Under the pieces are notes generated by a model that saw only the letters and a program-made list of their open reading frames with translations, had not been told where the DNA came from and did no database searches. Shown in pieces: positions 1-64,000 of a stretch of DNA of 64,000 bases (its first letter is position 1; every line of letters starts with the position of its first letter). The position numbers and the translations under genes were made by a program. This DNA comes from Brasenia schreberi (taxonomy: Eukaryota; Streptophyta; Magnoliopsida; Nymphaeales; Cabombaceae), in contig JAYKKT010000087.1 in the NCBI GenBank assembly GCA_036023115.1, positions 10,014,501 through 10,078,500 of the forward strand, given 5' to 3'.

Positions 1-95
1 TTTATATGTAAATCTTTTATTTGTTTCTTTACTCATCTCTTTTTGCCAATATGATGTTTACTTATATTTGTGGAAACGCTTTATATAAGTAGAAG

Positions 96-184
96 CACAT
101 GATAGGGCCCTGTGGAAACAAAGAATCCATGTAACTGACCCCATCTAGTATGGGAAAAGGCTTAGTTGTTGTTGTTATTGTTGC
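96..184 (+). mobile_element. RTE-clade LINE, 3'-end fragment (89 bp)
   Basis: Only the last stretch of the RTE family seen in full at 7626-10591 is present, ending in an imperfect TTG repeat. It is flanked by a perfect 17-bp direct repeat, gctttatataagtagaa, at 79-95 and 185-201. That is the target-site duplication and proves an independent, extremely 5'-truncated insertion. It lies upstream of the first DEG2 exon visible here, probably in an intron. Confidence 0.85.
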
Positions 185-681
185 TGCTTTATATAAGTAG
201 AAATGTGGTGTGATTTCTTTTGCAGATCCATGATAATCAAATGGACTTGAATTGTTATATTGATTCATTGTGAAATGTCAAAATGGAATGAGATGCAACA
301 CTTTTGTACTAATCCTGCTTAAATTAACTCACAAGGAGACTCTGTCATGATTGCAAGTTGAAATTTCCAGGAGACAATACAAATAAATTTAACTCGCTTA
401 TGTTGCATAATTCTGATTGCCAGTTAGCTGACTAGAAGTTTCCCTTCAAGTTCTTTGCCTAATCATCATAGATGGCTGTTATTCGTCCTTATGGAGAGAT
501 ATGCATTGTCATGTGAGCATGTTTCTGACTTGAGCTCTTTATGCATGCACTGCTGTGTGGCAAACCATAAAAATCGGCATTTCTTCCCTTTTTCTGTTAT
601 CTGTTTTCAATACGTTGCTTTTGCTGGTTTCCACTCCAGCCGTTCTGGTTGGCTTATGAAATTATGATATCCTATTTTTAG

Positions 682-3600
682 GTCAAGGAACCAACTAACT
701 TTCAAGATTCAGCTTTCTTGAATGCCGTTGTGAAGGTACATGCCATTGGCAACTTCAGACTTTGTAATTATTCATACAAAGAATCCAATTTCTTTTGATA
801 TCAATATTAAAAATTGTAGGATGTCAATGAATAGAATACCCTCAAGGTGAACATGTTAAGAATATGAATATTTTTTGTTTTTAGTGTTAGTTTTTGTAAT
901 TTTTAATATTTGGGTGTTACTGTAAATGCCAATAGTACTAAGGGCATTTTGTGTTTAACAGTCCATTATATAAGGGATGAACTTCTTGTATTAGTGTTAA
1001 GAGATTAAGATTAAGATTAAGAAAGAGAGAGAGGGAGAGGGGGCCTTCTTTAGAGGGCCTGCTCCCTCCTTCGATCTCCATATTTTCTCTTTACTTATTC
1101 TTCTTGTTTTGTGATATTCGATCTTCCGTTGTGCTACCCACATTTTCCAACATGGTATCAGAGTCATTCAATCAATGGGAGCAATGGGCAATGGCTGACG
1201 TGCGGCAAATAAAGAAAAAAAATGTTGAGATCGATTGCCTGCATGCTCCATCTTTGATTTCCCTTTATCGAGCCCTCCCTCTACAACTGCTATCATTGGC
1301 TTCTGGAGGTTGAAGACAAAGAAAATACGTGGGTGCAGTCATGGCTCGCGCGGTTGGTAAGAACGTGCTTTCAACACGTTTTTGGATTTCGATAAGATTT
1401 TGGATGCAATCTAAAATTGTTAAGACAATGATTGATGCACTCGAAGAATACCGTTGTTTCATTGGTGGGTTGTCATGGTCAACATTTGACAAATCTTTGA
1501 AGGAAGCATTCAAAAAGTTTGGACATCTTGTGGAAGCAAAGATCGTTGTTAACAGGTTCTCTGGTCGCTCCTCTGTTGGAATCTCAACAAGTACATCAAT
1601 GGACAGACTCACCATCCTGGTGTTGCTGGGAATGGTGCGACCATATTCTTCCTCTATGTAGTTGGCATTGCTTCAAAGTTTTTAGGTGGAAACCACTTGA
1701 GGTTCTAGAGTTATGACAGTTTGGTTGTTGTTGCGGCCTTTGATATTGTTGCATGGGCTATCACTGCTTTAGCCTTTGGGCTGGCCTGCAAGGAGATCCA
1801 CATAGGGACCAATAGGGGATGGAGACTGAGGGTGTTGGTGAATTGCTAGAAGTGTTAGATAGAGATCAAAGCTTTAGTGAGCGGCAGGGCTAGATAGCAT
1901 GTTCGAGAAGATATGTTGCTAATATGCGACCCACGAAGACACTCTTTGATGAAATGCCTAAGGGAGATGTCTTCTTAACATGTTAACTATTTGATGAAAT
2001 GTTTAAGAGAGATGTTTGCATGCACATTAAGTGTTCGCTGAAATGCTTAAGAAGAGATGATTAACCTGCACATCAAGTGTTTGATTAAATGCTCATGAGA
2101 GATATTTACTTGCGCATAAGTGTTTGATGAAATGTTCAAGAGGGCTGAAAACTCAGGAAAAAAATATTTGTAGAAGATAGGAAGTAGTATGTGATGATTG
2201 TGTCCATCATAATGCACATAGAAAGAAAGATAGAGTGTAGAAAATCATTTTTTGTCACCACATATGCTGAAAATCAAATCAGAGAAGAGACATATGCATT
2301 GTTTCTTATGGAATGTGACAGTATCACCAAGAAGCATGAAGATTAAGACCTTCAGTTGCTGAAGTTAACAACCAGGAGGACTGGAAAAAGGGGTTGCAGT
2401 CATCATGTGAAGGGATGTAGATTGACTAGTACCACATGTGTGTATTTTGTTATTTGAGTGGTAGAGAGAGGACACCCAACCAACACACCGGCAGCAGCCA
2501 CCATGTGAAGGGGTGCAAAAAAAGTCGGACTGTGTATGGTGGATATAGTACCTCCTACCATAAAAAAATAGTTTTCTCAAGGGAAGAAAAAAAACATTAA
2601 TTTTGAAGTGTTGTTGCCTAGTCACTTTATTAAGAAGAAAGAAGAAGAGGAGTGATCGACACCCATAGAAGGGTCGTACACTACCCAAGTATGACCTAAT
2701 TGTTTAAGTTGATTTAGAGAAATCTCATATAGATCATTGGTAGAAGTGTGGTGAAGAAAGAACCATTTTTTTTTTCAAGTTTGGAGTTCGAAGTATCTCA
2801 CTTTCAACTTGAGGGAGGTGTTGAAGAATATGAATATATGTTATTTTTAGTGTTAGTTTTTATAATTTCTAATATTTGAGTATTACTGTAATTACCCATA
2901 GTACTAAGGGCATTTTGTGTTTAACAATCCATTATATAGGGATTGAACTTCTTGTATTAGGGTTAAGAGATTAAGATTAAGAAAGAGAGAGAGGTCCTTT
3001 GGAGGGCCTGCCCCTTCCTTCGATCTCCACATTTTCTCTTCACATATTCTTCTTGTATTGTGATATTCGATCTTCCGTTGTGCTACCCGCATTTTCCAAC
3101 AGAACATATTGTGTCTAGGTTAGTAATTGGCATAACACTCTATAGTTATTCATGGGTGGCATGCCCTGTGACATCCTCTCAATAGCAATCATAAAATTAT
3201 GAGTCCGGTACTTAAGGATCTGAGGCTCATGAAGGAGCAAATGGATCAGGAGTAAAATGACATTTGCATCATGGGTTTATGCCTCTACCAAAATGTTGTT
3301 TCTTTTTTTGAATTCTTAAATGAATAAAAGGATATAACTTTGGAAAGTTAGAATTAGGTCAGATGTGATGATGTTAGGCTCTTTAATGCAAGTCACTTGA
3401 GCGAGTATAGATTTTGGAAAGCAGTAAGAAAACCAACAATAGAAGTTGTTAATAGAAGTTTTTTAGGGGATTCAAGGTGATGTGAGTGATGCAATATGTA
3501 AGATATAAGACATTTTGGACATGTATTAGCATAAACGTAGGAATCAGGACCCCTGGTCATGGGGATCAGGTCCGTCTACATCATTAGTTTGCTACAGCTC

Positions 3601-6600
3601 TTTTCTTTCTGATTTGCAACTGGAGAAAGCATTGGCAGGTTTTGTAGTTGAAAAGTAGGGTTTTAGTTGCTCCACACAAAGGTTCTGTAAGCATTTGTAA
3701 CAACAAGTGCTGGTTGTCTTGGCAGGTTAGTATCATGTCAGTATTGGATGCTAATTTTGATTTTCTCATTTTGAAGGATATATGCCCAAGATTGTCGCCA
3801 CCTTGAAATCATAACTTAACCATCTAAGTTTTCTTGAGTATCTTAACACATGATCTTTCCTATGTTCATACCACCTATCCGATTTGGGACAGTCTTACCT
3901 TTGTGTGGTGGTGTAATTCTTTCTCTTCTATGTCCTCATGCTCTAGCAAATGTTGGATTAGAAAAAAAATAGTTGATATCCATACTGATTATTGTAGCCA
4001 ACCTCACTTAGTGTGGGAAAAGGCTTGGCTGTTGTTGTTGTATGTCGAAAACCATACAGATTATTGCCTGAAATGCACATATGTATCGTGTAGTTACAAG
4101 CATATACAAATATAACCATCAGCATGTAGCACAGGAAAAATGCAGCATCTGTAACATATCAAAAGTTATCTTTTGGTCAACAAGGAGATTCTTAAATTGT
4201 GAAATTTCATGATACCTATTCTCTGAATAAAGAAAGATTGCAGGTATAGGGTCCTGGTCTATTAGTGTGAAGAGAGATTCTATTGTTACAAGCGAAAGAT
4301 GAGTTCATAAGTTGTAAATCACATTAATAATAAATTCAGTCATTTTCATTACTAGTTGACAGAAGAGCAGAATTTCCAATGATCTGCAGTAGGCAGCAAA
4401 TTATAATGCCTGTAGAAATCGATTCTACGTTGCAGGGATACGGGTATGGGTACATGATACATGAATTTCAAAAATTCTAAGGTACGGGTACACCACTATT
4501 AAAAATGTAAAAAACAGCAATATATATTATATATAATTAAAAGTATATGAAATTAAATATGCTAATTCATGATTGACAACATAATATAAGAAGATAATGT
4601 TTAGCAATGAATATAACTCCAATAACAAGTATGGCATATTAAAGCAATCGAACAAGAGGCAAAGATTGCAGTACATTCATATACATCTTAACCATAGATT
4701 TGCTAGAGGTGTGACCATACAGTGGTCATTCTTCTTCCAGCACAATGCGATGTATGGTCATATACTCTCTCTGGCCGTTCTTCTTCCAGCACAATGGCTG
4801 TTTTCAAATTTCAGTAAACCATAGATTTGCTGCAATTTAGGTGGCTGAGAGGGAGAGAGAGGCATTTAGTACCTGCTCCAGGTGTAATGCAAGCTAATCC
4901 AGTATCATTCCCTGAACGGTGCTGATAACAGAGGGTCTCCCAAAGAATGCAACGTCCAGTGATGTCCATATGAGAAGGCTGGTCGCAGCACAGACATTGG
5001 TGTTGACTGTTGAGGATGGCCATGGATGGGACGATGTTTGCAGCATATGGCACACGACCATTGAACCCGCACCAGGCCAGCCATAGGAGCCCAAGCCCCA
5101 CAAAGCATGAGTAACACATTGTTCAGAATTGGTGGGAACTTGTCACACTTCACCCTCAGTCCAACCTTCAAAGTATATAAATGTTCCAGCTCAGACGTAC
5201 CGGGCATACAGGTACACATGCCAGTACCCGGTGTGGGTACTCCATCCTAAGTGGCGTACCCGTGCTTCACTGAATAGATTGTTTTCACCAGTCAGATGAA
5301 GATGAGAGCCAATCTGCAAAAGTGAAAAGATTTAGATGTGGCTTTTCCTGATTTGCTGTTCCCATCTTAGTTACTGTAATTCAGAAAGCAAACGCAAAAA
5401 GGGGTTGCATGGATACGGGTACAGGGTATGCATATTTTTAAAAAATCAATGTACGGATATACCACTATTAAAAAATATAATAAAAAAAATTACACAAATA
5501 AATATAAACACAATACCAAATAAAAAGTATAGCATATGAAAACAGGAAGGTTTCATTCAATAACATTTTCAACTGTATACATATAACTTTCATATCAAAA
5601 TTCAAATTTTAAACATAATATCAAAGATTCAAAACACATTAAGCTTCAAAGTCCAATAGTCTTGATCTCATTATTTCCTTCTCTATCATAAAAAAAAAAT
5701 GCTTTTATAATATTTGGCTCGTCAAGAGACAATATTGCAACTTCAAGAATTCATGCTCCTTAAATAGATCACAATCATCTCCACCAACATCCCACATTTT
5801 TGTCTCACCTTCCTCGTAATCCTTACACTTTCTTTAAAGAAGACAAAGATTTGTACGAACCTTGAGAATTTAACAAACTTAAGTGACCTCTAGCCTTTCT
5901 TGAGGATCCGAAGTAATCCTTTAGGCATTTGTTTCTCCCCATACAAATCTCATTGTCCTTATGTGGGGGACTCGTTTTGGAGCTTCCTCAAGCCATTGTC
6001 TACAATAATACCTATTATACAAAATATAAATTGTGATTACTATAATACAAAAACCAAAGTACATCTAAGAAAAAGTAAAAGAAATTGAACTTGAAGTTAA
6101 TTAAATTTACCTAGGATTAAGTGAATGAGCCAAGCAATGAAGTGGTGTGCAACTTTTATTCCATCTAGAAATTAGGATGTTATACACCACTTCATAGAAG
6201 GATGAATGTTGATTCAACTCCTTTTCCTCATGTTGATAGATGCTAGTTTCACTTGCTCAATCATACAATCTCATTTCTCATAAACCAAATGAAGGTTTGG
6301 CTTATCGGTGTCACAAGAACGAAGCATTTCATAGATGGGCTTTGTAAAGCTTAGAATATAATCAACTTTATCCCACCAAAGGTCATTCAAAATTGTTTCT
6401 TTCACAAAAGGCGACCTTTTGAACATCATCTTCTCTATAGTGAGACCATGCTTCACTAATGACCATAGATTGGAGACCATGCTTAATAGTTCCAAACCTT
6501 TTAAGCATTATAATGAGGAGGCAAATCTAGTCTCAGCAATAGAAAGTAGCTTCAGATGCACAAATTGATTATACATGGCTAGCCTCATGGAATGATTCAT

Positions 6601-9600
6601 GATAAAATCTTAATAATGAAAAAGGCATCATCAGTACAATAGCGAGTAATCCAATGACACTTGGCATAAACACTCTCATTATTTGGATTATTTTTAGGTG
6701 CACAAATATTTTCAAAGCAAGGTTCAAGGTGTGCACCACACACGGTGACCAAAAGATATGAGGATGAATTGATTCAACAATTGCTCCAGTGACTTTCAAC
6801 AGGTGCATTATCAAGTAATGATTTGCACAACATTTTGTGGTCCAACCTCATCAATGGTGGACAAAATCAAATTAGCAATGTAATGCTTGTCCTTAAACTC
6901 ACCTGAGCCATCAATCGCCTTCAAGAACATAGGTCCGAATCCGATGCAGCCATGAAGTTAATCAATGGGGTTTTTTAGCTACATTAAAAGGTAAACCTTG
7001 AGAATAAAATAACCTTGTTATTTCACATGTCAAATGATCCCTTGCTTTGTTGTTAAATGCCTTTGATAGTTGTCCTTCACCACCTCTTTTCCTTTTACTT
7101 CCATCAAACCATCAAATAATTCACATGTAGGAGGATTCAAACTTTTGTTCGAGTAGGTAAGGGAACTTGCACTTATCTTACCACCTCATGTGCCTCTCTC
7201 AATTTGTCTCATCTCTGAAAGATATTGATCAGTTACACCAGAACAAATAACTATTTCATTTATTTTTTCCTTTAATAAATGACACTTCACTCTAAAATAA
7301 GACCCTTTGTAACTTAAACCATAATAATTACAATGTCAACTTGTATTTCCACCTCTTGTCTTATTATCTTGCAACAAAGACAATAAGCCCAAAGCGGGCA
7401 ATCTTTCTCAGGTCTTCAAAATGCAAATTTACTAGTGATAGAAACATACGAGTAGACGAAGTACTACTACTAGCAATCATATTAGACATTTAAAAATAAA
7501 CAATGTATGGCTATCGATAAACAAAAAAAAATAGAAGGATAAAAAATATGACTCATAACGTAAGACCCTAATTAACCAGACAAAATAAGCAGACCCATAT
7601 CTACTAGTGATAGAAACATACGAGTAGTGAAAAATTTTCAGAGAGGGTCTTCGCATTTTGATTATGGACGGATGCGGGGGGTAAGGAAGCTAGTCCTAGA
7701 TAATAAGATTTGTATTGGTTCTTGGAATATCGGAACATTATCGGGTAAGCTAATGGAGGTGGTAGATACTATGATTCGGAGAAAGATTCATATTCTATGT
7801 TTACAAGAGACAAAATGGGTTGGAGAAAAAGCAAAGGAGATAGAGGATACATGTTTTAAATTATGGTACTCAGGTAAAGAAAAGGCCCGAAACAGAGTTG
7901 GTATTATCATAAATAAAGATTTAAAGGAGAGTGTAGTAGACATATAACGATATGGTGACCGAATCATGACATTGAAATTAGTGTTAGGAAGAGGTTTTGA
8001 ATATAGTTTGTGCTTACGCACCCCAAGTAGGACTAGAAGATAGTATAAAGACAGTTTTTTGGGAAGAGTTGATAAGGTGTTTCAAAAGATTCCACAAAGG
8101 GAGATGATTTGTTTAGGAGGAGATTTAAATGGACATGTCGGTAAAGAGGCATTAGGATATCAAGGGATTCATGGAAACTTTGGTTATGGGGATATAAACG
8201 AGGAAGGTAGGGAGATTTTAAATTTTGCTATGTCATTTGATCTCTTTATAGTCAATACAATCTTCAAAAAATGAGATGAACATTTAATTACTTATAAGAG
8301 TGGCTTATACAAACACAAATTGATTACTTTATTTGTAGAAAAAAAGATAGAGCGTGTTGTAAAGATTGTAAGGTAATTCCAGGAGAAAGCTTAACCACCC
8401 AACATCGACTTTTAGTTATGGATTTACAAATAAAAAAATGAACAAAGAAGAAAGAGTGCATCGAGCTATTCAGACTAAATGGTGGAACCTCAAAAGCGAG
8501 AAAGAAGATATATTTAAACAAAAAGTCCTTCAAGGAGATGTTTGGAATTATGTTGGCACACCCTTTGATATATGGAACAATATGGCTATACATATTAGGA
8601 AAGTGGCGAAAGATGTGTTAGGGGTATCTAAGGGAGGTGTATCGGTACAAAAAGAAGCTTGGTGGTGGTGTGAAGTAGTACAAAATAAAATCAAGGCAAA
8701 GAGGGCATGTTACAAATTACATTATGCTAAGAAAACTAGTGAAACTTTAGAAGCTTATAAGAAAGCAAAGAAGGAAGCAAAAAAGGCCGTTAGTGAAGCA
8801 AAAGCTAAGATTTGGGAGGACTTATATAAAAAACTCAACTCAAAAGAGGGTGAAAGAGATATTTTTAGGATAGCTAGGGCTAGAGATAAGAAAACTAAAG
8901 ATCTTAATTATGTTAGATGCATAAAAGACGAGGATGAAAAAAAAATCTAGTGGCAAATGATGATATAAGAAATAGATGGAAAAACTATTTTTATAATCTT
9001 TTTAATGAAAATAAAGATGTTAGTATTAGTTTAGAAGATTTAGCCAAGTTAGAAAAGTATATAAACCACAATTTCTACCGACGTATTCAAAAGAATGAAG
9101 TCAAAGAGGCTCTTAAACATATGAAGGGTGGTAAATCGGTAGGACCAGATAATATTCCTATAGAAGTTTGGAAAATACTAGGAGAAATAGGAATCACTTG
9201 GCTCACAAGACTATTTAATGAAATATGGAAAAGCCAAAAGATGCCTGAGGAATGGAGAGCAAGTACACTTATACCCATATATAAGAACAAGGGAGACATT
9301 CAAAATTGTGCGAATTATCGAGGTATCAAGTTAATGAGTCATACTATGAAATTATGGGAAAGAATTATCGAACGTAGGTTAAGACAAGTATCAAGTACAA
9401 CAGAGAACCAATTTGGATTTATGCCAGGTAGATCTACTATTGAAGCGATTCACCTTTTGAGACATCTTATGGAACATTTTAGAGCAAAAAAGAAAGACCT
9501 TCACATGATATTTATTGATCTAGAAAAAGCTTACGATAGGGTACCGAGGGAGGTTCTTTGGAGAACTTTGGAAAAAAGAGGTATCCCATTGACATATATT

Positions 9601-12600
9601 AACCTTATAAGAGACATGTATGATGGTGCAAAAACATGTGTGAGGACTCATGAAGGAACGACAGACTTCTTTGAAGTTAATATTGGGTTACATCAAGGAT
9701 CAACTTTAAGTCCATACTTATTTATAATGGTGATGGATGAGTTAACAAAACATATTCAAGATGAAGTACCTTGGTGTATGTTATTTGCAGATGACATTGT
9801 ATTAGTGGAGAAGTCTATGGAAAAAGTTAATAGAAAATTGGAACTATGGAGAGAAACATTAGAAAACAAAGGCCTCCGACTTAGTAGAACAAAGACAGAA
9901 TATATGGAATGTAAGTTTGATCATTTGGCTACTTCAGAGGACATAGAAATTAAAATTGGCACACATTGCATTCCCCAAAAGGAAAGTTTTAAATACCTAG
10001 GGTTAATTTTTCAAAGTGATGGAAGAATTGATGGAGATATTACATATAGAATTAATGCTGGTTGGTTAAAATGGAGAGGAGCATCAGGTATTCTTTGTGA
10101 TAAGAAGGTACCATTAAAATTACAAGGTAAATATTATAGAGCAGCAATTAGGCCTGCCATGTTTTATGGTTATGAGTGTTGGGCAGTTAATCATCAACAT
10201 GTACAAAAGATGTCTGTGACAGAAATGAAGATGTTGAGATGGATGAGTGGTCATACAAGAAAAGACCGTATACATAATGAGGTTATTAGAAACAAATTAG
10301 GAGTGGCACCAATAGAGGATAAAATGAGAGAACATCGTTTAAGATGGTTTGGACATATAGAAAGAAGATCAAAAGAAGAACCTGTAAGAAGGTTAGAAAA
10401 ACTAAATTTGGAAAGTATTAAAAGAGGTAGAGGACGACCACAAAAGTGTTGGAAAGAAACAATAAAGAATGATCTAGCTTATTGGGAGTTAACTGCTAAC
10501 ATGGCACACGATAGGGATCTGTGGAAACAATGAATCCATGTAGCCGACCCCGTCTAGTATGGGAAAAGGCTTAGTTGTTGTTGTTGTTGTTTGTAGCCAA
10601 TGAACAACATACACCAAAGCAACGGGAAGACTAAAGAGGCAATCTAACAAACATTTGGTATGTTGTATGACCAAAACAATTAGTGAATGCACATACTGCA
10701 GCAAACACTTCAGGGTAGAAACAGTAGCCTTCTACATCAATCCAAGCAATCCATCTATGAGAAGAATGATGCAAATCAATTTCCATCCTCAAAAAATCAA
10801 CCAATGAACAACCATCCAACTCGAGATGAATTGCACCTCAACCATTTACAAATCCCTCTCAAATATTTACAAATAGTTTTGGGATAGTTAGTTCATATTG
10901 CATACACACAAGCACAACTAAACAAAACATTTGGTATGTCATATGACCAAAACAACTAATGAATGCACACACACAGACATGACTAAACAGAAGGAAGTAG
11001 AAGATATTGGCAGCAAAACCATGACCTGAGTATGGTGTTGAAGAATATGCATATTTAGTGTTCTTAGTGTTAGTTCTATAATTTCTGATGTTTTTAAGTA
11101 TTATTGTAATTGCTCGTAGTACTAAGGGCATTTTGGTAATTTTCTATACTAAGAGCATTTTGGTCATTTTACGTTTTATAGCTCCTTATATAAGGGCTGG
11201 TAGGTTGTATTAGGGTTAAGAGGTTGTGTGTAAGAAAGAGAGAGAGGGGGGCGACCTCTATTAGAGGTCCGCCCCTTCCTTTGATCTCTCATGTTTCCTC
11301 TTCAATGTAAGTGATATTTTTTGTTTAAATTTTTCGCTATTTAACTCTCCCTTCCTTTGATCTCTCATGTTTCTTCTTCAATGTAAGTGATATTTTTTGT
11401 TTAAATTTTTTGCTATGCAACTCCTGAATTATAACATAGTATCAGAGCTTTGCTGTTGAAATATTGTTCGGAGTGGAGAAGAAAAATCGAAATCGAAGGA
11501 AGTCATATTGGATCTAATCAATCGAACGAAGTCGTGCCTTTCCATTTTTCTCGTTGGAGGAAGGGCCTGCCACGGTCATGAGAGAAAGATAGAGGGAGAA
11601 AAGAAGAAGAAGAGGGAAGGAAGAAGGCGAAATTCTGGAGGGAAAGGGAAATTTTGCCTCCTCAAATCTGAAAGTTGTTCTCATTTCTGGTTTTCTTTTT
11701 CAAGCACATTTTCTTATCGGGGATTTATTCTGGTGTTTAAAAATACTGCTTCGATGGTGCACTATAACTAAGCAGCTCCAAAAGGTGTGGCAGAGGAAGA
11801 AGATGCAAGCACCACGGATGAGATCTTCTAAAAGGCCTCCATGGATTATTGTCTTAGTTACCATGGTGTGCATCTCTCTTATGGGTGCTTATATTTATCC
11901 TCCTCGCCGTGTTTCTCTACAAGAGAATATACTGATGACGAAATTGCAGCCCGTGTTGTCATCAATATATTTAAGATGCCTCATATTCAGCCCAAAAACC
12001 CAAAATTTGCCTTCATGTTTCTGACTCCAGGTATCTCATGGAGACCAACATAAGTTTTATTGACTGCTTTGAGTATCCTGGTCCACATGGATCAGGGAGA
12101 TACTCGAATCATATGGCTCCTAAAATTGAAAAATCCGATTGGAGGAAGGGTGCGCAGTGGTTTACAATGAAGAGACAACATGCATTGATAGACCTGGGTG
12201 ACGGTTTGTAATACCCAAAGTTCAGGCAATTTTGCAAGCCAGGTGTTGATGGTCGTAATTGTATTGCTGATGAACATTATCTGCCAACATTTTTCCATTT
12301 GCTGGATCCTATTGGAATATCAAATTGGTCAGGTTTGAAGGTTATGAATGGGGCAGATAATAGGTTGTTTCTGACTCGAAGCATTTATTGCTACGGTGGC
12401 TGCAATATTACGTTGGAGAGCAGTTATTGCATATTGAGCAGTTTGGTGGCTGCATTTATTGGGTTTGACTGCACATTTATTGCATATTCAAATTCCCAAG
12501 AAAGTGGAGCAGTTTGTTTGGCCTATAAAAAGACGGTACAGGAGCAGTTTGGTGGCTGCATTTATTAGATATGGATTTTATTAAGGTACTATTCGTATTC

Positions 12601-15600
12601 CCAAGAATGATGAGTAGAACACCAAGTTTCATAATGGCTTTGTGCAGCAGAATTTCGATGGTTATTATGAATATGATAAAGAGGTACTAAAGCAGACAAT
12701 GCTCCATCATGAAGCTGTATTTCGGAAGCTGATAATTCATTGGAACCATGGCATGCTGATATTTTTTGAGTTCCTTGATCTCCGAAAGAATCATGGGAAG
12801 GAAGAGAACAGAGCATGTGATCCTTCTTGAAAATAGAGAACCTTGTTAATGCTCACAAATGTGAATTGGAGATGTCCTTGGAGAAGACAAAGAAGGAAGC
12901 TGATAAACTGTCAACCAGAAATGAGGGTGTGAACGTTGATGGAATCCATAATGATATGAATAATGAACTTAAGAAGTAGCTCCCACTGAATGGATAAGAT
13001 GCACTAACTGATGAACAACTTAAAGAGAGAGCTTTAGCTCAAGCAAATGATGCAAAAACAGAAGGTAATAAATTATTCATTGCTGGATGCTATGATGATG
13101 CAGTGAGACAATATGCACAAGCTCTGGATATTGCACCAGATGGCTCTCTATCCAATGAAATTCGTTCAATCTGTTTTTCAAAATTGGAAAGGTATAAAGA
13201 TACTGTAAGTGAATCCATAAAAGCATTGGAGCTGAATCCAATTTACATCAAAGCATTGAGCAGAAGAGCTAATGCAAATGAAAAGCTTGAGTACTATGAA
13301 GATGCCATTGCAGACATGAAAAAGGTTTTGGAGAAAATACCCTCTTTCATCAGGTGTGCAAGCAGTGGACGACGCGTGGATTCATCAATTATAAGGAACC
13401 GTTCTTAATATTAAGTTTCCTCTTTATTGAACTTGAGTGATAAGAAGAGATATGGTGAGTCGTGACCATAGAGCCTCTTTCTGGCACCTAAGATGGTCAG
13501 GTTGGAAAATCTAATATTGAGGAACCAAACACAGAAGTCGTGCTAATGAGGAGGAAGGACATGACCAATCGTCAACACCTTATACGTCTAATGATTCCTA
13601 TGAATGATGCATATGAAGTGTTCAATGAAATGTTCAAGAGAGATGTTTACCTACACGCGAAGTGTTTGATGAAATGCTAAAGAAGAGATTATTAACATGA
13701 ACATTAGTGTTTGAGGAAATGTTTAAGAGAGCTAAAAAATTCAGGAAAAGAGTACAGAGGATTAGTATGTGTTGCAGAAGAATGATATTGAATGGATTGT
13801 CATATTGGTGAGTTAAGTAAGAAAGAGAGGTAGCCATGTGTAGGCACCGAAGTAGAGTTGTGGGTAGGTTGGATGGAATGTCTTCAATCTGTTGATTCTT
13901 GTGAAAATTATAGTCATGAGGACTGCTAAAATGTGTTTTACAGTCATGATGTTGTTTAAGATGATCAATCAAGATGGCTGAGTTGAAGATGTTGCATCCA
14001 AAGATGTTGCTTATATTGATCATCTAGGAAGATTGAGTTGATGTTGTTACAGCCAAGAAGGCTGAATTGATGTTGTTACAGTCAGGAAGGCTGAGTTGAT
14101 GTTGTTGCAGCCAGGAAGGTTAAGTTGATGTTGCAGCCAAAGATGCTGCTTAAGATGATCAGGAAGGCTGAGTTGAGGTTGTTGCAGCCAAAGAAGCTGT
14201 TGAAGATTAGATCAGTCATGAAGACAGATGAAGAATGTTGCAGACAGAAGAAGAATTTTGGCAAGTTTGGAGTTCAAAGTATCTCACTCCCAACTTGAGA
14301 GATGTGAAGAATATGCATATTTAGTGTTCTTAGTGTTAGTTCTATAATTTTTTATGTTTTTAGGTATTATTGTAATTGCTTGTAATACTAAGGGCATTTT
14401 GGTCATTTTATGTTTTACAGCTCCTTATATAAGGGTTAGTAGGTTGTATTAGGGTTAAGAGGTTGTGTGTAAGAAAGAGAGAAAGAGGGGGGGCCGACCT
14501 CCATTGAAGGTTCGCCCCTTCCTTTAATCTCTCATGTCGCCCCATCCTTTAATCTCTCATATGTCCTCTTCAATGTAAGTGATATTTCTTGTTTAAATCT
14601 TCCGCTATGCAACTCCTGAATTACAACATATGGGACTATGATGCATGATGATCTCGCCAGCAAAACCAACCGATGTTTACATAAGGATTTCCATCACCAT
14701 ATGTCTTCCTCTGTTGGTGATGAAAATCTCACACTCAAAGGGTCACAGAGAGGGCTGGCACTAGGTTTTCGTTTCATGTTTACGGGGGAATGGGGATAAC
14801 CTGATTCCCTCAAATTTGTTATTTGGATCGGGTCAACCTATATCTATATGGATCGACATGATCCAATACGTACCCGATATAGGTACTTGACGTACCCAAC
14901 GTACCCAACACAGCACTAGGTTCTCGTTTCATGTTTACGGGGGAATGGGGATAACCTGATTCCCTCAAATTTGTTATTTGGATCGGGTCAACCTATATCT
15001 ATATGGATTGACATGATCCAATATGTACCTGATGTAGGTACTTGACGTACCCAACACAGGTATGCATACCGGTACATGCCTATGTGTACTGGTATATATT
15101 TTATGGTGTTAGTAAGTACCTAATGTACCGATATGCATACCTCTACCTGGTACATACCGGATACGGGTATGATGCCCTTATAGGCGTACCCGTGCATCAT
15201 AGGGGGCATACAAGTAGTATATATATTTTACTTTTGAATTGTTTGCTTACTGAAGTTTCTCACTATAAATTTTGACATATTCATATATTTTTTGGAGGCT
15301 AAATCGCATCAGTACATGCATAGAAATATTTCTTATCTGTGTTTTTTTTCTTGAGATCTGCTGATTATCCCTGCATAAAGTTGGATTAGTAAATCTATAA
15401 TGCAGTTCACCATGATAAAATCTCTGTAGGTATATTGCACTCATACTGCTCCAGATTATTCTCTACCTTGGCAGAAACAAAGACAATACACAAGTACGGG
15501 CAGGTAATCTTTTCCATATGCTAAGTTGCTAACTCAACCACTGGGATCTGATGTTTAGAATTGGATAACAGTTTTCTTCATCATCTTTCTACTTTTAGAA

Positions 15601-18600
15601 TCTTATTATCCACATTTTCTGATGATTGGCATATATCCAGTGCTTTTATGATTGGGGATCGAAAGATATTGACCAATGCACATTGTGTTGACCATGATGC
15701 TCAGGTAATCTCTTTAATTCTCATGATGGTAACATAGTTTATAACATTTAACATGTATCTGTCGTGAATTGGCAATTTTTTAATATTTTTATTTAAAATT
15801 GTATACATGGTTATAGTCTATATTGGATTTCTTAAATTGCCATCTTGAATTGAATTTCAAGTCAATTATCTGATGTTCTTGAAAAATGATTTAACTCAAT
15901 GAGTCTGACTACATCCCAATGTCCCTATAACAATTGATATGAGTATGAATATTGAAAGCTGATAATTGAAAATTTTAAGTAGATTGTAATATCTATACAA
16001 CAACAACAACTAAGCCTTTTCCCATACTAGACGGGGTCGGCTACATGGATTCTTTGTTTCCACAGATCTCTATCGTGTGCCATGTTAGCAGTTAACTCCC
16101 AATAAGCTAGATCATTCTTTATTGTTTCTTTCCAACACTTTTGTGGTCGTCCTCATACCTCTTTTAATACTTTCCAAATTTAGGTTTTCTAAGGGCCTTT
16201 CTTCAGTGTTCTTCAAAATTATTTTGACTTTCTTCTTTCTATATGTCCAAACCATCTTAAACGATGTAATACAACATTCTTTCTACAACGAATATAAACC
16301 AAATTTATCCTCTATTGGTGCCACTGTTCCTAATTTGTTTCTAATAACCTCATTATGTATACGGTCAGTAATTTCTTAAATATGTATAGCCACTCGAATG
16401 CAACAGGCAAACCCATCTCAACATCTTCATTTCTGTCACAGACATCAATTATTTTTGTACATGTTGATGATTAACTGCCCAACACTCAGAACCATAAAAC
16501 ATTGTAATCAATTGGACTTAGCCCAACCTCTTGTATAACCTTATCAAATTCCTCGTAGGATCTCTGCAGTGTGCCTCTCCTCTGACATATCGGGGTCAAT
16601 GTCCTCCTCGCCTATCGGTCCATCCATCTGTTCATGATAGATTCAGCCTAACTGCTGCTCTATAATATTTACCTTTTAATTTTAATGGTATCTTCTTATC
16701 ACAAAGAATACCTGATTGTAATATCTATAATGAGAAATTTCTTTTGATGCAACCATTCTTTGTCTGAAGCAAAAGTTGATTGAGTTATTGATCTGCTATG
16801 TAATTGGTACTTATTTAATGGATCATGAAATATGATATGAACGTAGCATGTTATTTTGCTCCACTTGGGAATATAATGATTCAATTTTGTTCATCAATTG
16901 AACTCTATAATTAGCGGACTTGGTCACCATTATCAAAACTTGAAGCCTATGAAGAGAATGATAGTGGTTAAGCCTCCACAATTGGAGTCATATGTTCAAA
17001 TAAGCAACTCAAATGTCTGTGTAGATGAAGTGGGAAAGTATTCATTTTCCTGGAAATGCTTTTCTTGATGAATAATGATCTATTAATTATTAGGAAAAAT
17101 ACATGATGCTGGTTGATGAAATGTCAACCAAGGAAGCAGTTCTCTGAAGTGTACGTCATTCATCTCCATCCATATCTCTCACCATGCAAAGAGCAGTCAG
17201 GACCACTAAACAAGGCACCATCCATGTCTGAACTACTATATAACATGAAACAAGACAGTCTTTTACTGAGCATTTTTTTTATCTAACATACATTTTCTTT
17301 CAAGTAAACTACTTGCAACGCCTACTCAATGATCTATATGTGTACTTATTATATATGCACTTCATTCCACTAGTTTGAAGAAGGGCATGAGATTGTGGAT
17401 TATACACAAGATTGTTAAGTGACAGGAACTTATTAAGTGCTTTTCTTTAAGACCAATGGTTCTAGTTATCCATGGAAGATAACTACTCGTTCTGTATTAC
17501 TGACAGGCGTAGGTGCTCAACAAATTTTTGCTTTTATTTGGAGCTTGCAACAATTTCGCTTTTTCTTATGTAGTTACCAACTTACCATCCGCTACCTTTT
17601 GTTGTTAGGACTTGTCTGAAAAAGATTCTTTGCATTTTCTGCAGGTAAAAGTAAAACGCAGAGGAGATGACACTAAGTTTGTAGCAAAGGTATCCTTTTT
17701 TCAAAGGAGATGAATGAGTTTTGGTGTTCTATTTCTAAATCAAGATCACTGTTGAAATACTTGGCTGCAAGCTGGTTCTTTTCATTGACGTAGAATGGTG
17801 ACAAATGAACAGCTTTTTAGGTTTTAGTTCCTATTAGTGGTTTCTTGCACAGTCATAGTCTGTATTACCTTTATATAAAATAGTATGGACGGTCATGTCA
17901 CTTTGTGTGTATATGTCTCATGCTTGTCATATCTATATATTTAATAGTTCTAGATCAATTATGATCCCATTTTGGCAGCTTCTAGATAATTAGTGTAAAT
18001 CCATATTCCCCTTGATTTCATAGCAATGTTGATCCGCAAGGTTCCACAACATACTTTCTTGGCATCTTGTATTAAAAATGTTGGTCTCATTCTTGAATTT
18101 TGAGAATGTGTCATATGTGTGTTGTATAAGGAACGCTGGGTTCCTTCGGGAGTATATACTCCTTGACATAGATTGTCTGGTTGCCCTTGGTAGGCGATTA
18201 TGTCCAAACAAGGTGCCATCCTTGTCACATGGGAGGTGCCTTTTGTGTGATAAGAAGTAACACTAAAGTTGACAGGCAAATATACAGTAGCAGTTCGACC
18301 AACAACGTTATATGTTTTTTAAGTGTTGAGTAGTCAATCATCAACATGTGCAAAAGATGTTTGTGAAAGAAAATGTTGAGGCATGTGTGTGTTTGTCATT
18401 ATGTATACATTAATAATTACCTTTTTAGTAAATTACCAGCATAATGGTTGCTGGGATTGAGATTATTGCATGGCGGAACATGGTTGCAATTATATAGCAA
18501 TCCTATTAGTGTAGGATTGCTTTTGTTCGTGTCATTTTGCTCTCCAAGTGCTACCCAAGGAAACTTACACCATCAACTATTAAGTGGCATTCATAAGTTT

Positions 18601-21600
18601 TCTCTTTTAATTTGTAAAGGTTGTCGAAAACCATAAATATCATTTTCTATGCACATATGGGAGCCTCATATATGATTATATACAACACAAACAGCTTTAT
18701 TGCTTTTGAACACTTCTTGCATAATCCTTTCTTAAATATCACGCTGAAACTTAAAATGTAAGGGATTGTTCACAGATGATGTACATGAAAAGAAGGCTGA
18801 GTCTTCTATTTCTGAAAGGATCATCAGTAGTTTAGCACCTTCAAGCCTACTAAGCACCAACTAATGCCGACTAAGAGAGTGCTTACTGAACCAGCTAATA
18901 ATTCAGCACATGATTCACTTTGATGAGCTTGCAGCCAAGCATGCTTACCCTATGCTTCTTGTCAGATACAAAACCTTTACTGCTCTCATGTTTCAAAACT
19001 GCCTCGTAACTGGAATGCAGGTTCTTGCTAGAGGAGTTGAGTGTGACATTGCCTTGTTATCAGTAGAGAGTGAAGAATTTTGGAAAGGAGCTGAACCACT
19101 TCGTTTTGGTCATTTGCCATGTCTTCAGGTGACACGCCTGCTCATCTGGCTCTTTTAGGTATTCATGTTGAGTCTACTGATTTCTCTCTGTTGTGCATCT
19201 ACTGGTTTCTGTCTGTTGCATATGTAGCTTTCTCCTTAAGTTGTATCTCATGCAATTGGTTTTAAATTTTCTTGAAAGCAATTTTGTTATAAATCTGTAA
19301 CATTATCTTGTCCTCAAGTTGCAGCTCATGCAAATTGGTTTGAAAATTTTCTGTTTGTAGGTTTGTTTTGGTCTTCCTATCTTTTCATCATGTATACCTA
19401 ACACGTGTTCTTCTAGCATTTTCTCGTTTCTATTCTTCCTTTGAGATTTGTTTAGTTTGATAGCTACTCATCATATCCTAACTGTAATTCTCAACCTCAT
19501 GTCTTTAACATCCAAAATTTTACAGGATGCAGTAACTGTTGTAGGTTACCCCCTTGGAGGTGATACTATATCGGTGACAAAGGGTGTGGTTTCACGAATT
19601 GAGGTTTGACACATACATTAAGCTTCATATTGCAAAATTGATTTCTCTGATGCTCCATAATGAAGCTTTTCCAGACACGCTGAACATTTCTAGTTGTAAT
19701 TACTTACAGATATTCCTCCACTAGATTATTTACCATTCAAACTTGAATGGATAAATTTAAATGTTTGATAAATATGTCTAGGTGAAAGATTAGAGGGTTG
19801 TCTTTTTATCTACTAATCGGCACACATCTTGGCCACAGTTTTCTGGTTTTGTTCAAAGCTGTTTTCTTAAAAGGTAATTAAGCATGAACATCTTGCAGCC
19901 ACAAGAAATTTCTTTTTAATTTCCTATGAGTCAAATACGAGCCTGACTTTTAAATTACTTAACATACTTAGGTGCCTCTAGGAAAATGTGCAATCTATGA
20001 TATCTTGGATTACAATCTTGAACCATTACTTACAAGTTATAGTTGTCCTATTGAATCATGCTATTATGTGCCATGCTAATCTGGATTTTCAACTCCCGCA
20101 CTGGACAGCTTATTGAATAATTAATCTTATGGTTGACTTGCGATTCTAACCATGCTTTTTGGTCTGCAAGGTTACATCATATGCTCATGGTGTGACTGAT
20201 TTACTTGGCATCCAAATTGATGCTGCAGTTAACCCTGGTTAGTTGTTTATCTTTTGTGCTTTTGCTTTTCAAAATCCTCACTGGATCAATCACTTGCTAT
20301 TTGCTAGCACATAGCTTGATGACCCACATGTTTCCTATTTGGAATTCATTGTTATGTTCACTAACATCTTTGCTACCTGATAACATACTAGGAAATAGTG
20401 GCGGACCTGCATTCAATGACCAAGGAGAATGCATTGGTGTTGCATTCCAGGTAGCCTACGCACATAAATTTATTTTCAATCAAGGCCAGTACCTTTCAAT
20501 GATGATGTTTGTTCACATTTATAAGGATTGGCATATATAGTTTTTCTTTGGCAACAGTATTTTGCTGATTATTTTACATCAACTGGAGTTGAAAATTCAT
20601 ATATTGACAATTTAATGAATTAATTAATGTTCTGTAGATGATTTGCTTGCTGATAGTAATTTGTGGAATGCTTGGATGAGGTCTTCTGATATCGCTTATT
20701 AGGTAAATGCACTCATTACCGTGGTAAGTAGGGATCTCAACAGTTCAAGTAGAGATTCGTTCAACCCAACCAATTCTAAATCACAGTCAGCTATATTGGA
20801 TTTGGTTAAAGTTGGTCCCAGGTTCTGGTATACAGTTTCTTACCCAGGTCCGATTCGATTAGACTATCTGACATGATTGTAAACTTAGTATCTGATTAGC
20901 TAATTGGGTCTTGAGTCGGGTACTGATTTCTTGTCATCTACCTGAAAATGAATCTGATTAGGGAGAATCTATTCAGGTCAGATTCAATAAAGCTTATGAC
21001 TAACCTTACTTGAGGGTGCACTGTAGATGTAAGATTAGAGTTGTTGATGTTAACAAAAGGCAATATGGATCTACGAATTGATGCTATATTTAGTGATTTG
21101 GTGCTAGTGCCTGCAATCTTTGTCAGTGTGATGGCATTTTTAGATTATGACAGACGGTTCTTTAGGGTCTCAACCAAGCAACCAGAAGACTTTTACAACA
21201 TTTAACAAAGGTGGAAACTCTGCCTTCCATCTTGACTCATGCACATTGCATACAACTGTATATGCCTCCTGCAGTGTTGCACCCATTATCCTACAGGCCT
21301 CCTCCACTCGTTCCTCTAGTAACATGGACATTAATATGGTATTGGTTGGAGTCATAATCAAGGGAGTGTCTAACATGACAACTATATGTGTGTACGCCGA
21401 AGAGGGGTCCTTTCCTTATGCTGTATGTTAATCAGTACCTGGAGGGTCTTGAACGAATGGAAGTCCTTAGTGAAGGCCTACATTGAAGAACAGGTGACTG
21501 ATTCAAAGTGAAAAGTAGCGGGGTGTATAGGGATAGATTTTCGTTCCCATATATTATGTGAACAGTGATTGTTTCAACTGCATGACCTTATTCATTCTCT

Positions 21601-24600
21601 CTCTACATATATACACGTGTATATATATTTTTATATTTATTTATTTATATATACACATAACAACAACAACAACTAAGCCTTTTCCCATACTAGATGGGGT
21701 CGGCTAATATTTATATATACACGTGTATATATATTTATATATACACAAATATGTATATGCTCTTTATTCTTCTTATATGCTTTGTTGAATGGATTTCTGT
21801 TGAATCATCAATGATCATTTTTAATCGTTCCTACACTCTTAATGCACACACTTTTGTTTTAGGTTTACAGATCAGATGACGCTGAAAATATTGGATATGT
21901 CATTCCCACGACTGTTGTGTCTCACTTCTTGGAGGACTATGAAAGAAATGGAAAATATACTGGTAAGAGATATGATTATGAGAATTCTTTGGTTTTGCTG
22001 GTTTCCATTTGTTGACATATACTACAACAACAACAACTAAGCCTTTTCTCATCCTAGATGGGATCGGCTACATGGATTCTTTGCTTCCTTTCCACATAGC
22101 TGTATCATGTTTCATGCTAGCAGTTAACTCAATATAAACTAGATCATTCTTTATAGTTTCTTTTCAACACTTTTGTGGTCGTCCTCTTCCTCTTTTAACA
22201 ATTTCACAATCTAGTTTTTTATATCATCTTACAAGAGCTATCCTTTGATCGTCTTTCTACATGTTCAAACCATCTTAATTAATTTCCCTCATTTTATCCG
22301 CTATTGGTGCTACTCCCAATTGGTTTCAAATAACCTTATTATGTATACGGTCTTTCCTTGTGTGACTACTCATCCATCTCAATATTTTCATTTCTGTTAG
22401 ACATCTTTTGCACATGTTGATGATAACTGCCCACTCATAACCATAAAACATAGCAGGTCTAATTGCTGCTCTATAATGTTTATCTTTTAACTTTAATGAT
22501 ATCTTTTTGTCACACAGAATACTGATGCCTCTCTCCATTTTAACCAACTGACATTAATTCTATGCATAACATCTCCATCAATTTTTCTATAGCTTTGAAA
22601 AATTGACCCTAGGTATTTAAAACAATTTTTACATCAATGCTTCCATTTCTTGACATGTAATTGAGAAAAATCTAACAGACCCTTTATGTACTCAAGTTAA
22701 CACAATATTTTGTGTAGAATGGAATTTTGAATTTTTATGATTGACGAATGGTTCTTCTCATGTCTTAAGTTCTGTCTTGCAAAATATCCTTGGTTCAACT
22801 TGTTTTTACATGAATGTGTTCTTCGCACTTATATTGGAAGCAATTTCCTTTTTTCTGCAAACTCTAGGAATTCCAGAAAGACTGAAAATTCGGGAATGTT
22901 GTGGAAAATATTTAAACACCATAAGAACACAAAACAATAATTACAGTTATCAGGGAGATGAGATGAACTGCTTAAAATCTACAGGATTTCCTTCTCTTGG
23001 AGTGCTGCTACAGAAGTTGGAGAATCCTGCTTTACGTAGATGCCTGAAAGTGAAGTCTAATGAGGTAAAATCTCTTTCTGTACATTTCAAGTCTAAATTG
23101 CATGCTCTTGTATATTCTGGAGTTATTCAGAAATTTTTAGTTGAATATGATAATTGAGAAATATCCTGATGAGTGATTTTCTTTCTTGATGCCTCGTCTG
23201 TGTTGAAGAAGCCCATGGTAGCATCCCTAGGTCTGCTTTAATGAGGTTCATTTGTTCTTTAACGTATGACTACAAAGTCACAGTTCAAAAGCAACAACTC
23301 ATGGGGCATCACCAATTGAATTCCCTCCTTTACAGTCAATCAACTGAAAATCAAACGAAGAAAAGGATAAGAAGGGATTCAAGAATGGAGATCTAAATAA
23401 TGGTGTGGGCAGATGTAGTGATGTGCTTCTCTGAGTCAGGGGAACCACATCATTTGCTCCAGCCAAACTTTGGAGTAATGCGTTAAAGTACATATGGTGT
23501 GCTTCTTTGAGTCATGCCTCAATAAGTAAGAGAAACCACACCATTTGCCACGTATGACTTCAAACCTTGAAAGATTAAGAAAAAATAGGGCTAACGCGAG
23601 AAATCAGAACTGCTTTCTTGTAGCTGTAAGAGAGAAAACTCTTGACCTAATTCCTGACTTGGTTGGGATGTATTGTCACAACTCACCAGTAGAAGCTGAG
23701 CTTCTAAATTTTAAAGTGCAGCTCTTAGTGATGTCCTGACATCATTGAGATGGGGCAGAAGTCTTGACAAATTTAAAGGTTCATAGTAAATCATACTTAT
23801 TTAGGATGACAGCCATCACTAGTATTTTGTTTTTTAACAGTGTTGTGGATCTTTGCTAATGATGTCGATGATGAATGTCCTTTTCATGGTGACATTTGCA
23901 GTACTTTCCATATCCATCTTATCTGCAATATCTTGGCTACTAAAAACTCTCTTTTTTTGGGTTGAGTGGCTACTAAGAACTCAGAACGTGATGCAGGGTG
24001 TGCTAGTGCGAAAAGTGGAACCCACATCTTCTGCTAGTAGTGTATTAAAGGAGGTAAACAACTGGTGTTCATGTAGATTTTTAAACATAAAAAGTTTGTT
24101 ACATAGGTATGTAGTTATCGAATATGATGTTAATCATAAGTGAAATGTCTACTAGCTGCTTGGGTCCTCTGGAAGTTGCATGTGTTACCCACTCTGTTCA
24201 CTCAACAATTTTTATACTCTGCAACTTCTGCAAAATGTTGCTTTCTTTGCCTGATGATGGATTTGGTCAGTATGAACTTAGAAGACCCAAACATAAACTT
24301 TGTTTTGAGTGATCATTATCTCTGAATTAAAGGAAAGTGTGTGTTATCACCTTGCCATGAATTGTGCTGTTTTTTAATGGTATGTGGTTGTGATTGGGTT
24401 GAAACTTGCTGACCTCAAACTCCAACATACCCTATACAGATTCTGGTTGAATGACTTGTTTCGGCTTTGCTGAAGTATACCGTTTCTTTTGAAAAAGAAT
24501 TTTCTTTCGAGTTCTACTTAAAGTTTTAGGAGAATTTTCTTTTCAAGATAAAGATAGAGGAGAAAAAGGAACACTCTTAGGGAGAAATCATTTGGTACTT

Positions 24601-26851
24601 TTTTTGTGTCCCGTAGATGCAAGATGATTTAATTTGATTTCGTAAATCTCAACCATTATGATTGCAACTACAAAACATAGCAGGTCTAATGCAAGAGCAG
24701 CAATTAGACCTGCTATGTTTTATGGTTCTAAGTATTGGGCAATTAATCATCAACAGTTATAAAAGATGTTCATAGCAGAAATGAAGATGTTGAGATGATG
24801 AGTGATCACACAAGGAAAGACTGCATACATAATGAGGTTATTAGAAACAGGAGTAGCATCAATAGAGGATAATGAGGAAAAATCGGTTAAGATGGTTTGT
24901 ATATGTAGAAAGACAATCAAAGAATGCTCCCGTAAGAAGATATGAAAAACTAGATCGTGAAAATGTTAAAAGAGGAAGAGGATGACGACAAAAGTGTTGG
25001 AAAGAAATAATAAAGAATGATCTAGTTTATATTGAGTTAACTGTTAGCATGGCACATGATAGGGCTCTGTGGAAACAAAGCCGATCCCATGTAGTATGGG
25101 AAAGGGCTTAGTTGTTGTTGTCGTAAATCTCAACCATTGCCTATAGAATTAAATCTGGTGGGGTGAAGCATGTCAGTCCTTTCTGTCAAATCAATTTGCG
25201 TTCATATGTGCTTATTTACCTGATTGCATGAGGTGTTACAACAATGAGCACTTTTAGATTATTTTATCTCATATTTTTTTTTTCATAAAATCGGTTTTTG
25301 AAGGAAATCAAATCTGTGCTTCCATAACCTTTCTATTCCTGCTTGTGATAACCTGTTAATATACTAGTTTTGGATAAATAACCTGTTGACATACTAGTCT
25401 TTTGCAGGGTGATGTAATAACAAGCTTTGATGGCATACCGGTAGGATCTGAAGGAACAGTTCCATTTCGCTCAACAGAGCGGATTGCTTTCCGTTACTTG
25501 ATAAGTCAGAAGTAAATGCCTAAAGTGTTCCCTTCTCCCCTCTGTTTTCTTTTGTGACCTATCCAAACAACATGGTGTCATGGCTCTTAAAATGCTTCTT
25601 TTCAGATTTGCTGGCGACATGTCAGAGCTTGACATTATTCGAGGAGGGACATCTATGAAAGTTAAAACAGTTCTACAACCTCGTGTGCATCTGGTATCCA
25701 ACATTATTTATGAGGAAAATGTTTATACATATCCATCACCAAAACAACCAACCTCTTTCTTGCTGCAAGGTGCCATATCACATCGAAGGACAACCCTCGT
25801 ACCTTATTGTTGCTGGGCTAGTGTTCACCCCACTATCAGAACCTTTAATAGAGTAAGACGTCTTTTTGATTTAGCATTTTGACCAAGTAGCTTTTAGTAA
25901 CTAGATCTGGACAAATCTCAAGATTCTTGGTTATAGTGTTTTCATACTGACTTGATTATGTATACTGCAGGGAGGAGTGTGAAGATACCATCGGCGTAAG
26001 TTGTACACCATAATGTTGAATACACGCCTTATCGTTTGTATTGGATTTGTCTTGAGCTCTGTGCTTTTCGTATTCAAGAGAAATACAAAAAAGTTTCGCT
26101 GCTAGAGCATTGTTGACTTGTACTCCTTTTATGCTTATTTCTTTTGGGGCTTGCCTTTGTTTTCCTTCAGCTGAAACTGCTGGCTAAGGCACGATATGCT
26201 TTAGCAAAATTTAAAGAACAGCAGATTGTGATACTCTCACAGGTTTGACTTTGTTTCTTTTTCTGTTGAAATTCCCAAACTAAAGAAGACTTTCTAATGA
26301 GCGGAACTTCCATTACAGGTGTTAGCACATGAAGCAAATGTAGGTTACGAGGATATGGGCAACCAACAGGCAATAATGCAGCTTTAATCTCTGTTAAGTT
26401 TTATTATTGCATGTTACTGTCAAGATTTTTTGACAAAATGCAAATGGAACCTTTACAGGTTGTGATGTTCAATGGTGTCAGGATTAGAAATATAAGGCAT
26501 TTAGCACATCTTGTTGACTGTAAGTTTGCACTCTTTTGTTGCCTAATTGTGTCATATGAGGTTTGAACATGTCGAGTTCTATGACTTGTTTCCCATGGTC
26601 CTTATGTAGCATGCGAAGACCAGTACTTGGTTTTTGAGTTCGAAGATAATTTCCTTGCCGTGTTGGATCGTGAAGCGGCCACTGCTGCATCATCCAAAAT
26701 TCTGAAAGATTATGGGATTCCAAGTGAAAGATCTTCTGATCTTCTTGAGCCATATGTGGCATCGGAAGATGGAGAAGCACCAAATGACGACTTGGACGAC
26801 GTACCTACATCAATCACGGAAATTGGTTTTGATGGTCTCGTCTGGGCTTGA
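682..26851 (+). CDS. DEG2: DEG2, chloroplast Deg/HtrA serine protease (5' partial)
   Basis: ATP-independent serine endopeptidase of the Deg/HtrA family. The Arabidopsis orthologue is a chloroplast stromal-side protease linked to photosystem protein turnover. Exons: 682-735, 15430-15503, 15641-15704, 17645-17689, 19021-19128, 19526-19603, 20171-20237, 20392-20450, 21863-21962, 22985-23064, 23997-24053, 25408-25511, 25606-25693, 25770-25852, 25971-25995, 26171-26242, 26319-26369, 26459-26519, 26610-26851. They join in phase to 503 codons plus TGA. The catalytic triad is visible: His in LTNAHCV (exon 15641), Asp in [10 protein letters not shown] (19021), Ser in PGNSGGPAF (20171/20392). PDZ regions follow, and the C-terminus [10 protein letters not shown] is the DEG2 signature, separating it from DEG9 and DEG10. 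About 100 N-terminal residues (transit peptide) lie upstream of the window. One donor is GC instead of GT (26370). No exon is broken, so the gene looks functional. Confidence 0.93.
854..1152 (+). repeat. 5' LTR of Copia-like element 1
   Basis: Starts tgttaagaatatg and ends ttttccaaca. It contains a TATA-like ccattatataaggg near 962-975, a purine-rich AAGAGAGAGAGG tract and a pyrimidine-rich 3' part. The motif agtactaagggcattttg is shared with the LTRs of the element at 11036-14628, so the two are related. Confidence 0.85.
1443..1571 (+). pseudogene. Captured RRM fragment of an RZ-1-type glycine-rich RNA-binding protein
   Basis: The frame reads [20 protein letters not shown] and continues to [19 protein letters not shown], the first half of an RRM. 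RNP2 is CFIGGL; the RNP1 motif expected after SGRSRGFGF is missing. The wording GHLVEAK..FSGRS is closest to plant RZ-1 proteins (RRM plus zinc knuckle). The sequence then runs directly into an AWPM-19 fragment, so it is an exon-sized capture inside the LTR element and not a working gene. It shares an open frame of 110 codons beginning at 1329. Confidence 0.75.
1574..1837 (+). pseudogene. Captured AWPM-19-like membrane protein fragment
   Basis: Reading frame 1574 gives [19 protein letters not shown], then [21 protein letters not shown], a stop (TAG near 1708), and [19 protein letters not shown] followed by GWRLRVL. These are the conserved loops and second half of the plant AWPM-19 four-helix plasma-membrane family. 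A short internal piece is missing between NGATIFFL and VVGIASKF. No intron separates parts that span more than one region of the protein, so the source was probably spliced RNA. The ATG at 1341 (MARAVGKNV) resembles an AWPM-19 N-terminus, which would mean the RRM piece lies inside it; this is less certain. Confidence 0.75.
2819..3101 (+). repeat. 3' LTR of Copia-like element 1
   Basis: Starts tgttgaagaatatg after the polypurine tract and ends ttttccaaca. It matches the 5' LTR along its whole length with scattered substitutions and two short deletions in the purine-rich part (one fewer AAGATT unit; shorter GA run). Confidence 0.85.
3995..4051 (+). mobile_element. RTE LINE 3'-end fragment (57 bp)
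   Basis: The sequence tagccaacctcacttagtg followed by gggaaaaggcttggc and a TTG repeat is the RTE 3' terminus. It is flanked by ccatactgattattg (3980-3994) and ccatacagattattg (4052-4066), a 15-bp duplication with one mismatch. The extra divergence suggests an older insertion than the one at 96-184. Confidence 0.8.
4425..5272. mobile_element. Non-autonomous hAT-type element with GGGTAC subterminal repeats
   Basis: The left end is ctacgttgcagggatacggg. The right end, read on the other strand, is cagtgaagcacgggtacg. Both ends are rich in GGTACGGGTAC-like motifs. Flanks are aatcgatt (4417-4424) and aatagatt (5273-5280), an 8-bp duplication with one mismatch, as expected for hAT. No transposase is encoded. 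The same two end types recur at 40644-41670 and, singly, near 5400 and 15202, so this is a family. Confidence 0.65.
5400..7500 (-). mobile_element. Degenerate hAT transposon
   Basis: The left end, near 5400, reads ggggttgcatggatacgggt and continues with the same subterminal pattern as the element at 4425 (a gtacgg..taccactatt block). The body encodes a hAT transposase on the minus strand with many stops. I cannot find the matching right end; it may be lost near the LINE that begins at 7626. Confidence 0.65.
6100..7480 (-). pseudogene. hAT transposase pseudogene (BED finger, DUF659-like)
   Basis: On the minus strand the N-terminal part (about 7400-7180) gives a BED-zinc-finger-like block: [20 protein letters not shown], followed by [13 protein letters not shown]. 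Downstream, [20 protein letters not shown] with HTLNLALK (about 6700-6800) is the conserved DUF659/hAT core, and [20 protein letters not shown] with [14 protein letters not shown] (about 6275-6390) follows. Stops and frameshifts break the frame throughout, and the C-terminal dimerisation domain is not recognisable. It lies antisense to DEG2 in the large intron. Confidence 0.75.
7627..8930 (+). pseudogene. LINE apurinic/apyrimidinic-type endonuclease region, broken
   Basis: Segments of the endonuclease/exonuclease/phosphatase fold are readable in shifting frames: [10 protein letters not shown] and [10 protein letters not shown] (7700-7820, with the catalytic Asn and Glu), [10 protein letters not shown] (8110-8145) and ITYKSG (about 8285). 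Then comes an alanine- and lysine-rich linker, open from 8438 to 8950, that joins to the reverse transcriptase. At least three frame changes or stops occur (near 7945, 8000-8040, 8272). Function would be nicking target DNA to prime reverse transcription. Confidence 0.8.
8950..10533 (+). CDS. RTE LINE reverse transcriptase ORF
   Basis: An open frame of 527 codons with all main reverse transcriptase blocks: [68 protein letters not shown] and the catalytic [12 protein letters not shown]-terminal region with [17 protein letters not shown] and [12 protein letters not shown], typical of plant RTE LINEs, follows. It ends [12 protein letters not shown] just before the 3' tail. In an intact element it would be fused to the upstream endonuclease; here it overlaps the end of the preceding open frame by one base. 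The ATG at 8950 is simply the first available Met. The polymerase could be intact but is unlikely to be expressed alone. Confidence 0.88.
11036..11436 (+). repeat. 5' LTR of Copia-like element 2
   Basis: Starts tgttgaagaatatgc and ends ctgaattataaca. It contains an internal direct duplication of about 76 bp (from 11274 and again from 11349, cttcctttgatctctcatg onward). The 3' LTR has a different, shorter duplication at the same place, so the two LTRs changed independently after insertion. Confidence 0.83.
11785..12345 (+). pseudogene. Captured GT14 (Core-2/I-branching, BC10-like) glycosyltransferase fragment
   Basis: Readable blocks in order: [20 protein letters not shown] with GAYIYPPRR (N-terminal membrane anchor, 11812-11910), [32 protein letters not shown] (11970-12030), then [75 protein letters not shown] (12050-12330). 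These match plant GT14 proteins from the N-terminus to past the middle. The part between FMFLTPG and ISFIDCF (more than 100 residues) is deleted, and a stop follows [10 protein letters not shown]. Parts normally in different exons are adjacent, which points to a processed copy carried by the LTR element. Confidence 0.8.
12636..12725 (+). pseudogene. Captured fragment resembling plant DUF863 proteins
   Basis: The frame gives [20 protein letters not shown], then HHEAVFRK. This resembles the N-terminal conserved block of plant DUF863 proteins, where a GYDKEMLKQTML-type sequence precedes ELHRLYR. The homology stops at FRK and runs into unrelated sequence. Identification rests on one short motif, so it is tentative. 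Confidence 0.5.
12837..13355 (+). pseudogene. Captured TPR co-chaperone-like fragment (TTC1-type)
   Basis: Reads [87 protein letters not shown] and [13 protein letters not shown], i.e. about three tandem tetratricopeptide repeats as in plant TTC1-like proteins. A stop lies upstream in the linker (near 12978), and about six residues are missing between RSICFS and KLERYK. Homology ends at 13355 in vector-like sequence of the LTR element. No introns are present, so the source is probably spliced RNA. Confidence 0.8.
14035..14205 (+). repeat. Imperfect minisatellite inside Copia-like element 2
   Basis: About five or six imperfect copies of a unit near 30 bp, of the form aaggctgagttgatgttgtt plus gcagccag. 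It sits between the captured TPR fragment and the 3' LTR. There is no open reading frame. Confidence 0.65.
14303..14628 (+). repeat. 3' LTR of Copia-like element 2
   Basis: Starts tgtgaagaatatgc and ends ctgaattacaaca. It matches the 5' LTR but lacks the 76-bp duplication and one of two gcattttggt blocks, and has its own short duplication of cctttaatctctcat. Confidence 0.83.
14757..15202. repeat. 155-bp tandem duplication and hAT-type terminus
   Basis: A unit beginning gcactaggttttcgtttcat is repeated once with period 155 bp (14761 and 14916). The stretch then continues through GGTAC-rich sequence to an end, gtacccgtgcatcatag at 15202. On the minus strand this reads ctatgatgcacgggtacg, the terminus type of the hAT family at 4425-5272 and 40644-41670. 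The left end is not found, so it is probably a truncated member. Confidence 0.55.
15998..16713 (-). mobile_element. RTE LINE, 5'-truncated copy
   Basis: A minus-strand copy of the last 0.7 kb of the RTE family: TTG tail at 15998 and homology to the C-terminal reverse transcriptase region up to atcaggtattctttgtgat. It is flanked by a perfect 16-bp duplication, gattgtaatatctata, at 15982-15997 and 16714-16729. It has several small indels and lies in the DEG2 intron between exons 15641-15704 and 17645-17689. Confidence 0.88.
18236..18385 (+). mobile_element. RTE LINE relic
   Basis: Degenerate matches to two adjacent parts of the LINE 3' coding region: gtgataagaagtaacact (compare 10096-10115) and gtcaatcatcaacatgtgca (compare 10186-10205). 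No tail or duplication is visible, so it is old. Confidence 0.6.
21657..21708 (-). mobile_element. RTE LINE, 52-bp insertion with duplication
   Basis: Only the TTG tail and the final agccgaccccatctagtatg-type motif are present, on the minus strand. It is flanked by atttatatatacac at 21643-21656 and 21709-21722. This is one of the shortest insertions here that still shows a duplication. The target is a TA-rich stretch in a DEG2 intron. Confidence 0.75.
22024..22640 (-). mobile_element. RTE LINE, 5'-truncated copy
   Basis: A minus-strand copy from the TTG tail through [20 protein letters not shown] coding sequence to the block gcattcc..aaatacctaggg. Flanks are ttccatttgttgacatatac (about 22003-22022) and ttccatttcttgacatgtaa (22641-22660), a duplication with a few mismatches. 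Located in the DEG2 intron after exon 21863-21962. Confidence 0.8.
24658..25121 (+). mobile_element. RTE LINE copy with 5' inversion
   Basis: A plus-strand 3' fragment of the LINE with many changes. A perfect 17-bp duplication, cgtaaatctcaaccatt, flanks it at 24641-24657 and 25122-25138. Its first part (24672-24689) is the LINE sequence in reverse orientation and forms a perfect 18-bp inverted repeat with 24704-24721. This arrangement is the product expected from twin priming during LINE insertion. Confidence 0.85.
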
Positions 26852-29040
26852 TCAATTAACACAGTTCAATTAGTAAAGCCAATACCAGGTGCTACTTCTG
26901 GCCTGTCTCATCTACAGCCCCGTTAGAACTCTTTGCAGTGTGAAAACCTTGCTCTCAAAGCCGGCTGTATGATCGTTTTCATCATGATCGATCACACCAT
27001 AGAATTCAAGTTGATAGTTGCAGCTGAACGAAGTATTGAAGCCTTGACAATTGCAACTAAGGTGGAGTGAAGCATGCTGTTCTTGCCAGTAAAAGATGTG
27101 TATTTGTGCTATAGTTGCAGAAATTCCAAGTCTTGTGCATTATTTATTTTTTGCTGATTGTCTCAGCATGCATTCCGAAGGGATTTTTCTTGTTTCCCTT
27201 GAACTTATTATTCTTAATAGTATATTTGAGAAGGTGCACTTCGAATCTAGAAAGCTAAGCATGGCATTTCTTTACATGCGATCCATTCAGGGAACTTATT
27301 ATAGGCTAAAAGATGAGTCCCTTTATGAGCCCAAAAGATCATCATGTATGCTTTCGTTGGGCTGGCAATTGTCTTTTGGCTTGTGTCGTACAGTTCAACT
27401 TGCATGACTTCATCTTTTCTCATGTTCCTTTTGGTGGATAGGAACACAACTAAACATGCACACGTGACACGAGTAGGGACCTCTTGACTTGTGTCTATAA
27501 TTGGGTTTTGAATTTTGTAGTATATAGCTAGCCGCAATGGTGATTTTGTGTTTCAGTTCATGTCTATCTTTTCATTTTGTGTTTCTGGTCAACCTGAACC
27601 TGCCATGTTTTTTGTGACGAAGGGAACCTGAAACACATATACCCCTTACACGAACAGGAACCTTTGGGGTCTTCTATTTGGCTTTCGTGTATGTATCTTT
27701 AAAAGTTTTCATAATTGATGGGTGCACACTCTTTTTACTATCTATACATTTTTTTTACCATGAATTTGATTTGATGCTAAAATTTGAAAATTACCATTAT
27801 ATTCCTCAATTGTCTAAACTCTCTCTGTGGGTTTTTGTCTTGCCGTTGATCGTCTCATATCACTTCTTCGATACATGATACTGAATCATGTATCGAAACT
27901 CGATTCGATACATGATACTGAATCATGTATCGAAACTCGATTCGATACATGATACTGAATCATCCACCGTTTTATAATGCTTTGAATTTGATCAAAATGA
28001 AAGAACAAAAGAAAAGAAAAAGAGGGTTTTAGTGATTTTTATTGGTATTTTGTTGATTTGATGTATTTTTTATCGTTTATTTTATGTATTCATTTTTTTT
28101 GTTAGAATCAAAATTAAAAAATTATGTCCAGTTTTTGGCTTGAGACGTGCACAGGCACGTGCCTTTGTTGATAGGAGACACGGCTTGCGGCTCTTTATTG
28201 ATAGGGAATGTGGTTGAGTCATGATTGAACTGTGTTTCTTCTTGTTTCGCACAATGTTTATAAAAATGTATTCATATATTTCTTGATTTTTATTGTTCTT
28301 CTTTCTCTTTTTTCTTGATATTGATTTTGTTTTTTAGTTCTTGATTTTTCTTCATAATAAGTGTTGTTTGACTGCCAATAAGGTAACATCTACAAACCAA
28401 TGAAATACAGTCACCAAAGTAAAGGGAAGAGTGCTGATATTTGGTGGGAAAAGAGATAGAAGGTGACGAGGATAATTTTGATATTTTTGAAAAAGGAATG
28501 TTTTGATAGTAAAAAAGGTGTGTCCCCAAAGTTTTCTCTTCAGTTAACATGGTAAGAATCAGCACTATAAACCATAATGGATCGAAGTGCATCATACAAC
28601 TAATTGAGTTCTAAATTGGATCTTTACCATACCATCAAAAGGGATTCTGTTTTCAAACTTGTTCAAACCAAGGTAGTAACTAGTGTACAATAGCAGATCA
28701 GTTAGGCAACTTTGTGATCACCGCAAGAAAACTTTTCATAAATTCATTTTTTGTAAAACGAAAATCCAATAAAATCTGCACTGTAAGTAACATATTGTAG
28801 AATACCTATCAATATGAATCTAGCACTATATAGGTTTGCAATATGATGTGATAAGATGTTCCAAATCATATACTGGATCCCTAATGACTACGTTGTAGAT
28901 GAGTCGGACTGATAATGGAACCTTTCAAACCAAATGATGCATAATCTAATATACATACCGGAATTCTAATAATAAAACTTATCCAGCTACAATTTTAACA
29001 TCTTTCTGAATGTAAACCACACGATACATCATACACATCA
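26852..29040. other. DEG2 3' flank and intergenic stretch
   Basis: Presumed DEG2 3' UTR just after the stop at 26851, then AT-rich sequence with only short chance frames. Apart from the tandem repeat at 27867-27963 I see no gene or recognisable transposon. Confidence 0.5.
27867..27963. repeat. 37-bp palindromic tandem repeat (2.6 copies)
   Basis: Two full copies (27867-27903, 27904-27940) and 23 bp of a third, with no differences. Each unit holds a perfect 10-bp inverted repeat, cgatacatga ... tcatgtatcg, with a 7-nt loop. The units are identical, so the expansion is recent or homogenised. Confidence 0.9.
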
Positions 29041-29307
29041 CAAATAGAGATGTTTATGGGGGTGGAGATCTTCTGCTTTCCGTAGAGCACTGCCTTGAAT
29101 ATGGCTGTTTCGGGATGACATAATCGGGCATTGGGGCGGGAACGGGGACAGTTGCCGCCCTTGAACCTGCCCTTCCCCCACTCCCATCACAAATAATGAT
29201 GTTCAAGGGGCGGAGATTCCCTACTGTCTGAGAGGCCCTGCCCCGAATAGTGCTGTTTCGGGAGGACATCATCAGGGATTGGGGTGGGGATGGGAAGAGC
29301 AGGTCCC

Positions 29308-29467
29308 CGTCCTAGCAACCCCCCCAAAAAATATAACACTGTATCGCAAAGAGAAGAATTAGGGTGTCTATGGTCACTATAAAAGACCCGTCCTAGCACC
29401 CCCAAAAAAAAATATTACACTGTATCGCAAAGAGAAGAATTAGGGTGTCTATGGTCACTATAAAAGA
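29308..29467. repeat. Tandem duplication of about 80 bp upstream of the U2-like sequence
   Basis: The block from cgtcctagc through ggtcactataaaag occurs at 29308-29387 and again at 29388-29467, differing mainly in the length of C and A runs. Each copy ends with a TATA-like ctataaaag. The second copy's TATA motif is about 38 bp upstream of the U2-like start. Confidence 0.8.
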
Positions 29468-29496
29468 GGCAGTGATGCAACCTAATTAGGCATAAT

Positions 29497-29652
29497 ATAC
29501 CTTTCTCGACCTTTTGGCTAAGATCAAGTATAATATCTGATTCGCAGTCATTGACCATACGATATTAAATTTATTTGTTTTAGGGAGGGTATCATCCACA
29601 GTAGCTTGCTATCAAGCCCGTCGAGCATCCCTCCAATAACCCCACCATGATT
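29497..29652 (+). pseudogene. U2 snRNA-like sequence, probably a pseudogene
   Basis: Starts atacctttctcgaccttttg followed by gctaagatcaagta, nearly identical to plant U2 snRNA stem-loop I. Later blocks match too: acgatattaaatttatt (before the Sm site region) and acagtagcttgcta (stem-loop III). About 21 nt are missing after the first tatctg, removing part of the stem-loop II region. The branch-point-pairing GUAGUA is changed to ATAATA. The 3' third matches poorly. A TATA-like motif is present, but I do not see the plant snRNA upstream element (GTCCCACATCG type). I judge it non-functional. Confidence 0.72.
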
Positions 29653-29760
29653 TCGAAGCATGAGGAACTTGTTCCCCAGTCCCACCCCACCCTACTTCAT
29701 GAACAGCCTCATTCATAAGGGATTGAATGGTTCGGCTCGATTTGTAGTCTCCACCATCGG

Positions 29761-29835
29761 GTACAGATGTCTATCGTAGAAATGAAGATGTTGAGATGGA
29801 TGAGTGGTCATGTAAGGAAAGACCATAGAGTGACA
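29761..29835 (+). mobile_element. RTE LINE fragment
   Basis: gaaatgaagatgttgagatg, gatgagtggtcat and ggaaagacc match the LINE at about 10220-10268, followed by gagtgacaccaaaag with an internal deletion. No tail or duplication is seen. Confidence 0.7.
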
Positions 29836-29839
29836 CCAA

Positions 29840-32800
29840 AAGCTTAATACTATCTTTTTATTGAAGTTGACCGGGTGTTACAACCTCGACAACCTTACGT
29901 CATCCGTTATTTGATCATGTAATATGATATAAAATATGAGCACTATAACATTGCTCGTAGGTAGATGTGATCTTTTTACAATCATGATCATACTAAAGGC
30001 ATCCATGTTTCAACTCATATTTGAAGATATAAACTGTATCACAACAATACATAAATATTAATAGCTAAAACATGGGTGTAAAATCAAGCACCCCACAATA
30101 ATGCAATTTAATTTCCATATCAAGACCACCACCATGTTCAACCATGACTATACCCTAGGAGGCCCCCGATCCCTCCTTTTGTCCCGACACGTGGCCTCTG
30201 ATAGTCACCACACAAGCTAACCAGATCCCAAACCTTAATGGAATGTAAAACACGCATCAAGTCCTATCCCTCGAGTCTATAAGACAATGATTTCTAAAAA
30301 CCATACTAGTAGGGTTATACTTTCACACAATTATGTAAACAATCTCAAATCATATCATGCCACCTCGGACATCTCTTAGTCTCATGACCATTTTAAGTAT
30401 CCAAATCTAGTGTCAAACTCATTTCTTTTTAAAACACTCTATACTCTCGCTAATTTATCATACAACTCAACATGTCCCCAACCTATCGTACCGCATAACA
30501 TAACATGAGCGGCAAAAACACAAGCTACATGTGAGCATGTATGACTAACGAAGTAGTCAACGGGTTAACATCACCTTACACATCCATCCAAAAACACGTA
30601 ACCTTCTCGTCTCGATAATACACATGTTTTGATGGTTAGGATTACGAATTATGAATCCATAACAAGTGATGGTTCACTCACAACTACTGAAACCCATAAG
30701 TTAGTACTAATGGATGTAACCATCCACCACTCAATGACATTTTATACTGTACTCATGCAATGAACATAAGAAGACAGTTCCAATCGCACCCAGTAAGACC
30801 AATACTTATATAATTTGTTCAAAGCATTAACAAATATTTCACAATCTCATGTATGAACAGTAAAACTATCTGTAGCATGTATCTGCAAAGGGTACACATC
30901 CACCTACCTTAAGCTTCCTTGCAAAACCAATTTCTACCATACTAATCTCTCATAATCACCTTGATTTAATACCTAAATCATAATAAATATATTATTAATA
31001 TTCTACATTCAATCACAAAACCAATGGTTCAAATGACATTAAGATCGAACCTCAAACGGTCCTAGAATATCCCAAAACCTAATTTGGATCCTTATAGTTT
31101 TGTTTGGATCCAACTAAAGAATCTAGATCCATTCTATTTATTGAAACGAATCTTGACTCGCATTATAGACCCGATCCATACCAGAACCATGCCTTTCTCA
31201 TGAACACAATTACCTAGACACTATTGTATCCTACTTAACGTGACACGACATCGACAAACATGACACATCCCTAATCCATTGTCGACCACCAATGTTTTCA
31301 ACCCAAAATCTGTCTGTTTTGACAATTCTTCTAGCGAACCAAGGGCTCTAATAGGTCCCTCTTCCACAAGCGACCATTTCCCCTCAAAGAGCCGCCACCA
31401 ATCAATGGTGGTTTCGTTGGACAATGAAAAAGAAAGGGGTAGTTTTGCCCCTTTCTTACAAAATCATCGAAAACATAATGGTTCTCACCAGAGACTCAGC
31501 GATTGCCAATTTATTGGCCGAAAATCTAGAAGAAAAGAGAAATTCTTACCTTAAGAAATTTGATGGTTTTCGGTTTTTTCGACATATTTTTGCTTCTACC
31601 TTCGATCGTCAATGGAGAACACCGTCTCTCTCTCTCTTTGCAGCTTGTTGCTACATGCAGGTGGGTGTTGCTCCGTGGCACATGGGAAGGGAGGGGGCGA
31701 CAACTCCCTTCCATGCTAGTTGGGTCGGGTCCAACCCAATTTGGTTGACCCGACTCTGACATTACAATAATATTATTATGGTTACTAGGCGTTCAAAGAG
31801 CAAAGACATAACAAGCAAGGTATTACTTGAGTGTGTAAGGAGTGACAAATATAAATCCAATAAAAATATTGATGTTAAAAATACTAAGTGGACGGACAAT
31901 AAGAAGATAGACTGTCTATTTTTATTGGGAGTAGAAGATGCAAATGGATGATTATTGAAAGTTGAATATAGTAAATGAGACACATAACTATCTTCTAAAC
32001 TTGTATCTTTAAGGGTATATTTTTGTAAGGGGGTTGACTAACTTTAAGTACCATATAACAAAAGATCTCACACAAAGTGATTACAAATTGAAGCACATTT
32101 TGACACATTTGAGGGTGAACGAGGAAAATGTGAATACCGCAACATATATTTATAATAGAAGGATGAAAAAAAAAAAAAAGAATATAAGGATTCTCAAAGT
32201 GTTATACAACAACTACTACATGATCTAGTACTAATTATTATCAAACATGACATTGTAAAATCCATGATATGTATATTATCAGTGATATTGTATTTACACA
32301 TCCTCATTTCATGCAACTACTTTATGTATTTTTATGGGTATTAAAATTTTATATAATACATAAAATAAGCATATAAGTGTCTTACTTTTGTATAGTAATA
32401 TTTACCCTATATTAGTGTTTAATGGTTCTAGATTTTTCTTGTATTTTTCATATATAAAATATATTTTTTAGGTTATTAGGTTTAGATCAACTTTCAATGA
32501 CTTTTTTATAGGCTTCATTTTTATGAGTATGAAAAAGAAAATAATTATGTTAGGGTGTTGAGGTGTGTGTGATAGTTATTTATTCCAAACAATATTTCAC
32601 GTGTTATCTACAGTGATCATGATCTGACTTTAATGAATGTCATTCAAATAATCTGCACCCTTTTTGTGTAAATAACATATAACCAAAAACATTAAAATAT
32701 TTATTATCAAGTTGATAAGGAATACAGAGATGACTAGTGCGTTTGGTGTAAGTTGGAAGAAAGTTATCCACTCATTGTATGTAAGCGTGAGTAGTAAAGA

Positions 32801-35340
32801 AATGAATTTTTTTCTATTATAATCATCATTTACATATACAATGTTTAGAAATTACTAAATAACATCATATATACAACCTAAACAAAAAATACTATCGTTG
32901 TCATCAAGTGTCAAAAGATGAATTTGTTCATGGCATTGCTCATACATCTCTAGTATATCCAGCAACATATACATACTATAAATGTATTGAAGTTGTTATA
33001 AGTGTCTCATGTATAGCAGCAAGACGTTGATATAGGAAAATCAGCAGAAGAAAGTTAGAATGTGGGGTTAAAGAAAAATAAAGTTGAAAATACTACTAAT
33101 ATAGATAAAATGATTCGTTTACCTGCATATAAAATGATGTATTACATTGCGTAGGTAGGGTAGGCGAAACATGATGCAACTGATTGGTAGAATCTCTTAA
33201 AATAAATTGATGTGTCCTCTAAGTGTATCACTCTATTTACAACTTGTCACACTAGTAAGAGTAAAGTGTTAAAATTCTCAAACTCAAAATAATATGAGCG
33301 TTATACCTCACATCTATACAACGAATGCATATAAGGTTCCACAACATCTATACATCAAAAATTCTTATCGGTACCTTGACGACGACCACACTGACAAACT
33401 AGGCATATAAGGTTCCACAATATCTATACAACAAATGCATTTGTGGTATCTAGATAACTTATATGCATTACAATCTAAGTATTTTGTAGAGCTATATAGT
33501 AGTCAATCAATCTCCATTATAAAAAATAGTAAGTAAGAATATATAACATACAATGTTGTATTTAATAAAAAATTAAGAACACAATTGAAAATTCATAAAA
33601 TACTTATTATGTCATCATCAAATCAAATTGCTTATAGTATTTAATAAGATGATCAATAAGAGATTGCCTGTGACACACTTTTAATCTAACGGCTTACTTG
33701 TGGTTTCCCAACCAACCATTTTGGTTGCATGCTAATTCTAAAACCTAAAAAGTACTTATAAATCTATGCTTACAATTAAAACATATAACTTGTTAAATTA
33801 TAAAAATGACTATATGAAAGATACATATAACCATCAATAATAGTACACGTTCTTAAATAGAGCAAAGAATCATGTCCACTAAGTTTTTGCACCCCACGCA
33901 TAAATATTAACCCTCCAAACATTATGTGCCAACAGATTCACGAGTGTTGTTAGTACTCTATCTCTAGACTTATTAGGATATAATATACACCCTATTTCAT
34001 ACAACAAATAACATAAAGTCTTATTTTGTTATTCTGTCATTGAAAAATTAGTTTGGAGCACCTTAAACTTATTGGCCCCGGATTTAATGTCACATACCAC
34101 TTCATCGATGCTCATAACGTGAAAGGCCAACTTCTTCCTCTCATAGTTGTTGTCTATGAGGGTGTCCTCTATACGATATCGTATTGCGTATCCTAGATAA
34201 AGTGGTAACATTATATGATTCAAATTGTGTCATATTAACCATATTTGCATATCAAGTTTTTTTTTATGATACCATGTAAAGCAAATCCCAAACATTGAAG
34301 ATGCACCCCAAGAGTGTCTACTAAACATGTATCTTTCAACAAACGCGTCCCAAGCATATCTTTTTCATGCGAAACATGCACTGGGGGCATGTCTCTAACC
34401 AAAAAATCATGAGATTTTAAGACGACAAATCGAGCGAAAAATGCATGAAAATGACTAAAAAATAAAAAAATAGCATAAAATTAACAATATAACTCGATAA
34501 ATCGATGAATATCCTTTGAATTGATCCAAGAAATTATATTTTTTCTTTCTTTTCTTTTTCTTTCTTCTCTTTTTTCACGTTCCGGTCTTTTTTGATACAT
34601 TTTGATATGTTTTTTTTTGTTAGAAATGGTTGTAGATATGGTAATACGTGGTTGGAATGAGGCAAGAAGCGATGAATGGACGAAAACTAAGGCCAAGAGT
34701 CTTGTAAGAGGAGAGAGAAGCTCCTAATTTCTGCCTCGAGATTATTTCCTTAAATATGGGGAAAATGTTGGGTATTTTGGAAAAGTGGAAAAAAGATGTG
34801 TGTATTGTAAAATGGGTGTGCGTGTATGCGTCTCCGTGGGTTTCCCTCCCACCGACTTCCGATATATGAAAGCCAAATTTTAAGTTGTTCCCGCTTTGTG
34901 TAGATCGTGCATGATAAGGCTTGGGGCACAACACAAAACGAGATGTACAAGCCTAAGGACATTTTCGATCGTGTCTGTGTTGCTTTTCCGTGTGGTATAT
35001 TATTGCCTCCCCATGTGGCGATTGCGATGTTTCGGGTCGGTTTTGTGTCATGTCACCTTGGCTTTCATGTTTTTACCAATTGCGCATAATTCTAATATTC
35101 CATTTCGGAATTGAAAAACTGACCCGAATGCAAGTTCCGCAATCTTGCAAAGGGAAATCATATGATCGCATCGCTAGGGATTGAACGGTTCCGATCCGAC
35201 CAAGGCACTCGGGTTGGATCCTCGAACCGCGCTGCTATCCGAACGGTGAATAGGGGCAGTCGTGTTGTTTGTAGAATACTTGGGCGTATTTAGGTAACGA
35301 AAATTTGAAGAAACACGAGATGTTAGGGGTTTGTCCGTCT
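29840..35340. other. AT-rich intergenic stretch
   Basis: No convincing gene. The frames at 31221-31760 and 34029-34934 are short and match nothing I recognise. The direct repeat noted upstream of BARD1 has its first copy near 34841. Confidence 0.5.
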
Positions 35341-35365
35341 TCGTTTCCCTCCCACCGACTTTCAG

Positions 35366-35450
35366 TATTTAAACCCAAATTACCGTTCTTCCTGGTCTTC
35401 CCTCTGGTCTCCCTCGCTCTCCGAGTGCGAAAATTGAAACCCTAGGGTTT
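35366..35450 (+). promoter_or_regulatory. Candidate BARD1 core promoter and telo-box
   Basis: A TATA-like tatttaaa lies at 35366-35373, 124 bp before the ATG. A pyrimidine-rich leader follows (cttcctggtcttccctctgg). The perfect 14-bp palindrome aaaccctagggttt (35437-35450) contains the AAACCCTA telo-box core on both strands. Telo-boxes are common in plant genes active in dividing cells, which fits BARD1. Confidence 0.5.
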
Positions 35451-35496
35451 TTTTCGAGAGACAGGGAGGATAGAGTCCGAAGATTGTGTAATTGCG

Positions 35497-38400
35497 ATGG
35501 GCGATTCTTTTCTCTCGAAGGAGCTTCTCAATCCTTGTGTGTTGCATCTTCAGAAGTTGTTGATGGAGCTCAAATGCCCTATCTGGTGAGGATTTCGTCC
35601 TTTTATGTTTCCGTTTGTTGTGGAGAATCGTTGCGTGGACATTAGGTCGTCGAATTTGAGCTCGGAATTAGCTGTACGTGAAAGTCGAGGGAAATTCGTA
35701 TCCATTAGTATTCTACGTTTTCGTGACGCGGAGTTCTGCGCAACTGTTTGGACGCTGGGAATGGTATATTGTGACACTAATGCTTTTATTAGGGCAAAAT
35801 TTAGATATTTTCACTTGCCTTCGTGGAAATTCTACGAATTATTGGTTGAGCACCGGGGATATGCATATTGTTGTTGTGATTAGATCAAAATCTAGGTTGT
35901 TCCGTTCACTATGTGTAAATTTATCCAGGCTTCTCGTAATGATTTTTTTGAAGCACTTGCGTCTCTTTTTCATGTAATCGTGGAGTAGTAGATGTTATTC
36001 ATTCATAGAAATGATAATTAGAGACATCTCAGAAATGGTCGTTACCGAGTTCGGCTTTTGAGTACGAATAGAAATGAGAGACCTTCTGACCTCATCTCGC
36101 ATTTGTACGGCTACCTTTGCAAGGTCATGGTAGTTTTACCAAATATAAACCCATACACTGGTCCAGCTTTCACTTCCGGCTCTCAAACAGTTTTTTTACT
36201 CGAGTTATTTAATATTTATCGGAACCTTTTATCCCGATGATTTTTACATTTACGTACGTGTATATGATTGTTCTATGAAGGGTTCTTTTTAAACTTATTC
36301 ATTTAAGTAGTTGTATGGCGGTGATGAGTTCTGGGCCTTCTGGCATACAATGATCTTAATTCCGTAATTCCACTCCATAGTAATCTATGCACATTTTCAT
36401 GTTATTTAGTCCCTTCTGGTGATAAAAACCATGTCGTAATGAACGCGTTTGAATGATGTTCTCTAGAGGATTGTGAATGGTTGTAACATTGAGAAATAAC
36501 TGGTGGTGTACTTGTTTCTGCTTCCTATTGCAGCTTAAATCTTTTAAATCAGCCTGTATCTTTGTCTTGCGACCACATCTTCTGCAGGTATGGAATTTTT
36601 GAAATAGCGTGCCTAGAGAGAAATTTTTTGAGATCTCTTTTTGGCAAAAATGATTTCTGTGTTTTCTATGTGATTGCAGTTCCTGTTATTTGAGGTCTAC
36701 GAGGATTAGTTGCCCTGTTTGCAAATCGTCATGCTCAGACCAAGGTAAATTGTCAAATTAGATCAGAAGTTTGTCAAATCAGGTCAAAATTCCTTTGGCT
36801 GCCTCTCAAATTTGATATGCTTCTACTTCGATCTGTTAATTTCATATTCTAAATTTTAGTTTAGCTTCTGATTTATTTGCAATTGATTTATATGATTTCC
36901 CCCCATGTTTTATCATTATTTTTATGTAGAGCTATGGCCTGTTCCCCACATGGAACGCTTGGTGCTTATATACAGAGGTATGAAGGCTTCCTTTGATGCT
37001 GCCCTTATGCACACCAAGCCACAAGTACTTTCTCCAGGTATGAGCATTTTGAACTTCTCATTTCATTGTTTCTGTTCATGGCATTTTTGGGGCGTGCTGT
37101 ATAATGTTCTTACATCTCTTTTCAGAGTAGTTATACGAATAAACAACAAAATAAATAAAAGGGCAGACTAGATTTTGGTGATGCCAAGTATGAACATGGC
37201 GAAAATATGGTCTGTTTGTTTCCCAACAAACAGAAAACACTACAACCCTGTTACATAGCACGAACAATTGAATTTATAGAGGTCAACCTGTGAAGGGAGA
37301 GCTAATTCTGTGAAAATTGATCTTGGAACATTGAGTGATTCCTAACTGACATACTATGTTATCTATTCCAAATTGTTCACACTAGGATGTTGAATAACAA
37401 AACTGCCCATGATTGAAACAATCAAAGGGGATAAAAAATAAGTAGTTCTAGAACAAGCACTATGTTTTTTTTTGTGCTATATAAATTCTACAATTTACAA
37501 AATGATGTTTGGGGTTTTCTGCTTTTGTCACAGAGATCAATGAAAAGCCAGATGAAATCCCTAGGAAGGCACATAATGAGGAAGGGACTTCTCGTGATGG
37601 TCTTGGCAATGAAACCCTGGCCAATGGTCAGCAAGCTAACTTTAGGAAAGCAAATCATGGACTTACTGTCAATGAGTCAAATGCAGCAAATCTCAGTTCT
37701 GGCTTTCACTGTTTATCTTCTGTCTCTATGGCCCCATCAAGCACTTCTACTTTTGAAGGGCAAGGAGTTGAGCGATATAAAGTAGCATTTGGAATCAGTG
37801 ATGGAGATTCAACTGACATAGAGGCTGAGCGTGAATTGATTGCTGCTGACATGAAAAATGAATCTTATAAAGCTCATGCTCAAAAGCCTGTAGGCAGAAG
37901 TCCTGTCAAAGGGTTGGTTCCTGAGAATGTGACTGGAAATGTGCTGTGTGCTTTTTGCCAGTCTTCTAGGGAAACAGAGGTAATATAGTTCTCAATATTT
38001 TCCACTAGTGACATTTCCCCCCTCTTAACCTAGTGTTTTTGTCCTTTTCTTGTTTGGTTAGAAGTTAAAAATGGCTGACATTGTCATTTTTGGGATTGCC
38101 TGATACAGGTCTCTGTCCTTCCCTTTAAAATACTGAAATGCTGTAATTTGTTCTCTGCTTTCTTGGAACTCATCATTGTTTGTCTATCAATGTACTTTAC
38201 TAGTATGTATCATCCCCACTTGGTAGGTAATAAAATATTATGAAGGTTGGTGATGTACTGATGCATCTTGCTATCATCTTTTACAAGAACTTGTAAAGAG
38301 CTGAAAGAATATAATCCATGAACTAAAGCTATAGTCATGTTGCGTAAAAAAAATGGGAAGGGAAATGCTTTCAGATAGCTTCCAAGAGTTCATTTTGATC

Positions 38401-41400
38401 ACATTAGATGGCCTTCTGTCATTCATTTGTATATAAGGGTTTCAAACTTTCAAGTAAAGGAATGAGAATCAGCGGAAATCATATATGCATGCAATAAATA
38501 AAGCTTAGCTTTTACAGTTACTGCTACATTTAATCCCAATTATGTGATAGATCTACCTATTTGAATGAAAATTTTGAGGATGGGAGAAAAGATATCCTTA
38601 AGCAGTGGAAAATTATATAGGCATGCAAAAATAACATCTTTCCCTTATACTATTTGCCATATTAAATTTGGAAAGACCTAATGACTTTTGTATAGTGATA
38701 TGGATTCCTTTTGCAATGTTTTGGTTAGCCTGGAGGTAAAGGAACAGAAGGGTCTTTGAGGAGGTAGAGAACCTCCGAGACTACTTCTGTTGAACTAGCT
38801 TCATCCTTTGTCCTTTTGGTATCGGGGTACTGGTATTGTGAATGTTATGGGGTTCATAGTGTTTGTAGATTCTTGTAATCTCTCATTGATTTTTTTGTTG
38901 TACAATCTGGGCAGTTTACAATGATACTGTTCTTATTTATCTAAAAAACACTTTCAGGGTTCTGGTCCAATGATGCACTATGTCAAAGGTAGACCTGTAC
39001 ATGCATGGGGAAAGAGCAAGTCCAAGGTGGTGCATGTCCACATAAGATGTGCTGAATGGTAATCTTTAGCTCTTCTTTTGTTCATAATAGCTAAATTTTA
39101 ATTATTTTGAGATTACATGCATGTTCCCTGAGCTATGTTAGTTACTTTAGTACATGAGAAGGAACATGAGTGTTCCTGCTTTTCTATCGTGATGGTACTG
39201 CTAAAATTGATGATCATCTTCATGCTGCATTTTTCTTCTTTCCATAGCAATCAGGGGTTTAGGGACAGGCGCACCAAATTTCTGGGTAGCAAGTCATGCC
39301 CTTCAACTTGAAGGTTCTTTTGAGTCTTGTGCACGTCTGTGCTCCACTTGGTCCATGAATATGGTTGGCACCAAACCATCCCATGGGTTTACTGAACATG
39401 TAGTACATCAAACTTGGATATGCCAATGCTTTGCCCGTATCTCCATCTTTTTCTTTGTGATATTCTCCATGGAGGTTCTTTGTGAATGTCATTGGCATAC
39501 CAAATGAAACCAAAATGATGCCTTTTCCCACAATAAGTGGGGTCTACTATTCCTTTCTTGAATTGAGCTTGATCTATTTTCATGTTAGTTTAACTGGAAA
39601 AATGGCACACCATGATTTGGATTAATGACATTAGAGTGTTTGATCAACGACAACAACTAAGCCCTTTCCCATACTAGATGGGGTCGGCTACATGGATTCT
39701 TTATTTTTAAAGAGCCCTATCATATGCCATTATGACAGTTAACTCAACATGAGCTAGGCCATTCTTTATTGTTTCTTTCCAAACACTTTTGGTTTCCCTC
39801 TTTCTCTTTGAACATTTTTACAATCTAGTTTTGGTCGTTTTTCTACATGTTCAAACCATCTTAAACGATCTCTTCTATTGGTACCACTCCCAATTTGTTT
39901 CTAATAACCTCATTATGTATGCAGTCTTTCTTTGTGTGACCACTCATCCATCTCAACATCTTTATTTCTACCATGGACATCTTTTATACATGTTGATGAT
40001 TAACTACCCAATACTTAGAACCATAAAATATAGCAGATCTGATTGGTGCTTTATAATATTTATCTTTTAATTTTAACGGTGTCTTCTTGTCACATAGAAT
40101 ACCTCATGTCCCTCTCCATTTTAACCAACTTGCATTAATTTTATGCATAGCATCTCGATCAAATTTTCCATCACTTTGAAAAACTGATCCTAGGTATTTA
40201 AAACTTTCCTTGTGAGGGATGCAATGTGTGTCAATCTTAATTTCTATATCATCTAAAGTAATCAAATGATCAAACTTGCATTCCATATATTTTATGTTTG
40301 TTCTACCAAGTCAGAAGCCTTTACTTTCTAATGTTTATCACCATAGTTCAAATTTCCTATTTACTTTTTTCTTAGACTCATCCACTAACACAATGTCATT
40401 TGCAAATAACATACACCAATGTACTTCATCTTGAATATGTTTTGTTAACTCATCCAGAACCAATATAAATATGGACTTAAAGCTGATCCTTGATGTATCT
40501 CAATATTAACTTCAAAGAAGTCTATCATTCCTTCACGAGTCCTTATAGATGTTTTTGCACCATCATGCATGTCTCTTATAAGATTTATATATGTCAATGA
40601 ATATCTCTCTTTTCCAAGGTTCTCCAAAGAAATGCCTTGACACCTATGATACACGGGTACATGTAAGTAGGTCAATATTTGTATCTGGTACATATTGGGT
40701 GCACGTACCGGTACATAAACTTTATAACAACTTCCAATATACGTACTCATGCTTATTTGGGTACGTGCACCAGGATTTGGGTATGTTAAGTACCCATATC
40801 TGGCAACGTGGATCAAGTCAACTCTTATGACCTGATCCAAATTTCCAAATAAGGATTTTAAACCCTTAATCAGTTCTGTGGCTGGATGTTGTGTTCTCTC
40901 TGTGGCACTCTACGCTCATCACCACCAACGACCAACAAAAGAACATTCACCGGTGGGGCATCCGACGGATGACCATTGATTAAACATGGTAGTGTGAACT
41001 AAACTTTACTTGATAATTTTGCTCTCACTCATGCTATTGCTCATGATTCTTCCACATTTCTTTTCCCTTTCTATTGCCTTCTTAAGAACATTTATGATGA
41101 ATCTGTTGATTATTTTGAACATCCTTGTTTCCGGTGTTTTGTTGGCTTTTCTTTCTATACTCTTTGTGACTAATTATGATTAGTGGTGTGACCTAGTTGC
41201 AATTTCAAATTAGTCCTATTGATGGTTGAATCCCCACTCCCCCGTGAACACGTTGCAATTTCCGGTGCATTGCTGGCTTTTGCCTTTAGGTTTCTTGTTC
41301 TTTTCTCGGTCTTCTTTTATTGGCACTTTTGATTCTTATTGCTTGATGATGGCCCCCTTAAAGGGGGCCCCTTTTATGTTGTGATTATTTTGTTTGGGTG

Positions 41401-44400
41401 GGTGGGTGGCAGGTGGTGATGGTGGAGCTTAGAAAATAGAAGGTGAAAAATTCTCTCTTAAAGAGGGTTTAGATGCCCATTGCTTGCTTTTGTGTAACTG
41501 TGTTGTTTTTTGTTTTGATATTTATATACTTAGTTGGTATTGCAATTATATTCATTCACATAAATTTATCTTTTTCTTATCTTTTTTAATAGTGGCATAT
41601 CTGTACCTTATATATATTTTTGAAATGCACGTATCCCATGCCCATATCGTACCATATCCATCCAATGTAGTTTGACACCCTATAGTACTTTTTCTCAGTG
41701 TTATGTACGTATCCACAATATGGTACAACACGTAGTTTCGTGCCGTATCGCCGTATCGTATATGCAATATCGTAAATCTGCCTATATCATGTCGTATTGT
41801 CGTATCGTATGATACAAACGATACGACTGGGGACCCTTTCCTTGGCCGAACATAAACTCGCAAAAACATGGGGTTTTGGCTTTTGTTAAAGGCTTCTCAA
41901 GGAAAATTTAGAGCATACTTGAGAGGAGACAACGAAAGGATGATTTAGATATGTTTGAGGAAAAGGATGATGATTTGAGAGTATGCTTGAGAGGAGACAA
42001 CAATTTAGAGATATTTGAGGAAGAGAATGATGATGTTGTTTGATTGGGTGATAGTATTCCTTCTGATGGTAGGACAAAGGTTGATAATAGTAGTTTTCGA
42101 CCACCAACCAGGGGAAAGAGGGTTGTTGAAGAGTGGAAGTGGTGGAAGGAGTAGAGGAAGAGCTTTCTTTGGTATACACTCATTTTCCCCTCCTAGCACT
42201 ATACATGGTGCTCAACCTTAAATTCGTGTTGTAATGACTTCGTACCAATTGCATGAGTATGCAGACCTTGTAGTGGGCAGATGGTTTTCTGATATATTCA
42301 TTCCATTTAATGTTGCAAATAATTTTTATTTTGAAGCAATGACATATGTAATTGCTAACATTGATCCATAATATAAGATGCCCTCTTATCAAAAGTTGAG
42401 AGCAAAACTATTAGATAAGATTGTCCTTGAATTGTAAAAATATTGTTCGACTTTGAGAGAGTCATGAAAGGAGACAGGATGCACTATCATGATAGATGGA
42501 TGGACAGATAGGCGATGAAAGACTTTGTTAAACTTTCTGGTCTATTGTACTCAAGGACTTATGTTTTAATGATCTTGAGATCTCTAACCATGTCAAAGGA
42601 GAGACATATTGCAAAGATCCTAAAGAGGAGTTTGATAAGGTGATATCCGAGGTTGGGCTAAAGAATGTAGTCCAATTCATTACAGATACTTATGAGACTT
42701 TCTATTGGACACCATGTGCAACCCATTGTTTAGATCTAATCTTTGAGGATATGGGTGAGGTAGATGAGATAAAGGCAACAACTGAGTGTTGCTAAGATAT
42801 CACCAAATTTATCTAAAACCATGCCTTTGTATTATTTATGATGAGGAGATATACTAATGGTGCAGATCTCCTTCGTACAATTGCAACTTGATTTGTAACT
42901 AATTTCTTATCTGTACGGAGCATTATGAAACAAAAACATGCCTTGAAGAGAATGTTCTTCTCAGATGAGTGACAATAATTTGCAGAGTTACCTCAAAATA
43001 GAAGAAACAGAAAATTAAATGAGATTTCAGAGACAATCCTCAGGAGTACATTTTGGAATGCATGTGTTAGGCTATTGAGGATTACATGTCCTTTAGTGAA
43101 TGTTTTGAGATTGACTGATAGGGAGGAGAAACCATCTATGGGCTATCATACCATCGATAGGGCAAAAGAAACCATTAGAAATAATTTCAATACAACAAAG
43201 ATGGATTATGTGCCCGTGTGGAATATTATAGATAATAGATGGAACAAACAATTACATCAGCCTATTCATGCAACATCTTTTTACCTAAACCCAACATTCA
43301 AGTACTCAACAAGCTTTAAAAGGGACAATGAGGTTAATCGAGGCATAAATGATTGTATAGACAAATTAGTCCCTGATGAGAGTAGAAAAAATGTCGAGAG
43401 ACGTGATCTAGATAATGCTCTTCACTTGATGGGTTTGTGTATAGCAATTCGCAATTGCACTAATATGCGCCTAGGTAAACTGTTTATCTTTGTATTTAAG
43501 TTTTTTAAATCTTATATTTATTGTGGATATGTTTGTTTTTTTCTACATATATTTGATGAAATAGGTTTGGAAGTGATTGCTCAAACCTTAGGGATTTTGC
43601 AGTAAGGGTTCTGAGCTAAACCAGTAGTGCAACAGGTTGTGAAAGGAATTGGAGTGTATTTAAATACATCCACACAAAAAAGCGCAACAAGTTGGACATA
43701 AGCAGTTCAATGACTTAATTTTCATCCGTTATAACATGCGGCTTCGATAGAGGTAATCTTGTATTAGTTATTACTTAAAGATTTAATTCAATATTTTGTT
43801 TAACTTTAATTATTAATGTTATTTACTAATTACTTATCTTTCTTTCTTGTAGGCAATTAAAAAAATTAAATAGAGAATAAAACCAATTTGATCAAATAAG
43901 TTTGGATAATTTTGATATATTAGGAGAGTGAATTATGAAAGATAATGAAGCAAATGCACTCGTAATCGAAGAAGACATTGCATGGATTAATTTGAAAGGA
44001 GCGCAATAACATCATCAAGAGGACAAAGGTTTTGATTTTGAAGCAGAAGGTGGTCAGGATCTTCAGCAAGGAGAAGATTAAGATTATTTAGTTGATGATC
44101 TTGATTACAATGAGTAAATATATTTCATTTTTTGCTTCAAAATATGTAATTCTTTTTGAATTGTTGAATAGTGAATATGTACTAAACTTTTCTATTATAT
44201 GAATTCTTTGTAATTATTAGTTTTTTTCTTATTTTTTTGTTTTTTGGATTTTTATCAAATTTTTAATATTAAATTATGATACGCAACGATACACGATACG
44301 ATATGCGTCGAACAACACAGCTTTTTCTTAATCAATAAATATGATGTGAAGGTTCTTTTTTATTCTAAAATATTCCATGAGACGTCTGAATAAATGAATC

Positions 44401-47400
44401 ACTTCAATAGTAGATATGCCTCACATGAATTCAAATTGGTTTTCTATTGTACTCGATACTTGACTTAACCTATGTTCAATGATTCTTTTACATAAATTTA
44501 TAGTATGGCTTATTAACTTGATATCTCGATAATTCACACAATTTTGGATATCTCTCTTGTTCTTATATATGGGCATCTGTGTACTCTCCCTCCACTCCTT
44601 GAACATCTTTTGGTTTCTTCATATTTCATTAAATAGTCTTGTGAGCCAAGTGATTCACACTTCTCTTAGAATTTTCTATACTTCTATAAGAATATCATCT
44701 GGTCCAACATATTTACTGGCCTTCATATGTTAAAGGCCTATTTGACTTCATTCTTTTGAATACATCGGTAGAAATTATAGTTTATGTACTTTTTTTATTT
44801 TGTTAACTCTCCTAAACTTATACTAACATTTGTATTTTTATTAAAAAGCTTGTCAGAATAATTTTCTATATATTTTTTATATCATCATTTATTTATAGAA
44901 TCTTCTCATGCTCATATTTAATATATCTAACAAAAGTAAGATCTTTAGTTTTCTTATTTCTAACCTTAGATATCCTAAAAATATCTCTTTCACCTTCTTT
45001 TGAGTTGAACCTTTTTATATAAATCTTTTCAAATTTTAGCTTTTGTTTCGTTAAAGGCTTTTTTTTCTTCTTTCTTTGTTTTCTTATAAGTCTCTTAAGT
45101 TTCACTAGTCTTGTTGGTATAATGTAATTTGTAACATGTTCTCTTCGCTTTGATCTTATCGTGTACCACTTCACTCCACCATCAAGCTTCTTTTGTACTG
45201 GTATGTTTCCCTTAGATTCACCTAATAATCTTTTGCCACTTTCTTAATATCCATAGTCATATTTTTTCACATATGATAGGGTTTACCTACGTAATTCTAA
45301 ACATCTCCTTGATGAACTTTTTGTTTAAATATACCATTAGAGTGCTTGATGAAACCAAAAATTGCGAATGTGTTGGCTACCTTTCGGAAGATAAATTAAT
45401 TAAATAGTATTCTTTTTCTGTTTCTTGGTTTGAAATTCTCCCAAGAGACATTTTAAGAACATAAGTACAACCATATGCCCGTTCATGAATGCAGGGCTCC
45501 ACAAATATATTTTGATAAAGAAAATATCAGGAACTTGGAATCTGAAATCTCACGGAGTGCAAAGCTGAAATGCAGTAGATGTGGACGGAAAGGAGCTGCT
45601 CTTGGATGCCTAGCAAAGAGCTGTAGGCGTACTTTCCATGCCCCATGTGCTGTGGAGGTTCATGGTTGCCGGTGGGATTGTGTAAGGCATCGGTTTTCCT
45701 TGAAATGTTGTTTTCTGATTCTCTTCATTCTTTCTATACCATAGTAGATAATGATTCTTGTGCTTTCACAGGAAAACTTTTTCATGTATTGCCCAGCTCA
45801 TTCATCACTAAAGTTCCCTGATGAAGAGACCAAGCATGGGAAAAGAAGAAGGTAGGCTCTTTCGTTGATGTTGGTTTACGTGCTAATTGAGATGCAAATA
45901 GGTGTGGCAATCTAATGTTTATGTGAGTTTTAAATCCTTATTGTTCATTTATACTTCAATGCAATGTTGTAAATATCATATCAGACCCCGTATAGCACGA
46001 GGCACCGATACACTTGTATCATAGCAATATGGTATGATTTTCTTTATAATTTCATGAAAAACATTAAAACTTTAAAAAACCATGAAATACTTCTATGTCA
46101 TGCACCACACCAAGAGATGAATGACATGCTAGATCGCCCTTGGGCCTTGTTTTGGATGTAGAATAGATTTCGGATTTTTAGAAAGTAAGGGGTTGGTCTT
46201 GGGGAGGGTAATGGTAGACATGCAAGAGGAGGTCAATGATGCTGGCTTAGAGGTGGTTTAAACTCACCCCATGCCTTGATTTCACACGATATAGGAGTGC
46301 CCATATCGTACAATATGCTCTGATACGGTACAATAAATTGTGTTATGCTATACAGGTACCTGAATTGTATCAGTTTAGGTACCGATACACATGACACACG
46401 AATCATACCACATGACACTGTACGGTTTTCTAACATTGCTTCAATGTGTTCGTAAAATCATGTGTAGACGGTGAACCATTCTGTGAGCAATATTGGGTTA
46501 AGGCGCCTAGACATGATTGGAACTCTGGTGGTATGTGGCTTGAGGGGAAAATCCTTTATGGTGAAATATTTAACTCATTCTAGGAGAAAGCAGCAGCTTA
46601 TTTGTCAAATCTGACAGGAACCTCTTCTAAATAATGTTTTTCCTTCTGAGGCCTTTCTCTAATGCTCCTTTGCACTGAAACATTCCAGATGGAAGCATTT
46701 TGTTCGTTTTGAGTTTTTAACATGTAATCACTGTCAAGTATGTTGAATTTCTTGTTTTTGGTGTATCTGAACGTTTATTTAGAACCTGTTTATTGAATAT
46801 TCTTTGTTCCTTCCAGAGCATCATTTGAATCACCAAAAAGTTTGCATCCTGTATTAAACCAGGACAGAAGAAAGTGGGTGGCTCCATGTGACAAATCAAA
46901 GAGGTGGGTGCTCTGTGGGTCTGCACTGACTGCTTCAGAGAAGGTAAACAATCATCAAATCATTTCTGGAACGGCTGATCCTGGTCAATTCACTTGGTCA
47001 ATTGCAGCCTGGTTTTAAACTGAGTAGAAATAAATTTCATCTGTTGAAAATTAGTGGGGGTTCTTTGATGATATATGTACGTGATGCTTGTTGAGTTGTG
47101 CAACTGTGCTCTTGTACTGTAGTAAAGTAGCTAATACTGTTCACAAGAATATAGTTCAAGAGTGGCTGTTACTGTATGCTTGTCATGAGTTCTGATTGCT
47201 TGGATTTTTTATGCTATTTATTCTAATTACCTATGATATTTCTGTTGCCCTATAGAAGTATGTTGCAGAATTTGCAAGCCTAACCAGTGCAAACGTCTGT
47301 AAGGCATGGGACCATAATGTGACACATGTCATTGCTTCTCTTGATGAGAATGGTTGCTGCAAGCGAACGTTAAAGGTGCTCATGTCGATCTTGGCAGGGA

Positions 47401-50400
47401 GTTGGATTGTGAATATCAATTGTAAGCTGACCACAATTTTAAAATCAATACAAGATTAATACTTGTTGCTATGAATTGTCTACGAAGCGTGTGCTTGTTT
47501 TGAATGTTTCCTGGATGGCCTTGTTGATACCATTTTCTTTCCTTTTTCTTTTTTCTGTAAATTTAAAGGTAAGTTCTATATGTTCTTGCGTTATTAACAT
47601 AATAATGAGTATTTGATAGGATTGGATTAGGAGATGGTTACAAGTTCTAGTTCTTTTTGTTTTTACTTAGATCTTGGAATTTGTGAATTATCATAATTAC
47701 AGTAACTTCAGTGGCATTTAATGGCGTTTTATCTTAAAGAAATCTTAGTTTCATGATAAGAGTATTGTGTGAAAATTGTCTTGCCTAGACACTTCCATGG
47801 AAACCGAAGTGCAGTGTTTGACACTCTATTCTGTTATCTCTGTCTGAACGCACACATATACACATGCTATTGTGCATTCTTAGATATAGCACGATGACAC
47901 CATTTTAGTGAGTAGCCTCATCTCAAGAACCTAGACTATTTAACTAGTCCTAACACTTGTAATTCATTGGTTTTTACAATTGATCATGAAGAAGGAGCAC
48001 ATACCACATAATGGAAAGGGGGAAACTTCATCGCAGTTCACATTAGGGCATATTACACTTATGAACGGAAATGCCCAATAAGGATATTACAAAAATACAG
48101 CTTGATAGAACAATAGATTAGTATAGGTCCACATGGGTCTGTATAAGGACCCAAACCTAAATCCTTCCAATACTCCCCCAGTCCCCCTCAAGTTGGGAGG
48201 AAAACATTGATGACTTCCAACTTGCTCACAATATTGGAAACATGAACTCCATTCACTGTTTTAGTAAGAATATTTGCATATTGATAACATAGCCCATGAT
48301 GCTCCTATTTATGATGTTTACCTCTCACTCTACATCATGCTTTAGTTTTTATTATATTTTGGAGATTTACCTATTTTTCTTGAAAATATAAGGTGTCGAA
48401 TACTTGTTCAAATTTAATGAAGTAATTCTGTCGAAACTCATGAAAGAGATAAAGGACCAGCTACTAGGTTTTTGAGTGAATCTCTTGTTTACAGGGATCA
48501 AAGCATGCTTGGAAGCTTCATCTCCAGTCAGTGAAGAACCTTATGAAATTGATCGTGACATTCATGGGTGTTTTGAAGGTCCAAAAATTGGGAGGCATAG
48601 AGTGATGTCTAAGGTCTCTTTTTCTCTTTCCCTCACGCATAAACACATCAATCAACTGCGCCTTTGGCATGTACCATTATGCATCCAAATTGCCAGGAAG
48701 TAAAATGTTAAGAGTCATGGTAGTAAGAGTGCATCTTGCCCTTCTCCATCTATTCACATCTTGGAAGGTTTACTCCCAGATTTTTTTAGTCAAATTAGTT
48801 TGATTATTCTGGCACTAATGGAACTCTAAGGCACTTTGATGTATTTTATGAATCACTTATAAGAGACATGTATGATGGCGCAAAAACATGTGTGAGGACT
48901 CGTGAAGGAATGACGGACTTCTTTGAAGTTAATATTGGGTTACATCAAGGATCAACTTTAAGTCCATACTTATTTATAATGGTGATTGATGAGTTAACAA
49001 AACATATTCAAGATGAAGTACCTTGGTATATGTTATTTGCAGATGACATTGTATTAGTGGAGGAGTCTAAGAAAAAAGTTAATAGAAAATTGGAACTATG
49101 GAGAGAAACATTAGAAAGCAAAGGCCTCCGACTTAATAGAACAAAGACAGAATATATGGAATGTAAGTTTGATCATTTGGTTACCTCAGAGGACATAGAA
49201 ATTAAAATTGGCACACATTGCATCCCCCAAAAGGAAAGTTTTAAATACCTAGGGTCAATTTTTCAGAGTGATGGAAGAATTGATGGAGATGTTACGCATA
49301 GAATTAATGCTGGTTGGTTAAAATGGAGAGGAGCATCAGGTATTCTTTGTGATAAGACGATACCATTAAAGTTAAAAGGTAAATATTATAGAGCAGCAAT
49401 TAGGCCTGCCATGTTTTATGGTTCTGAGTGTTGGGCAGTTAATCATCAGCATGAACAAAAGATGCCCGTGACAGAAATGAAGATGTTGAGATGGATGAGT
49501 GGTTATACTAGAAAAGACGGTATACATAATGAGGTTATTAGAAACAAATTAGGAGTGACACCAATAAAGGATAAAATGAGAGAATATCGTTTCAGATGGT
49601 TTGGACATATAGAAAGAAGATCAAAAGAAGAACCTATAAGATGGTATGAAAAACTAAATTTGGAAAGTATTAAAAGAGGTAGAGGACGACCACAAAAGTG
49701 TTGGAAAGAAACAATAAAGAATGATCTAGCTTATTGTGAGTTAACTGCAAACATGGCACACGATAGAGATTTGTAGAAGCAAAGAACCCATGTAGCCAAC
49801 CCCGTCTAGTATGGGAAAAGGCTTAGTTGTTGTTTACTTGTAGCCAACCCCGTCTAGTCAGTCCTGTATTTACTTTATCTGTTTCTTTATTTTCTCCCCT
49901 GTACTTAAGTTAGGGTACTTGTTTTTGGTACCTCTTTCATAATTTCCATTATAAAGTCAAATTGTTTCCAATAACTCTTATTTAGTGGGCATTTGTATCT
50001 TGAGGGGATTCTCGTGTTAAGGTAATTATTATTTTTTGTTGCACAACCGCTTGTTTTACGGTTTTAGAACTTAGGTTGTTTCCATGCTTATTCCTATTGC
50101 TTTGCATTCACCAATTTGGACAGTTTAATCCACGACTTGTTTTGATGTTTTAGAACTTGGGTTGCTTCCATGCTTATTCCTATTACTTTGCATTGACCAA
50201 TTTAAACATAATTTCATCCACGATATATAGGTAGTAGGGCTCTGCCATTTTGCAGCTTCCGCCACTGTTACTTATCAAGTTTCACTTTCATGAAAGCATT
50301 TTTATTCAAGTGTACTTGCTGCCCGTATAGGTGCATCATACATGCACTCTCAGCTCCCACTTGGACATAAAGATGGGAGCTTGCTAGAACGCCATATTGA

Positions 50401-50778
50401 ATATGGAGTTTGTGTTTGTAGGAACCTCCGCTTTTCAACGGCATGCATTTCTATTTTATTGGTGATTATGACACTAAGTACAAAGGCTATCTAGAAGAAC
50501 TAGTCTTGGCAGCTGGGGGTGGCATCGTACCGGATGACTTTTCTTCCTTTGCCTCAGAGAACCGGTCGAGGCTTGAAGCTTCAGCAGTTATAGTGTACAA
50601 TCAGACTTGCTCTGAAGGTCTCGAGGCTGTGGAAGCTGATTCAATTAGGGAGCAGAGGATCAGAGAAGCTATGTCCTTAGCTGCAGAAACCGGTGCCAAA
50701 GTTACTGGTCATACATGGATATTGGATTCCATTGCTGCATACCGAATTCTGCCCTTTGCGTGCTCATCAGGTTGGTAG
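35497..50778 (+). CDS. BARD1: BARD1/ROW1, RING-PHD-BRCT DNA repair protein
   Basis: Plant BARD1 partners BRCA1 in homologous recombination and, as ROW1, represses WUSCHEL in the shoot meristem; it acts in the nucleus. Exons: 35497-35585, 36534-36587, 36680-36744, 36930-37037, 37534-37979, 38958-39058, 45495-45681, 45772-45851, 46817-46943, 47256-47421, 48495-48613, 50422-50778. They join in phase to 632 residues. RING at residues 27-62 (CPIC, CDHIFCSSC, CPVC). Extended PHD: CAFCQSSRETE, VVHVHIRCAEWAPQIYFD, LKCSRCGRKGAALGC, CRRTFHAPCA, FFMYCPAHSS. BRCT1: KRWVLCGSALTASEKK, VTHVIASLDENGCCKRTLKV, AGSWIVNINWIKACLEA. BRCT2: GMHFYFIGDYDTKYKGYLEE to TGHTWILDSIAAYRILPF. BARD1 is favoured over BRCA1 by the LNPCVLHLQKL lead, the short length and the C-terminus. 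The Arabidopsis protein is somewhat longer (about 714 aa). All splice sites used are GT-AG and no exon is damaged. Confidence 0.92.
40644..41670. mobile_element. Non-autonomous hAT-type element nested in the LINE
   Basis: The left end, ctatgatacacgggtac, and the right end, read on the minus strand as ctacattggatggatatgg, match the two end types of the element at 4425-5272. The 8-bp flanks are cttgacac (40636-40643) and tttgacac (41671-41678). Inside are a GGTAC-rich part related to 14757-15202 and no transposase. Length 1027 bp. Confidence 0.75.
41696..44320 (+). mobile_element. Degenerate autonomous-size hAT transposon nested in the LINE
   Basis: The left end is cagtgttatgtacg; the right end on the minus strand is ctgtgttgttcgacg. 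A perfect 8-bp duplication, ctttttct, flanks it at 41688-41695 and 44321-44328 and matches the LINE's own sequence at that point. Both subterminal regions are rich in cgtatcg/cgatacg motifs. The 2625-bp body encodes a broken transposase in the BARD1 sense orientation. Confidence 0.88.
41880..44117 (+). pseudogene. hAT transposase pseudogene (DUF659 and hAT dimerisation domain)
   Basis: Readable blocks in order: VVGRWFSDIFIPFNVANNFY, PSYQKLRAKLLDKIVLEL, KETGCTIMIDGWTDR, FYWTPCATHCLDLIFEDMGE (42700-42765), SIMKQKHALKRMFFSDE, then a 176-codon open stretch 43075-43605 with LVNVLRLTDREEKPSMGYHT, WNIIDNRWNKQLHQPIHATS and FYLNP, and finally SGCERNWSVFKYIHTKK (about 43630-43690). This is the full domain order of a plant hAT transposase of the BED/DUF659 type. 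More than five stops or frameshifts are present; an intron may remain between 43475 and 43580. No N-terminal BED finger is seen. Confidence 0.85.
45962..46438. mobile_element. hAT MITE (477 bp) in BARD1 intron 8
   Basis: A perfect 8-bp duplication, cttcaatg, occurs at 45954-45961 and 46439-46446. The terminal inverted repeats are caatgttgtaaatatc (left) and caatgttagaaaaccg (right, minus strand), sharing caatgtt and aaa. Subterminal gata/cgata and gtatc motifs resemble those of the hAT at 41696-44320, a possible source of transposase. There is no coding capacity. Confidence 0.82.
48856..49835 (+). mobile_element. RTE LINE, 5'-truncated, well preserved
   Basis: A plus-strand copy of the last 980 bp. 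It is about 95% like the full copy by eye and keeps an open frame of 302 codons (48868-49776) with [10 protein letters not shown] and the C-terminal domain. The start corresponds to about 9604 of the full copy. The tail is short (gttgttgttt), and a second partial end motif, tgtagccaaccccgtctagt, follows at 49840-49859. No clear duplication was found. It lies in sense in BARD1 intron 11 and is the youngest-looking LINE copy here. Confidence 0.88.
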
Positions 50779-51771
50779 ATTGGTGTATCTTTTGGTATTC
50801 TTCGTGTTGTTTCCTCGTGGTATTATTTTTGTTTGAGGGGTAAAATTTCCACGAAATGTTAGATCCAAGATCTATGCTGCTTGTATTTTATGTAGAATTG
50901 TTACTTTATGTACTAGCATCCCAGAAAAAGGGAAGACTGAACAGTTTAGTTGAATGGAAATGAAATCCATTTACGTGGCCGGTTTGGGTTGGTCCCGGTT
51001 CTGGTTTTGTTGAGCTGAGATCCACATACTTGGTTACTTATGTATTCGTATGGATATGTATAGATTGGATGACACATATATCTATTAATATTTATGTAAA
51101 TATATATTAGTATATTAGTGATAAAATGATAAGACGTACATTACTTGATATATGTGTATTAATCTACATACTTGCTTTAGTATATTAGAGTACACGTGGT
51201 TTAATGTATATATGTACATAGGTATAATGTATGTCTATTAATGTATATATTAATATAAATGATTAATACTTGTATTAATAATTAATTTTTAATGGTCGAT
51301 GAGAGAGAAATGAAAGATGGGCTAACGTCAAATCGTTTATATTTACTCTTAAAAAATGCTTTTTGGTAACTTTAAAAGCGTTTTGCTCCTTCAATAAAAT
51401 GTGTACTTGTTAACTTTTTATGATTTAGAGGCGTCTTCCACTATCACAAAAAAAACATTCTGGTTTCCTTTTGAAATGTGTAAGTATAGTTTGGAAATAA
51501 AGGAAAACTTCTACAACTGGTTGAGGTTTGAAATCCTTATGGTCATTTCAACCGGTTAAACGCTATTTGTAACTAAAATCTGAAGCCAATGTTGACTCCT
51601 GTTGGGTACAACCGTGTATGGTTTCGACCTCCAGTTGTAAAAAAAAGAATTTTAGGTTTTTTTTAAAAGGATGTATGAATAATAATTATTAAAAAGATCT
51701 AAAGCCAATGTAGAAGTTAAAGAAAAGACATCAATAATTGGTTAATGGTGTATATTACGCCGTGCTTCTTT

Positions 51772-51776
<5 letters not shown>

Positions 51777-51825
<49 letters not shown>
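51777..51825. repeat. (GA)n microsatellite
   Basis: About 24 uninterrupted GA dinucleotides. Confidence 0.97.
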
Positions 51826-51828
<3 letters not shown>

Positions 51829-52014
51829 TGGTTTCTGCATAGCCTGGGTAACTACCGGACTCGAAGGAAAACCTTTGAGATGAAATGTTTTACTTTCAAT
51901 TGTTACTGGGGATTAATAATCAAGGACTAGTGATTTCTTAGTATCAAAAGTGTACGTGAAGACTGTCCCAAAACATATTGCAAGCAATTCAAGAATAATG
52001 TGGATCAAAACAGA

Positions 52015-52230
52015 AACCAAGCCTTTCCCTGCACTAAGCGGGGCTGACTCCAGGGCTTCTTCTTAATCGTCATAAATGCATTTTAACTCTTGAAGAGCAT
52101 TATGATAATTGCCGTTAGTATTTTCTGAAACTTTCACTACTTCCTTTCTAGTGCCCGTCATTCAACTCCTCATGCATGCTTTTGCATTGGAGTCCCACTT
52201 GGCCCGCGTTCTCTACGTGTTCAAACCATC
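52015..52230 (-). mobile_element. Divergent RTE-like LINE relic
   Basis: aagcctttccctgcactaag with cggggctgactcc resembles the inverted RTE tail (aagccttttcccatactaga, ggggtcggct), and gttcaaaccatcttcatc matches the inverted [14 protein letters not shown] region. Divergence suggests an older or different RTE subfamily. A similar tail motif occurs at 39523-39545. Confidence 0.5.
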
Positions 52231-53849
52231 TTCATCTCGACTGCCTCTATTAGTGTTAAACCATCAAAGCCTATGGTTTTTTATCACAGGAGACCGATAG
52301 TGACTGAAATCACAGTTCCGGAAAAGCTCAAGGTGATTGGTCTTCAAAGCTTTGATAAGAGTTGTGAACCCTCACGGACGGACACAGACACACTACAATG
52401 GAACGAGGAGGTTGAAGCCAGATGCACACCTAAAGTATCAAACTGACGACCGTCAACTAGTGAGTCGACCCCCTAGCTTTTCTTCTATAATTTTGAAGGA
52501 ACCGAAAAACAATCCGCGTGTATTTATTTTGAGAAATATCCCATGCCTTGTGTCAGCATTTGGACCTCCAATCTCATCAGAATAGCCCTCAATGCTTCGT
52601 GGATGCTACACATACAAACAGCAAGACAGGATCAGGTCAGGCGGGTCGAACCGCATCAAAGTTACTTTGGTGGACTTATTCATATTTCTTGGATCTGCCC
52701 CTTGAATTTCTTATAATGCCGTCTGTGCATATCTACAAGCAAAAGTAGATGGCACAGATTGAGCCGTGGGTGCTACCATACTTTGAACGTTAGGGCATGT
52801 TTGATCTATGGTGTCAGGCCTCTGGTACTAGAACCGCATCGCATACTTAAACTTACATGAGCTAATAATCATGGTTTCAAGGAACTATATAGTTATGCGT
52901 TTAATTTGAAAGCAAAATTGATGCTTACGTTTTTTACAAGGTGGAATGCACAAGAGAGGAGGAGATGCTTGGGTTTCAATCGAAACCCTTGAGTCTAGTT
53001 CTTGTACCCCACCTTCTTGCTGTTGCTGTATTTTTCTCAAGTTGAACTTATAAAACCATAGTTAAACGATGGGTTTCACGTTTAATTCAAATGAAACTTG
53101 AAATACAAACACAAAGATCGAGGTCTAATTCCTTTAAAACCACGAATCAAACACACCTTTAATGTGTACAATTGTTCTTTCTTCTCCTGTACACTAGAAA
53201 GAAAAGTCTTTCCCCTTAAAGAAGAAAAGAGTTTTAAGCATATCAACAACAATTAAAGGTTGTTGACAGGTGGTATGGGCTGCCATTGGAATATGCACCG
53301 ACACGTTTCATACCATACACTCTCCTCAACGCATTTATGAAACATATGACTCAATGGTAGTAAGTTAATGAATCAGTTGAAATACATTATCACATTTGCA
53401 GAAAAGAATAGTCTAGCAGGATAAAACGTCCTCTTGATACGGTTCTTTTGTGGGTTTTCATATTTGATGAGGTCAAGGTTGGATTCGAACAGAACACCTC
53501 TCTGCTAGGGTCACGGATTCGGAGCCGGACCACCAGTTCATACAAACTAGAACCAGAGTGGCCGCTGAACCCAAACGTAGCCGACCCATACCCGGAACTA
53601 TAATCAATCCCAAAAGGTCGCCAGCTTGTAGTTTTTTTTTTTAATGTAAAATCAGAGATCTTTTAATCCTAAATTGTTGAAAAGTGCACACTTTTAGAAG
53701 GGAAAATCGCCTCTATAGAAGGGAGAAAACACTCTTAGGAGTTAACAAGAAAGATTTAAATTATGGAGACCTTCAACTTGAAGTGTTTTGAGTCATCCAC
53801 CCTACCGAGTATATCTATAGCTCCCTGTGCAGAACCTAAAATTAAGTAG

Positions 53850-53975
53850 CCTTGCACAACGAGCAATAGCTCACCAGGCTAGGCGACAGACCCACAAGTT
53901 GAAGGTCATGAGTTCGACACCGGTGGCATGCACCTGACTTCGGCCTCCTCATTGTACCAAAAGGGTAGGTATCTT
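53850..53975 (+). repeat. tRNA-derived SINE-like repeat, copy A
   Basis: atagctcaccagg (53866-53878) resembles the pol III A box, and gagttcgacacc (about 53910) the B box, about 35 bp apart as in tRNA-derived SINEs. A related copy lies at 54523-54635. No clear duplication or tail. Confidence 0.5.
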
Positions 53976-54522
53976 CATATATTCGAAATTCACTCCTCAA
54001 GCATTTTTAGCTCTCTTGTTCTCTTGTTTACTGCTGAACCGTAACAAGTACTAAATTTGGTTGACATTAAATACTTATACTGCCACTGCTGAAAGTATAA
54101 TTAGCCTTTATAATTTTCTGAAGAAGTCCTTCCTTCGGAGTTAAGAATGCAGTTACAACAACCAATAGAAATAATCCTGTTCAAGTAAGATCTTCTTTAA
54201 TATCCATTAATTGCGACTGCCATTTAAGTGTCAAATAATAACTTCTTCAGGGGGTTGTTGGACAGTGTTGGTGAACGAGACAAACAAACTGAGCAAGAGC
54301 TGATGATCCTATAATTCAACTTAAATCTTCTTGCTGGCTTAAGCAAACTGAACACTTCAAGTTTGTTTAAGTTTAAAGGTATAATGTTTTCACATATAAA
54401 TGTCAGGAGAACTTCAAATTTGATTAGATACTAAGTCAATTTTTTTGATGCAATTGCCTTGTAAAATTGAAATTTTGATTTACATTGTACACACGAAATT
54501 GGTTGCATGAAATGGTCCGCTA

Positions 54523-54635
54523 GGTGCACAACGAGCAACAGTTCACCTGACTTAGCCAGGTGATCCACTTAAGGTCATAAGTTTGATGCCCTGAACATAC
54601 ATCTGGCTTTAGCCTCACCGTACAAAAATGAAAAG
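54523..54635 (+). repeat. tRNA-derived SINE-like repeat, copy B
   Basis: gtgcacaacgagcaacagtt, then caggtgatccactt and aaggtcataagtttgatgcc, align with copy A at 53850 through both putative promoter boxes and the following ctggcttt..cctc block. More diverged at the B box. Confidence 0.5.
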
Positions 54636-54659
54636 GTTTTCAAGCACATATGATCGAGT

Positions 54660-54745
54660 TAACTTTTAGCATGACAGATAATCTAGCTCTATAAAAATTA
54701 AGAACTCATGTAGCCGACTCCATCTAATATGAGAAAAAACTTGAA
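54660..54745 (+). mobile_element. RTE LINE 3'-end relic
   Basis: agcatgacagataatctagc, catgtagccgactccatcta and atatgagaaaaaactt are a decayed form of the LINE end (atggcacacgatag ... catgtagccgaccccgtcta ... atgggaaaaggctt). Confidence 0.6.
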
Positions 54746-55077
54746 TATTGTATTCTACATCATATGTTTATAAGAGCTGACCCGAACTAAAAATACATTT
54801 GGTGATGTTCAGCTCATATACCTTTATAAGCTACCTCGTGTTCAGTTCATTCAATCAGAAACCAAACAAGAATGAGCTCGTCAAAAGATGAACCATAATC
54901 AGCTAGGTTTGTTTATGAGACATAGTACACACACATGCACACACACATACGCACACATTCAGAAACTTCATTGGTGGATCATGCTTTTCTTTCCAACTCA
55001 TTCCGAAGTGGCTGGACCAGTGACTAACTTCGAGTCTTCAGTTCAATTCTCGTACCTTACCAATAGCATGGGAAATT

Positions 55078-55216
<139 letters not shown>

Positions 55217-55259
55217 GTCCACGTGCACAAGCATTCACCCAAAAATTCATTTTAACATT

Positions 55260-55803
55260 TTTACCCTTTCAATTGATAAGGTGAATATTTGAATTTAAAA
55301 AACTATTAAAAGTAAAATACAAAAATACAATGATATTTTTTAATTTGAATCTCTACCATTAGTCGATCTGAAAACATATTGAAGTATGAGTGGATGTGTG
55401 TTTCTCATATCCTCTCTCTATATATTCTAAACACTTTATACTTCATTGGCCATATAACGATGCAATCTTATAATAAATTACAGGCCCCCAATGATTGGAG
55501 TTGGGTCCGTCAAAGTCTACGGCCGACGAAATTTACCCTTTCAATTGATAAGGTGAATATTTGAATTTAAAAAATTATTAAAAGTAAAATACAAAAATAC
55601 AATGATATTTTTTAATTTGAATCTCTACCATTAGTCGATCTGAAAACATATTTAAGTATGAATGGATGTGTGTGTTTCTCATATTCTCTCTCTATATATT
55701 CTAAACACTTGATACTTCATTGGCCGTATAACGATGCAATCTTATAATAAATTACAGGCCCCCAATGATTGGAGTTGGGTCCGTCAAAGTCTACGGCCGA
55801 GGA
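55260..55803. repeat. 272-bp tandem duplication
   Basis: A unit starting taccctttcaattgataagg and ending ctacggccga occurs at 55262 and again at 55534. The two copies differ at only a handful of positions, including a 2-bp insertion (gtgtgtgt). The GA-rich microsatellite adjoins the first copy. Confidence 0.93.
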
Positions 55804-56095
55804 AATGGAACCTTGTTATGATTCAAGTGCTTCGAAAATATTTCTGCTATGAAAGAGTCTGCCATGATATATATGTATATAAATGAGCCTGACCTTGTGA
55901 GCTGGCACGGCTTGTATTGACATTTCTACTGTGTGCAGTATCCACCATGGTGTCAGGTTGTTGAAGGAGATGAATAAAAATATGCATCTATTTTTGTTAG
56001 GTTGTACTTGATTTTTTTTCTGAGAGACGCATGATGATGGGCTTTATGTGTGCGTTTTAGGGTTTGAGTAAAAGAGTGGTGTATTAAAAGAACAG

Positions 56096-58150
56096 GGTAC
56101 GAAATATTCGAGAGGATGGCGTTCTATGGGATATCATCCAACTTGGTGGTCTATTTGACGAGGAAACTGCACGAGGGGACGGTAACGACCTCCAGGAACG
56201 TCACCAACTGGGTCGGGACGGTGTGGTTGGTGCCTACGTTGCCGACGCCCACCTGGGCCGCGACTGGACTTTCCTCGTCTCCTCTGCCATCTACCTCACT
56301 GTACGTCCCTCCATTTACTCTTCTCCTTAATTCCACCGTCTGTAAGAAAGCTTTCTTTATTAACACTTTTCTGTTTCGGCCGTTTACAAGAGAGAGAGAG
56401 AGAGAGCTTTGTGCGTATCAAGTCATGTGTCGTGTCAATAAGTAAGGTGCCCAAATGGCGAGACACTGTGATATGGATTTCGTGTGACAACCTTTGACTG
56501 GATTCAGAATGCACGCTTTTGCATATTGTTGACAAGCAGGGCATGGTCTTGCTAACATTGGTGGTTTCACTCCCTTCACTAAGGCCACCTCAATGCACCG
56601 ATTACAGCCAGGGAAACTGCAACTAGAAAGCTTCAAGCTTTCAGGTCGGTATCTTCTACACTGCAATGTACGTACTAGCAGTTGGCACGGGCGGGACCAA
56701 GCCGAACATCTCGACAATGGGCGCAGACCAATTCGATGAGTTCGAGCCGACCGAGCGCAGACAGAAGCTCTCCTTCTTCAACTGGTGGATGTTCAGCATA
56801 TTTTTTGGCACGCTCTTAGCCAACACCTTCCTGGTGTACATCCAAGACAATGTGGGTTGGTCCCTCGGGTACGATATGCCTACGATGGGTCTGCCAATCT
56901 CGGTGCTGGTCTTTCTAGTGGGTACACGATTCTATAGGCACAAGTTACCCTCGGGCAGCCCGTTCAGTAAAATAGCTAGGGTCCTAGTGGCTGCAGACCG
57001 GAAATGGTGGGTCCCACTACCCAGTGACCCCAAGGAGTTTGCATGAGGACTTGGTGGGGTGCCCAAGAACGGCTTCGAGTCAACCTCTTTCCTCAGGTAT
57101 AATTTATTCTTTTCTAAGTAGATCTCTCTCTCTCTCTCATGTGTTTGCTTGTGCGTGCGCTAAAGTCTACACCATGAAGGGTTTGTAGTGATGCGAAACT
57201 TTTGTCACTAATTAATCTGCATTTGAAATGCTTCTAAATCATCATAATACAAGTATCCACACATAAAGTGAGGCTTGATCTGTTTAATTTAAGTAATTGT
57301 AATGATTTGCAGGTTTCTTGACAAAGCAGCTGTTAAAAGTGGTGCTAACACACCATGGATGCTTTGCTCAGTAACAGAGGTAGAGGAAACAAAGCAGATT
57401 ATAAGAATGCTTCCAATCTTGGTCGCGACCTTCGTACCGAGCACCATGCTAGCCCAAATCAACACCTTGTTTGTAAAGCAAGGCACCATCATGGAGAGGC
57501 ATATGGGGCCTCATTTCAAGATACACCCAGCAAGGTTGACTGCATTTGTCACTGTCTCAATGCTGGTCTCTGTAGTCGTATGCGATCGGTTCTTCGTTAA
57601 GATCACGAGAAAATACACAGAATCCTAGAGGGATCAGTCTTCTCCAAAGAATGGGAGTTGGTCTTGTATTGCACATCATAATTATGGTAGTTGCTTCATT
57701 AACAGAGAGAAAAAGACTCCATGTTGCTCGTGAACATGGTATATATGACAGTAGAAAAGGAATCATTCCGATTAGCATCTTCGCATTGCTACCTCAGTTC
57801 GTTCTTATGGTATTGGCTGATGCTTTCTTATAGGTCGCAAAGATCGAGTTTTTTTATGATCAAGCACCGGAAAGTATGAAGAGTTTGGGGATTTCATATT
57901 CAACAAGCAGTTTAGGAGCAGGGAATTTCCTTGGTAGCTTTCTGCTCAATACAGTGGCCAGTGTGACCGGAAGAGGGGGGGCGTAAGGATTGGATATTGG
58001 ACAATCTCAACGAATCCCATCTGGACTATTATTATGGATTTTTTGCTGTACTGAATGTATTGAATTTTCTATTTTTTATGGTGGTGAACAGAAGTTATGT
58101 ATACAGAAAAGAGAAGTTAGGATCTATAAGATAGAGTTGAAACCGGAGGA
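56096..58150 (+). pseudogene. NPF5-type (NRT1/PTR family) transporter pseudogene, exon 1 missing
   Basis: Related to plant PTR3-like proton-coupled peptide/nitrate transporters (NPF5). Exons by homology: 56096-56300 (YEIFERMAFYGISSNLVVYL, NVTNWVGTVW, YVADAHLGR), 56540-57096 (VGTGGTKPNISTMGADQFDE, KLSFFNWWMFSIFFGTL), 57313-58150 (RFLDKAAVKSG, TEVEETKQIIRMLPIL, QINTLFVKQGTIMERHMGPH, EFFYDQAPESMKSLG). Lesions: about 13 bp lost near 56230 with a frameshift; TAG at 56624; TGA at 57044; frameshift near 57620; TAG near 57832; frameshift near 57985 before WILDNLNESHLDYYYGFF. The first exon (DLKGNPVLRSKRGG type) is absent. It faces a second NPF5 copy tail to tail. Confidence 0.88.
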
Positions 58151-60917
58151 TCATCATCAGAAGATAGAAAACTAGACAACGTTTTGAATGTACGGTTGAT
58201 ATCACATATTTCATCCACATAAGCTTAGGAGAAAAATGCAGCATTTAGTTTTAGCTTCTTGTGCACATTGGAAAGGGAAATTGGATCCTTGAAATTATAT
58301 GACGAATTAGTGCTCTCTCTCTCTCTGTGTGTGTGTGTCGACAGGTATTGATCAATACTAAACTCAACTTCGTTGATGCATTTGTTTATTTAGCACTATT
58401 ACAATCATAAATGCAAATTCTTCGCATTACAACAAATTAGTTTTATTTCATTGAACTTTGGCACTTCCCTCTCACTTACAAGCAACATTTAGAGCATGTC
58501 TTATTAGTCTTCATCCCACGGGATTTTTGACATTCCCCATTTACAGCATGTGGTTCTACCCTATACACATAGTGCCTTGCCACTATGAGGAAGTAAATAA
58601 AATTGGCCAAACTAATAATAGAGAACAGCCCATGATAATAGTCCAAATGAGAAGCATTACGATTGTTCCTGATCCAACCCCCACTGCTCTGGACACAGTC
58701 TTCAAGAGGAAGCTGCTAAAGAAGTTGCCAATAACAAGTGAGGTTGTGAAGTATGAAGTCCCTATGCTCTTCATGGTTTCAGGCGCTTGATCATAGAAAA
58801 ACTCGATCTTCGCGACTTCGGCAACTCCCAACAATGCAAACTGAGGGAGCGGTGTGAAGATGGTAAGAGGCAAAGCTTCTTTGCTGGTTGTAGTCCATGC
58901 TTCTTAACATAACTCAGCCTCTTTCTTTCAGTTAAGCAAGCTATTATCATGATAATAGCAAGCAGAACTAGGCCAGTGCCGAGCCTCTGCAACAGTGTGA
59001 TCACTCTAGGGTTTTTGGTGAACCTTCTCATTACGGGCACGAACCACCGGTCATAGATAATGAGGCTGATTAGCATGAATGTGGTGACGACGGAGTATAG
59101 GCTTGCCGGGGGGATTTTGAAGTGTGGACCCATGCTTCGGTCCAGGGTTGTGCCCTGCTTAATGAAGAGGGTGAGGATCTGGGCTATGATGCTGCAGGGT
59201 ATGACAGATGCAAGGAAGATGGGAATCATCTGTATCATTTGCTTGTTTTCTTCTACTTCAGTCACAGTGCAGAGGGTCCATGGGGTGACTGGAGCTAATC
59301 TCACTGCTTCTTTATTAAGGAACCTGCATGTTGAATAATTCATGTAAAAATGAATTAGCTTTATGATTCATATAAAGTTAATGTTAAATCTAGACCAGTT
59401 CATTAGTAAAGCCAGATAAAAAATCAAACAAAAGCTGTTCGGATTTCAGATTCATCTCCGTTTACCACACTAGTTTAGCTTGCTCGGGCCGAGATGAACC
59501 AAACCAGGATCAAATCAATACTTGCAGAACCAAGCCAAGCTATGTGCGGTTCGATTCACTTATAGTTAGTTGCAAAAATGGATAAACAAGAAAATGCAAG
59601 GCCAAGTGTACCTGAGGCTTGACGTAGGCTCCATCCGGAACTTCCCACTTCTGGTGTACTCTTCTTCCTCCAACTGATGGAGCTCCTTGCGATCAGTTGG
59701 CACCGGCTCCCTACATTTTTGAGCAGCGGCCACTAAAGTCCTAGCCATCTTAGAGAATGGGCTACCTGATGGCCTTTTGTACCTGTAAAATATAGAGCCT
59801 GCCAAGAACACTAGAATTTACACAAGGATCCCAATGGTGGGTATTTCATAGCCTAGGCTCCAATTAACATTGTCTTGGATGTAAACCAGGAAGGTGTTTG
59901 TGAACAAGGTCCCGAAGAAGATGCTGAACATTCACAAATTAAAGAAGGAGAGCTTCTGCTTCCGCTCCCTAAGTTCGAAATCATCTAACTGGTCCGCGCC
60001 CATGGTCGAGATGTTCGGCTTGGTGCCTCCCGTGCCCACTGAAACTATGTAAAGTGCAAGGAAGAAGATCTACTTGCAGAGAACTAGCATGGCAATTACT
60101 AGCTTGGTTTTTGCAAGGGGGAGGCTTTAGTGAAGGCACCGAAACGGCCAGTGTCAACAGGCACATCCCTGTTCAACAGTCAAACTCAAATTCAGCTTTT
60201 GGCATAGCATCTACTAGGTCCGTAAAATGAGCCGACCTGGCCCGGTTCGTACCTTTTCTTTGCTCATCAAAGCTCATACTGAGATGAGCTACAAGGTAAA
60301 GAAGCCAAAGATGAGCTTGCGTGTTGAATTTAACAACTTAAATGCGAGTATATGAACAAATCTTCTTGCTCACGTAATTCAAAATTAGCTTTGAACAGAA
60401 TCTTTATCTTCATTGTAAAGTAGAACTTTTGACCAGTAGAAGGCATGTGGATCCATCTAAATAACAGGGTTAGTATGTTAGATGTATAAATCTAAATGTT
60501 TTTATGCATACACCCAACTTCATGATCCATGCGAACTGACCACTGAGATGAGCAGACCTATTCATAACTCGTCAAAACGACCTACTTGAACTGAGTCCAT
60601 TAACGACCAAGATGGGCATCGGCAATGTAGGCACCTAAAATTGGGGTCATCCAGACCGTGCCTACCCAATTGGTCACATTGTTTGAAGCTGTGACTGTGC
60701 TTGTTAGATAGAGTATGAGGTTTGTTGCAATCCCGTGGTACGCCAATCTCTCAATCACCTCATAGCCTGCACGAAAAGGATAACACATATGAGTTCTTAA
60801 GAGAATGCAACAGCCAAACATGGCCACGAATGAACACAGAATTTCGTATAAACTCCTTGCTCGCGGCCGGCTTTGGTTGTAATTAAATATAAGAAGCCGC
60901 AGACCTATTTGACTGCC

Positions 60918-61003
<86 letters not shown>
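60918..61003. repeat. Compound (CT)n(AT)n microsatellite
   Basis: About 19 CT units then about 23 AT units, inside intron 1 of the minus-strand NPF5 pseudogene. Confidence 0.96.
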
Positions 61004-61006
<3 letters not shown>

Positions 61007-62720
61007 GATAAGATACATTGGAAGCATATATTTTTGGTTGGACCCTAACTATTTCATAGTTTATATCAACGAATAGAGATGACGTCAATAAGGTATTATC
61101 CTTGTCACGTGAACTGTTGTACCATATTGACAAGAATGACACTTTCTTAGTATCCAGCTTAAATCATTTATTAAAGAATGATTAGATACTGAACATAAAG
61201 TATTCTATTATTCATATCATTCTTTTGTATATACACCCAAAATCTTGAAAATAAACATGGAGGTGATTTTCTCTTTTCGAACTTTCTCCAAACAAGGTTA
61301 ATAAAGAAGTCTAGCTCACGGTTTGACCGTGGGTTATAATGCAGAACCCATGGTTTTTAACCTTTGCCTCTGTGTCTCACCCTTAAAAAAAAAATCTAAC
61401 TCGCCACTCGTGCTAACTGGTAAGTTCTTGCAGAAGTGATCGGTCGATGTGAAGATGACTCTGTTCTGGAGACTAACGGGTCTCTTCTTTTGGATGTTTG
61501 CGACTGGGATCCACCGGTGGACGGAAGTTTGTGACTGGCATCTACCAATGGGCTCTACCACTTTGACATTTAATGCACGAAGTTCTCTGTCCAAGATTAT
61601 CAATCTCGCGGAGCAACCTTTTTTTTATATTCTATTTGAGATTGGAGCCATCCGCGAGGTCAAGGGTGCGCCCACTTTGCAACTGGGCTCGCTAACCCTC
61701 ACAACACTTCAAACTTGGGTCAGACAAGTTGTGCACCCAGTTGGCCTGGTTTTTGTACTTGCTTGGCATGCTTATTTACGAATAAACAATCAGACAAGCT
61801 GCACCCCATACAAATTTCGTCATATTATATATGACAGATTCTGGGTCATATTCGATCGCCGCCATCCATCTGTAGTTGGGAAGCTTACACTAAAGGAACT
61901 TGGAATTTTGTGCATCTCCATCAAGTGAGATGTGTGGAAGAGATGAGCCGGTCCTTGTTCTTTGTTCGGCTAGCTGGGTTAGCGCATAATTTGGATACAT
62001 ACATCTTACTGCACTTTTTAGCAATTGAACTCCTGACCTCTCCTCACTCCTTACTGTTATACTATTCCTCATTGTTGAATTTCCCTTTTATGAACATATG
62101 ACTTAGTTGAAAAAATAACATGTGAGAGAGAACCGTTGTTTTGCAGGTTTTTCTGCTTTTATTTAAAATGTATTTAGTACATTATTGTACCAGACTTCAA
62201 GTCTCTGACTACATGTTCTTCTCCAACTTCATTCAAAAAACTCAAGCAGTTGCTCTCTCCCGTCTAAAAGCCTTTATGGATAAATTGGTTCGGATAAAAT
62301 CAATGACATGATCGAATCCGTTAGCACTGGTAAATCCTGCAGGTCCACCAAGTGATCACGGATCAATTAAAAGCTTCTGTCTTAATGATTAGTGACGATC
62401 TCATTGATGACCAAGTTGTTCAACTTTTATTTGTAGATTAAACAAATTGCTTTCCGAAGCCAGTGCTAATTGTGGCATCAACCAAGTAGACTTTAGGTTG
62501 CATGAATTTACCCAATTCATCGAAAAAAAGTGAAAATCCCTTCTGGAGTTGGAATTACTAGGTAATTTGATTAAGTTTAGTCAAGTACGCACAATCCAGT
62601 AAGATCACGAACAAAGAAGACAGAACTGATGCATCTAAACTTCCTACTCGCATAAAGGTTTAGAGCTAAAGCTTCAATCCCTTGTTAGCAAAGCTGGTTG
62701 TATAGCAGTCGTACATATGT

Positions 62721-62832
<112 letters not shown>

Positions 62833-62989
62833 CGTTACCTACGATGAAGGAGCAAGCTTTCCATCCGCCTCTTTTTGATCGGAGAACTGGTCGGCCTTTG
62901 AGATCAACACTTCCATCCTTGGTGAAGCCATCATCTGCTGCTGTGCCGACTGCTGCTTGATGGTGCTGCTGCTCCATATCGATCACTTA

Positions 62990-64000
62990 CTATCCACCTT
63001 GGAGCTCTATCAATTTCTCCTAATTATCTCTCTATATAACAACAAAGTTCACACACCAATCGTCAAACTCAAGTTGCGGGAATGACGTATGACGGCAGAA
63101 GTGCAGATGATCATTGCCTTCTGAAAACCAAGCTGTCCATTTTTTCGTAGTGGATGGCTGTTGATTTACATCCCCTTTCCACGGCTGGCTCCTTAGTTAT
63201 TAGTCTGGTGCTTATACATACTTACACATATACGTACCTACATAATAATGTATGTATGTATATATGCATGTATATGAAGATGTTCTTGTATCTTCTCTTA
63301 GTATTGCCTATCACACACAAGTACTTACAATTGACAAATTTATTGCTGCATTTGGTCAACCAAACAAATCAAGCCCTCATGTCCTTGATCATTTTGTAAA
63401 AACTTTAAAGTTGTGATCTTTCTTCAATAAGGACTCATGGCGGGCCTTTTGGTAGGTTTGGACCAAGTCGGGCGCAGTTCAATGCAAAGGGCCTAATGCA
63501 CTTTTGACCCGACCAAGACCCAGCTTGACATCAGTGGTGCTTTGGTCATCAAAATGGTCGACCAACCATCAGGAGGAGCAGAGAATAGGGGGGGCTATAG
63601 GGGCCATGGCCCTCTCTGGAATTTTCATAACTAATCAATGCTTCGTGAACTTCGAGCAACAGAAGTAGGGGTGTTCATGGTTCAGTTCTAACCTTAACTT
63701 TCAAACCTCTCAATGGCTAGAACCACTCATTTGGTTCGGTCCTGACGATTTGGTTTGGTTCTGAGGGTTCCATGGACACCCCTAAACAGAAATGGCTACA
63801 TGAGATTTTGATATAAGAGCTCCCTTTCAAATTTTGGCAATTCAAATAGTAAAGAGGTCTCCCTCTCCCTCTCTCTATACTTTGACTTGAATCTGGAAAA
63901 TCTCGACTTTGATTGCATTGACTGCCGACGTCCATCACGAAAAGAGTTTGACAAATTGGTCGTGATCATATATATTATCGATATACCATTGGCGTCCATC
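62990..64000. other. 5' flank of the minus-strand NPF5 pseudogene
   Basis: Presumed former promoter region and intergenic sequence. Short frames only; no recognisable gene or transposon. Confidence 0.45.

Follow-up and report, generated by a model that had tools for sequence, protein, structure and literature searches.

We find that, in Brasenia schreberi, positions 11036-14628 of the stretch of 64,000 nucleotides that was analysed (the window) are occupied by a complete LTR retrotransposon, with direct LTRs, a target site duplication, a primer site and a purine tract, and that, judging by sequence similarity, at least two host genes, namely, those for a GT14/BC10-like protein and for TTC1, are represented between its LTRs. 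The cargo of this element (element 2) quite probably consists of host mRNA fragments that were acquired through repeated template switching onto spliced mRNAs in a non-autonomous LTR element. The original prediction of an LTR element at this location was borne out, with exact ends and TATGG on both sides. The features of element 2 are as follows.

11031..11035, no strand: target site duplication TATGG, left copy (sequence)
11036..11436, plus strand: 5' LTR, 401 bp, TGT...ACA (self-comparison, sequence)
11437..11448, plus strand: primer site TAGTATCAGAGC, directly 3' of the 5' LTR (sequence)
11449..11802, plus strand: unassigned, putative leader between the primer site and the GT14 start codon, perhaps also the GT14 5' UTR
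11803..11910, plus strand: GT14/BC10-like piece 1, 36 N-terminal residues including the start codon (82% identity to P0001 1-38 over 38 residues)
11919..12032, plus strand: GT14/BC10-like piece 2, ending at FLTPG (matches P0002 77-115 and P0008 76-113)
12029..12331, plus strand: GT14/BC10-like piece 3, RYL to SNW, with one in-frame stop (Pfam Branch, E 9.2e-24)
12332..12617, plus strand: stretch with a 25-bp exact direct repeat, 12436-12460 and 12542-12566 (self-comparison)
12618..12743, plus strand: possible DUF863-like peptide (motif resemblance, no Pfam match)
12821..12979, plus strand: open stretch of 52 codons (ORF listing)
12998..13345, plus strand: TTC1 residues 86-208, with 7 residues absent (71% identity over 123 alignment columns, Nymphaea thermarum TTC1, P0121)
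13346..13451, plus strand: putative TTC1 5' UTR, directly 5' of the TTC1 start codon
13452..13560, plus strand: probable TTC1 start with about 34 codons, placed 3' of codons 86-208 (start motif, alignment, shuffles)
13607..13749, plus strand: core in common with a related element (element 1), units of about 45 nt (80% identity to element 1)
14026..14133, plus strand: 29-bp tandem repeat, 3.7 copies (tandem-repeat analysis)
14291..14302, plus strand: polypurine-tract-like CAACTTGAGAGA, directly 5' of the 3' LTR (sequence)
14303..14628, plus strand: 3' LTR, 326 bp, TGT...ACA (self-comparison, sequence)
14629..14633, no strand: target site duplication TATGG, right copy (sequence)

The exact 5-bp duplication shows that element 2 was inserted by an integrase. 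At given ends, a duplication of this kind would arise by chance in roughly one of 1000 cases, and a second one (GAACA) accompanies element 1, so the observation is real and beyond chance given exact duplications at both elements; by the same token, a false LTR pair is rejected. The two LTRs of element 2 are 90.7% identical over 322 aligned sites (K2P 0.101), and TTATATAAGGG is present in both, at 11186 in the 5' LTR and at 14425 in the 3' LTR. The difference in their lengths, 401 versus 326 bp, is due to indels, including a 76-bp tandem duplication within the 5' LTR (11273-11423). We take TAGTATCAGAGC, which differs by one base from TGGTATCAGAGC, to be a primer site of the initiator-Met tRNA type and CAACTTGAGAGA to be the purine tract, and the end motifs are, presumably, Copia-like. 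Pfam scans on chosen pieces of element 2 revealed no gag or pol, and we class the element as a non-autonomous LTR retrotransposon whose ends resemble those of Copia. The interior of element 2 contains no run of A or T of at least 7, whereas in that of element 1 there are six, namely, five of A (7-8 long) and one of T (10 long). The cargo, that is, GT14, both TTC1 pieces and the possible DUF863-like peptide, lies entirely on the plus strand, in the sense of the element; it is not an intact gene, its frames being broken and interrupted by stops, and roughly one third of the interior is without an assigned origin.

The GT14 assignment, which had been predicted, is upheld by the Pfam Branch match of piece 3 and by its 80% identity over 105 residues (BLAST) to the closest relative, P0001, a BC10-like protein of Victoria cruziana; for this piece, the Amborella protein is nearly equal (82% over 100 residues). 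The three pieces occupy three different frames. Between FLTPG and RYL, residues 99-189 of P0001 (91 residues) are absent, such that residues 98 and 190 are directly joined, in agreement with the prediction that distant parts of GT14 are adjacent here. Exon skipping was considered as the source of this gap and rejected: the exon that is known to be skipped, at residues 128/129-160/161 (missing from 5 of the 119 BC10 models that were aligned to P0028), is smaller than the missing stretch and lies inside it. The join reads CTGACTCCAGGTATCTC, with which a short AGG shared by the two sides would be compatible as a putative microhomology. The BC10 gene of rice is described as having at least six exons (PMC5030303).

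The TTC1 cargo, likewise anticipated, is apparent from 71% identity over 123 alignment columns to TTC1 of Nymphaea thermarum. Seven residues, HANRAIC, are gone from this piece and a single ATCTGT is left in their place; the parent reads IC...IC, and a deletion between two repeats is the likely cause. Two public gene models of TTC1, one from Cocos (P0199) and one from Ficus (P0213), contain inserts of 64 and 26 residues, respectively, that seem to be retained introns. The TTC1 piece passes both of the corresponding putative exon junctions (13187 and 13025, matching P0199 and P0213) free of inserts, which supports a spliced template, each junction being based on one public gene model. The original prediction that no introns are seen in the cargo is supported at these two putative TTC1 junctions, which are what the check covered.

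The order of the TTC1 pieces is unusual in that codons 86-208 likely precede the start of the same gene. At 13452, ATGGTG is followed by seven extra bases and ACCATAGAGCC, so that the sequence resembles the TTC1 start MVTIEP. Among 98 TTC1 homologues (99 were found, and one distant TPR protein was excluded), the N-terminus conforms to M(V/A)xI in 88, to M(V/A)xIE in 76 and to M(V/A)xIEP in 39. Comparison of the first 85 residues of P0121 with this stretch yielded a score of 43, which was reached by none of 1000 mononucleotide shuffles of 13346-13620 and by 2 of 500 when the larger region 13346-14302 was shuffled. The match in plain BLAST was weak (E 0.43), no better than unrelated matches that this search also returned (0.36 and 0.43). 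Such a permutation would be explained by a reverse transcriptase that, proceeding from the 3' LTR, ran past the 5' terminus of a first TTC1 mRNA and picked up again within a second one.

The other interior parts of element 2 are less readily assigned. The peptide at 12618-12743 may resemble DUF863, and this possible third gene was part of the original prediction; a search found no Pfam match to DUF863 at E up to 1 or up to 10, a negative that bears on the N-terminus only if the model extends over it, and the resemblance is a putative one. The stretch at 12332-12617 has no Pfam match, that at 12821-12979 has no Pfam or PDB match, and the translated part of 11449-11802 has no database match. The 25-bp repeat (12436/12542) and the 29-bp tandem repeat (14026-14133) may both reflect copying slippage.

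Element 2 has a relative in the same window:

854..3101, plus strand: element 1, a related LTR element with RRM and AWPM-19 cargo (LTRs, Pfam)
849-853 and 3102-3106, no strand: target duplication GAACA of element 1 (sequence)

The two elements have in common the starts of their LTRs, the core (80%) and the final 47 bp ahead of the 3' LTR (87%), as the predicted relatedness of LTRs and 3' core implied, and the predicted difference in cargo is evident as well: the fragments in element 1 match an RRM protein (Pfam, E 2.5e-5) and AWPM-19 (E 2.4e-22), as against GT14 and TTC1 in element 2. The LTR pair of element 1 has a K2P of 0.124. LTRs of one family are expected to be at least 80% identical over most of their length. 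Across the two elements, LTR identity is 68-73% in the four cross pairs (274-287 sites) and rises to 83% only over the first approximately 100 bp, so of the claim that the two belong to the same family, the relatedness stands and a common family is too strong a reading. By this measure of sequence identity, the two elements are relatives rather than close copies. That one family acquires transcripts again and again, as originally proposed, is a possibility to which two copies, with LTRs that disagree at some 30% of their sites, can lend little weight. In BLAST of the two interiors, common sequence at E <0.01 was confined to the core and the segment leading up to the 3' LTR, and four further short matches (E 0.048-0.59) are at the level of chance. 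The core of element 1 consists of 4.5 tandem copies of a 45-nt unit, and a 20-residue core peptide from it, picked by eye, gave one PDB match, to PLS9-PPR (5iww), with an E of 0.002 that sums several weak matches, the single-repeat E being in the hundreds. Longer core pieces yielded no Pfam match to PPR. It may be that the shared core is an old PPR capture, which these matches do no more than suggest.

Both elements reside, in sense, inside one intron of a Deg2-type protease gene, as follows from the flanking exons encoding adjacent stretches of the protease: these are the exon ending at 735 and that starting at 15430, a query joined from the exons in the window matches 4fln with E 1.3e-49, and the single intron between the two (736-15429, GT...AG) is 14,694 bp long. 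Plus-strand BLAST of the window against itself returned 13 rows, comprising the 2 LTR pairs, 7 matches between the elements and 4 matches among LINE-like copies, which are frequent in the window; the comparison covered matches of at least 100 bp that are 300-20000 bp apart, and older or shorter LTR pairs would escape it. The best protein matches came from Victoria, Nymphaea and Amborella, as would be expected of an early-diverging angiosperm, most likely of the Nymphaeales. A transporter gene in the window shows at most 67% identity to Victoria proteins among the matches listed, which makes Victoria cruziana an improbable source, provided that the protein set of that species is complete.

Under the explanation that we favor, an autonomous relative would have supplied the particle and the enzymes, and host mRNAs would have been packaged alongside the RNA of the element. 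During minus-strand synthesis, with the 3' LTR behind it and the primer site ahead, the reverse transcriptase would have switched from the 3' core onto a TTC1 mRNA and copied the 5' portion of that mRNA to the very end; a restart partway along a TTC1 mRNA would then have produced the permutation. The enzyme would next have moved onto further mRNAs, including that of GT14, and then back to the element RNA near the primer site. The gaps in GT14 and TTC1 would have arisen by jumps within one template. This route is favored by the complete anatomy with its target duplication, by the single sense of the cargo, the permutation of TTC1 and its insert-free putative junctions, by a GT14 gap that is unlike the known skipped exon, by the interior free of A or T runs of at least 7, and by the description, in the cited part of PMC5408686, of the same mechanism with several switches held possible. 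Against it count the weak BLAST match of the TTC1 start (E 0.43), the 2 of 500 wider shuffles that reached the score, the dependence of each TTC1 junction on one gene model, the approximately one third of the interior without assignment, and the lack of an autonomous partner among the sequences examined. The support just listed does not draw on shared bases where the pieces meet or on an intron loss in GT14, both of which are putative.

Conceivably, the cargo pieces could be separate processed pseudogenes that were produced by LINEs and landed later inside the LTR element, and the abundance of LINE-like copies in the window and the ability of LINE template jumps to fuse transcripts (PMC2104539) are in line with such an origin. 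However, no 3' end is present among the identified pieces, which are all of one sense, TTC1 is permuted, and A or T runs of at least 7 are absent from the interior, even if old tails could have decayed (LTR pair K2P 0.101); we regard this scenario as very improbable. Stepwise read-through transduction, whereby neighbouring genes would be gained in turn and the read-through transcript spliced, is hardly more attractive: Bs1, with its segments of three genes, is classed under transduction in a review (PMC13317346), but several genes would have been needed beside the element in turn, the permuted TTC1 would be left unexplained, and the cargo is enclosed by the primer site and the purine tract, so that this, too, appears improbable. 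The broken state of the cargo and the unassigned third of the interior would be compatible with LTR-like repeats flanking an ordinary pseudogene cluster by chance, a possibility that is scarcely credible in the face of exact target duplications at both elements and of a primer site and a purine tract at their proper positions.

A different kind of scenario is a single ancestral capture of all the cargo, with elements 1 and 2 as deletion derivatives that kept different parts. This scenario is compatible with template switching and denies recurrence alone; the ends and the 3' core common to both elements speak for it, whereas the confinement of shared interior sequence to the core and the segment preceding the 3' LTR (BLAST, E <0.01; two copies) speaks against it, and we give it real, if clearly minor, credence.

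Capture of genes by plant LTR elements is already established, and element 2 adds another case. Bs1 of maize is an LTR element with segments of three host genes, none of them a full-length reading frame (PMC13317346; PMC5408686), and in these respects element 2 is similar; as far as the cited descriptions of Bs1 go, element 2 differs in its permuted transcript and in a repeat core common to a relative with another load. Bs1 encodes a chimeric protein; the cargo frames of element 2 are broken. In pepper, approximately 72% of the retroduplicated NLRs reside in non-autonomous LTR elements, with 2-3 genes inside single elements, and retroduplicated genes in such elements are reported from pepper, potato, tomato and rice (PMC5664825). 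These elements resemble element 2 in that they contain host genes, spliced in those cases and probably so in element 2, and no gag or pol, but the account cited is chiefly about NLR genes under selection, and element 2 carries short fragments of unrelated genes. Of the original prediction of an unusual, non-autonomous Copia lineage, the non-autonomous nature and the Copia-like ends thus stand, whereas elements of this kind, with Bs1 and the pepper elements in print, are not undescribed. LTR-mediated retroposition has been described as involving packaged mRNA, a template switch at microsimilarity and partial copies, with several switches held possible (PMC5408686), and relative to that description, element 2 combines at least two genes in one element with a permutation within one gene. 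Abnormal template switching is also invoked for the complex Triticeae elements (PMC1950507), where it fuses two LTR elements, as opposed to host mRNAs in element 2. The tripartite chimeric retropseudogenes of Magnaporthe, described as direct fusions of several transcript copies by template jumps (PMC2104539), are alike in transcript fusion and unlike in their reliance on LINE machinery without LTRs. Surveys of LTR gene capture in rice and sorghum are named in PMC13317346 and PMC7264820. Among the titles and the beginnings of abstracts listed from the open-licence literature, there was no precedent for one named LTR family with changing multi-gene loads. Speculative, and in our estimate unlikely, is the proposition that an early-diverging angiosperm harbors a non-autonomous Copia-like lineage, reduced to its ends and a 3' core grown from an old PPR capture, in which the slot between the primer site and the core serves as a dock for serial, multi-gene, permuted cDNA chimeras in each sublineage.

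Capture of mRNAs by LTR elements is mostly deduced from end products, and in element 2 the permuted transcript and the gaps within templates would record the path of the reverse transcriptase itself. The element is a good example of a known route by which mobile DNA reshuffles genes, and it adds a case from an early-diverging angiosperm to the cited passages, which concern grasses, Solanaceae and Arabidopsis. The whole family, if collected, would yield the rate and the sites of template switching by a plant reverse transcriptase.

Both LTR elements, the one with RRM and AWPM-19 cargo (element 1) and the one with GT14/BC10-like and TTC1 fragments (element 2), are housed in sense orientation in a single 14,694-bp intron of the Deg2-type protease gene (736-15429), and a LINE-like copy lies in the same intron. 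Just downstream of element 2, there is a tandem duplication (14758-15055; 155-bp unit, 1.9 copies, 96%). Several LINE-like copies in the window, whose LINE identity was judged by eye, have similar 3' ends:

7640-10590, LINE-like copy, closed by a TTG-rich tail near 10590
15996-16715, LINE-like copy
22023-22623, LINE-like copy
39645-40204, LINE-like copy
48799-49773, LINE-like copy

Elsewhere, at 56068-61163, two NPF/PTR-type transporter genes are close neighbours in opposite orientation, the minus-strand one showing at most 67% identity to Victoria cruziana proteins among the matches listed.

The repeat core common to the two LTR elements consists of units of ~45 nt:

1945-2142, core in element 1
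13607-13749, core in element 2

In places, these units translate as FDEM(P/F)K(G/R)DV, a sequence that resembles a PLS-type PPR motif.
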